Positions 1 to 64,000 of a stretch of 64,000 nucleotides of DNA are shown piece by piece (the stretch's first letter is position 1; each line of letters opens with the position of its first letter). The DNA comes from Poecilobothrus nobilitatus. Lineage: Eukaryota; Arthropoda; Insecta; Diptera; Dolichopodidae. The stretch is taken from assembly GCA_947095535.1 (NCBI GenBank), contig OX352772.1:114287253-114351252 (forward strand). The letters are read 5' to 3'. The notes under the pieces were generated by a model, which searched no databases, was not told the DNA's origin, and was given only the letters and a program-made list of their open reading frames with translations. The position numbers and the translations under genes are program-made.

Positions 1-149
1 TTGGCATGCACATTTTTTTTGTAATGGACCAAGAGCGAATTTCTTCTTCGAACCCTCCCAGCTGAGTGATAACCCGGATATCAGCCAGACATGCCACGCT
101 CGATTGGGTCTTGGACCATCCCAACTGTTATAAACCATTACAATTATTA
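1..149. other. Unassigned sequence at window edge
   Basis: Somewhat GC-richer than its surroundings. No convincing coding frame; the minus strand contains a GGGTTCGAAG string that resembles an RNA polymerase III B box, but no matching A box or poly(A) tail is visible. Confidence 0.3.
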
Positions 150-953
150 TGTCAATATTTATAGCGTTGTTCAGACTGATTTCTGCCAAGTTAGAATTTA
201 TAAGTTTGTTATTCAGATAGGATTTAAGGGTATTAATATTTCTTTAATCTATTGAAGTTTATAAAAGGAAGAATTGGGTTTAATTTTGCGGAAGTTGTAG
301 TATTAAAACGAATAGGTAGGTGGTCCGAATTAAGTTGGTTAACTATAAACCAACTTAATTGTTAAGTTTCGGTTGCAATTAGTTAGAACCAGGTCTAATG
401 CGGAAGGTCAACCTCTTGTGGACTGTGGAAAATATGTCGGAGTTGGAGGAAATAGAAGTGTAAATTTACTCATGGCGAATTTTTCCCCATTGATTGCTTC
501 TCAAACAATTCCAAGCAGAGTGCCAGCAGTTAACATCATCTGCTACGATAAATTTACCTTTGATTCTATCAAATAATGAAATGTCATGATTACATTTTGC
601 GGCATTAATTGAGCTATAATTAGCTCCAGAAAAATAAGCCACAATTGTAAATTCGGCTAAATTACTTTCATTTAGACATTAATTTTTTCAAAAATTTTTG
701 TATCTAGCCTCTTTAAAATTTTATGTTTTATATATTTCTTTAGCAATATGGCAACACCACCTCCGTTAGAATACATTCTTTCGCAGCGATGAGTATAATC
801 TGTAAAAAAAAATTAGTTTTTATTTTTTAGCCGACTCTCAGAGAGTATTGCAATTTCTATATCGTTCTGACAAAGGTAATCAAAAAATTCTATTGCTTTA
901 TTCGTTATGGTTTTTGCACTCCAATATAAAATCTTAATATTATTATGGTTCAT
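150..953 (-). pseudogene. LINE ORF2 fragment: AP-type endonuclease and start of the EN-RT linker
   Basis: Read on the minus strand from ATG at 953, the translation begins with an endonuclease-like start (ILYWSAKTITNKAIEFFDYL, 'QNDIEIAILSES'), then a 'GGGVAILLKK' block near 740-770, 'FIVADDVNCWHSAWN' near 510-545 (the GDxN/H-type active-site region), 'ALDLVLTN' near 385-405 and 'NSDHLPI' near 330-345 (the SDH catalytic motif). These are the ordered motifs of the apurinic-endonuclease domain of Jockey/R1-type non-LTR retrotransposons. The frame is broken by several stops and indels and the reverse-transcriptase domain is missing, so this is a dead 3'-truncated copy. It continues the ORF1 remnant at 1190-3285 on the same strand. 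Confidence 0.75.
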
Positions 954-1189
954 TATATAAATATTTAAGAGTTAATTGAGTTATCAATTGTAATTGTTCT
1001 ATTCTATACTTTTGTTAGTTGTATTTGTGAAAAGTTCATTTGTAAAGCTAATAAATTCCTTATAAGTTAAAGCGCTATTATTAATTAATGTATTAATTGT
1101 ATTCGTATTAGTATTTATGATATATTGTAATTGGGATTAGTGAAGCTACTTTTAACATTATTACAATTATAATTAGTGGACAAAAAATT

Positions 1190-1952
1190 ATGATTAATGT
1201 CAGTGTGATCACTTTTTGGAGAATTATTTCTTACAATATTTGCAGATGTTGTTTTCGCTACTTGTTGTGATGCATTGTTATTACTGTGCACTTGTTTTTT
1301 TCTGGATCTCCGCAGAGTTGTTTGAATTTAAGGTAAACATGTTATTCTTCATGTTATGGTTTTTGTCTTTGTCTTAAATTATTTATTATGTTTATATAGC
1401 TGTTTCTAGCACTACATTCAGAAAACCAGCCACGTGATTGGATTGACAATTGGCACATTTACTTTACCAGTCTGGTATTTAATTTTGGGACAATCGGTAG
1501 TGTTGTGGTCATCCGCACAAATAATACATTAAATTTTTTTTGGCAGTACATGACACCATGCCCCCAGGATTGAAAACTATAGTACCTTACCGGACGCTTA
1601 ATATTTGATTTGTAATAATACCATTTACCTAGAGTGTGGTTAATAACCTTAAAATTTGTTCTTAAATCATTTAATTTTGTTGAACCTCTTAAAATATACA
1701 ATAAAAGTTGCATGATTTTCATATCTAGTGCTTTTTATTTTCATTTGTTTAATTTCTAATGGTGATAGATTATTATTATTTAGTTAATTTTTAATTATTT
1801 CTATTGGGGTGATATTTAAACCGTATAGGACAAATTTTATAGACATCTCTTGAGATGATCGGTGACTAATAAATTGGCATTTAAGTTCTTTTAATTTATC
1901 AAAAAGTTTATTAAAGTCAGCAAGCACATCGCAATAGATTTTTTTTCCTATA
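1190..1952 (-). pseudogene. LINE ORF1 C-terminal half (nucleic-acid-binding Gag-like protein)
   Basis: Minus-strand frames read 'KIYCDVLADFNKLFDKLKEL' (about 1890-1950), then 'RYENHATFIVYF', 'LRTNFKVINHTLGKWYYYKS' (about 1600-1660) and a zinc-knuckle-like stretch (S-WGHGVMYC then further Cys/His) at about 1460-1580. This order (RRM-like region followed by CCHC knuckles) is typical of ORF1 of Jockey-type non-LTR elements, which bind the element RNA. Several knuckle cysteines are mutated (for example C to S or F) and the frame shifts at least twice. It lies upstream, in transcription order, of the endonuclease fragment at 150-953, consistent with one original LINE. Confidence 0.65.
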
Positions 1953-2960
1953 CACCAGAGGCTCAAGTTGTGTCGGTAATGCGTTCCAGAGAAATGCGAC
2001 GCATCTCGAAACAGACGCAACTCGAAATTTATTTTTTTAATACTAGTCCTTTTTAATAGTAGTCCTTTTTTTCAAAAAAAATACACGTAGTCTTATGGGA
2101 AAAAATAGTAGTCCTCCTAGAAATCTGGAAATAACACAAAAACTACAAATTTTTTTTAATTTCGTTTTAAGGGAGCATTAAAGTTCATTCTTTTTTACGT
2201 TTTTTAGTAAAAAGATATTTTTAAAAATTGTATATTTTCATTCATAAATATGCTTTTTAAAAAATGTCTTCCAACTACTTTTCAACAAAAAAAAGCTTCT
2301 TAAAAACTTTTTAAAAGAGCATTGATTTGGTACATTACTGAACAAAAAAATGTTGAAAACTAATTTTTATTGCAATGTCGATTTACTTTAATGAATAATG
2401 TAAATTTTTTAGAATGCATGTTGAATGTATGCATGTAAATTTTTTAGAGTGCAAAAAATAAACTATTTAATTATTTTTACAATAAGTTAATTTATGTTAA
2501 CTTATTTAAAATTTTTATTAATATAATAAAACAAATTAATATTATAAGTTATTCGCCTTTTCCTTTGAGGTAGGGGATATGGCGATTATTTTTAAAGTGG
2601 TATCGCCTGAAGACTAGGCCTTAAACTAAAATAATTATATAATTTCCAGTATTTTAAATTTATTTTTTTACTAACATTTAAAACTAAATTAAAGAAATTT
2701 AAAATTATATTATCATCGCGTAAGTTTTTATCATTCGTTTCTATTAAATTTAAATGTATATAAGTGAAAATGTATATGTATATAAGTGAAAACAAAAAGA
2801 AGATGAATTTTTTTGAATCTGATGAATCTCAATTTTGTCATAATCGTCAATTTTATTTCAAGTTGACAAATTTCTAGTTGCGTCCAAAATACGACGCAAT
2901 GCAAAATTATGGTGTAAAAATTTTTAGCGACACAAGTTGAAACAACGCAACTCGAGGCTC
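1953..2960. mobile_element. MITE-like insert in the LINE ORF1
   Basis: The LINE ORF1 reading is interrupted between about 1952 and 2961. The two ends form an imperfect inverted repeat (left AGAGGCTCAAGTTGTGTCG; right, reversed, AGAGCCTCGAGTTG, with CAACTTGTGTCG slightly further in). The interior is AT-rich with no coding frame. The same right-hand end, from 2786, occurs at 10388-10560 in the second copy of the composite repeat. Best read as a non-autonomous DNA transposon; a clear target-site duplication was not found. Confidence 0.45.
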
Positions 2961-3285
2961 TAGTGTACTTGAATGTTTAATGTAGTAATTATTAATTTCT
3001 AAGTTTTTTAACAATTGGTGAATGAAGTTGATATGTATCTTTTTCGATAATTATTATTGGGGGTACTTTTTTTTTCCTTCCTACCTCCACTTGAGAGTTA
3101 TTTTCGCCATCCTGTTCTTTAAATCACTTAGAGGTTGAAAAAAGTTTGAGTTATTATTAGTAATCTGGTTTTCTAACGACATTGACATTTTTCGATTTTT
3201 TACTTTTATTTTCATCGTTAAACGGATCGTCCAGAGTTCGTTTTTTAATTCTAACATTATTTTCGATTGCGTTTTCAGTATTCAT
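2961..3285 (-). pseudogene. LINE ORF1 N-terminal portion (copy A)
   Basis: From ATG at 3285 the minus strand codes for a basic, low-complexity N-terminus followed by a 'FFQPLSDL' box, as seen at the start of many Gag-like LINE ORF1 proteins. Relative to the parallel copy at 10681-10887 it has lost two bases near 3180, which breaks the frame. The downstream part of the same ORF1 resumes beyond the MITE-like insert, at 1952 and below. Confidence 0.55.
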
Positions 3286-3361
3286 GTGTTGTTTTTTCAA
3301 TAAAAAACTGTTAAATAAAAATTAATTTGTTGAAATTCAAGTGCTAAAAACACCTGTCTTT

Positions 3362-3921
3362 GGTTGAGTTCATGTTTGCAGATCTTATGAAGTTCTACAA
3401 ATGCAGAGCGTTTTTAAGGCAACACTGCAAAAGTTTGCGGTTTTTATTTTAAGAACTTTAGGAGATCTGCTATCATATTTGCAGAATGAAAATTTATGCT
3501 GTCGATAATCAAAAAATAATATAACCCAAAAATAACTTTTGATTTTTTTTGAAAACTGTGTAACAGTATATTAATTAATATAAAATTTGGCTGGTTTATA
3601 TTTATTTCAATTCTTTTTTTTTTTAAATGTCTAAATACAAATTTTTAAATACAATAAAGTGCAGTAAACTGTTTTTAAAGGTAGGGATGCTTTTTTCAGT
3701 TTTTTGATTTTCTGTTGCAACGCCACTGACTGAATAAGAATTATGTTTTAAGATCTGTAAACATGAACTCAAGTAGATAGAATCTGGCGATTCCAGCACA
3801 GTTTTGACAGCTGTCATTTATTTTGACAGCTATAAAAAAAGTAGTTATAATTTATGCCTATAGATGCCTATTATGACTGAATAAGAATTATGTTTTAAGA
3901 TCTGCAAACATGAACTCAACC
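3362..3921. mobile_element. 560-bp non-autonomous element with perfect 26-bp terminal inverted repeats
   Basis: The left end (3362-3387, GGTTGAGTTCATGTTTGCAG followed by ATCTTA) and the right end (3896-3921) are exact reverse complements over 26 bp. The interior is non-coding. An inner near-copy of the right terminus occurs at 3726-3774 in direct orientation. In copy B the left TIR and the inner copy are kept (from about 10965) but the outer right terminus is missing. Confidence 0.65.
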
Positions 3922-4439
3922 TTTGTTAATGCTTTATTTAAATATACAATAGTCAAATGTCAAAGTCAAAGGTATATCAAACAATAGCCAAAGATATATC
4001 AAAATTTCTCCTAAGTTTGTAACGCATAAAACTAGACATGGTAGATATCCAAGTGTATGTTATTTTAAGGTAAAGTAAAGTGTAGAAAGTGTAGTTGTTT
4101 TAATTATTAATTAACATTTTACTATTAAAACAGAGTGATAGATAGTATATTATATTATGAACACTAAGGATTTGTTCGAGTATTTAACAATTTACAAGGA
4201 TAACTATATTTTTCCTCGTTTTTAATACATTTATTAAAAGTAATGATTTTTTTTAATGTGAAGTAAGGATTAATTTAAGATCAAAATTGAAAAACGTGAG
4301 AAACTAAATGAGAAACTAACCAAAACGTTAAGCTAAAGCTAAAACTGGCAGAAAATTGTTTAATTTAAGTACCCATACAAAGTATTCAAAATGGATTAAG
4401 AAAAATTAAAATTACTCTGAAGATAAATAGAGATATAGG

Positions 4440-4945
4440 ATGAATAGTTTATCAACTATAGAACAATTCAAAACATATGAACTCGAGAAAATATGATAAT
4501 TCCTACAATCAGAGGTAAAAATATTACTCTAATTGCTGCAATAAATTTACAGGGCAAAATAATAACGGATTCGACATGCAATTCAGAAAAATTTTGCACT
4601 TTTATAGGAAGTTATTCAAAAAATTGAAATTTAAAATGACATATATGGAGCATGGTTCATAATAGATAATGCCAAAATACACAAAACTGGTCAGCTCCAT
4701 GAGGTGTGTAATGCTTTTTTTAAGTTTTCACCACCTTATTCACCGATGTTGACTCCCATCGAAAATGTGTTCTCAAAAGTAAAAGGACATTCAAAAGCAA
4801 GGTTAACGAAGATGGATCCCAACAATGCCAAGACTCTAAAAGAAATTATTAAAGAAAGCTGATAGACACCAAAAGATTGTAATAACTATATAATGAATAT
4901 GATGGTAAAATTGCTCATCGCAGTATCTGGTTTACCACTTCATTA
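4440..4945 (+). pseudogene. Tc1/mariner-like DDE transposase fragment (copy A)
   Basis: The plus strand reads 'WFIIDNAKIHKTGQ' around 4661-4702 and 'FSPPYSPMLTPIENVFSKVK' around 4725-4785. The D-N-x(3)-H and S-P-x-L-x-P-I-E motifs are the second and third catalytic blocks of the DDE_3 superfamily of Tc1/mariner-like transposases. The N-terminal DNA-binding part is not recognisable, and stops (TGA TAG at about 4860-4866) and frameshifts make it non-functional. A second copy lies at 45560-46070. Confidence 0.7.
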
Positions 4946-5026
4946 ATTTTTTTATACAATTTTATTCAATTTTTTATTCAAATCGTTTTGCAAATTTTAC
5001 TTAATAATCTTTTTCTACACGTTATA

Positions 5027-5639
5027 TTGCAATATATAAATACTTAATATATCACATAATATCTCGTACACCCCACATTCCTACCAGGAAACAGGGGTTA
5101 TAGCTACCTGGCACATTTATGTATCACGGTACCTGTATATAAATAAACAAATTTATTTTGTTTTTTTTTCACTACTTAGCATCATTCAATAAAAAATCAT
5201 TTGATAAAGTACCTAATAAAGTGCTTTATTGATTTTTATAGTTTTTGTAAAGATAATAATGTAGGTACATACATTTATGCATGATTTTGGATTTAAATTT
5301 AATTTTAATAGTAAGTAACTACCGATTGACGATTAGTCTTTTATGAAATGTATATGAATGTACATTTATTTTTTTAATTTAATAATAATAAATTTTTAAT
5401 ATACTATTTCAATACTTAAAGGTCTATGGTTATTCAATCTAAAATTAAAAAAATTCTCGTAATAGGTGAATTAATAATTTTGATTTAAATATAAAAAAAT
5501 AAAACTAGGAAAATCCATTCATTTAAAAATCTAATTAATTCTAAATAAAATCTCAGCAATTTAAAAAAAAACTAATTTTAAAATCAAAAAAACTAGTTCG
5601 TCTTGCCTTTGAATTTATATTTTTCAATTAATTATAAAT
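5027..5639. other. AT-rich spacer upstream of THAP transposase
   Basis: No coding frame. A less AT-rich patch at about 5056-5150 (CACCCCACATTCCTACCAGG and following) could belong to the 5' end of the P-type element, but no matching inverted terminal repeat was found downstream of 8248. Confidence 0.3.
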
Positions 5640-8248
5640 ATGGCGGCTGTTCGTATTTGTTGTATCAGTTAATGTCGAAGCACATCCCGAGTTGAAAATT
5701 TAAAATTTTTCAGAATTCCCCCTCGAAGTACCTCTAGATATGCATCATGGGTTACGGCTTGTCCGCAATCTTATGATTATATTAAGACTTTGAAAACGCC
5801 ATATAATTGCCAGCGACATTTTACGAATACTTTTTTGGGATCAAGAACGTTGTATTCAAATGCGATTCCTACACTTTTTTTAACGGAAGAGTCTGATCAG
5901 AATGCTGACGTTCCAATTAATATTATTGTGGATGATGATATTAACATGAGTAAATTAGATCAGATAAATTTTGAAGTTAATATAGTTGAAGAACAGGTTA
6001 GTACACAATGTACACAATGTCATAAAAGAGAAAAGAATTTGGCATATTATAGATCTTTGACAGGAAAGTTGCAAAACAAAATTAAAATTTTAAAAAATGA
6101 TATTTTAAATTTAAGGTCTAAAACTAAATTATTAAATAGATTAAAAAAAAATAAAACTTCACAAAAAACCGGGTCAACATCTACTCATGTTACCCAGCCA
6201 TTAACTGACCGAGATATTTTTTGTAATATGCAAATGAAAAATAGTCGGTTATACACCAAAGAAAAAAAAAAATATCCCAATTAATATTTTTCAAATCCAC
6301 AGCTGCTTATAAATTCTTATATGAAAAATTACAATTTCGATTACCTTCTACTAGTTGCATTTACAGAGATTTACCAATTAAAAATTTAACTTCCTCTATA
6401 TTACCACCGGAACTGCATGCAAAAATTAAAGAAACTGTCGACAAGTTTTCGAATGAATTCAAAGAAGTTAGTTTGGTTTTTGACGAAATGGCCATCAAAA
6501 GAAATTTGACTAACAATCAAAAGCATGATAAAATTGAAGGATACGTCGATTATGGTTGCGGTGAAAATAAACGCGAACCTAAAATAGCAAAAAACGCTTG
6601 TGTTTTCATGTTCCGAAGCTTATATGGTAATTGGAAGCAAATCATAGGATATGTCGTTTCTGAAACTTCTATACCAATAAATAAACTTCATTTTCTTGTT
6701 ATGGAAATTTTGAAGTTATCCCATGATCTTAAATTAAAAGTCCGAAATATAGTTTGTGACCAATCAACAACAAATCAATCTTTTTGTAAAAAACTTGGTG
6801 TTACATAAGATTTACCTTATTTTATTTACAATGAAGAAAAAATTTATTTGTTATATGATGTACCACATTTATTTAAATCAATTAGAAATAATTTAATTAA
6901 GTATCCATTAAAAACAGAATCAGGTCATGCGACATGGAATATTATTAAGCAGCTGTATGAAAAAGATAGTAAGTCATCAATCCAAGTATGCCCACGTTTA
7001 ACAGAGAGCCACATAAATCCCAATACGTTCCAAAAAATGAATGTGAAACTTGCTATTCAGGTATTTAGTTCAAGTACTTGTGCTGGTATTAGAACATACG
7101 CCGAATTAGATTTTTTTAAGGATAAAAACTCTGCGTTGTGTACTGCAAAATGCGTAGAAAAATTTAATAATTTATTCGATTGTCTAAATAGTAAAACACT
7201 ATATGACAAAAATCCATATAAAAACGGTTTGCAAAAAAATAATTGCGTATGGCATTATGTTCAGGATATGTGCGAATTTTTGAAAAAAGTAGAATTTGAG
7301 GTTCCTCACAAAAAAATTAAAATTAATTGTTTAAAAGGGCTGAGACAATCTATTAACGGTATTCTTTTATTATCAGATAAGCTGTTCAATGAACATGCAG
7401 ACTGGTATTATATGTGCACTAATAAATATAATCAGAATATAATAGAAAATTTATTTAGTATAGTTCGTTCTAAAAAAAGAAATCCTTCTGCTTCCGAATT
7501 AGGATATATTTTAGCTAAAATAATCTGTGTAAAATTAGCGTATTCTTCGAAATTCGCGAACTGTGAACAAGATTCTGAAAATATGCTGGACATAGATTGG
7601 CAAAATATATTGAAATTGGATGAAACTAACAACGACAATGAAGAATCAAACAGTGATCCAAAGCAAGGCAATCAGGATCCATCAAATAAAGAGAACATTA
7701 ACTTATTAAATGATATTGATTTACATTCTGAACATGAAGAAAACTTTACCATAGAAAATTTCTTATCTGAAAATGCAACCAGATATTTTGCAGGATATAT
7801 TATGATGAAAATCCTTAAAAAACATCGTGAAATAAGTAATTGTCATGATTGCGGTAAGAATTTGTTAAATGCGGAAATGGCTTCAATGTCTAATAATAAT
7901 GAATATTTAATTTTTTTTTTAAATTTTAATACCGATACCGATTTTCGATCTCTTAAAGCTCCATCAAATGAATATTTTGCAATCTGTAAACGTTATGTGA
8001 TTATTTTTAGTAAAGTTATGAAAACTTCAGGTCATGAAGAAGGGATTTTATCTAAAATTAAGATAGAATGCATAAACGATTTAAAAAAATGGTTCGATAA
8101 AAATCACAAATGTTACGACCATAGAGTTAAAATTTTAGACTATTTTCTTTTAATTTTAAGAAGAAGAAATTCTTTATGGATTTTCCAAAAATCTAAAATA
8201 ATAAATGATAATTATAATAATCCTAAACTTAGAGTTTTGAAGGAATAA
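5640..8248 (+). pseudogene. P-element-type transposase with N-terminal THAP zinc finger
   Basis: From ATG 5640 the frame begins with a THAP C2CH finger: C-x(4)-C pair near 5658-5675, 'FFRIPPRS' near 5716, W near 5748, and C-x(2)-H ('NCQRHF') near 5805-5822. A Lys-rich coiled-coil stretch follows (about 6030-6160), then the transposase core: 'LVFDEMAIK' (6470s), 'IVCDQSTTNQSFCKKLG' (6755-6805), 'LYDVPHLFKSIRNNL' (6848-6895) and 'ENLFSIVRSKKRNPSASELGY' split near 7443-7505. This matches the P element/THAP9 family, cut-and-paste transposases that bind DNA through the THAP finger and use GTP. Lesions: TAA at 5670, a frameshift in the A run at about 6260-6270, and TAA at 6806. About 870 codons, close to the family's length, so it is nearly full length but inactive. 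Confidence 0.82.
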
Positions 8249-10387
8249 TTAAATACAGAATTTTATTTTTATGATTTTTTATTAACAAAATTAGTGATAG
8301 AAATTAGGTAAAAAGCAAATACATATAAAATTTTATTAATTTTTAATCTTTGCATTATTTAATTTCATTTATAATAAATAAAATGAAATAAAATCAAAAG
8401 GAATTTATATTAAAATCAATTTAATGAAAATGTTAATTAGATAACCAAAAACTTAGAAGTGAACATAACATTTATTATTAAAACAAAAATAATAATAAAT
8501 AATAATAATGGAATTATAATAATAATAATACCTAGTTAATCTAATTCAAAACGGAAAACGAGCCTCTGTCAGTTTTTTCGTTTAACAATTTATGAATGGA
8601 TAAAATGGATAGGAGTCGTGGTGGACACTGACCCAGGCATGTATGTGGGATTAAAATGTTAAACTCAATTTTTCTAGTGAACATGGTCACTCTATTTCTC
8701 AGATGTTAAACTCTCCAAGCAAGTTTAAGAAAGCGGTAAAACTTCTTTCTTTTTCTTGTAATTATAATTTAGAGGCACTTGCATTACAACGTGGACGTAG
8801 TTAAACGTAATACAACGAGCAGTACATAAAGTAAATTCGATTTTGTAATTAAATTAATATTGTAATAAGAAATAATTGAAAAATAAGAATTAATTAAGAA
8901 CATATTTATTAAGAACATATTTGAATACTTTGAAACTTTATTTTAAAAAAAAAAAATACTAAAAGTAAACTTAAATATAATAAAACAATTTTGAATTTGT
9001 GTTAGTTTAAAATAATTTAAATTTCATATTAATAAAATATTTTTGGATTTACAATTTTATTAATAATTATTATTAAACATTTAAATCTAAATTAAACAAA
9101 CGTGTTTTATTTTAATAAATCTAATAAATTAATAAAATAAAACCACATGTATAGGACGGCAGACTCCAATTCAATATATCATAGGATAATATAATAAGCG
9201 TTGTTTTCTATGTTACAGTTTTTAATTTTTAAGAATTGTTATTTGGTTTAAACTTGTTTTTTTTAGAAATATTTTTTTTTTAACATAAATTAACATTTTT
9301 TTTTTAAATTGTTTTTGTGGATTAGACCTCTTCGGATACCACATTAAAAAAACGCGCCTTATTCTTTACGCGCTCAGGGTGGTGTTGAAATAAGGATATA
9401 ATCTTATATATGTATATATATTATTTTTAGACAGAATTGTATACATACAAAATATATAGTAAAAGTGATATTAACATGTAAAATCTATACTAAAGGTAAT
9501 TTTAACACTTACATAGTTTTCGATTTAACGGCATAAAGACATAATTTTTAAAATTCATTGATAATTTATAAAATAATGTTTTTTATTATTTTTGCTTTTT
9601 TTTAAAGGTACCATCTATAAAAAATGTTTGTTTTAAAATTTATATGGAATGCCATTTCTTTAAGCATTATAATGCGCTTTGGTTGCAGATAAATAAAAGC
9701 AACTACAAAATATTAGAATGTCTTTACCAACTTACGTACATACTCATATTCATAACAGGTACATACATAATTATACTCATTTTTATTGCAGCATATTGTA
9801 CCTATTGTACCTGTTGTATTTAATTTAATATTAACTTATATTAAAATAAGTTATTTTTAAAATGTGTATGTTTGTATGTACATAATATATATTAATTATG
9901 ATTTTTAATACAAAAAACACATTCTTAATGACTTAAACAAAAAAAATATAATTTAATTTTAAAGCCGACGAACAGAGAAAGTGACAAAAGTTAAAATTAA
10001 CATGAACAAAAATTTAAACATAATGCACAATGCAATTCATCTATTTCTAATATAAAAAATTAATTAATATTTTTCTTCTTTTCTTATACGTATTTATTGT
10101 CTATTGAGAAATTAAAAATTCTTACTTTTTTTTATTTAAAAAACTTACATTTGTTTTTATGTTCTTATTATTTAACTTATATTCTAATAATTAGAACATA
10201 ATAGATTCTCATATTATTACACGAGTTAAATATTTAGAACATTATGTTCTAATAATAGCCCCGTTGAAGGAAATTTTAAAATAAAAGCTTTCGCACAAAA
10301 TTTTCTATTAGTTGAAACATCTATATAGTATATTATCTTTGGTTATGGGTACATAATATGTATGTGTTTTACTATATGTATACAAAT
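8249..10387. other. AT-rich non-coding spacer
   Basis: No frame with recognisable protein content. Contains (AAT)n and poly(A/T) tracts, a small GC-richer island at about 9315-9400 and a perfect 9+1+9 palindrome at 10234-10252 (TTAGAACATTATGTTCTAA) with a partial relative near 10180-10200. Part may be the 3' end of the P-type element. Confidence 0.4.
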
Positions 10388-11471
10388 GAAAACAAGAAGA
10401 AGATGAATTTTTTTGAATCTGATGAATCTCAATTTTGTCATAATCGTCAATTTTATTTCAAGTTGACAAATTTCGAGTTGCGTCCAAAATACGACGCAAT
10501 GCAAAATTATGGTGTTAAAATTTTTAGCGACACAAGTTGAAACAACGCAACTCGAGGCTCTAGTGTACTTGAATGTTTAATGTAGTAATTATTAATTTCT
10601 AAGTTTTTTAACAATTGGTGAATGAAGTTGATATGAATCTTTTTCGATAATTATTATTGGGGGTACTTTTTTTTTCCTTCCTACCTCCACTTGAGAGTTA
10701 TTTTCGCCATCCTTTTCTCTAAATCACTTAGAGGTTGAAAAAAGTTTGACTTATTATTAGTAATCTGGTTTTCTAACGACATTTTGACATTTTTCGATTT
10801 TTTACTTTTATTTTCATCGTTAAACGGATCGTCCAGAGTTCGTTTTTTAATTCTAACATTATTTTCGATTGCGTTTTCAGTATTCATGTGTTGTTTTTTC
10901 AATAAAAAACTGTTAAATAAAAATTAATTTGTTGAAATTCAAGTGCTAAAAACACCTCTCTTTGGTTGAGTTCATGTTTGCAGATCTTATGAAGTTCTAC
11001 AAATGCAGAGCGTTTTTGAGGCAACACTGCAAAAGTTTGCGGTTTTTATTTTAAGAACTTTAGAAGATCTGCTATCATATTTGCAGAATGAAAATTTATG
11101 CTGTCGATAATCAAAAAATAATATAACCCAAAAATAACTTTTGATTTTTTTTGAAAACTGTGTAACAGTATATTAATTAATATAAAATTTGGCTGGTTTA
11201 TATTTATTTCAATTCTTTTTTTTTTTAAATGTCTAAATACAAATTTTTAAATACAATAAAGTGCAGTAAACTGTTTTTAAAGGTAGGGATGCTTTTTTCA
11301 GTTTTTTGATTTTCTGTTGCAACGCCACTGACTGAATAAGAATTATGTTTTAAGATCTGTAAACATGAACTCAAGTAGATAGAATCTGGCGATTCCAGCA
11401 CAGTTTTGACAGCTGTCATTTATTTTGACAGCTATAAAAAAAGTAGTTATAATTTATGCCTATAGAGGTTT
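10388..11471. repeat. Composite repeat, copy B, left part
   Basis: Near-identical to 2786-3869. It ends at the left edge of the Polinton (about 11471) and resumes on the other side at 42326, which shows that the Polinton sits inside this repeat. Confidence 0.8.
10681..10887 (-). pseudogene. LINE ORF1 N-terminal portion (copy B)
   Basis: Parallel of 2961-3285 without the 2-base deletion: from ATG 10887 about 68 codons stay open, with a basic Lys/Arg-rich start and the 'FFQPLSDLEKRMAKITLKW' box, before a TAG at 10681. Past that stop the same frame continues with 'PPIIIIEKDSYQLH' (about 10620-10665), as in intact LINE ORF1 proteins, until it meets the MITE-like sequence at about 10560. Confidence 0.5.
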
Positions 11472-11477
11472 CGCGTT

Positions 11478-12420
11478 AGTGGCGGTTAATTTTGAAATTT
11501 AAAAAAATTTGAATTTAAATTAGTGGCGGTTAATTTTGAAATTTAAAAAAATTTGAATTTAAATTCGCGTTAGTGGCTGTTAATTTTGAATTTAAAAAAA
11601 TGTCAGTGTGGGGTATAATGGAATTGAATTTTAGTTTTGAAATGAATGCAGGTTTTTTTTGTTGCGGGTAGAGTTTTGTTGGCTAGAGTCTGGGTGCTAG
11701 AGGTTGGGTGGCTGAGGGTTGGGTGCTTAGGGACTAGGGGTCTGGGGGCCTGTAGCTGGTGGGGGGCTAGGTTCTGAGATATTGTCTAGATTGGAAACTG
11801 AGAGAAGTTAGGTTTGCCGATTCTAGTACAGTTGGGAGTATTATGAGATTGAATTTTTGTTTATGAAATGAGTTTACACACATAATAATAATTTTGTAAT
11901 AATAAAATATAATTTTTGCTTATTATTGAAAATGAAATTGTTGGGAATTGAGTAGCTTATAGTTGGTAGGTGTATTATTGTGGTTTCTTTTGTGATAAGA
12001 ATATAAAATTTAAATTCAAATTTCTTCTTATTAAAATAATATGTTATAGTGGTTTTCAAATATAAAATTAGATAAGAAAATTTAATAAAATTTAAATTCA
12101 AATTTTTTCTTAGTAAAATATGTTATAGTGGTTTTCAAACATAAAATTAGATAAGAAAATTTAATAAAATTTAAATTCAAATTTTTTCTTAGTAAAATAT
12201 GTTATAGTGGTTTTCAAATATAAAATTAGATAAGAAAATTTTGATTTGAAGAATAAAAGAAAAAGTCTAATTTGTAAAAAATTACGTCAGGGGATTCCGT
12301 AAACGTTTGGCTGATAAAAGTTTAATGAAATAAAAAGTTCATAGATTCATATAGAAAGTGAGTAAAGTAAAAAAAAAATTTAAATTATGAAATATGTTTG
12401 CATTTAAAACTTTTGATAAC
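11478..12420 (+). repeat. Polinton left terminal inverted repeat
   Basis: Matches the reverse complement of about 41385-42325. It opens with two to three copies of a 44-50-bp unit starting AGTGGCGGTTAATTTTG (11478, 11522 and a variant at 11572), then a G-rich stretch at 11640-11790 with GGTTGGGTG-type repeats, then the 79-bp subterminal repeats. The left copy has about 17 extra bases near 11750-11770 compared with the right. Confidence 0.88.
12003..12240. repeat. 79-bp subterminal tandem repeat, three copies, in left TIR
   Basis: The string GTTATAGTGGTTTTCAAA recurs at 12043, 12122 and 12201, a 79-bp period. The right TIR has the same array at about 41575-41810 with spacings of 87 and 79 because one unit carries an 8-bp insertion. 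Confidence 0.85.
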
Positions 12421-12626
12421 AAAAATGTTTCAAGAATTAAAATAGGATGAGTGCGGTTTTATAACCCCCGAATTATTACTCTTCTTCTTTATTTTACAGA
12501 CATAAAACTTATTGTATTATGAAATATTTTGGTATATAAATTAAAAAACAATGAAAAATTTGATCATTCTAAAAGAAGTATTTGATTTCAAATAGTGAAC
12601 TATTTCTATAAAAACTATATAGTAAA

Positions 12627-15365
12627 ATGAAACGCAATTCAAAACAAATTTCTGGAAGTGAAGAAAAATATTGCTCTTCTTGTAAAATCTCTGTTCCCAT
12701 TAAAGGATGGATGTATCACCTAAGAACTCTAAAACATAGAAGAAATTCAGCAACTATAATTGAAGATGGTCTTAAGTGCATTAAAAGTACTGTTAATGAG
12801 AGAATAGAGTCGTTTATATATGATAATGATGTCGAGGAATTACAATCACCTAATAAGTTTTTTATTAAAGGAAAAGATAAAATAATTAAATTGTTGCAAA
12901 CTGCATTGGAAAAACATAAAGCTCTAAAATATAATTTGGAATTATTCGCTGAGTATATTAAAATTTCCAAGAAGGATGGTGAAGATGAGGAATATGATGG
13001 TAACATGGATCTATCGGTGAAATCTTTCAATACTAGAATGAGAACTGTCAATCAAAGTAAGCAGCTTTCAGAGTTTTATGATGATATGGTTAATAATATT
13101 GTTAAAAAATGTGACGAGTTTCAATAACGAGATAGCGGTTGGGCTTTATTACGAATTTTACATGTTGAAATCAACATTAATCAGTACAAGCCTTTACGAT
13201 GCTCACAATATTTACCATTACCGAAATTCATTCAGGACGAAAATGCTTGTATTAACGTTAACAATTCAGATGAATATTGCTTTAAATGTAGTATAATATC
13301 AGCCCTTTATAAAGGAAATCAAAATTTACAAAGAACATCGATTTATAGAATACCTGATATTGAAAGTAGCACAATACATTTAAATGAAAATTTTGAAGAG
13401 TTTACTTTAGAATTTGGTAATTTGGAATTCCCACTTAAAGTAGCAGACATAGATTTATTTGAAGAATTAAATCCTACTATTAGTGTAAATGTTTTTGGAA
13501 TTGAAGAAATTAGCTCACAAAAAGGGATTTTTTATGAAATAGTAGGACCGTATTACTCAACTAAAGAAGAAAAAATTAAGCATATTAATGTTTTATTGGT
13601 TGAAAATGAAGAAAGAGCTCATTATGTTTGGATAAAAAATATATCAAGGCTGATTAGATCGCAAATAACACAACATGGTCATGGTTTGTACTTATGCAAT
13701 ACATGCTTACAATATTTTCACAACGAAGAGTCTTATCATATACATAAAAAAGAATGCTGTAAAATTGTTACGTTGATGCCTACTGAGGAAAATAAATGGA
13801 TAAAATTTACAAAATATGAAAGAAAAATTGATGTACCTTTTACCGTTTATGCTGATTTTGAATGCTTCAAGACATTTATACATGTCATCCTGAAGAAACA
13901 AAATCAGCAACAACAGATATACAAGAGCATATTCCATGTGCATTTGCTTACAACATAAAATGTTCCTTCAATCACAATTAGGATTTATTTAGAATGTACA
14001 CAGGTGAGAATTGTATTGATATTTTTATAGATAAGTTAATTGAAGATGTTATTGTTATTTCGCGTGAACACCTTCAAAAAGTGATACCAATGAAAAAGTT
14101 AACAAATTTAGAACAAAAACATCAGATAGAAAGTAAAATATGTTATATTTGTGAATTAGATTTAGGTATAGATAGGGTTGCTGACCATTGCCATTTAACC
14201 GGCACATACCGTGGACCTGCTCATTATACATGTAATTTAAATTATTCACACGCTCATTTCATTCCAGTTTTATTTCACAATTTTTCGGGATACGATTGCC
14301 ATTTATTAATAAAAGCGCTATCAAATCACCCCGGTCAAATAAAGTTGATACCAGTCAACAAAGAAAATTACATTTCTGTTTCAAAACATATAAATATTGA
14401 TGAAGAAAATGTGATTGAAATACGATTTTTAGATTCTTTTAGATTTATGGCTTCAAGTATTGATAATCTAGCCCGTAATTTATCGAACGATAATCTAATT
14501 AGCACTAGGAAAATATGTATTGATGATGACCAATTTATGCTTTTACGACGAAAAGGTGTATTTCCTTATGAGTTTTTAAATTCATGGGAAAAGCTTAATT
14601 TTGAAACATTACCTTCTCGGGAAAAATTTAATAATAAATTATCTGATTATACTTGTTCTGATGAAGATTATGAGCATGCTAAGAAAGTGTGGGAAAAATT
14701 TAACTGTAAAAATTTTAAAGACTATTTAGAAATTTATTTAAAAACTGATGTATTCCTATTAACTGATATTTTTGAAAATTTCCGTAAGCTTTGCAAAAAC
14801 ATATATTCTTTAGATCCATGTCATTATTACACGGCGCCAGGCTTATCTTGGGATGCCATGTTAAAATATACCAAAATTGAACTTGAACTATTTACGGATA
14901 TTAACATGTATAATTTTATTAAAAAAGGAATTAGGGGGGGAATAACACAATGCGCTTTGAGGCATTCAGTAGCGAATAATAAATATATGGAAAATTTTGA
15001 CAGTTCCAAAACTTCTAAGTTTATTGTGTATTTAGATGTTGTTAATCTATATGGTTGGGCTATGTCACAATTTTTACCTTTTTCTGATTTTCTATGGGTG
15101 GAAAATTTTGAAACAAATATTTTAGATAGACCGCATGATTCTAATATAGGTTATATTTTAGAAGTAGATTTAGAGTATCCCATTTCTAAGCATGACGAAC
15201 ATAAAGACTTACCATTTTGCTGTGAACATAAAATGAATCAATATATGAAGAATACCAAGTTGATTACTGATCTTGAAGATCACAATCATTATGTCATTCA
15301 TTATCAAAATCTTAAACAATGTTTAGAGCACGGGTTAATTTTAAAAAAAATTCATAGAGTATTAC
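12627..15365 (+). pseudogene. polB: Polinton protein-primed DNA polymerase B, 5' part (interrupted by BEL)
   Basis: ATG 12627 opens a zinc-finger-like N-terminus (C-x2-C...H-x4-H, about residues 12-33). Further on: a second Cys/His finger near 13695-13760, exonuclease motif I 'VYADFEC' (about 13846), a Cys/His cluster 'CHLTGTYRGPAHYTCNL' (about 14188-14238), exonuclease II 'FHNFSGYD' (about 14275-14300), exonuclease III 'LKTDVFLLTDIFENF' (about 14739-14783) and palm motif A 'VYLDVVNLYGWAM' (about 15027-15065). This is the replicative polymerase of Polintons (family B, protein-primed). Lesions: in-frame TAA at 13125, a frameshift near 13880, TAG at 13979, and the BEL/Pao insertion after 15365. 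The rest of the gene is at 24056-24954. Confidence 0.9.
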
Positions 15366-16195
15366 TGTTCCGTCAGCGCATTACATGGATTCACCTACAA
15401 TTGAAAATAAGAAAACACAAAGAAACACATCAACAAAATATTTAAATTTATACTTATCTGAAATATGGGAGTTGAATCGTCACCATGTCACCGAGTCACC
15501 AAGTCATCTCTCACCAACAATATAATGTATTAATATTCTGTAATATAATAATATAATATAATAAGATTCTGTAATATAATAATATAATTTAGTATTTTGT
15601 TTATTACTTACGTATTATTATGTGTTTATTGTTTACTTACCTTAAATGTATGTGACAAATATTGTTATGTCACATATTTATTCACAATAATTACTTTTTT
15701 TTCAATAATATTTCATTTCTATTGTTTCACTTAGTTAAATATTAAAATTGAATTATAGAAATAAATTATTAAATTATATTTACATTAAATCTAATAGATG
15801 GCTCTGATCCATAATCATGGAATATTATTATAGAACATAATGTTAATTATTTCTGTACACTTAAAACTTATAATGTTAATTATTTCTGTAAACTTCAACT
15901 GGAATGTGAAACTTTAAATAATTGTATATAAAAATGTAAACTGTTAAAACAGATGCTATTAATTATATTTTTTTTCTTATGTACTTTGTATTATGTACTT
16001 TGAAATGATTTAAATTTTAAACAAAAGTCATTGACCTCGAACGGTTATATTTTAAACAAGTTGTAAAGATAAGTTTAATGTTAGATTGTTTTAGAATTTT
16101 TTATATCAATCGTTGATTAACTTTCGAAAGAAAAACATGTAAATTGTAATTTAGAAATAAAAAAAAATAAAGTTTTTTTATTACGTATAAAAACA
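15366..16195 (+). repeat. BEL/Pao 5' LTR
   Basis: 830 bp, starts TGTTCCGTCAGCGC and ends TACGTATAAAAACA. Differs from the 3' LTR by an 8-bp duplication near 15485-15500 (GAGTCACC) and one visible substitution near 15680. The AATAAA-type strings near 16150-16175 are plausible polyadenylation signals. Confidence 0.93.
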
Positions 16196-16215
16196 TTTGG
16201 TCCTTCGAGCCGGAT
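16196..16215 (+). promoter_or_regulatory. BEL/Pao tRNA primer-binding site
   Basis: TTTGGTCCTTCGAGCCGGAT follows the LTR directly. A TGGTCCTTCGA-like string at this position is the usual (-)-strand primer site of BEL/Pao elements; the exact tRNA was not determined. Confidence 0.6.
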
Positions 16216-16254
16216 TTCTGAATATAATGAATATTGTGAAGGTGATATTTCAAA

Positions 16255-16735
16255 GTGCGATATTTTAAACCGTCTATTCTAACACAGAATAATGTTTAAA
16301 ATAAAATAAAAAAAAAAAAAAAAAACTTGTGATTTAAGGTAAAAGGTGTGATATTTTAAACCGTCTATTCTAACACAGAATAACGTTTAAAATAAAATAA
16401 AAACTTGTGATTTAAGGTAAAAGGTGTGATATTTTAAACCGTCTATTCTAACACAGAATAACGTTTAAAATAAAATAAAACCTTGTGATAGTAAAATTTT
16501 TATGCCAGAATATTTTAAGTAAAACATATTGAAAAACTTGTGGTTTAAAATAAAGGGGTAAAGAACTTGTGATTTACATTAAAGAGTGTGATATTTTAAA
16601 CCGTCTATTCTAACACAGAATAACGTTTAAAATAAAATAAAATAAAATCTTGTGATTTTAAACCCACATATTCTAACACAGAATAGCGTTTAAAATAAAA
16701 TAAAGATAACTGGTGATTTCAAAATTTCCATCACA
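16255..16735 (+). repeat. BEL leader: ~80-bp tandem repeats, each with a stem-loop
   Basis: Five imperfect units; the string TTTTAAACC recurs near 16264, 16355, 16433, 16595 and 16656. Most units can fold: outer arms TTTTAAAC/GTTTAAAA, inner arms TATTCT/AGAATA, loop AACAC. The region lies between the primer-binding site and gag, where retroelement packaging or translation signals usually sit. Confidence 0.8.
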
Positions 16736-17404
16736 GAATATTTTAAAAAATAAAAAAAAAGAAAAAAAACCCAATTTGAAAATTAAATAAAAAAAAAATA
16801 AAAACTTATGATTTTAAGTGCTTCTGCTTTAAAAAAGAATTAACCTTTATTTGAATATAAATCAAAATTGTGTTTGAAATTGGAAAAAAATTGTTTGATC
16901 AAAAAAAAAATCAAAGAGAGTGTGTGATTAATAAAAAAATTACTTTGAACTAAAACTATTATAAACTTATAAACTTACATAATAATAATATATAACAATA
17001 ATTATTTATAAGTAATAATATAAAAACTAGATTTAAACATAATATAATTTAATATAATAATACAAAAAGCGCGCGCGGTATAACAAACGGTCTCGCGAAC
17101 AGTAAAGGGCAGCATCAGGTCCGATTGGTAAGTGTGTTGTTGAATTTTCAATTCTAAAAAAAAAAAAATAAAAAAAAAAATATTTTTTGTATTAAACATT
17201 AGAAATTTTCATCTTGAATATATTAAATTATTAAGCTAAAAGATATTATATCAAATTACCAATAAAATTATAAAAAAAAAAAGAATCAATCATAATTTAA
17301 ATTCATTGCATTATACAAATACATTATTAAGTTAAATTCTATTATATTTATTACGTTATTATATTCTATTATATTCACTATTATATTCAAATTCATTATA
17401 AAAA
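16736..17404. other. BEL leader, remainder
   Basis: A/T homopolymer-rich untranslated leader between the repeats and the gag start at 17405. No coding frame recognised. Confidence 0.5.
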
Positions 17405-20400
17405 ATGGCCGACGCAAAAAGAATAGAGCAAATGATCGTCAAACAAAAGGTTCAAAAAATGCTAATGGAAAAATTCATAACTAACTATAAGAAAGATGGC
17501 TCAGTGAGGAAAACGAGACCATACTACGAAAAAAAATTAAAGGATTTCCAGACAATGTGGGACGCTTTCGAAGAGGGTCATAGATCCATTCTATTCTTCA
17601 GTGTGAGCGAAGAACTAGAAATTAACCATGAATATATTGAGAATGACGTGCATGCGGAGACACAGAGTTTTTTTGACAACAATTATCATGCCATGTTGGA
17701 GAAATACCAAGAGGAGGTGAAGAGAGATACGACTTCTGTCGAAACTCCAGTAACCATAGCAAACATATCGAAGGAGAATCGGAAATACATTGATAGCGGA
17801 ATTCAACTTCCAAAAATTTCATTTGAAAAATTTGGCGGGGACTACACGAAATGGCCAACTTTCCATGATCTATTCACAACAATGATACATAATAATGAAT
17901 CGCTATCGGATGTACAAAAACTTCAATATCTGAAAGTACAGCTAATCGGTGAACCTGAGCAATTACTTCGTCATTTTCAGGTTACCGAAAGGAATTATAT
18001 GGCTGCATGGGAATTGTTGATGGAGAGATATGATAATAAGAGGGTGCTCGTCAACAATCAACTAAAGAGGCTTTTGAACCACAACACGACCATCAATGAG
18101 AATGCACAGGGCATTAAGGGGTTGTTGGATACAACATTTGAATGTTTACAAGCTTTAAATAATTTAGATATAAACACAGAAACATGGGATCCAATAGTCA
18201 CGTTTATCGTCACCCAAAGATTGCCGCAAGCAACTCATCAGTTATGGGAACAAGAAATAAGCAAAACTAAAACAATTACCAGCCTTAAGACGTTAAAGGA
18301 ATTTTTAGAAGTCAGATTTAGAGCGTTGGAAGCTGTAAATTCAAGAGGACCAATAAAAGCAGAATTCAAAAATACAAATAGTAATATCAAAGTTAAACCA
18401 ACAATCAAGAATTTCCATTTACAAACAAATTCGATGTGCTCGTTGTGCAATGGCCACCATGTTATAAGAAGATGTCAAAAATTTTTAGCATTAAATCCTT
18501 TAAAACGGTCAGAAATTGTACGAGAAAAACGACTATGTTTAAATTGTTTGGGAGCTGGGCATATGCTGAAAGACTGTTCAAGTCAGCACACATGTGTTCA
18601 TTGTAACAAGCGTCATCATACTCTCATCCACTTCAAAATGAATAATGTTATAGTGGACAATCATTCCAATGGTGGCACCAGAGCAGTCTCCAGTCCTTCC
18701 ACATTACGTCAAAATGACACAGTTATAGCGACAAACCACATATTAAATGTTGATAGTCCAGAATTTATACCGTCAGTTCATCACAATCGCACAAATGACA
18801 ATAACTCATTTGGGTATAAAGGTCGAGCTCATCAAATTCTACTTGCAACAGCATTATTAAGAATTCTAAGCCCAACCGGAGAAGAAGGTGTAGTGAGAGC
18901 CCTGATAGATCAAGGATCACAGGCTTCATTCATAACAGAGAAGGTGGTTCAAAGGTATAGATTAACAAAGGAAGCAATCAACGCTACAATCCAAAGTATT
19001 GGTCGAGAAAAAGTACACTCTGTCAAGTCACGTGTTAGATTTACTTTGAAATCTCTTCATCAAGATATTGACATCAATGTGGAAGGTTTGGTACTACCGA
19101 AACTTACAAATTTGTTACCTCAAACTGATATACAAAATAGACATTGGAAACACATAGAAGGTTTAGAACTAGCTGATCCGAAGTTTTACGAACCCGGTCA
19201 GATCGATGTACTTTTGGGTGATCGATGTACAAATTTTGTTAGAAGGTTTAATGAAGGGGGAACCAGGTATGCCGATCGCACAGCAAACCATATTTGGTTG
19301 GATTTTATCAGGCAAGAATCATGAATCCGCACCACAAAATGTAACCATAAGGAATTTTCATTTATCTTTAAATCTAGAAAAGCAGCTAAAATCTTTTTGG
19401 GAGGTGGAAGAAGTGCAAAACACTGTTTTGCAAACAGAAGAAGAGAAAGAATGTGAAAGGATATATACCGAAACAACAACGCGGCGTGCAGATGGTACTT
19501 ATGAAGTTTAGCTACCATTTAGAACAACGATACATAGTGACTTTTTAGGTCCATCTAGAAACATAGCACTACAAAGGCTATACCAATTAGAAAAGCGTTT
19601 TAAAAATAATGTAGAGTTGAAATCAGAATATATTAAATGTATCAATGAGTACAAAACATTGGGTCACATGAGTCTAGTTGATCCAGAAGAGCTCTTTCAA
19701 AACAGTGGGCCAAACATCTTGTCGTATAAAACCAGCTACCTGTCTCATCACGGGGTTATTAAAGATACGAGTACCACAACAAAACTTCGAGTAGTATTCG
19801 ATGCTTCTAGAGCGACAAAAAGTGGCAAGTCCTTAAATGACATGTTGTTAAAAGGACCAACGATTCAAGATGAGTTGTTGACAATATTGATCAGATGGCG
19901 AAAACATCGAGTTGCTTTCACGGCCGACATCGAAAAGATGTATCGTCAAATATGGATAAAGAATGGGCACACGGAATATCAGAGAATAGTGTGGAGGGAA
20001 GATCCATCCCTTGCAATTCGAGATTACAAATTATTAACAGTCACGTTTGGCACAAAAAGTGCACCATACTTAGCAGTGAAAACTCTAAAAAAACTGGCAC
20101 ATGATGAAATGGATAATTTTCCTGTAGGATGCAGAATCATAAACAATGACTTTTACGTCGATGATCTGTTGTCGGGAGCAAATGACGTTGAAACAGCATT
20201 ACAGGCTCAACAACAGATCATAAGCGCCACAAGATCGGCAGGATTCTCATTACGAAAATGGATGTCTAATAGTAACAAATTATTGCGATCATTGCCACTA
20301 GAAGATTGCGAAAAATTACTTCCAGATCAAAACAATGACGCAGAGACTACTCGAACTTTGGGTATACATTGGAATCCAAAGAACGATTCTTGTGGATACT

Positions 20401-22778
20401 CCATCAACCTTGAAGAAGCTCCTGTAACTTGGACTAAAAGAAGCATATTATCACAAATCGCAAAGTTATTTGATCCTATGGGATGGTTAGCCCCAATTAT
20501 CATATCGGCTAAAATTATCATGCAAAGGTTATGGCTATCAGGGTTACAATGGGATGATGAAGTAACAGCTGATTTAAGAAGGGAATGGATTAAATACTTT
20601 CAAAATTTAGAGAAAATTAAGAGAATTTCCATTAAAAGATGGATCGGATATTCCGAAAAAGATACAGCTATTGAGTTACATGTCTTTTCAGACGCTTCTA
20701 CAAAGGGTTACGCAGCTGTCGTGTATATGAGTACGACAGATTCTAATGGCACAAGATCAACATCGATTATCATTTCTAAGACAAAGGTTGCACCAATAAA
20801 GACCATATCGTTGCCACGACTTGAATTATGCGCTGCCGTATTAGGAGCCAAACTCTTAAAATATACTCTACAAGCTCTACGAATATCACAACCAATAAAA
20901 TTATTTGGATGGACAGATTCCGAAATTGTACTCGCATGGCTTGAAAATCACCCAACAAAATGGACAACGTTCGTCGCCAACAGGGTGTCACACATTCACG
21001 AGCTGGTTGGTCAAAATATTTGGAATCATGTACCGACAAAACAAAATCCCGCAGACGTCGCGTCAAGAGGTTTATGTCCATCTGAACTTGAAAACCATCC
21101 CTTATGGTGGCATGGTCCAGACTGGCTAATGAAATCATACACACATTGGCCAAATAAGAGGGAAGCCCATACCAGCCTTGAACAAAGAAAGCTTCAGATA
21201 AATCTTGTATTACCAACATTGAATAACGATATAATCGAGAACCAATTTTCGTCATATACAAAATTAATTCGCGTGCTAGCATACTGTCACCGATTCATTG
21301 CAAATTGTAAACTCAAAGAGAAAGATAGGAGAGAAACCCACTATTTAAAATCAAATGAGATTAAGCAGGCGTTCAAACATTTAATAAAGCGGGCCCAACA
21401 AAGGACATTTGCAAGAGAGGTAGCTATGTGTAAACGAAATGATAATTTAAAAAAGGGTACTTTAATAAAATTAAATCCGATTTTAGATCAAGAAGGTATC
21501 TTACGAGTGGGGGGTCGTCTTAAGTTTTCAGAACTTCCGTATTCAGAAAAACATCCAATCATTTTATGTGACAAAGATATTTTCACAAAATTATTAATTG
21601 AAAAGGTTCATAAAGAGTGTCTACATGGTGGACCACAACTGATGATGTCCATACTAAGAAAACAATTTTGGATTATTAATGCTCGGAATACGATCCGTTT
21701 TCAAATATACAAATGCATTCCGTGCTTTAAACAAAGGGCTGAAACACGAACTCAACTAATGGGCGAGTTACCAAAAAGACGAGTGCAGATGGCCAGACCC
21801 TTCCTACATTCTGGTTTAGATTATTGTGGCCCATTCGAGTTGAAAACCCACAAAGGAAGAGGTGCTAAACGGTATAAGTCATATGTAGCTCTTTTCATTT
21901 GTATGTCAGTCAAAGCTATTCACCTGGAATTAGTAACAGATATGTCAGCAGAAGGATTTATAGCTGCTTATCGAAGATTTTGTTCTCGTTGTGGATTCTG
22001 TACCGATCTATATTGCGATTGTGGTACTAATTTTGTAGGCGCACATAAAATATTAAAAAATCAAACACATTTTATGGTAGGAGATATAAAAATGGAAGTT
22101 GCTGAATTTATGGAAAATGTCGGAGTTAATTTTCACTTCAATCCCCCTGGTTCACCACACTTCGGCGGTCTATGGGAAGCTGGAGTTTGCTCAACTAAAC
22201 ATCACTTAAAAAGAGTGTTAAATAATATCACACTAACATACGAGGAGTTCGCCACGGTATTAACACAAATCGAAGCATGCTTAAATTCAAGGCCACTTTG
22301 TGAAATGACAAGTGATCCTCAAGATTTATTACCGCTAACCCCAGCTCATTTCTTAATTGGTGATAGCTTGTTATCTACACCCCAACAATGTGTTTTGGAC
22401 TTGAATGTGAATAGAGTGGATCGTTGGCAACATTTGCAACATATCCTGCAGAGTTTTTGGCGACGATGGAATACCGAATATTTAAGCCGTTTACAACAAC
22501 GCCCTAAATGGAACTGAACACGCGAAAATTTAAAGATAAATGATTTAGTCATAGTAAAAGACGAAAATCTTCCACCGAGTAAATGGCTTCTCGCTAGAGT
22601 TATAGATACTCATTCGGGCTCTGATGGATTAGTACGAGTAGTGAGCGTTCGCACGAAAAATTCAATTTTCAAACGACCCATTTCCAAATTATGTGTTCTT
22701 CCAATCGAAAACCAACCGGTTGACCAAACTGATCATAATTCGCAAAATCAAACCGATTCTAAATTAAAATCAAACTAA
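17405..22778 (+). pseudogene. gag-pol: BEL/Pao Gag-Pol polyprotein
   Basis: ATG 17405. Gag: coiled N-terminus, then 'KISFEKFGGDYTKWPTFHDL' (DUF1759-type capsid region, about residues 135-155), and zinc knuckles at about 18435-18620 (CSLCNGHHVIRRC, CLNCLGAGHMLKDC). Protease: 'RALIDQGSQASFIT' (about 18895-18940). RT: 'VVFDASRATKSG' (19790s), 'FTADIEKMYRQI' (19918), active site YVDD (20154-20165). RNase H: 'HVFSDAS' (20681), 'WTDSEIVLAWL' (20910). Integrase: zinc-finger region 'HKECLHGG' (21608), 'GLDYCGPF' (21810s), 'CDCGTNFVGA' (22014; the usual N of DNGTNF is C) and 'GLWEAG' (22168). Lesions: a frameshift near 19218, TAG at 19509, TGA at 22515. The reading continues past the last stop to TAA at 22776. 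Confidence 0.93.
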
Positions 22779-23228
22779 ATCATTCATATAATCAAACATT
22801 CAAAATCACATACAATTTAATAGCACACTTATAAAACTATCAAATTCGTTTTTTTTCCTATACAACTCATACACAAAAATTCTAAATTTATAACACACTT
22901 AAAAAAAAAATAATATCATATTAACAATTTCTCACCATTACGTTCCTAGTTAGTTGAATGCGCAGTTCCAGATAGTGAGTAAGGGGCACTATATCCTCTA
23001 TCTTCGGTGTCAGCGATCGTTCCGGTATAGACGTTGTCGTTTCAAGGATGATAACAATTTCAAAACAACCTAAAAACCTAAAAACCAAATGGCAGAATAA
23101 GTTTTTTTGTTTATCATATAAAAGTTGTATATAATTTTATTAAAATTTTGTTTTTTATTTTAGTTTAAAGAGAAACCTGAATTGATTTTAGATTTAGATA
23201 TTCCTACGTAATATCAAGGGAGGGAGAA
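22779..23228 (+). other. BEL 3' untranslated region with polypurine tract
   Basis: 450 bp with no ORF. It ends in AAGGGAGGGAGAA (about 23215-23228) directly before the 3' LTR, the polypurine tract that primes plus-strand DNA synthesis. Confidence 0.7.
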
Positions 23229-24050
23229 TGTTCCGTCAGCGCATTACATGGATTCACCTACAATTGAAAATAAGAAAACACAAAGAAACACATCAACAAA
23301 ATATTTAAATTTATACTTATCTGAAATATGGGAGTTGAATCGTCACCATGTCACCAAGTCATCTCTCACCAACAATATAATGTATTAATATTCTGTAATA
23401 TAATAATATAATATAATAAGATTCTGTAATATAATAATATAATTTAGTATTTTGTTTATTACTTACGTATTATTATGTGTTTATTGTTTACTTACCTTAA
23501 ATGTATGTGACAAATATTGTTATGTCACATATTAATTCACAATAATTACTTTTTTTTCAATAATATTTCATTTCTATTGTTTCACTTAGTTAAATATTAA
23601 AATTGAATTATAGAAATAAATTATTAAATTATATTTACATTAAATCTAATAGATGGCTCTGATCCATAATCATGGAATATTATTATAGAACATAATGTTA
23701 ATTATTTCTGTACACTTAAAACTTATAATGTTAATTATTTCTGTAAACTTCAACTGGAATGTGAAACTTTAAATAATTGTATATAAAAATGTAAACTGTT
23801 AAAACAGATGCTATTAATTATATTTTTTTTCTTATGTACTTTGTATTATGTACTTTGAAATGATTTAAATTTTAAACAAAAGTCATTGACCTCGAACGGT
23901 TATATTTTAAACAAGTTGTAAAGATAAGTTTAATGTTAGATTGTTTTAGAATTTTTTATATCAATCGTTGATTAACTTTCGAAAGAAAAACATGTAAATT
24001 GTAATTTAGAAATAAAAAAAAATAAAGTTTTTTTATTACGTATAAAAACA
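23229..24050 (+). repeat. BEL/Pao 3' LTR
   Basis: 822 bp, same TG...CA ends as the 5' LTR; lacks the 8-bp GAGTCACC duplication. It is followed by the target duplication ATTAC at 24051-24055. Confidence 0.93.
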
Positions 24051-24055
24051 ATTAC

Positions 24056-24954
24056 AGTTTAGACAAACATGTTGGCTTAAAAGCTATATTGATTTAAATA
24101 ATTCACATAGAATAAGAGCTGTAACACAATTTGCTAAAGATTTTTTTAAGCTATTAAATAATGCTGTTTTCGGGAAAACTATTGAGAATATTGATAAAAG
24201 AAAAGATGTTAAAATAGTGACAAGTTGGGAAAGTCGGGGAAGACATTTAGGTGCTAGAGCTTTGATTGCTAAAGCAAATTTCAATAGTATAGCCCATTTT
24301 ACAGAAAATATGATTGCTGTTCAATTGGACAGAGTAAAAACGTTTTATAATAAACCTATATACGTCGGATTTTCAGTATTAGATGTTTCAAAATGGAAAA
24401 TATATAACTTCTTATATAATTATATGAAACCAAAATATGGAGATAATGTTGAGCTAAATTATATGGATACAGATTCTTTTGTATTAACAATTGAAACAGA
24501 TGATTTTTATAAAGATATTATACCTGATATAGATCTAAATTATGATACCTCTGATTATAATGTAAATAATATTTACGGTATACCCTTGAAAAATAAAAAG
24601 GTTCTCGGTATGATGAAGGATGAATGTAGTGGCAGTATAATAAGAGAATTTATAGGTTTAAGATCCAAAATGTATTCTATAGATATTATTAATAAAAATG
24701 AAATAAAAAAAGCAAAAGGTGTTAAGAAATATGTAGTTAAAAATCTAACTTTATCAAATTATAGAGATTGTTTATATAAAAGGAAAATATATGTAAATAA
24801 AATGTATATATTTAGAAGTAAGTTGCATACTTTATACACACAATGTTTAAATAAAGTATCTTTAAGCTATTTTGATGATAAGAGATTTGTACATTCTAAT
24901 GGTGTCAATACATTACCTTGGAATCATTATTCAATTGGTACAGAATTATTGTAA
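24056..24954 (+). pseudogene. polB: Polinton DNA polymerase B, 3' part
   Basis: Continues polB after the BEL insertion in the same codon phase (codon split c|ag at the junction). Contains palm motif B 'KLLNNAVFGKTIEN' (about 24148-24189), 'YNKPIYVGFSVLDVSKW' (24350s) and catalytic motif C 'YMDTDSF' (about 24460-24480), then a thumb region ending at TAA 24952. No lesion in this part. It has no start of its own: an apparent start at GTG 24217 is internal. The adjacent downstream repeats begin at the stop codon. Confidence 0.92.
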
Positions 24955-25462
24955 AATAAATTTAATGTAATGAAATAAAAATAAAATATTGTACCATAAA
25001 ACCACATTCATCCTCCTACTTAAGCTTTAAAACATTTTCTGCGAAATGTGAATTATATTGTTATTGTAAAATAAAATTTAATGTAATGAAATAAAAATAA
25101 AATATTGTACCATAAAACCACATTCATTCTTTTATTTAAGCTTTAAAACATTTTCTGCGAAATGTGAATTAGATTGTTAATGAATTTACTTTAAAAATTA
25201 AAAGTGTAAATTTGATATATGAATATTGTGATTAGAAAGGGAATCCTATAGTATTTTAGAGTATAGAGTATTTAAAACATAATAATTCTAGAAAATTTAG
25301 GTACCATTAAACCACATTCGTCCGGATTTAGAAATTTAATTGTAACATGACGTCAGGCAATTTCATAATATTTAAAAAGCGTATTAATGATAAATAATAA
25401 ATTGAGTACCGTAAAACCACATTCATCCTCCTATTTAAGCTTTAAAACATTTTCTGCGGAAT
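24949..25462 (+). repeat. Post-polB repeats with conserved GTACC(A/G)TAAAACCACATTC box
   Basis: Two near-tandem ~115-bp units (24949-25064, 25065-25180) and two further partial copies; the box starts at 24991, 25107, 25301 and 25406. Three of the four are followed by an AAGCTTTAAAACATTTTCTGCG block. Non-coding; it could hold transcription termination, promoter or packaging signals. Confidence 0.75.
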
Positions 25463-25706
25463 TTATATCTGATTAATTAAAAGCAGTTTTTTAACAATCT
25501 TTAATTACCAGCATAAGGAAAAATAGTATAAATAGGCTGTATATTTTAATTAATTATTCAGTTATTACCTACACTAATTACCCTAATAAAGCATTAAAAA
25601 AAAAAAAAAATAATAAAAAATGAGTTTGTTAAATAACTTAAATAAAAAATTCGAGTCGCGAAAATTCAAAAATACAGTCACAGTTTAGTTATATAATTTA
25701 GTTTAG

Positions 25707-25758
25707 TTTTATATAATTTTTTATGCAGCATAGTTGCTGTATAAAAAATTATATAAAA
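25707..25758. other. Near-perfect 24-bp hairpin with 4-nt loop
   Basis: Left arm 25707-25730, loop TAGT 25731-25734, right arm 25735-25758. The arms are complementary at 23 of 24 positions, and the odd one is a G-T (G-U in RNA) pair. It lies between a short open stretch (25620-25688) and the ORF at 25770 and may interrupt what was a single gene. Confidence 0.85.
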
Positions 25759-25769
25759 TAGAGAGACTG

Positions 25770-26042
25770 ATGAAGATAAATACTAAATTCGGAGAAAAGG
25801 TTACAGCAGAATTGGGAGAATTTAAGATATTTCTTCCAATACGATTTAATGCCCTTACACAGGATGAAATTACAAAATTAAATGATGGATCATATGGATT
25901 GGTAAATTATGGTCACAAAGGAAAATCCTTTGATTTAAAAATTTTTAAAAAAGATGAATGGACTGGGAGTATGGAGCACACAGATGACGATGGTGAAGAT
26001 GATGAAGACGCTGATATTCTTGAAGAAAACCAGGCCATATAA
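25770..26042 (+). CDS. Small Polinton protein, function unknown
   Basis: 90 codons from ATG 25770 to TAA. The body reads 'KINTKFGEKVTAELGEFKIF' then 'LNDGSYGLVNYGHKGKSFDL' and ends in an acidic tail (DDDGEDDEDADILEE). The compact basic/hydrophobic body with an Asp/Glu-rich C-terminus resembles small single-stranded-nucleic-acid-binding proteins, but this is only a resemblance. An in-phase-looking upstream piece (ATG 25620, MSLLNNLNKKFESRKFKN) stops at 25686 before the hairpin, so the native protein may have been about 30 residues longer at its N-terminus. It sits directly after polB and its repeats, on the same strand. Confidence 0.6.
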   Translation: MKINTKFGEKVTAELGEFKIFLPIRFNALTQDEITKLNDGSYGLVNYGHKGKSFDLKIFKKDEWTGSMEHTDDDGEDDEDADILEENQAI

Positions 26043-26052
26043 TAATTATGTA

Positions 26053-26366
26053 ATCAATACAAAATAAATAAATAAATAAATATTTTGATTTTTATGATAA
26101 TTATATAGTTTTCTTTTATTTTATAAATTGTATCTTAATTTTCAGGGCGCACTTTTTATAGGTTTTATAGGTTTATTCTTATAGGTTTATTTTTTACTTT
26201 TTTATAGGTTTTTTTTTTTTACAAATTAGCTGAAAGGGTGGAAAAAATCAAAGCGAAAAAAAAAAAAATATGTTACAGTAAAACTGTTCATTCATTTTTA
26301 TTTAATCATTATTAGTACATATCACAATTAAATCATAAAAATCATAAAAATAAAATAATAAAATGT
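26053..26366. other. Intergenic, AT-rich, between convergent genes
   Basis: Contains (AAAT)n near 26062-26080, three TTTATAGGTTTAT-type repeats at about 26155-26215 and AATAAA strings on both strands that could serve as polyadenylation signals. No gene seen. Confidence 0.5.
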
Positions 26367-26836
26367 TTACAATAGTGATTTTAATAAATAAACATTTTCA
26401 AAAGCGCACATACCAACATGATTGAATGAGCATCTTTGAGCAGGGGTATTTTCTTGCCTTTTTAAAAATTTTAGGCTTGTGTAATCTTGTCTGTTTAAAT
26501 CTACAACATTATTATAATGTTTCAAAATGTTTTGAATCCAAATTCTCTTTTCATCACCCTTTACGTAAATGCAAGTATTGGTATTTATAAACAATTTAAA
26601 AAATTCATCACATCACAAAAACTTGTTTTACCATCAGACCATTTAAATCCATGGTGATTTTTTGTTAACCATTTATTGATATATTTTGATTGTGACTCAA
26701 GTACGTGATAACTGTATGGAGGTTTAATTATGAAATGTTGAATTTCATTACTTGAAGTTAATATTGCAATTTCTTTTAGAATAAATTTGTTACTATTATC
26801 TCGGAAGCCTTGAATATCAAGTATTACATATTCCAT
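26367..26836 (-). pseudogene. DEDD-exonuclease-like Polinton protein, frameshifted
   Basis: ATG 26836. The start 'MEYVILDIQGF' followed by 'KEIAIL' about ten residues on resembles the first strand pair of an RNase H-like DEDD 3'-5' exonuclease fold. Then 'FIIKPPYSY', 'NHHGFKWSDG', and after a 1-base shift near 26590 'TCIYVKGDEKRIWIQNIL' and 'CSFNHVGMCAFENV'. Proteins with this pattern are common companions of the capsid genes in arthropod Polintons. The first acidic pair is D-x-Q rather than D-x-E, so catalysis is doubtful even in an unbroken copy. About 155 codons in total. Confidence 0.55.
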
Positions 26837-26986
26837 TGCTTAGATGTCTATAAAACAAGTAAATTAAAAATGTTACTCCAAAACAGAGTCGTATATAAAA
26901 TGTATAAAACGATTTTAAATGATTGATTTTGTCTATTCAGTGATTGTTGTTGTAATTTCATTAGAAAAGCTCATTGATTTGTAATT

Positions 26987-28189
26987 TTAATTTATTTTAT
27001 TAACATCCCCGCTCAAAGGTTGAAATTCAACTAGTCGATCGCGTAACAAAAGACAGTAGGCTGTGGTACTTGCTGGAATGCTACTTGCAGTTTTAAGCTG
27101 TATTTTAACATCAATTGACCCCGTTTTTAAATTTTCATTTTGATAACGAGTGTCTATTACGAAAATTGTACTACTTTTCTTAAACTCTTCCCATGTTAAT
27201 AAAGGTTCAGGTATAGAATAATTATAATAATTGCAACGAAAGTTAATGTATGCCTCGTAAGCTATTCCATAACGATGTCTTTCAAAATTTAAATTCATAT
27301 CTTCATATGGATAAGCTTCTGAATTTAAGAAAACTTTTAAATCTTCTACATCCAAATGATCAAATTTCGATGGATCTTCTTTAAGTTGATTTAACTTATT
27401 TGTTTGTAGAGCGAAAATAATGAAACGCGGCTTTTCAAGTTGAGTTGTAGTTTTAACGTTCCAAATATGATGGTTAGTATTTGACGGTAATGTTGGATAT
27501 TCATATAAAGCCTAATTTCTAAAAGCTAATATAATTTTAGCATTATTATCAATATTCTTGTACAGGTTTAATTTGAAGGAATCAGCTAAATTGATATGTT
27601 GTACTCGCCATTGCACTTTAAGTAATTGCATTTTCGGTTTTTCATTAATATCAGAGCAAAGTAAAGAGTTATCATCAGATCTTGAACGTATCAAAATTAA
27701 TTCATGTTTTGCATTCGGTATAATGTTTTTATGATCTTCAGCAAATCCCAAGAGTCTTTTCAATGGAACACAATAGTTAAAAAATTGTGTTTTTGAATCA
27801 ATTGTTGCTTTGGGAGACCAACATGCATTCATAAGAGCTTGACTCTCATTTTCATTTAGCGAAATAAAATTTTTTAAACATGTTGTTATACCAACATTTC
27901 GACAATGATCAATTTCCTTCCCATTTAATTCATAGCGTACTTCTTCGAATAGAAATGCCATTGCGTTATTAATTAAATTTGTTTTTGTTGCAAGACTTCC
28001 ATCTTGTTTTGAAATAAAGCCTTCAATATAAAGAATACTGGTAGACGGTAAGATATTTAGATTTTGATTTTGTATTTGTATGCGAATAATATCGCTTTTA
28101 TTAAATGAATCTGTGAATGCTGAATATGTGCGCCAATGAGCACTTGTTATACTTTCATCAATGACAGGGCTATGAAATAAATTATCCAT
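26987..28189 (-). pseudogene. MCP: Polinton major capsid protein (double jelly-roll), one nonsense stop
   Basis: ATG 28189; the frame runs to TAA at 26987 with a single TAG at 27512-27514, so about 400 codons. N-terminal block: 'SAHWRTYSAFTDSFNKSDII' (residues ~16-35), 'SILYIEGFI' and 'NNAMAFLFEEVRYELNGKEI', which ends the first jelly-roll; then 'VPLKRLLGFAEDHKNIIPN' and 'KHELILIRSRSDDNSLL'. C-terminal block after the stop: 'VEDLKVFLNSEAYPYEDMNL' and 'IYEAY-like' strands. This is the capsomer protein identified in Polintons by structural modelling, forming pseudo-hexameric capsomers. It follows the small ORF and penton gene on the same strand. Confidence 0.85.
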
Positions 28190-28192
28190 TTT

Positions 28193-28372
28193 TTAAAACG
28201 TTTTTAATTTAAGGCCAATTGATTTTAAAAATTGTTGTCTTTCTATTGTTAGAGTTCCTTTGTTTATTCTGTGAGATCTTATTCCTCTTAACGTTGACAT
28301 GCTATTAAAATGATCCTTGACGTGTGCTAAATATTTATTGTGTTTCTGATAATTATTATCATATATTATCAT
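28193..28372 (-). CDS. 59-aa basic protein between penton and MCP
   Basis: ATG 28372 to TAA 28193, ending 3 bases before the MCP start. Basic; contains 'STLRGIRSHRINKGTLTIER' then 'QQFLKSIGLKLK'. Its tight position between the two capsid genes suggests a small virion component or a short upstream frame that influences MCP translation. It was not included in the duplicated block, so it is single-copy. Function unknown; the call rests on the intact frame, composition and position. Confidence 0.5.
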   Translation of the reverse strand: MIIYDNNYQKHNKYLAHVKDHFNSMSTLRGIRSHRINKGTLTIERQQFLKSIGLKLKTF

Positions 28373-28403
28373 TTTTCCTGTTTTTTCAAGTGCAAGCGCA
28401 CTG

Positions 28404-29015
28404 TTATAGTTTCACCTCGAAGATTTGATTGACAGCTACTGGTAAATAGATAAGATTTCGAGGAACTTCAATTATTTTATAGCCGGGGCCAACATGAATT
28501 GAAAATTCATGTAAAATATGTACTCTCTGATCATTAATATATGTTTCTTGAATAATGTTGCATTCAACTCGTATAATATTAATTTTGTTTATATCAACAG
28601 GAAGATCTGAAATATTCCACTTATTTGGTTTTAATCTTCTTTTACTAAAACCTAACAATCCACCAATAGTGTCTTCTCGTTCAAAATCAATCTCTTCATC
28701 GGAAAAAATTTCACAATTTAATGTATTATTGTTAGCTTTTATATAGAGTTTCCGTTTTTCAGTTTTTGTATTTGTAATTTCTAGTTTCTTCTTAACAAAA
28801 TCTTCGATATCTTCAATTTCATAGGAGCCTGTTGGAAGAATGATGCTTTTATCCCCAATAAGAAATCTATTATTTCCTTCATCTACATTCGGTATAGAAT
28901 TGTATGTCTGAAAATCAACTAATGCACAAACATACTCCCCTTCTAAATCTATGGGTGGAAAATATTCTGCTGTTAGTACATAAATTTTACCATTTAAGGT
29001 AAACGTTAAAGACAT
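28404..29015 (-). CDS. mCP: Polinton penton / minor capsid protein (single jelly-roll)
   Basis: ATG 29015 (an upstream in-frame TTG at 29039 is not needed). 203 codons. Pattern of the Polinton minor capsid family: 'LTAEYFPPIDLEGEYVCALV', 'DFQTYNSIPNV', 'LPTGSYEIEDIEDFV', 'IGGLLGFSKRRLKPN', 'KINIIRVECNIIQETYIN' and C-terminal 'GPGYKIIEVPRNLIYLPV'. This protein forms the vertices (pentons) of the predicted icosahedral virion. The frame is intact. The 5' 168 codons are repeated at 33562-34044 because the tandem-duplication breakpoint (28537) falls within this gene. Confidence 0.82.
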   Translation of the reverse strand: MSLTFTLNGKIYVLTAEYFPPIDLEGEYVCALVDFQTYNSIPNVDEGNNRFLIGDKSIILPTGSYEIEDIEDFVKKKLEITNTKTEKRKLYIKANNNTLNCEIFSDEEIDFEREDTIGGLLGFSKRRLKPNKWNISDLPVDINKINIIRVECNIIQETYINDQRVHILHEFSIHVGPGYKIIEVPRNLIYLPVAVNQIFEVKL

Positions 29016-29039
29016 GGTTGCTCTTAACCAATTAAACAA

Positions 29040-29344
29040 TTATTGAAACGTATTATCTTTTATATAACCATTATCATAATTTATTATAAATTAAATTACC
29101 TACACATATATATACAATTTATGATGAAAATTCAATTTTAATTTCAATAACCTTAAATTTAATTTAAAAATCATATGATTTTTATCAAGAAAATAAAAAA
29201 CAAACCTTGAACTTAAAATTTGAATTGCATAATAATAAAAACTATGATTCTACTCAATATCTCTATTGAAAGAAAACAAAAATAGCCTTGAATTTACTTT
29301 TTTGTCACGCTTAAAAAGAAAAAAAAAAAGTGATATATTTCTTA
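29040..29344. other. Penton upstream / protease downstream spacer
   Basis: Very AT-rich, non-coding, duplicated at about 34069-34373. Probably holds the penton promoter and the protease 3' end. A TATATATA stretch at 29106-29115 lies about 90 bases upstream of the penton ATG on the minus strand. Confidence 0.4.
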
Positions 29345-29734
29345 TTAATTTTTTATTTTGTTTTTTTTGTTTTGCTTATAAAAAATAGTATTAGATAAGA
29401 AAGTAAAACATAAATGACCACAATTGTATGTATTAAATTTTTGATATTTATAATAATTATATGAAAGCTTATTTCCTAAATATTTTACAATTTCATTTGG
29501 TGGTTTTAAATTTCCAAAGCTATAAAAATATTTTATATCATTTAAATTCTTATAATATGCTACCCAATGAGTTCCATCTCCGATTGAGTTATCTAAATTG
29601 ACGATTCCACATTCACATTTCCAAGGTTTAGTTTTAGGAAGATCGTCTCTCATAAAAACTCCACGAAAATATTTCAAGTATTTGGTTCCAAAATTATTTA
29701 AATCAATATTGGTTAAAGCCCGTTTGGGTAGCAA
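29345..29734 (-). CDS. PRO: Adenain-like cysteine protease (unit 1)
   Basis: About 129 codons. 'RALTNIDLNNF' and 'FRGVFMRDDLP' at the N-terminus, catalytic His in 'GDGTHWVAYYK' (residues ~53-63), 'FYSFGNLKPP', and catalytic Cys in 'FNTYNCGHLCFTFL' (residues ~100-113). This is the C5/adenain-type maturation protease of Polintons, which processes capsid precursors. There is no ATG at the expected place: the family-like sequence begins at CTA/TTG codons (29734), so either the start was mutated or the gene starts at a non-ATG codon. It overlaps or abuts the PLA2-like gene upstream. The unit 2 copy is nearly identical. Confidence 0.85.
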   Translation of the reverse strand: MLPKRALTNIDLNNFGTKYLKYFRGVFMRDDLPKTKPWKCECGIVNLDNSIGDGTHWVAYYKNLNDIKYFYSFGNLKPPNEIVKYLGNKLSYNYYKYQKFNTYNCGHLCFTFLSNTIFYKQNKKNKIKN

Positions 29735-29736
29735 AC

Positions 29737-30542
29737 TTAGCGGTTTTTTGATGTCAGAAATAATCCAAGTCCCTGTTTATATGGTTTTAAATGTAAACCC
29801 CTTCCTCTTAGAGCAATAGCTTCCATTGTTTTATTATGACGTTCACTTTCATTTAACTGCACCTTAGCATTTTTAGCATCATTAACAGCTTTAGTTATAC
29901 CAGCAGCAACACCTGCAAGAGCTCCGATAGCTGATAAACCTGCGAATGTTGGAATTAATGGTAGAATGCCACAGTTTTAGGAACAAAAATAATGCGTGGT
30001 ATTTTAATTGATTTTCTATTTTTGCTTATATTTCTAGCAGCTTTCAGCGCAATTTTGATAGCGTCATTTTGCTTATTAGGTTTATACCCTTTAATAGCTA
30101 TTCTAGCTTCTTGAATGACTCTTCTTAAGGGTTGCTTTTTCGGTGCTTTCTTTGCTTCCTTCTTGCAACCCATACCAAGTCTAATTTTTGTTTTCATTGC
30201 GTTTGTAACAAGAAATCCGTTTGCTTTTTCACTTAAAGTTGAATCACGCGATTTAACTCTTTGCCAAGCTTTCTCAGCTAATATTTTATCAGCTATATGA
30301 CGATCAGAAATATTACTATGTTTAGAATATGCAATATCGTGTTCACGACATGCATCATCTAATTGGTTTATTCCTTTATCCCGACGTTCTAAACGTTTTT
30401 TAAGTTTTGTTCCTGGTCCACAATAATTATATCCAGGTAGATGTGCTTCAAATGGTAATTTATTAATTATGGAATTTAATACACCACCTTTCTTTTTGAT
30501 TTCTGATTTACAACTGATTGCATTTCTCTTGTAACTGATCAT
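29737..30542 (-). pseudogene. Parvovirus-type phospholipase A2-like virion protein with hydrophobic C-terminal domain (unit 1)
   Basis: ATG 30542. Residues ~30-110 form a PLA2 domain of the parvovirus VP1 type: Ca-binding loop 'HLPGYNYCGPGTKL' and catalytic His-Asp in 'LDDACREHDIAYS'. A basic stretch (KKEAKKAPKKQPLRR) follows. A 1-base shift near 29970 then separates a Gly/Ala-rich hydrophobic segment ('TFAGLSAIGALAG', 'AAGITKAVNDAKNA') and a Lys-rich tail ending at 29737. PLA2-like domains in capsids are thought to breach endosomal membranes during entry; the hydrophobic part resembles adenovirus-type minor core/membrane-lytic peptides. The same shift is in unit 2. It is transcribed divergently from the ATPase, 91 bp away. 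Confidence 0.8.
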
Positions 30543-30633
30543 ATTTAATCTTATATCGGTGACAGTTCAATATGGATTGTTTTGATTAAGACATATAAAT
30601 ATAGTTTTATATGAAATTGATTTAGTTGCTAAA
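30543..30633. promoter_or_regulatory. 91-bp bidirectional promoter region (unit 1)
   Basis: Separates the divergent PLA2-like (minus) and ATPase (plus) genes; the same in unit 2 at 35572-35662. AT-rich with TATAAATATA (about 30594-30604) upstream of the ATPase. Promoter role inferred from position. Confidence 0.5.
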
Positions 30634-31323
30634 ATGAAGTTTATCAAAAAAGGTGAAACAATAAAGATTATGAATTTTGATGAGAAATGTAATATTATTA
30701 AAGAGTATAAGAAACACGGAGAAATACTACCAAACAGTATTCGAGGATTAATTGTTGGACCATCTAATTGTGGTAAAACAAATGTCATGTTAAGCATGTT
30801 ATTAGATCCAAAAGGTCTTAAATTTCAAAATATATACATTTATTCGAAATCATTACACCAGCCGAAGTATCAGTATTTTAAAAAAATTATAAAACCTATT
30901 AAAGGAATGGGATATAATGAATTTTCAAATAATTCAGATGTAGTTAAACCATCAGAATCCCAGCCTAATTCAATATTCATATTTGATGATGTTGCATGTG
31001 ATAAACAAGATAAAGTGAGGGAATATTTTTGTATGGGACGGCATCAAAACGTCGAGAGTTTCTATTTATGTCAATCATATACTCGAATTCCTAAACATTT
31101 AATAAGAGATAATGCAAATTTTATAATTTTATTTAAGCAAGGTGATTTAAATTTAAAGCATATCTATAATGATCATGTTAATGCAGATATGTCCTTTAAG
31201 CAATTTAAAGATATATGCACACATTGTTGGCGAAATAGCTATGGATTTTTACTTATTGATAAAGATAGAGCTTTAAATAATGGTCGCTATAAAAGAAATT
31301 TTGAAGAATGTGTTCAATTATAA
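30634..31323 (+). CDS. ATP: A32-like FtsK/HerA genome-packaging ATPase (unit 1)
   Basis: ATG 30634, 229 codons, intact. Walker A 'GLIVGPSNCGKTNVML' (residues ~38-53), Walker B 'SIFIFDDVACD' (~112-122), and a sensor region 'FYLCQSYTRIPKHLIRDNAN' (~142-161). This is the ATPase that pumps element DNA into the capsid in Polintons and related viruses. The final residues 'YKRNFEE' fit the family ending. Differs from the unit 2 copy by G versus D at residue ~170. Confidence 0.9.
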   Translation: MKFIKKGETIKIMNFDEKCNIIKEYKKHGEILPNSIRGLIVGPSNCGKTNVMLSMLLDPKGLKFQNIYIYSKSLHQPKYQYFKKIIKPIKGMGYNEFSNNSDVVKPSESQPNSIFIFDDVACDKQDKVREYFCMGRHQNVESFYLCQSYTRIPKHLIRDNANFIILFKQGDLNLKHIYNDHVNADMSFKQFKDICTHCWRNSYGFLLIDKDRALNNGRYKRNFEECVQL

Positions 31324-31470
31324 ACATATATAATATACCGTTCACAACAACAACAGATCAGATCAACAACAGCAGCATATCAGATCAGGAACAACAACAG
31401 ATCAGATCAGACCAGTTTCGATTCAATACAGATCAGGTCAGATCAGTTGCAGTTCAATAGCAGTTCAATC
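31324..31470 (+). repeat. CAACA/CAGATCAGATC-rich leader (unit 1)
   Basis: Spacer packed with CAGATCAGATCA and CAACAACAG repeats (about 31342-31445), repeated in unit 2 at 36353-36499. It precedes the ATG of the next gene, so it would form its 5' leader; CAA-rich unstructured leaders can favour translation initiation. Function inferred only. Confidence 0.6.
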
Positions 31471-32415
31471 ATGAATAAAACCTTTAATGAAAAAGTCTTA
31501 AAAGACATAATTAAAACGAGAAAAAATTTGCAAAGGAAATATAAAACATTAAAAACTGGAAAAATAGCAGAGGAGCAATATTTGGAGGAAACATTTAAGC
31601 CAATTGTAGAGCCAATTAAAAAATTAACTAATATTGTGAAAAAGCAGGAAGTGAAACCGGAAGATGAATCCAAAACTACTGATAATGATAAAATTAGTAT
31701 AACATCATTCATGCAAAAAACGGAAACACCAAAGAAAAAGAAATCAGATTTTGAAAGTTTTAAGACATCAACAACTAACACTACTACATTTTCAACTTCT
31801 AAATTGACTGCCGATTCATCATCATCATCATCATCACCTTTATACAGCTATAATAAATCAGAAATTGATAAGAGTTATGGACCATATCTTGACCTAAAAT
31901 CGAACATAAGAAAATTAGGTAATTCAACGTTTAGTATTAATGAAAATAATCATAACATAATTATTAATGGTGAGACCTTTGAGGGAACTGAAGGTTTGCA
32001 TAACCTTATATTTAAAAAGAAACCAGTGAATTATACTGAAAATGATTTAAAACAGTATCAAAGGATTTTGGAAAAAACTAATGCTCATAGGAGAAATTAT
32101 GATTCATTGGAACAAATTAAAGGAAATAAGGGTTATAAATATCAAAATATTATAAAACACCTGTATAAATATTAATATAATACGAGAACTAAAAAAGGAA
32201 ATTCTTATTCTAATAAAAATTTATTAGCATTGCCACACTCTTCTAATATGTTATATTCAAACCGCCCGATTCAATATACTTATTGGGATGACCCTAATGA
32301 ATTAGTTGATAGATTGGAGCTTTTGATTGCATCAGAAATGTCTGGTAACAATAATCATCATAATGAAATCAATTCCATTATTGAAGAACTCAGAGAAGCT
32401 AATATAATTGAGTAA
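31471..32415 (+). pseudogene. Conserved Polinton protein of unknown function (unit 1, nonsense stop)
   Basis: ATG 31471; the frame runs to TAA 32413 but has a TAA at 32173 where unit 2 has GAA. N-terminal coiled-coil/basic part ('KTRKNLQRKYKTLKTGKIAE'), Ser-rich linker, then the conserved core: 'YGPYLDLKSNIRKLGNSTFS', 'IIINGETFEGTEGLHNLIFK' and 'YSNRPIQYTYWDDPNELVDR' with 'LELLIASEMSGN' near the C-terminus. Proteins with this organisation recur in arthropod Polintons next to the capsid genes and are presumed structural or assembly factors. The matching unit 2 gene (36500-37444) is full length. Confidence 0.7.
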
Positions 32416-32439
32416 TAAATATTTTAAAGTAACACTTAC

Positions 32440-32937
32440 ATGATGACAATTGACAAATTTGGTCATACTCGAGCTCAACCATATAAAAATAAACCGTTAA
32501 ACAGCCATATAATAAGTTTTCCTTTAACTTCAGAAGGAAATTATGATCTTCAAAATAAGCAATTCGCAAATGTTAGAACACCCATTAATCCAACAGATGT
32601 TGTAACAAAAAGTTATATTGATAATCAATTCGATATTCATGATGAAAGTATAACAAATCTTTTTATAGATTTTCAAAGAGAAAATGCTGACTGGGTAAAT
32701 ACACAACTTTCAGATGCAAATGAAACCATAAAACAATATACTGAAAATGAAATTAGCAAATTAGATGATAAATTAAAAACTTTTATTGAAGAAAAAATTG
32801 AAAGACATAATTCGTTTATCTGGAGCAGCATGGAAAAGGAAATTAAAAATGCTATGCATTTCGTAGATACGAATGCTGCAGAAATTCTTAAAAACTTTGA
32901 ACTTCGAATAAAACTTTTGGAAACAAATAGTAAATAA
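32440..32937 (+). CDS. Fibre-like coiled-coil protein (unit 1)
   Basis: ATG 32440, 165 codons, intact. Residues ~28-65 read 'FPLTSEGNYDLQNKQFANVR' followed by 'NPTDVVTKSYIDNQF', a segment like the N-terminal anchoring motif found in many phage and virus tail fibres (N-V-x-x-P-x-x-P-x-D-V-x-T-K-x-Y). The remainder, from about residue 65, is heptad-rich and predicted coiled coil, suggesting a trimeric stalk. A host-attachment or vertex-fibre role is inferred from this architecture; no head domain is visible. It follows the conserved protein by 24 bases and is duplicated at 37469-37966. Confidence 0.55.
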   Translation: MMTIDKFGHTRAQPYKNKPLNSHIISFPLTSEGNYDLQNKQFANVRTPINPTDVVTKSYIDNQFDIHDESITNLFIDFQRENADWVNTQLSDANETIKQYTENEISKLDDKLKTFIEEKIERHNSFIWSSMEKEIKNAMHFVDTNAAEILKNFELRIKLLETNSK

Positions 32938-32979
32938 ATTTGTAACAATCAGTCTGTACTAAAGATTTAGGCATTAAAC

Positions 32980-33270
32980 ATGGATATATCACGAATCGGA
33001 TATAAATTGAATAATTTTCTAAATATATATGAAGATATTCTATTAGAAGAACATTATACTGAATTAAAAGATCATTTTAATTTTTTGGTGCAGTTCAAAA
33101 ATTCAGTGCAGTTGGAAACAAGAAATCATGGTATTCATTATACTATATGCCCATATGCGTCAGATTCATCTGATTCATACCCAGATACATGTCCATGTAT
33201 GTCAGCTGAACGAATAATGATAAGAATTGTGAAATTAATGAAATTATATGAGAGAATTAAAAATAAATAA
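32980..33270 (+). CDS. 96-aa protein, unknown function (unit 1)
   Basis: ATG 32980 to TAA 33268. Helical, with a central Cys-containing stretch ('HYTICPYASDSSDSYPDTCP', 'CMSAERIM') that has three cysteines close together, possibly metal-binding or disulphide-linked. No family recognised. It lies between the fibre-like and PP1-docking genes on the same strand; identical in unit 2 apart from a silent change. Confidence 0.5.
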   Translation: MDISRIGYKLNNFLNIYEDILLEEHYTELKDHFNFLVQFKNSVQLETRNHGIHYTICPYASDSSDSYPDTCPCMSAERIMIRIVKLMKLYERIKNK

Positions 33271-33344
33271 AACTATTTAAATTAAAAAAAAATATAAATA
33301 AGCATTATAATTATTGTTTTATATTTAAAATTAGTCAGAGTGAG

Positions 33345-33584
33345 GTGGTTGATTTATTTGAATGGCTTAACATTTTGGATTCCTCTGAAGAGAGTGATGT
33401 AGAGAAGGAGGAGGAGGAAGTGAAAGACGATGGCCAAAAGCTGATGAAAAGAGTTCGTTTTGATTTAAAACCTCAAATCCATATATTGTACACATGGAAC
33501 TCTGCGCATAAATTAGCTCGACAAAAATATTGGGAGATTATAGCTCTAGATCGAGTAAGATTTATATATATGTTTCTTGAATAA
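33345..33584 (+). pseudogene. PP1-docking GADD34/PPP1R15-like protein, truncated by the duplication (unit 1)
   Basis: Same gene as 38374-38724 up to residue 73, then the duplication breakpoint replaces its C-terminus with six codons of antisense penton sequence and a stop. It keeps the RVRF motif and the W-E...LDR-x-RF start of the second motif but lacks the following 40 residues. No ATG at the first open codon (GTG 33345); the first in-frame ATG is at 33444, directly before the RVRF motif. Confidence 0.6.
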
Positions 33585-34044
33585 TGTTGCATTCAACTCG
33601 TATAATATTAATTTTGTTTATATCAACAGGAAGATCTGAAATATTCCACTTATTTGGTTTTAATCTTCTTTTACTAAAACCTAACAATCCACCAATAGTG
33701 TCTTCTCGTTCAAAATCAATCTCTTCATCGGAAAAAATTTCACAATTTAATGTATTATTGTTAGCTTTTATATAGAGTTTCCGTTTTTCAGTTTTTGTAT
33801 TTGTAATTTCTAGTTTCTTCTTAACAAAATCTTCGATATCTTCAATTTCATAGGAGCCTGTTGGAAGAATGATGCTTTTATCCCCAATAAGAAATCTATT
33901 ATTTCCTTCATCTACATTCGGTATAGAATTGTATGTCTGAAAATCAACTAATGCACAAACATACTCCCCTTCTAAATCTATGGGTGGAAAATATTCTGCT
34001 GTTAGTACATAAATTTTACCATTTAAGGTAAACGTTAAAGACAT
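33562..34044 (-). pseudogene. mCP: Penton / minor capsid protein, 3'-truncated (unit 2)
   Basis: Starts at ATG 34044 and matches the intact penton gene (28404-29015) until the duplication junction at 33566, losing about the last 40 residues including the 'GPGYKI...LIYLPV' strand. Probably cannot form a vertex capsomer. Confidence 0.85.
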
Positions 34045-34373
34045 GGTTGCTCTTAACCAATTAAACAATTATTGAAACGTATTATCTTTTATATAACCAT
34101 TATCATAATTTATTATAAATTAAATTACCTACACATATATATACAATTTATGATGAAAATTCAATTTTAATTTCAATAACCTTAAATTTCATTTAAAAAT
34201 CATATGATTTTTATCAAGAAAATAAAAAACAAACCTTGAACTTAAAATTTGAATTGCATAATAATAAAAACTATGATTCTACTCAATATCTCTATTGAAA
34301 GAAAACAAAAATAGCCTTGAATTTACTTTTTTGTCACGCTTAAAAAGAAAAAAAAAAAGTGATATATTTCTTA

Positions 34374-34763
34374 TTAATTTTTTATTTTGTTTTTTTTGTT
34401 TTGCTTATAAAAAATAGTACTAGATAAGAAAGTAAAACATAAATGACCACAATTGTATGTATTAAATTTTTGATATTTATAATAATTATATGAAAGCTTA
34501 TTTCCTAAATATTTTACAATTTCATTTGGTGGTTTTAAATTTCCAAAGCTATAAAAATATTTTATATCATTTAAATTCTTATAATATGCTACCCAATGAG
34601 TTCCATCTCCGATTGAGTTATCTAAATTGACGATTCCACATTCACATTTCCAAGGTTTAGTTTTAGGAAGATCGTCTCTCATTAAAACTCCACGAAAATA
34701 TTTCAAGTATTTGGTTCCAAAATTATTTAAATCAATATTGGTTAAAGCCCGTTTGGGTAGCAA
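34374..34763 (-). CDS. PRO: Adenain-like cysteine protease (unit 2)
   Basis: Copy of 29345-29734 with F-to-L and N-to-S type changes ('FRGVLMRDD', 'FLSSTIFY'). Catalytic His ('GTHWVAYY') and Cys ('NCGHLC') are retained. As in unit 1, no ATG is present at the expected start (TTG 34763), so the missing start codon predates the duplication or is genuine. Confidence 0.85.
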   Translation of the reverse strand: MLPKRALTNIDLNNFGTKYLKYFRGVLMRDDLPKTKPWKCECGIVNLDNSIGDGTHWVAYYKNLNDIKYFYSFGNLKPPNEIVKYLGNKLSYNYYKYQKFNTYNCGHLCFTFLSSTIFYKQNKKNKIKN

Positions 34764-34765
34764 AC

Positions 34766-35571
34766 TTAGCGGTTTTTTGATTTCAGAAATAATCCAAGTC
34801 CCTGTTTATATGGTTTTAAATATAAACCCCTTCCTCTTAGAGCAATAGCTTCCATTGTTTTATTATGACGTTCACTTTCATTTAACTGCACCTTAGCATT
34901 TTTAGCATCATTAACAGCTTTAGTTATACCAGCAGCACCACCTGCAAGAGCTCCGATAGCTGACAAACCTGCGAATGTTGGAATTAATGGTAGAATGCCA
35001 CAGTTTTAGGAACAAAAATAATGCGTGGTATTTTAATTGATTTTCTATTTTTGCTTATATTTCTAGCAGCTTTCAGCGCAATTTTGATAGCGTCATTTTG
35101 CTTATTAGGTTTATACCCTTTAATAGCTATTCTAGCTTCTTGAATGACTCTTCTTAAGGGTTGCTTTTTCGGTGCTTTCTTTGCTTCCTTCTTGCAACCC
35201 ATACCAAGTCTAATTTTTGTTTTCATTGCGTTTGTAACAAGAAATCCGTTTGCTTTTTCACTTAAAGTTGAATCACGCGATTTAACTCTTTGCCAAGCTT
35301 TCTCAGCTAATATTTTATCAGCTATATGACGATCAGAAATATTACTATGTTTAGAATATGCAATATCGTGTTCACGACATGCATCATCTAATTGGTTTAT
35401 TCCTTTATCCCGACGTTCTAGACGTTTTTTAAGTTTTGTTCCTGGTCCACAATAATTATATCCAGGTAGATGTGCTTCAAATGGTAATTTATTAATTATG
35501 GAATTTAATACACCACCTTTCTTTTTGATTTCTGATTTACAACTGATTGCATTTCTCTTGTAACTGATCAT
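34766..35571 (-). pseudogene. PLA2-like virion protein with hydrophobic C-terminal domain (unit 2)
   Basis: Copy of 29737-30542. It has the same frame break near 34999, so the hydrophobic 'LSAIGALAGGAAGITKAV' part (34766-34966) is in another frame than the PLA2 domain (34984-35571). The Ca loop and His-Asp pair are intact. Residue differences from unit 1 lie mostly in the Gly/Ala segment (GG versus GV). Confidence 0.8.
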
Positions 35572-35662
35572 ATTTAATCTTATATCGGTGACAGTTCAAT
35601 ATGGATTGTTTTGATTAAGACATATAAATATAGTTTTATATGAAATTGATTTAGTTGCTAAA

Positions 35663-36352
35663 ATGAAGTTTATCAAAAAAGGTGAAACAATAAAGATTAT
35701 GAATTTTGATGAGAAATGTAATATTATTAAAGAGTATAAGAAACACGGAGAAATACTACCAAACAGTATTCGAGGATTAATTGTTGGACCATCTAATTGT
35801 GGTAAAACAAATGTCATGTTAAGCATGTTATTAGATCCAAAAGGTCTTAAATTTCAAAATATATACATTTATTCGAAATCATTACACCAGCCGAAGTATC
35901 AGTATTTTAAAAAAATTATAAAACCTATTAAAGGAATGGGATATAATGAATTTTCAAATAATTCAGATGTAGTTAAACCATCAGAATCCCAGCCTAATTC
36001 AATATTCATATTTGATGATGTTGCATGTGATAAACAAGATAAAGTGAGGGAATATTTTTGTATGGGACGGCATCAAAACGTCGAGAGTTTCTATTTATGT
36101 CAATCATATACTCGAATTCCTAAACATTTAATAAGAGATAATGCAAATTTTATAATTTTATTTAAGCAAGATGATTTAAATTTAAAGCATATCTATAATG
36201 ATCATGTTAATGCAGATATGTCCTTTAAGCAATTTAAAGATATATGCACACATTGTTGGCGAAATAGCTATGGATTTTTACTTATTGATAAAGATAGAGC
36301 TTTAAATAATGGTCGCTATAAAAGAAATTTTGAAGAATGTGTTCAATTATAA
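35663..36352 (+). CDS. ATP: A32-like packaging ATPase (unit 2)
   Basis: Copy of 30634-31323; Walker A 'GPSNCGKTN' and Walker B 'IFIFDDVA' intact; differs by Asp in place of Gly in 'FKQDDLNLKH'. The Asp form may be the ancestral one. Confidence 0.9.
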   Translation: MKFIKKGETIKIMNFDEKCNIIKEYKKHGEILPNSIRGLIVGPSNCGKTNVMLSMLLDPKGLKFQNIYIYSKSLHQPKYQYFKKIIKPIKGMGYNEFSNNSDVVKPSESQPNSIFIFDDVACDKQDKVREYFCMGRHQNVESFYLCQSYTRIPKHLIRDNANFIILFKQDDLNLKHIYNDHVNADMSFKQFKDICTHCWRNSYGFLLIDKDRALNNGRYKRNFEECVQL

Positions 36353-36499
36353 ACATATATAATATACCGTTCACAACAACAACAGATCAGATCAATAACA
36401 GCAGCATATCAGATCAGGAACAACAACAGATCAGATCAGACCAGTTTCGATTCAATACAGATCAGGTCAGATCAGTTGCAGTTCAATAGCAGTTCAATC
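36353..36499 (+). repeat. CAACA/CAGATCAGATC-rich leader (unit 2)
   Basis: Same as 31324-31470 with one substitution (CAATAACAG). Precedes the ATG at 36500. Confidence 0.6.
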
Positions 36500-37444
36500 A
36501 TGAATAAAACCTTTAATGAAAAAGTCTTAAAAGACATAATTAAAACGAGAAAAAATTTGCAAAGGAAATATAAAACATTAAAAACTGGAAAAATAGCAGA
36601 GGAGCAATATTTGGAGGAAACATTTAAGCCAATTGTAGAGCCAATTAAAAAATTAACTAATATTGTGAAAAAGCAGGAAGTGAAACCGGAAGATGAATCC
36701 AAAACTACTGATAATGATAAAATTAGTATAACATTATTCATGCAAAAAACGGAAACACCAAAGAAAAAGAAATCAGATTTTGAAAGTTTTAAGACATCAA
36801 CACCTAACACTACTACATTTTCAACTTCTAAATTGACTGCCGATTCATCATCATCATCATCATCACCTTTATACAGCTATAATAAATCAGAAATTGATAA
36901 GAGTTATGGACCATATCTTGACCTAAAATCGAACATAAGAAAATTAGGTAATTCAACGTTTAGTATTAATGAAAATAATCATAACATAATTATTAATGGT
37001 GAGACCTTTGAGGGAACTGAAGGTTTGCATAACCTTATATTTAAAAAGAAACCAGTGAATTATACTGAAAATGATTTAAAACAGTATCAAAGGATTTTGG
37101 AAAAAACTAATGCTCATAGGAGAAATTATGATTCATTGGAACAAATTAAAGGAAATAAGGGTTATAAATATCAAAATATTATAAAACACCTGTATAAATA
37201 TGAATATAATACGAGAACTAAAAAAGGAAATTCTTATTCTAATAAAAATTTATTAGCATTGCCACACTCTTCTAATATGTTATATTCAAACCGCCCGATT
37301 CAATATACTTATTGGGATGACCCTAATGAATTAGTTGATAGATTGGAGCTTTTGATTGCATCAGAAATGTCTGGTAACAATAATCATCATAATGAAATCA
37401 ATTCCATTATTGAAGAACTCAGAGAAGCTAATATAATTGAGTAA
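36500..37444 (+). CDS. Conserved Polinton protein of unknown function (unit 2, full length)
   Basis: ATG 36500 to TAA 37442, 314 codons, intact; the unit 1 equivalent has a nonsense stop. Lys-rich coiled N-terminus, Ser tract (six consecutive TCA codons near 36847-36864), conserved core 'YGPYLDLKSNIRKLGNSTFS' through 'GTEGLHNLIFKKKPVNYT', and C-terminal 'LVDRLELLIASEMSGN' with 'INSIIEELREANII'. Recurrent in arthropod Polintons near the ATPase; role unknown, presumed virion-related. Confidence 0.75.
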   Translation: MNKTFNEKVLKDIIKTRKNLQRKYKTLKTGKIAEEQYLEETFKPIVEPIKKLTNIVKKQEVKPEDESKTTDNDKISITLFMQKTETPKKKKSDFESFKTSTPNTTTFSTSKLTADSSSSSSSPLYSYNKSEIDKSYGPYLDLKSNIRKLGNSTFSINENNHNIIINGETFEGTEGLHNLIFKKKPVNYTENDLKQYQRILEKTNAHRRNYDSLEQIKGNKGYKYQNIIKHLYKYEYNTRTKKGNSYSNKNLLALPHSSNMLYSNRPIQYTYWDDPNELVDRLELLIASEMSGNNNHHNEINSIIEELREANIIE

Positions 37445-37468
37445 TAAATATTTTAAAGTAACACTTAC

Positions 37469-37966
37469 ATGATGACAATTGACAAATTTGGTCATACTCG
37501 AGCTCAACCATATAAAAATAAACCGTTAAACAGCCATATAATAAGTTTTCCTTTAACTTCAGAAGGAAATTATGATCTTCAAAATAAGCAATTCGCAAAT
37601 GTTAGAACACCCATTAATCCAACAGATGTTGTAACAAAAAGTTATATTGATAATCAATTCGATATTCATGATGAAAGTATAACAAATCTTTTTATAGATT
37701 TTCAAAGAGAAAATGCTGACTGGGTAAATACACAACTTTCAGATGCAAATGAAACCATAAAACAATATACTGAAAATGAAATTAGCAAATTAGATGATAA
37801 ATTAAAAACTTTTATTGAAGAAAAAATTGAAAGACATAATTCGTTTATCTGGAGCAGCATGGAAAAGGAAATTAAAAATGCTATGCATTTCGTAGATACG
37901 AATGCTGCAGAAATTCTTAAAAACTTTGAACTTCGAATAAAACTTTTGGAAACAAATAGTAAATAA
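37469..37966 (+). CDS. Fibre-like coiled-coil protein (unit 2)
   Basis: Identical protein to 32440-32937. Anchoring-like 'NVRTPINPTDVVTKSYIDNQ' segment then a long coiled coil. Conservation of both copies gives no hint of selection because the duplication is recent. Confidence 0.55.
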   Translation: MMTIDKFGHTRAQPYKNKPLNSHIISFPLTSEGNYDLQNKQFANVRTPINPTDVVTKSYIDNQFDIHDESITNLFIDFQRENADWVNTQLSDANETIKQYTENEISKLDDKLKTFIEEKIERHNSFIWSSMEKEIKNAMHFVDTNAAEILKNFELRIKLLETNSK

Positions 37967-38008
37967 ATTTGTAACAATCAGTCTGTACTAAAGATTTAGG
38001 CATTAAAC

Positions 38009-38299
38009 ATGGATATATCACGAATCGGATATAAATTGAATAATTTTCTAAATATATATGAAGATATTCTATTAGAAGAACATTATACTGAATTAAAAGA
38101 TCATTTTAATTTTTTGGTGCAGTTCAAAAATTCAGTGCAGTTGGAAACAAGAAATCATGGTATTCATTATACTATATGCCCATATGCGTCAGATTCATCT
38201 GATTCATACCCAGATACATGTCCATGTATGTCGGCTGAACGAATAATGATAAGAATTGTGAAATTAATGAAATTATATGAGAGAATTAAAAATAAATAA
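38009..38299 (+). CDS. 96-aa protein, unknown function (unit 2)
   Basis: Identical protein to 32980-33270; short Cys cluster (C-P-Y...C-P-C) near the C-terminal third and helical ends. It lies about 75 bases before the PP1-docking gene on the same strand. No family recognised. Confidence 0.5.
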   Translation: MDISRIGYKLNNFLNIYEDILLEEHYTELKDHFNFLVQFKNSVQLETRNHGIHYTICPYASDSSDSYPDTCPCMSAERIMIRIVKLMKLYERIKNK

Positions 38300-38373
38300 A
38301 ACTATTTAAATTAAAAAAAAAAATAAATAAGCATTATAATTATTGTTTTATATTTAAAATTAGTCAGAGTGAG

Positions 38374-38724
38374 GTGGTTGATTTATTTGAATGGCTTAAC
38401 ATTTTGGATTCCTCTGAAGAGAGTGATGTAGAGAAGGAGGAGGAGGAAGTGAAAGACGATGGCCAAAAGCTGATGAAAAGAGTTCGTTTTGATTTAAAAC
38501 CTCAAATCCATATATTGTACACATGGAACTCTGCGCATAAATTAGCTCGACAAAAATATTGGGAGATTATAGCTCTAGATCGAGTAAGATTTAATAAAAG
38601 AATTGAAAATACTGATAACCTTATCTCTAAAGTTTTAAATAAAAACCATCGTCAGCATATTTTTAATGACAGATTTTCTAATTACAACCTCATAACAGAA
38701 ATAAAACTAGATCATTCATCATGA
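38374..38724 (+). CDS. Putative PP1-recruiting protein, GADD34/PPP1R15-like
   Basis: 116 open codons from GTG 38374 to TGA 38722; first in-frame ATG at 38473. Residues 12-30 are very acidic (SSEESDVEKEEEEVKDD). An RVRF motif at 36-39 matches the R/K-V-x-F docking site for protein phosphatase 1. About 20 residues later comes 'LARQKYWEIIALDRVRFNKR' (57-76), then 'IENTDNLISK' and 'HRQHIFNDRF'. The same order (acidic stretch, RVxF, then W-E-x(3)-x-D-R-x-RF-x-KRI helix) defines the GADD34/PPP1R15 C-terminal domain and its viral relatives, which bring PP1 to phosphorylated eIF2alpha and reopen translation during stress or antiviral response. Inferred role: host translation control by the element. 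It overlaps the integrase start by four bases (ATGA). If only the ATG form is made, the acidic part is lost. Confidence 0.6.
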   Translation: MVDLFEWLNILDSSEESDVEKEEEEVKDDGQKLMKRVRFDLKPQIHILYTWNSAHKLARQKYWEIIALDRVRFNKRIENTDNLISKVLNKNHRQHIFNDRFSNYNLITEIKLDHSS

Positions 38725-39606
38725 CTAAGAGAGAGGTTGTTGAAGAATTACATAAGCCAGCTCGAAAAAAATTTAAAAGTCGTAGAGTAATTATCAAAGG
38801 TTATGATGATCTCTGGCAAGCAGATTTGGTAGAAATGGGTTTATATGCTAAAGAAAATAAAACATTTCGATTCTTACTAACCGTAATCGATACCTTTTCG
38901 AAATATGCCTGGGCTATTCCAATCAATCAATCAATTTTCACAAAATTTAACAGATATCCAAAAAATCTTCAGACTGATGATGGAAAAGAATTCTTCAACA
39001 TAACTTTTAAAAATTTAATGAGAAATTATAAAATCAATCATTACTCAACTTTTAGCTCATTAAAAGCATCTATTGTAGAGCGCTTTAATCGTACTTTAAA
39101 AGAAAAAATGTGGAAAGAATTCAGCTTTAATGGAAATTACAAATGGATAGGCATAATTGAAAGTTTAGTTCATCAATATAATCACAAAAAACATCGCACA
39201 ATTGGAAGATCTCCATCAGATATAAATGAAAAAAATGCTAATGAGCTGCTGTCAAGTGTTTATAATCATATAAAAATTTCACCACCGGCTAAATTCAAAA
39301 TTGGTGACTCAGTTCGGATAAGCAAGTTTAAACATGTTTTTGAAAAAGGTTATACACCCAATTGGACAACTGAAATATTTAAGATAAGGAAAGTGCAAAT
39401 TACTAATCCCGTAACATATTTGCTAGAAGATTATCAACACAATCCAATAGAAGGAAGCTTTTATGAAGCAGAACTATTAAAAACAAAATTAAGGTATTTA
39501 CTTAATTGAAAAAATATTAAAATATAAGGATGATAAAGCTTTTGTTAAATGGCTTGGGTTTCCTTCAAGTCATAATTCATGGATAAATAAAACAGATTTA
39601 ATTTAA
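38721..39606 (+). pseudogene. INT: Polinton retroviral-type integrase with C-terminal chromodomain-like tail
   Basis: ATG 38721. N-terminal 'LHKPARKKFKSRRVIIKGYD', then the DDE core: D in 'LWQADLVEMG' (residue ~35), D in 'NLQTDDGKEFF' (~90) and E in 'ASIVERFNRTLKEKMW' (~126), with the second and third acidic residues about 35 apart as in retroviral integrases. Next come 'YNHKKHRTIGRSPSDI' and 'FKIGDSVRISKFKHVFEKGY'. A 1-base shift near 39497 moves a chromodomain-like end ('VKWLGFPSSHNSWI', stop 39604) out of frame. A gap of roughly 20 residues seems missing after 'AWAIPINQ', before 'KFNRYPKN'. No HHCC zinc finger is seen at the N-terminus. Confidence 0.88.
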
Positions 39607-39637
39607 AAAAAATTCATTTTATTTATATAAAAAATAT

Positions 39638-40261
39638 TTAATATATATCCATATTATATGTTTGCTTAATATTACGTAAATCAATTAAAGTATTCTGTGA
39701 TTTGTACAGAGTATCATAAATCGTATATTTTTCCAATTCTCCATTACTTAAAATTCTATTAGAAGCAATTTCCATATATTCCAAACATTCAATTTTTAAC
39801 GAGTGTTGCTTAAATTTTGCATCATATGAACAACGAACTTTTATTTCTTCATTTTCAGCATATTCTAAACGAAAATGTCTATAAAAAACGTTTTCACTTT
39901 CTATGATACCACCAATACTTCTTTCCTTTAACAAAAGATCTTTTCTAAATGCTTCAATTGCTTGCTCTGCTGTTATATATTGTGGAATTGAATCAGCTTT
40001 CATAATTTGATCATCAGCAATAAGTTTTTCAGTTATACCCTCAAATGTTATTGGAGTGGTTATTGTTGTTGTTGTTGGAATTTCAGATGAAAGTACATGT
40101 TTTAACAATTTTACAGATAAATTTATTTGAATAGTTTCATTATTTGGAAGTATAACATTGAAATTTGCGCTTCCATAAGCTGACTGATCTAGTCTTATAT
40201 TAGGAGTAGGTGCTGAATAGATTCCAATGGTTAATAAACTCAACAAAATAAATAATTTCAT
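39638..40261 (-). CDS. Predicted secreted protein near right TIR
   Basis: ATG 40261 (an upstream in-frame ATG at 40315 would add 18 hydrophobic residues). 207 codons, intact. Residues 1-17 are a clear signal peptide (MKLFILLSLLTIGIYSA, cleavage likely before PTPN). The mature part has an N-glycosylation sequon (NET), a Thr-rich linker ('TTTTITTPITFEG'), a 'TAEQAIEAFRKDLLL' helix and a C-terminal 'YDTLYKSQNTLIDLRNIKQT' segment; Cys are few (two). No family recognised. Convergent with integrase, 31 bp away. An ORF with a signal peptide is unusual among Polinton core genes, so it is probably accessory cargo. Confidence 0.6.
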   Translation of the reverse strand: MKLFILLSLLTIGIYSAPTPNIRLDQSAYGSANFNVILPNNETIQINLSVKLLKHVLSSEIPTTTTITTPITFEGITEKLIADDQIMKADSIPQYITAEQAIEAFRKDLLLKERSIGGIIESENVFYRHFRLEYAENEEIKVRCSYDAKFKQHSLKIECLEYMEIASNRILSNGELEKYTIYDTLYKSQNTLIDLRNIKQTYNMDIY

Positions 40262-40415
40262 AATGCTTGTAAAAATTAATATGTAAATACAATAATGATG
40301 ATGCAGAATTAACACTTCACTCTACGAAAGTTAAATTTGAAATGTCTTTAAAATACTTTCATTTCTAGTAATATGTACAACCAAATAAATTTTTTCAATT
40401 TTTTTTGTTGTTCTT

Positions 40416-41149
40416 TTACTTTCTAGAACTTTCTTTATCATGTAAAAATTTTACTTGACTTATGATAGTGCAAACGTACAAAAACAATGGTAAATAGCGA
40501 TCTCTTCCATCTGAAAAAGCTTCCATAAAATCTAAATACTCATCTTTTAGTTTTTCAAGTAATATTCTAAACTTAGTTAAAATGTCACCAACTTTTGATA
40601 TATTATTTTTTTCATTATACATGTTTTCTATTGATGATATATATAAAATTCCGTCAGCAATTCGTTTTCTTATCATTGACTTTTTTGACTCATTTTGATT
40701 CTCTTCATATTCATTAAATGTAGAAGACATTGACTCAATGTGTTGTTTGAGATTCTTACCGAAATCATTTGGTAATATGCTTAAAATATTTTTCTCTATC
40801 ATCTCCCAATCTTCTTCCTCTGCAAATGGGCAATCAGCATCAAACTTATTTGGTATTTGAGGCTTTTTGTTATTTTGTGGGTTTCTTATTGCTCCAATAA
40901 TACAAATATCTCCTCCATATACTTCAATTTTTATATGTTGCCAATCAAAATGCGGTATAGCATTAACTTGCCAGTTGATGACTCACCGTTTCTAATTTTA
41001 AATACACAAACTCTTTGTCCCTGTTCTGGAGTTACGTATATCTCCAAAAAATCATGAAATATTTTCCAATTAATTATTTGTATTGATTTCCATTTGTGTC
41101 CACAAATACAATATTTATACCCATGTGCAATTATATCACACCAAAACAT
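40416..41149 (-). pseudogene. Unknown Polinton gene next to right TIR, one frameshift
   Basis: ATG 41149 opens 'MFWCDIIAHGYKYCICGHKW', a Cys/His-rich start (C4, C16, C18, H20), then 'DFLEIYVTPEQGQRVCVFKI'. Near 40970 the frame shifts by one base and continues with 'IPHFDWQHIKIEVYGGDICI', 'IPNKFDADCPFAEEEDWE', and a helical C-terminal half ('KSMIRKRIADGILYISSIEN') to TAG 40416; about 245 codons altogether. Not recognised. The mixed beta N-terminus and alpha C-terminus with a hydrophobic stretch 'YLPLFLYVCTIIS' near the end are all that can be said. Confidence 0.45.
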
Positions 41150-41384
41150 TATGATGTCTATCCTTACTAATCTTGTTGTGTAATGATGATCTTAATCTTA
41201 CAAATACCCCTTTTAACCAACAAATTTTTAACAGTCTTTAGAAAAATCACATTTTGTTTTTGCTCTTTTTCTTTTTATTTCTTCAATATAAAAATTTGAA
41301 CATTTTTTATATCAACAATTATTCAATAACTCATCGAAATTCCCTGACGTCATTATTCATTTCTTCCTATATTTCTTTTTTTTA

Positions 41385-42325
41385 TTCAAAAGCTTTTTTT
41401 TAAATCCAAACATATTTCATAATTTAATTTTTTTTTTTACTTTACTCACTTTCTATATGAATCTATGAACTTTTTATTTCATTAAACTTTTATCAGCCAA
41501 ACGTTTACAGAATCCCCTGACGTAATTTTTTACAAATTAGACTTTTTCTTTTATTTTTCAAATCAAAATTTTCTTATCTAATTTTATATTTGAAAACCAC
41601 TATAACATATTTTACTAAGAAAAAATTTGAAAATTTGAATTTAAATTTTATTAAATTTTCTTATCTAATTTTATATTTGAAAACCACTATAACATATTTT
41701 ACTAAGAAAAAATTTGAATTTAAATTTTATTAAATTTTCTTATCTAATTTTATATTTGAAAACCACTATAACATATTATTTTAATAAGAAGAAATTTGAA
41801 TTTAAATTTTATATTCTTATCACAAAAGAAACCACAATAATACACCTACCTACTATAAGCTACTCAATTCCCAACAATTTCATTTTCAATAATAAGCAAA
41901 AATTATATTTTATTATGTGTGTAAACTCATTTCATAAACAAAAATTCAATCTCATAATACTCCCAACTGTACTAGAATCGGCAAAGCTAACTTCTCTCAG
42001 TTTCCAATCTAGACAATATCTCAGAACCTAGCCCCCAGACCCCTAGTCCCTAAGCACCCAACCCTCAGCCACCCAACCTCTAGCACCCAGACTCTAGCCA
42101 ACAAAACTCTACCCGCAACAAAAAAAACCTGTATTCATTTCAAAACTAAAATTCAATTCCATTATACCCCACACTGACATTTTTTTTAAATTCAAATTTT
42201 TTTAAATTCAAAATTAACCGCCACTAACGCGAATTTAAATTCAAATTTTTTTAAATTTCAAAATTAACCGCCACTAACGCTAATTTAAATTCAAATTTTT
42301 TTAAATTTCAAAATTAACCGCCACT
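41385..42325 (-). repeat. Polinton right terminal inverted repeat
   Basis: Reverse complement of 11478-12420. Read inward from 42325: two 50-bp AGTGGCGG... units, a third variant, the C-rich strand of the G-rich block (CACCCAACCCTCAGCC at about 42055-42075), and three subterminal repeats at 41575-41810. Ends in CCGCCACT directly against composite-repeat sequence. Confidence 0.88.
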
Positions 42326-42567
42326 ATTTTTCCTCGTTTTTAATACATTTATTAAAAGTAATGATTTTTTTTAATGTGAAGTAAGGATTAATTTAAGATC
42401 AAAATTGAAAAACGTGCGAAACTAAATGAGAAACTAACCAAAACGTGCTAGAAAAAATAGAAAATTTATTCGAATCATATCGTGGAATGACCTGAGGGGG
42501 AAATTAAGCTGAAACTGGCAGAAAATTGTTTAATTTAAGTACCCATACCTATTAATTTAAGTACACA
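42326..42567. repeat. Composite repeat, copy B, middle part
   Basis: Matches 4207-4375 of copy A with an extra ~75 bp at 42447-42510 and a 22-bp tandem duplication at about 42541-42567 (TTAATTTAAGTAC). It ends at the errantivirus-type LTR; the CACA at 42564-42567 is the target duplication. Confidence 0.75.
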
Positions 42568-43170
42568 AGTTACGTCACAGTTGGCAACCCCAACCAAGAT
42601 AGAAATTAATGAACCTCCAATAAAAGATAAAACTCAATTTCACATTTATGAAATTTAAAATATTAATTTGTAAGACAAAACACTTTTGATTTTGTTTTTC
42701 TTTTTATTCTTTTCAATTTTATACAAAAATGTAATTAGCCACATTTTTGTATACTAAGCATAATTACGGTCAATTGCATTTGAACTATATTTAAATTGCA
42801 CTTGAAATAATTTAACGTTTTAAATGTAATATGAAACCCAACATATGGTGAAATTATTTTGTACACAAAATTCAGTACGAAAATTTATTATTAACATTGA
42901 TTTCGTAATAAGTATAAATTAAGTAAATTTCCTTTTTTGTAATTCGACACTGAATTTTGTTTCGAAAGATATTTTCGACTAATAAATTAAAATTAGTATT
43001 AAGATAAAGCAATTGTTTTTGTAAAATTAAAAATAAATACTTGTAATATTAAAAAATTGAATTGTTTAAAAGTTAGTCTTAAGATCAAACTCAAACTTTA
43101 AAGTTGAGGAATAAAAAATAAAATAATTTAAATATAAATTTAAATTCTTGTGTTTTAAAAACCCATAATT
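42568..43170 (+). repeat. Errantivirus-type 5' LTR
   Basis: 603 bp, begins AGTTACGTCACAGTTGG and ends CCCATAATT. Identical length to the 3' LTR. Confidence 0.9.
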
Positions 43171-43188
43171 GGCGCAGTCGTGTAGGAT
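43171..43188 (+). promoter_or_regulatory. LTR element primer-binding site
   Basis: GGCGCAGTCGTGTAGGAT, directly after the LTR and preceded by T. TGGCGCAGTCG is the tRNA-Ser-type primer-binding site used by insect errantiviruses of the 17.6/297 type. Confidence 0.7.
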
Positions 43189-43270
43189 TTGCTATCGAAA
43201 GATAGTAAATCTTGCGATACGAACCGTAAATTGAAATATTTAAATACATATTTAATAATAAGAATTCAAT

Positions 43271-43429
43271 ATGGTTGCACCAACGTTAAAAGACTTACGA
43301 AAAGTTACAGTATGTCAATTAAAATCACAATTTGAAGGATTAAGTGCTGCTAAATTGCATCCTGCTCAAAATGGTGAAGTAAATCCATTATCAGAAAAAA
43401 AACAATTGAGCAAGAAATGGGAAATTTAA
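43271..43429 (+). pseudogene. gag start remnant
   Basis: ATG 43271, 52 codons ('TLKDLRKVTVCQLKSQFEGL'), then stop. The position after the primer site and the 'LKDLRKxTVxxLKxQxxxxGL' pattern fit the N-terminus of gag in Gypsy-type elements. The following 100 bases contain short frames that look like the fused end of another element gene, as expected after internal deletion. Confidence 0.5.
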
Positions 43430-44329
43430 ATTTCATCAATGGCATTGCGAATGTTAAGTGGAGCAAATTAAAACAGAAACTCCAGAGAAAAATCCGTTGC
43501 CGACCAACGAAATTATTGAAGAATAAATAAGGTATCAATTTTTTTAGAATAAACATGGTTTTATTTAAAACTTTTAATCATTTTTTTTCTAAACATTTTT
43601 TAATTTTAACTTAAAAGAAAATAAAATCTATTTTTTAATTATGTTATAAATTAGTTTTATATAAATGAAATTTATATATTTATAAATATATGAAATAAAT
43701 ATGTGATTTGCCGAAAATTTGGGCAAACCAATAATTATTAGATAGAAGAAATATTGTTGAAAACTTTTTGCTAACAGACAAATATTTTTGCATATAGAAT
43801 GTATGTAAATCAAATTTTATTATTATTGGGTGCAAAAATAAAAATTTTATTATTTGTATAAATATTCTATACATTATTTTAGAATTAAATTTTTCCTTTG
43901 AAATAGATCTTAAGATATATTTCAATGCTTTGAATAATTTAATAAATTATCCTATTTTTTAAATAAAAAGTTTAATTTAATCCAAAGCCTTATTCTGAAG
44001 AATAAAGCAAAAACATGTTCAAAGTATAAAAAGCCAAAATATAAATTCGACGTAACTCTTAAGAGAACGTCTTTTACAAAATTTATTTTCAACATTATTC
44101 CTTTACTCTAAGCTTAAAAAGCAAAAACAAAATCAAAATAAATATTACGTAACTTTTAAGAGAACATAATTTAATTTTAAAGCAAAAATATAAAATTTAA
44201 ATTCATATTTATTACAAGTACAATTTTTTTTTGTTCTATAAGAAAAAAATATATGATTAATTAAAAAAAAAAAAAAATATGTATTAGGTAATACGTATAT
44301 AATATCATAATGTAGGTATAAGTATGTAA
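43430..44329. other. Deleted interior of the LTR element
   Basis: 900 bp of AT-rich sequence with no recognisable protease, RT or integrase motif. A GTAACTCTTAAGAGAAC-like repeat occurs at about 44052 and 44150. Confidence 0.5.
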
Positions 44330-44986
44330 TTGCAAAAATATAATAACAAAAATTTTAATCATGAAAATAAGAAAGATATAAAAGATTTAATAATATCAAA
44401 AAACTGCATTTTCAAAGGAAACTGTTTAAAAATTTTCAATAATGTATCAGAAATAATTGTTTTAAAAATAGGATTAATTTTAGTAAAAAATCAGAAAAAT
44501 GTAAATTTTAATAGTACTTGTGATGAACGAAAGTTCAAAATAAATGGAAATTACATATTCAATTTTAATGATTGTTCAATAAATATAAGCGGAACAGTTT
44601 TTAATAGTAATCTAAGAGAATTCAAACAAAGTTTTAGGATATCAGATTATCTAAATATGAATCAAGAAATTAACGAAAATATCAGTTTTAATGACATAAT
44701 ATTAGAACAAGTAAAAAATATTGAAGAAATAAAAGAAATAAAATATCATAAAAATAATTATTATATTTACTTAAGTCTTATAATTTTTATAATTTTATTA
44801 GTAATAAGCATAATTATATTTCTATTAATATTATTCAAAAAATTCAAAATATTTAAATTTGCGACTCAGGAGAGTCTTAATCTTAAGGAGGGAGGAGTTA
44901 CGTCACAGTTGGCAACCCCAACCAAGATAGAAATTAATGAACCTCCAATAAAAGATAAAACTCAATTTCACATTTATGAAATTTAA
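44330..44986 (+). pseudogene. env: Envelope glycoprotein C-terminal part
   Basis: About 215 codons with no ATG at the open end (TTG 44330). Predicted: an ectodomain part with Cys residues (C27, C34) and N-glycosylation sequons (NVSE, NFNST), a membrane-spanning helix 'YIYLSLIIFIILLVISIIIF' (residues ~147-166) and a short cytoplasmic tail. The coding region enters the 3' LTR at 44896 and stops at 44984, the arrangement seen in errantivirus env genes. N-terminal surface subunit and fusion region are missing, so it is not functional. Confidence 0.65.
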
Positions 44987-45498
44987 AATATTAATTTGTA
45001 AGACAAAACACTTTTGATTTTGTTTTTGTTTTTATTCTTTTCAATTTTATACAAAAATGTAATTAGCCACATTTTTGTATACTAAGCATAATTACGGTCA
45101 ATTGCATTTGAACTATATTTAAATTGCACTTGAAATAATTTAACGTTTTAAATGTAATATGAAACCCAACATATGGTGAAATTATTTTGTACACAAAATT
45201 CAGTACGAAAATTTATTATTAACATTGATTTCGTAATAAGTATAAATTAAGTAAATTTCCTTTTATGTAATTCGACACTGAATTTTGTTTCGAAAGATAT
45301 TTTCGACTAATAAATTAAAATTAGTATTAAGATAAAGAAATTGTTTTTGTAAAATTAAAAATAAATACTTGTAATATTAAAAAATTGAATTGTTTAAAAG
45401 TTAGTCTTAAGATCAAACTCAAACTTTAAAGTTGAGGAATAAAAAATAAAATAATTTAAATATAAATTTAAATTCTTGTGTTTTAAAAACCCATAATT
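44896..45498 (+). repeat. Errantivirus-type 3' LTR
   Basis: 603 bp, preceded by the polypurine tract AAGGAGGGAGG (44885-44895). Confidence 0.9.
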
Positions 45499-46151
45499 CA
45501 CATACAAAGTATTCAAAATGGATTAAGAAAAATTAAAATTACTCTAAGATAAATAGAGATATAGGATGAATAGTTTATCAACTATAGAACAATTCAAAAC
45601 ATATGAACTCGAGAAAATATGATAATTCCTACAATCAGAGGTAAAAATATTACTCTAATTGCTGCAATAAATTTACAGGGCAAAATAATAACGGATTCGA
45701 CATGCAATTCAGAAAAATTTTGCACTTTTATAGGAAGTTATTCAAAAAATTGAAATTTAAAATGACATATATGGAGCCTGGTTCATAATAGATAATGCCA
45801 AAATACACAAAACTGGTCAGATCCATGAGGTGTGTAATGCTTTTTTTAAGTTTTCACCACCTTATTCACCGATGTTGACTCCCATCGAAAATGTGTTCTC
45901 AAAAGTAAAAGGACATTCAAAAGCACGGTTAACGAAGATGGATCCCAACAATGCCAAGACTCTAAAAGAAATTATTAAAGAAAGCTGATAGACACCAACC
46001 GATTGAAATAACTATATAATGAATATGATGGTAAAATTACTCATCGCAGTATCTGGTTTACCACTTCATTTTTTTTTATACAATTTTATTCAATTTTTTA
46101 TTCAAATCGTTTTGCAAATTTTACTTAATAATCTTTTTCTACACGTTATAA
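45499..46151. repeat. Composite repeat, copy B, right part, with DDE transposase remnant
   Basis: Matches 4376-5026 of copy A. It holds the second copy of the Tc1/mariner-like transposase remnant at about 45560-46070 (plus strand), with the same D-N-x(3)-H and SPxLxPIE blocks and the same TGA-TAG stop pair. Homology ends at CTACACGTTATA. Confidence 0.75.
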
Positions 46152-46173
46152 TGTATGTATTTTAATTTAAGTT

Positions 46174-46375
46174 CTAATTAAAATTGAAAAATTTTTTTTT
46201 GAAACTTAAAATGTTATTGAAATTGATAAAGTTTTTTTTGAAATTAAAAAGGTTTTTAATCATTTTGAAAAGGTTGTGATGCACTTTGAAAAACTTGTAA
46301 TTGACTTTGAAACGATTATCATTCACTTTCAAAAAGTTGTAAATGACTTGGAAACTGTTGCTTTTGAAATGTAAA
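46174..46375. repeat. 21-bp minisatellite, about nine degenerate units
   Basis: Period 21: units such as ACTTTGAAAAACTTGTAATTG, ACTTTGAAACGATTATCATTC and ACTTTCAAAAAGTTGTAAATG follow each other. Because 21 is a multiple of 3, the minus strand stays open as a repeating 7-residue peptide (FKVNDNR-type), but this is not credible as a gene. Confidence 0.75.
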
Positions 46376-46810
46376 TGATATTTTATTGTAATAATAATCA
46401 TGTTAGTATTCTAATTTTTCATTTTAATTATTTTGGTAAAAGCAGTTGCTTCTTTTATATCAGCACTTATGTTATATCAGCACAAAATCTTTTAATTTAA
46501 TTAAAATTAAATTTAAATTGTGAATAATTAAAACTAAATATATAATACTGAACAAATTATTGAAACACTGATTTTGAAATAACTTTAAAATCCCTGTAAA
46601 TTATATTTTTTTACATATACTTATATTTGTACACTACAGTATTTAAGATATTAGGAAGCTCTCTTCAGCTTTACTCCAACTATTATTTTTATTATGTTTT
46701 TATTATTTTTTAATACTTTATTTGATCTGCCAAAGTTTGTTACAAAATGTAAAACAAAATTAATTTTAACTTGAAATTTTATTTTGATGATGAATAATTC
46801 TTGATCAAAT

Positions 46811-47244
46811 TTATAATCCCAGTCGCGTTGGTGTTTTCCTTGGCGTTGAACCAGCAGTAACAATTTCTTGTTTTGGGGCCAGAGCTTCTTGACGTTGAGC
46901 CGCTTCTAGTTTTTGTTCTTCAATTAATTCTTGAGCTCTAAGCATTTGCAATTCCATTTCTTTTAAATGTTCTGTTGCTTGTTTTTTCTTTTCTCTACCG
47001 CTTCTTCCAGATTCTTTAACTGAAAAAAACATAGGACCCAATTCAGCTAACCAATAACCATCAACAGAAGTTGCACATTGCATATATTCTTTTGCTGTCA
47101 TTATTAATTCGTGATAAACTACATAGTCTGGTGTCGTTCCAAGACCATATAACGCTGATGTGGGATGTAAATGACAAGGCATTCCAGTTCTTAAATTAAC
47201 ATATTCCCCAATGCCTTTTAAACGAGCCGCTTGATAGAAATAAG
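46811..47244 (-). CDS. DHX38: DHX38/PRP16 DEAH-box splicing helicase, last exon
   Basis: Exon starts after TTCTTAG (acceptor at 47246-47245) and ends with TAA 46811-46813. Encodes '[20 protein letters not shown]' through '[20 protein letters not shown]', the OB-fold C-terminal domain, then a Glu/Lys/Gln-rich tail ending '[12 protein letters not shown]'. PRP16/DHX38 is the ATP-dependent helicase that remodels the spliceosome between the two catalytic steps. The strong conservation and lack of lesions suggest a living host gene, transcribed on the minus strand. Confidence 0.92.
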
Positions 47245-47302
47245 CTAAGAAAATATCTAAATATTTATTATCAGTAGATTAATGATTGATAAAACTATTT
47301 AC

Positions 47303-47463
47303 CAGAACAAATACATTTTCTAACAATATCCCAATCAAGTCCGCATGACTTAATTTCCAACTTTTGTTGCTCCATAATATCTTTCAGCTGCTGACGAACT
47401 TCTCTTACTTTTCGCATAGCTTTTATATGAATGAAATGCTCGTTGCACCAATTTGATGAATAA
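47303..47463 (-). CDS. DHX38: DHX38/PRP16 exon (third from 5' in window)
   Basis: Acceptor TTTAAG before 47463; donor GTAAAT after 47303. Codes for '[20 protein letters not shown]' and '[15 protein letters not shown]', part of the helicase-associated (HA2)/OB region. The split codons join correctly with both neighbours (AA|T and G|CT). Confidence 0.9.
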
Positions 47464-47515
47464 CTTAAATAAATTATGTCAATATTTAATAATATTTAAA
47501 ATATGTTTTAAATAC

Positions 47516-47657
47516 TTGTTTTGTTTCCATTGTAAGTAAACGTTTAGGTAAGTTAAATGATCAGATTCAGGTACTTGAAACTTTTCCCGAACGCCATCAG
47601 CTTCTTCTTCACGTCCTTTTGGGCGATAAAAAATAGAAGGAACGGATAACATGGAAA
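47516..47657 (-). CDS. DHX38: DHX38/PRP16 exon (second from 5' in window)
   Basis: Acceptor TTTTTAG before 47657; donor GTATTT after 47516. Codes for '[20 protein letters not shown]' and '[16 protein letters not shown]', the HA2-domain region conserved in PRP16-type helicases. Confidence 0.9.
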
Positions 47658-49192
47658 CTAAAAATTAAAATAAAAGTAAGTTAGTTTGCAAATCATTTAC
47701 TTACACAATTAAGAGCTTATTTTTAAATTAAAATAACTTCTTAAATTAGCTACTATTCAATCTTTATTGATTTAAAAATATACAAGCCAATAAAAAAAAT
47801 TTCTAATTAAAACAAAAATGTATAACTTCTCAATAATTATTAATAAATTTGAGAAGGTAGAACGAATTTTTAATGTTTGTAAATAATTATGAAATGGTAT
47901 ATATAGTCTGTATGATCTGAGCCTATTCGATAGAAGGATTTATATTACATGTCACTTTTCTTCCGTTAATTTGTTTTGTTTAATATTTGGTTTCTTTATT
48001 GTGCGTAGTATCAAAAAGTTATTTTATTCAAATTTGAAACTAATATATAAATTTTATTGTGTAAATATGTTAACATATTATTGAATAATACCCAATTCAT
48101 TATGTTGGTATTACAACAATCACTAAATGACTCAAACAAAAACTGGAATTAACAAAGCCGTCATAACAAAGCTTCAATTTTTTTGTTAGAAACATTATTT
48201 AAATTAATTATTTTAATAAATTGGCATTTTTACTCTTCGTATAACTAAATAAAGATATTTTTGTGAGCCGAAAGATTTAACAAAACCAAAAAATTCAAAT
48301 GGATTAGATAAAAATATGCAATTATTAAAATGATTTCTTATTTTTTTTTTAATTTTTAACTCCAACAGATTAAAATTATTTGTAAAACACTTTCTTTTGA
48401 TTTTAAAAGAGATTTCCTATTCAGAATCACTACCACTAAATTATAATTTTAACGCTACAAAATTCATTATATCTGAAATATATGATTTAATTAAAAAATA
48501 TTAAGAAACTAAATTATAATTTATTATAATTTCAATGCTACAAATACAAAATTCATTACATATGAAATAAATGATTTAATTAAAAAATATTAAGAAACTA
48601 AATTTTAATTTACCTATGTTGTTTTATTTTGTCAGTAGTTGTACAATTTTTAATTATTTAAAATTTTAAATGAACGAGTCTTGTTTTTATATCAGGTAAT
48701 TTCTGTTGAGACCCTGTTTCGTGAGTCAGATTAGACTTGTACCAAAATAAGTTTTAGACGGCTGATAAATACATAAAACATGTAACTTAACATGTGTTTA
48801 GTGTCTTGTCAAACATTTTAAATTTATTATACATTTTACTAAAAAGAATACAGAGAAAATTACTATTAACTAAACTTCATTTACTTTATAATTTTTTAAT
48901 GTTTCTGTTACTTCATTTACTTTATAATAACTGAATGTTTTAGTAGTTTGTAATTAGTAGTATGTAATTTAGTAGTTTGATGATGATCAAAAGACCAAAT
49001 GATCCAATGATCAAAAGTAAGGAACACTCATCAAGTAACATAACTACAATATCCATTCAAGACTTCACTGATAAATTTTACAAATTTTTCGACAGGTTTT
49101 TTATACTCCTTCATACAATAAGCATAATTATCAAAAATATGATTAAACAACGTATCCTAACATAATGAATAAATCTTATTTTAAGAACTTAC
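47658..49192 (-). other. DHX38 intron, 1.5 kb
   Basis: AT-rich, non-coding. Contains an ~88-bp tandem duplication (about 48436-48612, GATTTAATTAAAAAATATTAAGAAACTAAATT at 48484 and 48572). Boundaries GTAAGT at 49192-49187 and AG at 47659-47658. Confidence 0.75.
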
Positions 49193-50105
49193 CAATTATT
49201 AAAACTTCAGTACTGCATTCCATCTGATATGATACTATTAACATTTGACATTGGGGTGGATCTAAAGGAAATTCTGCCATTTGCCTTCCTAATGATGTTA
49301 ATGCTCCTGTATGATCTAATGCACCTAAAATCCATAGTTGATACAAAGAGTTTAATATATTATCTTGCGGTGGTGGATCCATAAAATGAAATTGTAATAA
49401 GTCGACTACACCTAAGGACTTTAATAATAAAACAGTATTTGCTAGATTTGTTCTTTGTATCTCTGGTACAGTTAACGGTAATAATTCGTCCTTGTATTGT
49501 CTTTCAGTATACAAGCGAAATGCTTGTCCAGGTCCAGTTCTACCAGCTCTTCCCGATCTTTGATTTGCGTTAGCTTGAGAAATCGGATATATTTGTAAAG
49601 CATCCATACCAATCCGTGGGTTGTAAACTTTTAATTTACAATACCCCGAATCTATAACAAATATTATACCATCCACTGTTAAGGAAGTTTCCGCAATATT
49701 TGTTGCTACAACACATTTGCGAAAACCATCTTCTGATTTTTGGAAAATTTTAGCTTGCAAATCAGATGGTAATTGCGAATAAATCGGAAGAATCGATAAT
49801 TGGGGAGCATTTTCAATTTCATTTAAGCGTTCTGCCAAAACTTCGCAGGTAACTTCGATGTCTTCTTGACCTGGCATGAATATTAACATATCACCTTCCG
49901 TAGGTTGTAAATGAATTTGCAAAGTTTGTTTTACTGCGGAATCAACGTAATCTTCACAAGATGATTTAGAAAAAAATATATCAACAGGAAAAGTTCGTCC
50001 TGGTATTGTAAAAGTTGGAACATTGCCAAAAAATGTGGCAAATTTTGATGAATCCATAGTGGCTGAAGTTACTATTAGTTTTAAATCATGTCTTCTGGCA
50101 ACAAT
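49193..50105 (-). CDS. DHX38: DHX38/PRP16 large exon: helicase motifs III-VI
   Basis: Exon of 913 bp between acceptor TTTTCTGAAG (AG at 50107-50106) and donor G|GTAAGT. Begins '[20 protein letters not shown]', containing motif III (SAT). Further on: '[20 protein letters not shown]', motif V '[20 protein letters not shown]', motif VI '[20 protein letters not shown]' and '[20 protein letters not shown]', leading into the winged-helix region. Identity to PRP16/DHX38, rather than DHX8 or DHX15, rests on the '[20 protein letters not shown]' and '[10 protein letters not shown]' stretches. Motifs I and II (GKT, DEAH) would be in upstream exons, which are not found up to 64000. Confidence 0.93.
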
Positions 50106-50203
50106 CTTCAGAAAATTAAAAAAAAAAATAAACGATATTAGGTACAGGTTTATTTATAAAATGTAAAATTATTTAAGTAAAGTTAATTAAAGGCCAATTC
50201 AAA

Positions 50204-50422
50204 ACCCCAAAATCCCAAAATATCAAAATCCCAAACCATTTTCGTTATCATAATTCGTTTTGAATTTCTTTATTTCAGATGTGGGTCGATTTAATGAAAA
50301 AAAAATATTGATTATAGAAAAAAATATTCAACATTTTATTCAAGATTTCAACATTTTTAATTTTTTATATATGTTTTTGTATACTCTTCAACATTATTTT
50401 TTTCTACATTTTTTGGTATTCG
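50204..50422. repeat. Inverted repeat, left arm, with AAATCCC-type minisatellite edge
   Basis: Reverse complement of about 54557-54790. Shared anchors: ATAACGAAAT(T/G), GAAGAGTATACAAAA, CATTAAATCGA and CGAATACCAAAAAATGTA. The outer edge has short CCAAAATCCCAAAATA repeats. Lies in the putative upstream intron of DHX38. Confidence 0.75.
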
Positions 50423-50539
50423 ATATCCATCGATATTCTGAAAAACAAAATCTTGAAAAACAAAAACCTGAAAAAAAACCTTGAAATTAAAATCCTGAGT
50501 TAAAAACTTTGAATTAAAATTACTTACTTTTGAAATGAT

Positions 50540-51480
50540 GATTTGAAAAGAAATAAAAGGGAGTTGCCGCCCCCAAATCCCCGCTAAGCAAATTACTACA
50601 ACCCTGGTTTTGAAACTACCTCTAAATTATTCCTAATTATTACTTTTACATACGTATTTTAACAGCAAGGCATTTAGAGTATTAGGGACAAAAAATGGAA
50701 ATTTTTGAAATAATGGCCGCCCCCCAACCCCCGCTAAAAAAATTATCGGAGCGCTAATTTTGTAACAAACTATAAAATAGCTGCTAATTCAAAATTTGGC
50801 ATATACATATATCTACAATTTCTGGAAAAAGCAGCAATCCTGGTTTTGAATCCAACTCTAAATTTAAAATGAACTATAATATCAAAACTACTTCCCACAC
50901 TTATGATGGATGCTGGTGTTCTTCTTTGACTGTCAATTCGCTCAATATTTTTTTTTAATACCACCATAGTAATTACCGTAACTTAATTGATTAATTTCTG
51001 GTGGTAAGTTTTGCTATTGGTGAGTTTTTGTACGTTCAATAAGGTCATTTAAAAGTGTATGTTAAAAACTGTTGAACGTTGTTATAAACCATTTGCTCAC
51101 TCAAGGCAAAATATTCAAAAGTATTAATGTTGATATAAAGTATTGATATTGACATTAATAGTAATTTATTTTAAAGTGTTGTCAAGTTCGGGTTATTTAA
51201 ATCGTGCACTTTTACTTTTGATTTTAATTTTGAATAAATTTTAATTTTTGTTAATTTCATTTTTTACTTTAATCTTAATTTACATACTTTAATTTATCTT
51301 AAGTCAGATTTTGATCTTGGTTAATTTTAGAATTGATTTTAAGTCTAATTTTGATTTTAATTACAATTTCAACTCTGATTTCATTTTAATTTTGCTTTTG
51401 ATTTTAATTTTAAACTAGATTTCAATTTTAATATTATTATTTATTATTTTAACTTTTCTTTTATATTAATTTTTTTCCAT
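50540..51480. other. Spacer with two diverged direct repeats and a TTTTGATTTTAAT minisatellite
   Basis: GCCGCCCCCAAATCCCCGCTAA (50569) and GCCGCCCCCCAACCCCCGCTAA (50714) start two related ~100-bp blocks that both continue into CCTGGTTTTGAA...CTCTAAATT. Bases 51215-51435 are degenerate TTTTGATTTTAATT repeats. No gene. Confidence 0.5.
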
Positions 51481-51489
51481 CAAAATTAC

Positions 51490-54440
51490 CAATTTCAATG
51501 TTAATTTCTGAACATACGCGGGTTGCAAACGAATTTTCATGCAGTTGATTGCCATCTTAGTTCATTTAAACCAGCAGTCTTAGCTCTATGTGCAACACAA
51601 GTCAGTAACCACAATGATAACTTTAATGGTACCGGCTACTCACTTATTTCAAACTTCGTACCCAAAAGAGGTATCGCTGTCTATATAAAAAATGACATCG
51701 CTTTCAACACACTTCCAAAATATAAATGTTCTAACCCAACCTTTCATTACATTTGGGTCAAAATTCTTGTTGAAAAGCATGTCATACATTTCTGTTTCCT
51801 ATACAAATCACCCAACTCAAATGAACAAAAAACTGCTATGGAAATTGAAAATCTATCGAACCAGATCAATGAAATTTTGGACGCATATCCAGAAACTGAA
51901 ATTGTTCTGGCGGGAGATTTCAACTTTCATAACAGGGACTCATTTTTCTAGCAACATCTCCCCGAGTCAAAACTCAATTGGGAAACAAGTTAAACTATTC
52001 TCCACACTGTTCCACCTTTCTCAACTTGTTCAAAATTCCACTAGGATCCCGGACCGTGCTGATCGTGAAGGTCATCTCTTGGATCTGTTTCTCACCACGG
52101 CTACTGAAAAATGTGTGGTTTCAGTTGGTTACCCCCTGGGTAATTCCGACCATTGTTTGGTTAACACAAGTTTCCGGGTAAGCCCAATCTCCAACCAGAG
52201 GTTCCCTCCCAAAAAAATTAGTTTGGCGTTACAGCCACGCTGACTGAGAAGGCTTTAACAACTTTTTTAGAGCCTTTGATTGGTCATTCTGCTTCCCGCA
52301 ACAGAAATGTTAACTTTGCTGCAAATGCGATTAGTGAAACTATTTTACTTGGAATGAGCTTATTCATCCCTCATTTCATGAAATCTGTTAAGAGGAGTCC
52401 CAAATCTTGGTTTAATCGTATTTGAAAAGAAGCCATTTCTAGAAAAGAGGAGGCTTTTAAACTGTACCAAAACAATAGCTCGGAGGCTCGCAGGTTCAAA
52501 TATATAATGGTGAGAAACAGATGCAAGAGAGTTTAACAATAAGCAAAAATTCTTGTTCAACTAAAAGTTGAAACGTAAAATCATCCACATGCCAAATAAT
52601 AGTAAATCTTTTTGGTCATTTTCCAAAAGTCTAAAGGAAGACGTTAGAGGGTCTTCCTTTCCACCACTATTTGATAATAATAACAGAACCGTATTAGATT
52701 CTAAAGAAAAGACGAACTTATTTGGCAAGCAGTTCGCTTTCAATTCGACACAGTCAGCTCAGATGCCACCTTCTGTTCCAGGAGCTGGCTGTTCGTTCGG
52801 TAAAATTTATTTTATACAATTCCCAAAAAAGGTAATAAAAGCGATCCCTCCAACTACCGCTCTATTACTATAACTTCGGTCCTCTTCAAGGTAATGGAGA
52901 AAATAGTGAACCAAAAGCTTCTGAAATACATGGACCACAAAGGTTTACTTCATGACCGTCAATACAGGTTCAGAGCCCGTCGTTCAACCGGTGATCCCAT
53001 GACTTAACTTTGTGAGAAGCTAAGCATCATCCTTCATCATTCTGGTGAGTCTGATGTTGTGGGTCTTGATATTTCTAAGGCTTTCGATCGAATTTGGCAC
53101 GATGCTCTATTGCCAAAATGCAAAGCATTAGGTTTAGGTAGGGTGTTTCTAAAATGGATTGGAGATTTCCTTTCGAATCGCACGATTTGTGTACTGGTCG
53201 ATGGATATTCATGTGACAAATTCAAAATAAATGCTGGTGTCCCCCAGGGATCAGTTTTATACCCAACTCTCTTAATATTTATCAATGACCTACTCTCATT
53301 AACCTCCAATCCGATCCATAGTTTCGCAGACGACAGCACCCTTGTAGCTTCCTATGAGTTTCATAGCCGCTGTAACATTAATCATTAGATTAATGCAACA
53401 GCAAACAATTTCACTATTAGTGAACTAAATAACGATTTAGCCAAAATTCAAAAATGGGGTGAAGTCAACAGAGTTGAGAGTTGAACACCAAAAAAACACA
53501 ATGCTGTATGATCTCGCGGAAAATTGCCGCTACTGTTCCTAACCTACTATTTCAGAGAGAAGTCTTGCAGCATTCAACGGATTTAAACATGCTGGGCATC
53601 GGGTTAAACCAGAAATTGACTTGGTCAAATCACATTTTTGGTATAGCTTAGGATGCAGCTAAATGTTTGGGTTTTTTGTATCGCTGTAAAACTTACTTTT
53701 CCGCATCTAATCTTCTCAATATCTATAAAACGTACATTAGGCCGAAAATGGAGTAAAATGCACACATTTGGGCTGCAGGGCCTCAAACAGCACTGACTTA
53801 TTTAGATAATGTGCAAAACAGAGCTATTCGTTTGATCAACGACCCCGGTGTAACTTCAATGCTCACTCCACTCAGCCATCGACGCACAGTTGGGTCACTG
53901 ACCTTATTTTATAAGCATCTCGTAGGGATTAACACTTGTTCCAAAGAAATAAAACAATTAATGCCTTCACTCAAAGTTTTCCAACGAGAAACAAGGAGGG
54001 CAACAGATGCTCATCCCTATCATGTTGAGTTATCATGATGGCGAAATACAGCCTATGGAAATTCGTTTGCCATGCGCACGTTCCGTTTGTGGAACCATAT
54101 ACCATCACATGGGTTCCCTAAAGTTGGTAATTCATATGTGTACGATTTACTTAAGTTTAAGAAGAACATTAACATTTTTCTTCAAAATGTCCCTCCAAAT
54201 TTTCCTACCTATTCCCCATAGTTCAAATTTCCCAATTCCAATTTCGCCAATTATCCTTCCCATATCCCTATACTCAAAACCAAACTGTACATTTGTATTA
54301 AAGGTTCCATCCTAAAGTTTGATTTTAAAAGGGAGGTGGTTTTTGTTGATTAAAGTCCAAAACTACCCTGAGGAAGCCCGTGCACTTCCTCTTGGTGACT
54401 TTCGAGTTTTCCACCAACCCTCGTTAAAAAAAAAAAAACC
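51490..54440 (+). pseudogene. Dead LINE: endonuclease and reverse transcriptase
   Basis: EN: 'GYSLISNFVPKRGIAVYIKN' (51640-51700), 'FCFLYKSPNS', 'IVLAGDFNFHN' (51900), then after a frameshift 'HLLDLFLTT' and 'LGNSDHCLV' (52140). RT: 'SNYRSITITSVLFKVMEKIV' (52850-52905), 'GLDISKAFDRIWHDALLPK' (53060-53118), 'NAGVPQGSVLYPTLLIFIND' (53230-53290) and 'HSFADDSTLVAS' (53322-53355; catalytic F-A-D-D). The thumb continues to about 54040, with many stops and shifts. Ends in a poly(A) run near 54427-54440. A non-LTR retrotransposon with AP-type endonuclease; clade not assigned. Confidence 0.82.
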
Positions 54441-54556
54441 TTCCCAATAACCCAATAATTTGGGTATTTTTAGCGCTATTTGAAATGCCTTCCCATTAAA
54501 TTTTGAATTTTGGAATTATGCAAATGGTACTTTGGAATTTCGTATCCAACCAGTCT

Positions 54557-54850
54557 CGAATACCAAAAAATGTAGGAAAAAATAATGTTGAAGAGTATAC
54601 AAAAGCAAATAATTTGAATAAAATGTTGAATCTTTTTTGTTGGAATTTTTTTTCTACAATTTTTGCTATCGATACTTTTTTTTCATTAAATCGAATTATG
54701 ATAACGAAATTGTTTTCGTATTTTGGAAATTTGGGATTTTGGTATTTGGGATTTTGAAATTTTGGGATTTTGAATTTTGGGATTTTTACATTTCGGGATT
54801 TTGTATTTTGGGATTTACATTTCGGGATTTTGGATTTATTTTGGATTTCA
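54557..54850. repeat. Inverted repeat, right arm, with TTTGGGATTTTG minisatellite
   Basis: Inverted partner of 50204-50422. Its outer part (54727-54850) is a degenerate tandem array of (A/T)TTTTGGGATTT with about nine units; some units have CGGGATTTT. Confidence 0.75.
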
Positions 54851-54899
54851 TGGAAAACCAAAGTCACCTAAAAGATGCTTGTTTTCTTAATACGTAATA

Positions 54900-55588
54900 A
54901 CATCTGTATTCAGAAATTATAACTATTTAATCTACTTTATTGACTGATGATATTAATACATTAAAATGAATTGTAGAACAATTAGTTGAAAATAAAACTA
55001 CTATTTCTCTATTTGGTTGAACAATGACAACAAAATAATGTAGGAAAACAAAATTTAATTGACAATAATTCAATAATGCATTAAATTATTGTCAATTACA
55101 TGAGTCTTAACAATGAATTTTAAGATACATTGTTCATATATTAATATTCATACTATCTATTGTACTTATTTAAATTAAATTTAAAAAAAGATTGGGAGTT
55201 CATTCAGAATCTTCCCGGAGAGAAAAAGAAAATTTAAGTGCTTTTACAAATTTTAATTGAAATAAATTAATATAAAAAAATAAAAAAACAATAATAAAAA
55301 AAAATAAATGAATAAATAGTCTTGTCATGCATATACATAATGTAATAATAGTGCAGAAAAAAAAAATAATATACATTTTAAGTAAACAAAAATAAACCGA
55401 TTTTAAGTTCAAAATAAATAATTTAATAAAAACATAATTGTTAATATCAGATCAAAAATAAAGTCATAAAGAAAAAAAAAGAATTCAAAATATTACTTTT
55501 TTTAATTATTGTATCCTCTTAGTCTCTTAATGGGACGAAGGAGTAGTATTAAATTTAAGAAAAGATTAATGCATAAAAAACTATAGGT
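54900..55588. other. AT-rich spacer
   Basis: No coding signal. Contains a short inverted pair ATTATTGTCAATTA/TAATTGACAATAAT at about 55053-55100. Confidence 0.4.
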
Positions 55589-56600
55589 ATGAAAAATGGT
55601 GTAAATATTGATGATAAGAATAATTCATTACCAAATATGGATAGTATGAATATTAATATGAATAATAATATGACAAATATGGATACCAATCAAAACAAAA
55701 ATAAAGAACAGGAATGGACGAACGTCCAGCCTAGAAAAAGATATAACGATATTAGTAAGTTAGAAAATGTACCAAAAACAAAATTAAAAAAAAAATCAAC
55801 TGGTAGTTTCGCAAAATTAGTTCCCATTGATGCAAAGTAAGGATGATAATTTAGATATTAATAGCCACTTTCAATATGATGGTAATTCTAAAAAACCAAC
55901 AGAAACGAATATTAATGTAGAAAAAAAACTTTTTGCCCTCCCAAAATAATTAATGAAGTAAATTTAAAATTATTTTAGAATTTGTTAAATCAAAAATTAC
56001 AATAAATGAACAAAATGTTAAAATAATAAATTCTCCAAACAGAAACAAAACTAAAATTTTTATAACTAATATAGGCCATCATACAGAATTGTTAGAATGC
56101 TTAAGGAAACTAAAAATTGAAGGGCATTCTTTTATACCAAAAGAAATTAAAAATATTAACCGCTTATTAAAAGGTTTAAATGAAGCATTTGACGAAAATG
56201 ACGTCAAAAATGAATTAGTCTCAGTATTTCCAGATACAAAATTTTTAAAAATTAATAAATTTTCAACACCTAACTCTAAAAAAAATAATAAAGATTTAGG
56301 AATGTTTGTAATCCAAATGGAACCTAATCAAAATATAAAGCAAATGTTAATCACTAAAGTTCTATTATACCAAAGAATACATTGAGAGAGATTAATGTCA
56401 TTCAGTTCAATTCAATATATGCGTTGTCAACCGTTTGCCCATGAGGCAAATAATTGTAGTAGAGAATAAAGATGCGTAAAGTATTTATTAAAACATTTAC
56501 CATACAAATGTCCAATGACAAAAAAAAAGACGTACCTAAATGTACAAATTGTGGTGGGGAGCTACAAAAGAGCGAAAAGAGTCACATTATAGTTCATTTA
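55589..56600 (+). pseudogene. LINE ORF1 (Gag-like) remnant
   Basis: ATG 55589. Asn/Met-rich N-terminus, then 'EWTNVQPRKRYNDISKLENV', and after frame breaks near 55840 and 55975 'KITINEQNVKIINSPNRNKT' and 'LECLRKLKIEGHSFIPKEIK' (56090-56150), an RRM-like region. Cys/His clusters follow ('YMRCQPFAHEANNCSRE' at 56417-56467 and 'CTNCGG' near 56548), remnants of CCHC knuckles. Same general organisation as the LINE at 1190-3285 but not obviously the same family. Confidence 0.65.
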
Positions 56601-58374
56601 ATATAATGGACGGTAATTCTTTTCCGAGACTTCCGAAATCAAATCAAAATCTAGTAATAAATGGTATTGGGTTGAACGTCCAAATCCATTAAATGAATTC
56701 GTCGCAATGTCAAATAATTTATTTGGCATGAATCTTACTAATTTAGTTAAAGAGATAAATTATGTTTATGTCATATATAAAAAATTTAAAATCAAAAGAA
56801 GAGCAACTTATAGGAGCTTATATACAATTTTTGGTAAAAATAACAAATAATGAGCTTAAATAGTTTTTTCTGCAATTACAGATAATGTTCGCTCTATAAA
56901 AAGCATTAGTAAAAGAACGTTCCTTTTGGATGTACTTAAAGATTAAAAAAAACCACATTTTGCCTTTTTTACTGAAACTAGGTTAAATGGAAGAAATAGG
57001 TGTTGTTTTGATGATTATAAAATTATAAGAAATGATCTAGAAGAGGGAACAGCTATACTATACAAATTGACACAAAAGATATACAAATATAAGATATGAC
57101 ACAAAAGATATACTATACAAATTGACACAATTTCGTACTCCAATCACTTTAGCACAGGGAAAGGTATTAGGACCTGATAATATATAAAAATCATTTTTAG
57201 TAGGTTCAATATATATAAAACCCCAAACAGATTGTATTGCTATGAATGATACGATGCATAAGATTAATGCTTTGGCAAAATATTTTGACTTTATTGTAAT
57301 TGGAGAAGATTTAAATGCAAGAATGATAAAATATGGTGATACAATAACATATCGGAGTGGTGTATTGCTAGAAAAGTGGTTGATAGAGCATGCTACTGAG
57401 TACTCTCTTTTTATAGTTTCACCATTTCAACCAACTTTTCTGAAAGTGTTTCAATATTAGATTTGTTTTTAGTATCTGATAATCTAATAAATCAGATAAA
57501 TAAAAATTATCAATGTCAAAGATTTTCCTCATTTTCTGACCATTTCGTGGTTAAGCTTGATATGGATTTTAGAAATTACAAACTTTTAAATATGAGCCTC
57601 AAAAAATTAGGTCCTTTAAAAACACGGAGTGGGTGAAATTTAAGAGTGAAATTGAGCAAGCTTTTTACATGTCTAATTTAAACTTTTCAAAAACAAAAAA
57701 CTTTTCGAATAAAGAAATTGATAATTACATAAAAAAATTCGTAGATGTAATAAATAATGGAGTAGAAAATCTTTCGCATTTATATTGCCCAAATATATAT
57801 AAGAAGATACGACAATCTATCTCAAAGTATATTAAATATGATAAAATTGAAAAGAAAAATGCAAAAAGACTTAAAACAATTATATCATACATATTTAAAT
57901 AGAACATCTAATGAATATAAATCTCTAAATTTAAAAATCCAATGCCTTCGAAAAATTCTGGACAAAAAATTAAAGGAACATTTTGATAAGCAATTTCAAA
58001 AAAGCTTCGTGACATAAAACCTGGTCCTAAGCCATTTAAAGAAATAAATAGAATTTAATAGGTAAAAATACTGATGAGGACAAAAAGCTATCATTCAACG
58101 GAATAGAAATAGTTGAAAAACAAGAGAAGATTTCTGTTTTTAAAAACTTTTATGAAGAGCTTTATAGGGATCATTAATTTCAGTAACATTACAGAAATTA
58201 CTGACTTCATTAGGCAAGTTACTAATGATTTTATTAAAGAACAGACAATGGAACAGACTAATAGATTACAACCTTTGGTATAATTTTCAAATCTAATTCC
58301 ATCAGACAGCTCGGGATCTCATATGTTTTTAGAACTGGAAGATATTAATTTTATAATTTCAAAAATTAACTTAT
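56601..58374 (+). pseudogene. LINE ORF2 remnant: endonuclease and linker
   Basis: EN motifs: 'FIVIGEDLNARMIKYGD' (57291-57340), 'SILDLFLVSDNLI' (57450-57490) and 'SSFSDHFVVKLDMDF' (57525-57573). The EN-RT linker follows ('WVKFKSEIEQAFYMSNLNFS', 57630-57690) up to 'LELEDINFIISKINLSGQ' (58330-58374), where a tRNA-derived SINE interrupts. Many stops. The EN stretch 57320-57450 is repeated at 59136-59275. Confidence 0.7.
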
Positions 58375-58470
58375 CTGGCCAATGGTGCAGTGCGTAAGTC
58401 ATCGGTCTTTCAGATGAAAAGTCTCGGGTTCAAACCCTGGTCAGGTCAAAAATAATATATTTTATTTTAT
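58375..58470 (+). mobile_element. tRNA-derived SINE head 1
   Basis: CTGGCCA (58375) pairs with TGGTCAG (58438) like an acceptor stem with one G-T; A-box-like TGGTGCAGTGCG (58383), anticodon-arm-like TCATC...GATGA, and B box GGGTTCAAACCC (58427). It is inserted into LINE sequence, has no separate promoter context and is followed by an A/T-rich tail, so it is a SINE or tRNA pseudogene rather than a working tRNA. Confidence 0.65.
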
Positions 58471-58738
58471 TTTAATTACCAAAACAAGGTATGTTCATAT
58501 TTAAAAATTAAAAAAAGACAACAAATAACAGACATTATAACATTGATATTGAAAATATGATTGCAATTCTTAATGACTAATTAATATGTATAATATTAAA
58601 AATATATGTCAGACTTAAAAAATAGAAGTTATACAATACAAAATTTGATTACCTACATAAAAACTGAAATTCTTACGTAAACTTTATAATTCTTAATGAT
58701 ATGTAAGTATGTAAACAATAAAGAGTACTAAAAAAAAA

Positions 58739-58890
58739 GGGCCTCGGTGGCCTAGTGGGTAAGAGCAAACACCGAGGGAGTGTGGGTTCGAATCCCACAC
58801 ACGTCGTAATAGTTATTCCCCCTTACAAAACAGGCTGTGTAATTTCCTGTCCACATTTATGTGGCAGAGAAATGTATTAAAAAAAAAAAT
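58739..58890 (+). mobile_element. tRNA-derived SINE 2
   Basis: A box TGGCCTAGTGGGTAAGAGC (58748), B box GGGTTCGAATCCC (58784) inside a perfect T-arm GTGTGGGTTCGAATCCCACAC, then a ~70-bp body (AGTTATTCCCCCTTACAAAA through GGCAGAGAAATG) and a poly(A) tail at 58880-58890. The A and B boxes are RNA polymerase III internal promoters; the body plus poly(A) tail identifies a SINE. Confidence 0.8.
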
Positions 58891-59135
58891 AAAACTTGAT
58901 GACATAATCAAAATATGCTTTAAATACTTAATGTACAATTATGAATGTATGAACATAATTATGAAATTAAATTACAAAAACTTTTTTGTGAAAATTAATA
59001 CAAAACAAAAATTATACATTTGAATAAATTTATGAAAAGTATACTTATGAATTGGTCAGAATTAATTGTCTGAGGTCAGTAAATTGAAAAAGTGTTGATG
59101 TAGTGTTTTTGAAGGTATTTCTGGAAATTGTTGAA
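58891..59135. other. AT-rich spacer
   Basis: No coding or structural signal recognised. Confidence 0.4.
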
Positions 59136-59275
59136 GAATAGAATGATAAAATATGGTGATACACTAACATATAGGAGTGGTGTGTTGCTAGAAAATTGGT
59201 TGATAGAGCATGCAACTGACTACTCTCTTTTTATAGTTCCACCATTTCAACTAACTTTTTCTGAAAGTGGTACGT
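59136..59275 (+). repeat. Second copy of a LINE endonuclease fragment
   Basis: About 93 percent identical by eye to 57320-57460 (AGAATGATAAAATATGGTGA through TTTCTGAAAGTG), about 1.8 kb away in the same orientation. It ends abruptly at a minus-strand LINE fragment. Confidence 0.75.
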
Positions 59276-59712
59276 ATTCTAATATATAACGAACTAGCGA
59301 ACAATATAGAGTTTTTGTCACAGCTAAGTCACTAAATTCTTTAGCTCTTCTTTTAATGAAACCTAATATTTTATTTCCTCTTGAAATTAAGTGGTCATAG
59401 TGCAGATTAAAGGTAAGTTTATTATCAAGTAGAATTCCAAGATCAGTAATACTAAAAACCCTTTCAAGTATTAGATTATCTATTCTGTAGTCATACAGTA
59501 AAGAAGAACGTTTACGAGTAAAACTGAATTGCTGTATATTGAGCTCTAATTTGTTGGTTGTGCACCAATCATGTAATGATGATAAGCTTGATTGAAGTTA
59601 AGCTGCGTCAGAACTGTCATTTACGACTTGATATATTTTTAGTTCGTCAGCAAACGCTAAGTGAGATATGGTACCCAAACATTCTGAAAGATCGGAAATA
59701 AATATAGTTTTG
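59276..59712 (-). pseudogene. LINE reverse-transcriptase fragment
   Basis: Minus strand reads 'TIFISDLSECLGTISHLAFA' (about 59655-59712) with active site F-A-D-E (usually FADD), 'KIYQVVNDSSDAA', 'SLHDWCTTNKLELNIQ', 'DLGILLDNKLTFNLHYDHLI' and 'GNKILGFIKRRAKEFSDLA' (RT palm and thumb). Active-site D to E and a stop at 59598 mark it as dead. It abuts piggyBac sequence in frame at about 59712. Confidence 0.75.
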
Positions 59713-60237
59713 AGCAGATAATAAGTCGTAAAGAAGTTGTCAAATGTTATTAACCGACCAGAAGCCATAGGTTCAATATTTTCAATTAAGTGTAGGACTA
59801 CAGCAGCACCAAATCCATATTGCTTTAGTAAATTTTTATTAATTTCAGTAGTTTGACCCTGATAAAAAAAAAAATTGTAAACCAATACGCTTTGGCTACA
59901 CAACTTATACAATTTGATTCCCAATCGGTTCGGCTTATCTCTCATCTACTGTTTAATTGCAAGTTTTCCTTTGGATGGAATCATTTGTTCATCGACGCAT
60001 ATAAATTTATCCGTTGGTAATTGTTGACATCGGTTTAAAATTGTATCATATAAATGACGAACCTTTGCCATCTTATTATCTGTATGGGAAATTTCGTCAT
60101 TGTCGACAAAATGTAAATTATTGCGGAGTGAATAAAATCTTGTAACAGACATTTCATTTTTTACCAAGTCCACATGATAGTTCAAATTTCAATACAAATT
60201 ATTCCGCGAATATTTCAACGTGCCCATCAATAATATG
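59713..60237 (-). pseudogene. piggyBac-type transposase, middle part
   Basis: Minus strand from about 60237: 'MGTLKYSRNNLY', TGA where W is expected, 'NYHVDLVKNEMSVTRFYSLR', 'NNLHFVDNDE', 'KVRHLYDTILNRCQQLPTDK', 'FICVDEQMIPSKGKLAIKQ' (first catalytic Asp block), TAG at 59944, 'KPNRLGIKLYKLC', 'YGFGAAVVLHLIENI' and 'GRLITFDNFFTTYYLL' (second catalytic Asp). This is the DDE_Tnp_1_7 domain of piggyBac-like cut-and-paste transposases. It is split from its N-terminus (61262-61464) by a LINE and truncated at its C-terminus by another LINE fragment. Confidence 0.8.
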
Positions 60238-60328
60238 CAGGTAATACTAATATCATACAATGTATATGCAGATTATACTAATCTCGTGCCATACAATGTA
60301 TATGCAGATGATACTAATATCATAGCAA
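60236..60328 (+). repeat. 36-bp near-tandem triplication over the RT YxDD motif
   Basis: TATGCAG(A/G)TNATACTAAT recurs at about 60234, 60268 and 60304; the unit ATACAATGTATATGCAGATNATACTAAT is about 36 bp. Only the last unit codes for YADD; the others read YADY or are cut. Confidence 0.7.
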
Positions 60329-61261
60329 AAACTAAAACGGCAAAAGAACTAGAAAACATACTAAATCAGGATCTTAATACAATATGGAATTGGCTTGATT
60401 GTAATGAACTCTACATAAACCAATTATTTATTATTTAAAACTAAAAAAAAAATTATATGGAAATATTACTCTTAACATAAGAAATACAACAATTGAAAGA
60501 GTAGATAATGTAAAATATCTTGGAATAACAATTGATGATAATTTGAAATGGGACAATCATATAAAAAACATGAAGAAAAAAGTGATGCCTATTATATTGG
60601 CTATAAAAAGATCTGGCGGCATTCCCGAATATGCAGATAAGCTTATCTATAATGGGCACATCCTTTCAAGAATATGGTATAATATATGTAGTTGGAGCCA
60701 TTGCTCAAATTTTCATATTAACCAAAGTGGTATTTTAATGAACAAAGCTTAAAATTCTTTTCAAATTTAATCCCAGAACTAGTACTAATTATCTATATAA
60801 AACTATTAATGAATTAGATATAAACCAATTAATCTACTTTGAAAAATGCAAATATATTTATAAAATTCTTAATAATAATATCTTAAATCAAACTTAATTT
60901 TAAAAAATAGACAAAATATTCATAAATACAATACTAGAAATAAAAAAATTATATAAATTCCTAAAGCAACAATGAAACAAAAAAGTTTAAGATGCAGTGC
61001 TATTAAAATGTTTAATTCATTACCAATAGAAATTAGAAAATGTCAGAAATTGCAAATATTATATAGAAAACTTAAAGATCATGTAAAAAATTTTAGAAAG
61101 TAAAGGTTGAAATAAGTAAAAAGTAAGTTAAACCAAAAAAATGTAATTTAAATTTTGTAAATTTTTGTTTATTAGTTTGTAGTTTTAGTTTTAATTTAAT
61201 TTCTTATACATAATTTTATATACATTTTAAAATTATTTGAAATTAAAATAAACAAAAAAAA
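60238..61261 (+). mobile_element. 5'-truncated LINE inserted in piggyBac
   Basis: Flanked by an imperfect duplication (AATAATATG 60229-60237; AATATATG 61262-61269) and ending in a poly(A) run at 61252-61261. Encodes only the RT C-terminus: 'NVYADDTNIIAKTKTAKELE' (60290-60350), 'VDNVKYLGITIDDNLKWDNH' (60500-60560) and 'IILAIKRSGGIPEYADKLIY'. 5' truncation and a terminal A run are typical of target-primed reverse transcription. Confidence 0.75.
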
Positions 61262-61464
61262 AATATATGAATCCCAAACAAGTTTTCAATTTCTTCAGCA
61301 TTAGTAAGTTTAAATTTGAACCACCTTTTACTAATTTTTCGCATTGCATATAGGTTTGTAAATTCAGCGGCTTCTTGGCACAATTTTTTAGTAATAAATT
61401 TTTGAAAATATTGAATTGGCAAAAGTGGTGTTGTGCTCGAATTCATATTTTCTTCATTTGTCAT
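61262..61464 (-). pseudogene. piggyBac-type transposase, N-terminal part
   Basis: 'PIQYFQKFITKKLCQEAAEF', 'TNLYAMRKISKRWFKF' and 'NAEEIENLFGIHI' correspond to the region preceding the catalytic core in piggyBac-like transposases. Its last codons lead straight into the piece at 60237 if the LINE is left out. The ATG at 61464 may be internal to the original protein, which normally has an acidic N-terminus. Confidence 0.65.
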
Positions 61465-61469
61465 TAAAC

Positions 61470-62440
61470 TTTTATAGTCAATGCTAGGTGCATATGACTT
61501 GTTTCTCCACCGTATATCTTGCTTACGATCTTATTATTACTTGCTTATATCTTGCTTATATCTTGTCACATTTATTTTTTCTATGGGTTTGATGTTACCA
61601 CTTTTTCTTCAATTTCTCCCTCTTCTTACATCTCAAATCTTCTATTTCTTCGCTTCGAATGGCGATTCTGAAGCGTTTTTTTAATTCCGTTTGCCATCCC
61701 ATTTTTCCATTTTTCCAGAAAAATTATGAGAAACATGACGTTTTGGAGATATTCAACGCCGTTGCACCAAACTTTGCAAATACAAGTATATACTTTAGAA
61801 TTAAATAATGTAATATTTTTCATTCAACGTATTCAACGTATAAGTTATGTTAGTTATTAATTTTCTTTATTTTTTTCTTTATTCTTTTTTTCTTTATTCT
61901 TTTTATTGTTCATAATATACAAATCTTACAAATTAATTTATCAATATATTTTAGTAATAAAGTATTTCAATATACATATAAAGTTTAATTTTTTTTTTTT
62001 TTTATTATATTGTATAATTATATTAATTTTTTTATGGCTTAAGCTTTTTTTAGTTGTCTGGCCTTATAAAATAAAGTAAATATTTTCTCTTTATATACTA
62101 GAAGATAATTGATTTCGAAGATATTTTGATTCGATAATTGAATATTTAGAAGATATTTTGATTTCAGTTCATAGTCCCAACAAAATTTGGTGGCGTGTAA
62201 ATAATATTGAAACTGACTGTATATAAATTTTTAAAGCTAAAAGGTATGGATTTATATTTTTTCCCTTATCAATCTCTTTTTGCAATTACAAAGCAATTAT
62301 ATAGACATTATATTTGTTTTTGTTTTTCTGTTCTAAAGAGTGATAAGTAGAAGTTAGATTTATTTCTCGTTTTGTGATTGTGAATGTCGATCATTCGGTT
62401 GTGAATGAAATTATGCTTAATTTTGTTATTGATTATTTTA
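61470..62440. other. AT-rich spacer
   Basis: Pyrimidine-rich stretches (CTTGCTTATATCTTGCTTATATCTTG near 61510-61565; TTTTTTCTTTATTC repeats near 61870-61905). A GAAGATATTTTGATT direct repeat occurs at 62118 and 62151. No gene. Confidence 0.4.
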
Positions 62441-63730
62441 AAGGGTAAGATAAAAAGTTCTCGCTTTCATATGTTTTCAAAACTTAAGTACCTTCCTCCA
62501 TAAAGTGTTGCCGTTAGAAATCTTATCGGATATCTGTTAATTATTTTAATGCCATTTTTGTTCAAGATATATAATTTATCTAAATTGACTTTAGAGCATC
62601 TGTTCCATATCGAATTTAAATAGGTTAAATTGGATAAGATATATGAAGAATAAATTATGAACGAAGTATTCTGCGTCAAGAAGTTCCGCAGCCGTTTCAG
62701 GATAAAAATATACCGGTGAAGTTATATGATTTGTATGTTCATTCTATTTTACACTTTTATGTATTACTAGAACTAAATAATTAAATTAATTAACTACTTC
62801 AATCGTAGTGTTATTAAAAGTGAAGTTAGTGTTTGAAAAGGTTTTGTTATTAAATAGCAATATCTTAGTCTTACTAACGTTTAACTGAAGTCTATGTTTT
62901 AGCAACCATTCGTTAAGTAGTTGCGTGATTGAATTAATTGCACTTTTTAACTGATGTTCGTTATCAAATGTATATTTTAAAAACTCCATCATCAGCATAT
63001 AACTGTATGGCTCCTTTTAAGTTAAGTTTGCATATATCGCTGATATAGATTTTAAAAAGATCCGGTTCAAAAATTGATCCTTATGGGACTCCTTTTATTA
63101 CAGTTTTAACACTACTGCGATTATTATTTACTTAATTTAGAAAACTTGTGCATTCATATTTTTTCTGACAAAATCAGTAAACTTAAACATACGACAGCAG
63201 TATTGGAATTTGATTCAAACCCAAAGAATATTATTTAATTTCATAAAATTGTTTAAACGTTTATAATTATTTCAGATATTTTTGAAAAACTGGGAAGGAT
63301 CGATATTGGACGATAGTTAGATAGATTGGTAGCTGGGCCACCTTTGAAAATAGGAGTAACTATTGCCATTTTCAAGCAATCAGGAAATTTATTTGAGCTA
63401 AATGATAAGTTAATGAAATAAGTTAATACTAAGTTTAGTCTGCCAGTAAATTTTTGTATAAATTTCGTTGGGATTTTATCAAATCCTGTAGCTGCTGAGG
63501 ATTTAAGCTAAATTTATATGCTAAATTTATATTATATTATATATGAAATATGCTAAATTTATATTATATTGAAACTGATCTAAGTAATCATAATCAATAT
63601 TTTCTATTGAAATATTTAGGTTTGTACAATCAATTTCTCTCGGATTATGATTAGTATTAAGCGGAATATTGTTGCAGAAAAAATTATGAAATTTGATTAA
63701 AATTATATACAACACTTAGCCGCTCCTAAC
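62441..63730 (-). pseudogene. LINE reverse-transcriptase remnant
   Basis: Minus strand in order: 'SSAATGFDKIPTKFIQKFTG' (about 63440-63505), 'CLKMAIVTPIFKGGPATNLS' and 'NYRPISILPSF' (63290-63390), 'GVP-GSIFEPDLFKIYISDI' (63030-63090), 'AIQLYADDGVFKIY' (62970-63012), 'LNEWLLKHRLQLNVSKTKIL' (62850-62910) and a C-terminal 'NRCSKVNLDKLYILNKNGIK' (62540-62600). The Q of the VPQGS motif is a stop (TAA). A frameshift follows YADD. Dead copy. Confidence 0.75.
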
Positions 63731-63769
63731 AAATGCATGAAACCACATTTCGTATCCAAAAGATGAAGC

Positions 63770-63970
63770 ACTTTTAGATGTGCTAGAGAATAGCTCCAAG
63801 AGGCATTTGATCGAGTTTGGTGTCAAACCATCCAGAAAAATTTGATATTACATCTTTTTGGTTCCAAAAGAGCCCTTTTAGCCCTTTATATGTTGTATGG
63901 GGATTTCAATATTTATAACCTAATATCGTCATATGTGATATCATTAAAAAGGTCTTGGCGAGTTCTTCAA
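63770..63970 (+). pseudogene. Possible LINE RT motif fragment
   Basis: Plus strand at about 63797-63900 reads 'LQEAFDRVWCQTIQKNLILH' after a stop, similar to the AFDRVWH block of LINE reverse transcriptases, then 'SKRALLALYMLYGDFNIY'. Short and at the window edge, so tentative. Confidence 0.35.
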
Positions 63971-64000
63971 CTTTAGTTTGGAAACCATGGTCTAGCACGC

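Follow-up and report, generated by a model that had tools for sequence, protein, structure and literature searches.

The question raised by this locus is whether Polintons, which are virus-like transposons, carry a gene of their own for restoring translation in a stressed host cell. The window, i.e., the whole stretch of 64,000 nucleotides from Poecilobothrus nobilitatus that was analysed, contains a short open reading frame that had been proposed, from the letters alone, to encode a GADD34/PPP1R15-like protein. Passages in PMC4394352 and PMC8500838 describe how PPP1R15 cores of approximately 70 residues dock PP1 and together with G-actin direct it to phosphorylated eIF2α, and how such cores have been co-opted by viruses. 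The features of the window that bear on the question are collected in Table 1.

Table 1. Coordinates of the PPP1R15-like gene, its neighbours and the boundaries of the Polinton in the window.
Feature	Positions	Strand	Remarks
Left terminal inverted repeat of Polinton	11470..12409	.	Inverted-repeat comparison
Major capsid protein, double jelly roll	26987..28192	-	Two pieces split by one in-frame stop
Tandem duplication	28537..38594	.	Two copies of ~5029 bp; 16 differences, including the final base
Phospholipase A2-like domain gene	29955-30542	-	PF08398, 6.8e-14; second copy 34984-35571
Second PPP1R15-like copy, truncated	33267..33584	+	At tandem-duplication edge, cut after DRVRF
Packaging ATPase	35663..36352	+	Pox_A32 match; second copy 30634-31323
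96-aa gene, recurrent upstream neighbour of PPP1R15-like gene	38009..38299	+	
PPP1R15-like gene, open frame	38296..38724	+	DLFEWL motif, acidic stretch, RVxF, Arg-site, W/E, DRxRFxxRI helix
Polinton integrase	38721..39509	+	ATG overlaps PPP1R15-like stop by 4 bases
Right terminal inverted repeat of Polinton	41398..42330	.	Inverted-repeat comparison

When it comes to the reading frame itself, an acidic stretch (residues 15-29), RVRF (36-39), W63-E64, the helix residues L68-D69-R70-V-R72-F73-N-K75-R76-I77 and HRQHIFNDRF were all found at the residues and in the order given in the preliminary description. The 116-aa protein proposed there stands only in part. A forward frame of 116 codons does exist at 38374-38724, but its first codon is GTG and its length is a product of the bacterial-start convention used in ORF calling; the open frame is 38296-38724, it has no ATG at its start, and its sole Met sits just before RVxF. 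The closest related copies fetched (L044 and L045) encode 121 aa from a Met, and that start is absent in the window copy. A plain [RK]VxF is present in 18 of the 188 window ORFs of at least 60 aa and in 4.8% of shuffles, and RVxF by itself means little as a PPP1R15 signature. The full ordered signature, defined by a pattern written after the sequence had been seen, occurs in one of the 188 ORFs and in none of 100,000 shuffles, and a chance occurrence of RVxF is ruled out by this whole ordered pattern. The signature observed in the ORF is real.

Profile comparisons point in the same direction. The window ORF matches the Pfam family PF10488 (PP1c_bdg) with an E-value of 2.7e-6 and 27.7 bits (cut-off 26.1), and this is the sole Pfam family found at E<=1. 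Among all PDB chains it gives four matches at E<=10, namely PPP1R15A (two entries), PPP1R15B and DP71L. An 11-member profile finds seven PDB chains at E<=1; the top six are PPP1R15A/B and DP71L (best E-value 4e-10), while the seventh is the unrelated EntV (E 0.26). All 11 Polinton copies match PF10488 at E<=0.01, and the window ORF is identical to the PPP1R15A fragment at 21 of 55 residues and to the PPP1R15B fragment at 17 of 40. The matches to PF10488, PPP1R15A/B and DP71L thus reach well beyond the four residues of RVxF, and on these sequence profiles we judge the homology to PPP1R15 to be real.

The location of the gene in a Polinton and its placement next to the integrase gene, both claimed earlier, were borne out. 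The gene lies inside an element of approximately 11470-42330 that is bounded by terminal inverted repeats, the arms of which differ by 10 mismatches over 914 aligned positions plus 72 gap positions. The integrase gene follows directly downstream with a 4-base overlap, and a packaging ATPase gene and a double jelly-roll capsid gene are found in the same element. The ATG of the integrase was placed as in 11 of 14 aligned relatives, the remaining three having longer N-termini; its rve score of 32.3 is just below the cut-off of 32.6, and all 120 relatives listed carry PF00665. The phospholipase A2-like gene is of a type known from parvovirus capsids. Two pieces, 13982-15445 and 24046-24954, are assumed to resemble PolB by their motifs; a PolB match was absent for both in Pfam and PHROGs, and for the latter also in PDB, while the former gave only Endonuclease VII below its Pfam cut-off. 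Further pieces are presumably the penton and protease genes of the element, and no Pfam family was found for those pieces tried.

The gene is not confined to the window. The host assembly (943.8 Mb, 84 contigs) was searched in four ways, and the match lists are lower bounds that may overlap. The search with PF10488 gave at least 150 matches, all over the cut-off (the best 150 of 1569 first-look candidates), and the same search over 14 control genomes, which is a weak control, gave no match. The window ORF likewise gave at least 150 matches (the best 150 of 1957), the first 19 at 95-99% identity, and searches that used a human core or a database protein as query gave at least 150 each. The 43 loci examined (L010-L052) comprise 20 from the PF10488 matches (10 kb each; seven picked as odd-looking, the others spread), 16 from the ORF matches (3 kb each) and seven from the human-core and database-protein searches. 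Another Polinton gene is present at 42 of these loci, mostly at a spacing specific to the lineage, the exception being L050; at L048, the only other Polinton gene found is the one that precedes the clade-B cores described below. Five of the first eight PF10488 loci coincide with five of the 43, and the other three, L004-L006, are additional loci at which a search of 1.5 kb found no Polinton gene other than this same clade-B upstream gene. Carriage by Polintons is argued here from the recurring spacing and not from the mere presence of Polinton genes. The PPP1R15-like genes of this genome form a large family of many copies, split into two or more clades and located at several gene positions.

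Members of clade A encode 105-128 aa, with DLFEWL, an acidic stretch and the core, and are mostly found beside the integrase gene. A start Met is present at 12 of the 16 clade-A loci (L030-L045), 11 of these reading through the whole core; five of the 16 are not open from Met to core end, the lack of such a frame being what was counted as decay. The occurrence of homologues beside integrase was looked for within this genome, and the integrase gene was found 0-59 bp downstream on the same strand at 11 of the 16 loci. At L039 and L042 it is on the other strand, and it was looked for and not found within the 3-kb loci L035, L036 and L040. The identity of the PPP1R15-like protein to the window copy and that of the integrase gave a Spearman coefficient of 0.6 over nine loci (p 0.088).

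Clade B encodes proteins of approximately 74 aa (mostly 72-75) that consist of the bare core, and its genes are divergent from an ATPase gene. One and the same gene is found 28-53 bp upstream on the same strand at 18 of 19 clade-B loci (L010-L029 without L018), as detected with a query taken from L010 itself and with distances given between match edges. The ATPase gene is 635-694 bp away on the other strand at 13 of the 19 and lies elsewhere at L014, L015, L019, L020, L023 and L025. In L010 itself, the upstream gene and the core share one open frame on the reverse strand (approximately 4990-5830) that stops inside the core. The window contains a relative of this upstream gene that is 35% identical (26367-26839, reverse strand) and has no core behind it; Pfam gave nothing over the cut-off for the window pieces of this relative. 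L018 is of another type, with a core containing stops behind the same upstream gene as in clade B and with capsid genes downstream. Four near-identical matches lie within approximately 35 kb at G000:C1:97408564-97443009 (L003-L006) and may form a local array of elements of the L018 type.

The residues by which PPP1R15 makes its contacts are largely retained in these copies. According to passages of PMC8500838, Phe592, Arg595, and Arg612 of PPP1R15A touch actin, while Arg591 and Arg594 touch eIF2α, and in PMC4394352 the Arg-site and the Trp are described as required for the response to actin. V37, F39, and R59 of the window protein correspond to V556, F558, and R578 at the PP1 sites (RVxF and Arg-site), and W582, E583, D588, R589, R591, F592, R595, and I596 of human PPP1R15A are also kept. 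The actin contacts correspond to F73, R76, and R93, where the equivalent of R612 was mapped via R692 of PPP1R15B; all three are invariant in the 11 rows of the Polinton alignment, as are F558, R578, W582, and I596 (human PPP1R15A numbering). The counterparts of V556, E583, D588, R589, and R591 are kept in at least 90% of the rows. Breaks are found in single rows, L025 being without the Val of RVxF, L042 having E583 and D588 changed and L017 having R589 changed; apart from these, the relatives beside other Polinton genes retain both RVxF and the W-E...RF helix.

When the window chain was modelled alone in AlphaFold2 (alignment of 14 rows), helices were predicted at residues 4-13, 50-58, 62-88, 90-101, and 104-115, with a block at pLDDT 92-94 over residues 71-100 and a pTM of 0.34. 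The first helix corresponds to a DLFEWL-DSSEE segment (window residues 3-12) that is conserved in the clade-A rows (loci L030-L045) and absent from the clade-B rows.

Taken as a reading of the sequences, it is likely that Polintons carry a virus-type recruiter of eIF2α phosphatase that would counter translational shut-off. The RVxF and Arg-site residues of the Polinton protein would dock PP1, and the helix that follows the Trp would use one face to bind G-actin and the other to bind the folded domain of eIF2α. PP1 would then remove the phosphate from Ser51 of eIF2α, and translation could go on during infection or reactivation. The host stress response might be triggered by the replication of the element or by its capsid genes, and the Polinton protein would then act as the PPP1R15 cores do. 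C-terminal PPP1R15 fragments of approximately 70 residues suffice in mammalian cells according to PMC4394352, and clade B is little more than a core of this size. The earlier reading as a Polinton-borne PPP1R15-like gene is supported, and it is from the conserved residues that we infer the action on eIF2α.

The fold might also have been kept while PP1 is steered to another substrate, or the protein might act as a decoy, sequestering PP1 or G-actin. The near-invariance of the residues facing PP1 and actin would fit this, as would the conserved DLFEWL segment added in clade A and the variability of the eIF2α-facing position 594 in that clade, which is Gln in three of four clade-A rows and Lys in L044 and in the window. 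However, position 594 is variable in other database rows as well, the other eIF2α contact, 591, is Arg in 10 of the 11 rows (R72 in the window; Lys in L043), and the clade-B rows compared keep Arg at both positions. We consider another substrate or a decoy function unlikely.

Whether the gene is kept by selection was addressed by comparing the clade-A copies of this genome, a check that the preliminary description had suggested. The median dN/dS is 0.222 (range 0.083-0.845; NG86, nine copies, 36 pairs). These pairs are non-independent owing to shared ancestry, and the most divergent of them approach saturation at synonymous sites. Shifted-frame controls on the same alignments gave 0.96 (+1) and 1.94 (+2). 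When five of the pairs were bootstrapped, the upper bounds were 0.236-0.438, with 144-200 of 200 resamples usable. The core has a lower ratio (0.21) than the N-terminal part (0.352; 24 usable pairs). Purifying selection between the clade-A lineages is thereby shown. Within clade B, the ratio varies from 0.11 to 2.14 where defined, at a divergence that is too small to judge from.

These values also bear on the notion that the transposon passively picked up a fragment of a host gene and multiplied it as functionless cargo. Copies are highly abundant in this genome, with at least 150 matches, broken ones exist (the five clade-A loci and the L018 type), and the scattered clade-B ratios are such as dead copies would give. 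Such a reading is strained by clade-A ratios of about 0.2 against controls near 1 and 2, and also by the contact residues kept in both clades and the recurrence of gene order and spacing. Passive cargo is therefore regarded as very unlikely, and a selected recruiter as the better account.

The host appears to have a PPP1R15 gene of its own. At L050 (G000:C2:112609960) there is a core exon of 71 aa that starts at the Val of RVxF, matches PF10488 with 42.0 bits and is directly preceded by a T-run and AG resembling a splice acceptor; Polinton genes were sought within 1.5 kb and none were found. From these sequence features, L050 resembles an exon of the host's PPP1R15 gene, and a separate exon for the core is given in PMC4394352 as a feature of both PPP1R15 isoform genes. 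The L050 core shares 57% identity with that of the window and 59% with clade B, and a similar match lies 33 kb away, at C2:112642700. The resemblance of this exon to the window core might be taken to mean that the window gene is simply a host PPP1R15 gene or exon hit by a Polinton insertion. The window gene is, however, located between terminal inverted repeats, is intronless across the host exon boundary and recurs beside Polinton genes, and the host-like exon is a separate one; a host exon with an inserted element is untenable on these grounds, and we give this explanation practically no credence.

The same boundary bears on the ancestry of the Polinton gene. Since the Polinton copies read through it without an intron, a capture from a spliced host PPP1R15 message is suggested; as with binding, dephosphorylation and benefit to the element, this origin is something we infer. 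In the tree, clade A is monophyletic (100/99) and clade B groups with the database protein P0121 (84/79). Clade A together with the host exon has a support of 78/90, and the data also allow clade B to be grouped with that exon (p-AU 0.52). Descent of both clades from one ancestor is likewise not rejected, with a p-AU of 0.086 in a first tree and 0.054 in a second, from which P0134, P0135, and P0136 were omitted because of their long or short rows and to which the host exon was added. Four database proteins fall inside clade A in the first tree (94/86) and outside it in the second.

A profile search of the protein database gave 16 matches among 8000 scored candidates, 12 of 55-80 aa and the others of 81, 84, 85, and 185 aa, the longest being a frog protein; a search with the window ORF alone gave none. 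The bare-core proteins of 55-85 aa, many of the 16, may be Polinton genes of other animals, and some of the 16 may be host exons. In IMG/VR, searched with the ORF, the ATPase, the integrase, the integrase alignment and P0131, no relative was confirmed. The integrase alignment found one tubeworm-associated contig among GTDB species genomes (L001, 3.8 kb), which has an integrase and no core, and phage records gave a single match at chance level.

The window's own copy of the Polinton is decayed, as seen from the missing start ATG of the PPP1R15-like gene, the stop in the capsid gene, a retrotransposon, a duplication and a shortened integrase. The retrotransposon is of the BEL/Pao type and sits between the polymerase-like pieces (stretch 15366-23641); its flanking direct repeats differ by two mismatches over 825 aligned positions plus eight gap positions, and the stretch is young. 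The edges of the tandem duplication fall inside a gene at 28404-29015 and inside the PPP1R15-like gene. The integrase is missing approximately 11 internal residues and has a shorter C-terminus, with 262 aa compared to approximately 305 in many relatives. Because the start ATG is missing and the element is broken, the PPP1R15-like copy of the window probably makes nothing; open copies exist elsewhere in the same genome.

To our knowledge, Polintons carry capsid genes and evidence that they behave as viruses against a host response is sparse. A selected recruiter of eIF2α phosphatase would be a gene that is useful where the cell shuts down translation against the element. The question of whether Polintons are viruses then becomes directly testable, by reversal of eIF2α phosphorylation and by production of the protein during replication of the element. 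More tentatively, and with some doubt on our part, PPP1R15 might serve animal Polintons as a recurrent arms-race module that they gained or relocated repeatedly, to the integrase in clade A and behind a different gene in clade B and in the L018 type, and that is under selection in lineages of several hosts; in the present genome, copies including broken ones would outnumber the host exon by at least 100:1.

The preliminary description knew of no described Polinton gene of this kind, and among the open-licence papers listed on Polintons, Mavericks, adintoviruses and polintoviruses no earlier account of it was found; term searches of the main texts examined on Mavericks, adintoviruses and double jelly-roll viruses also find no PPP1R15. 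Vertebrate Mavericks likewise have extra ORFs beside conserved core modules according to the main text of PMC8097293, which names no PPP1R15 or phosphatase. Compared to those accessory genes, the PPP1R15-like gene is often located between genes of the element, at the start of the integrase gene. The animal proteins PPP1R15A/GADD34 and PPP1R15B/CReP have the same order and spacing of RVxF, Arg-site, Trp-Glu, DRxRFxxRI and C-terminal Arg. The Polinton gene differs from them in being carried by a mobile element, in lacking the long N-terminal part and the intron before RVxF, and in encoding only approximately 74-128 aa, whereas the animal proteins exceed 600 (PMC4394352). Viral mimics of PPP1R15 are also close; PMC4394352 mentions those of a herpesvirus and an insect granulovirus, and DP71L is another. 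These mimics likewise represent a pared-down core in a large-DNA virus, while here the core is carried by a Polinton that is integrated and present in many copies of the genome's own sequence, and the clade-A proteins possess a DLFEWL and acidic N-terminus of their own.
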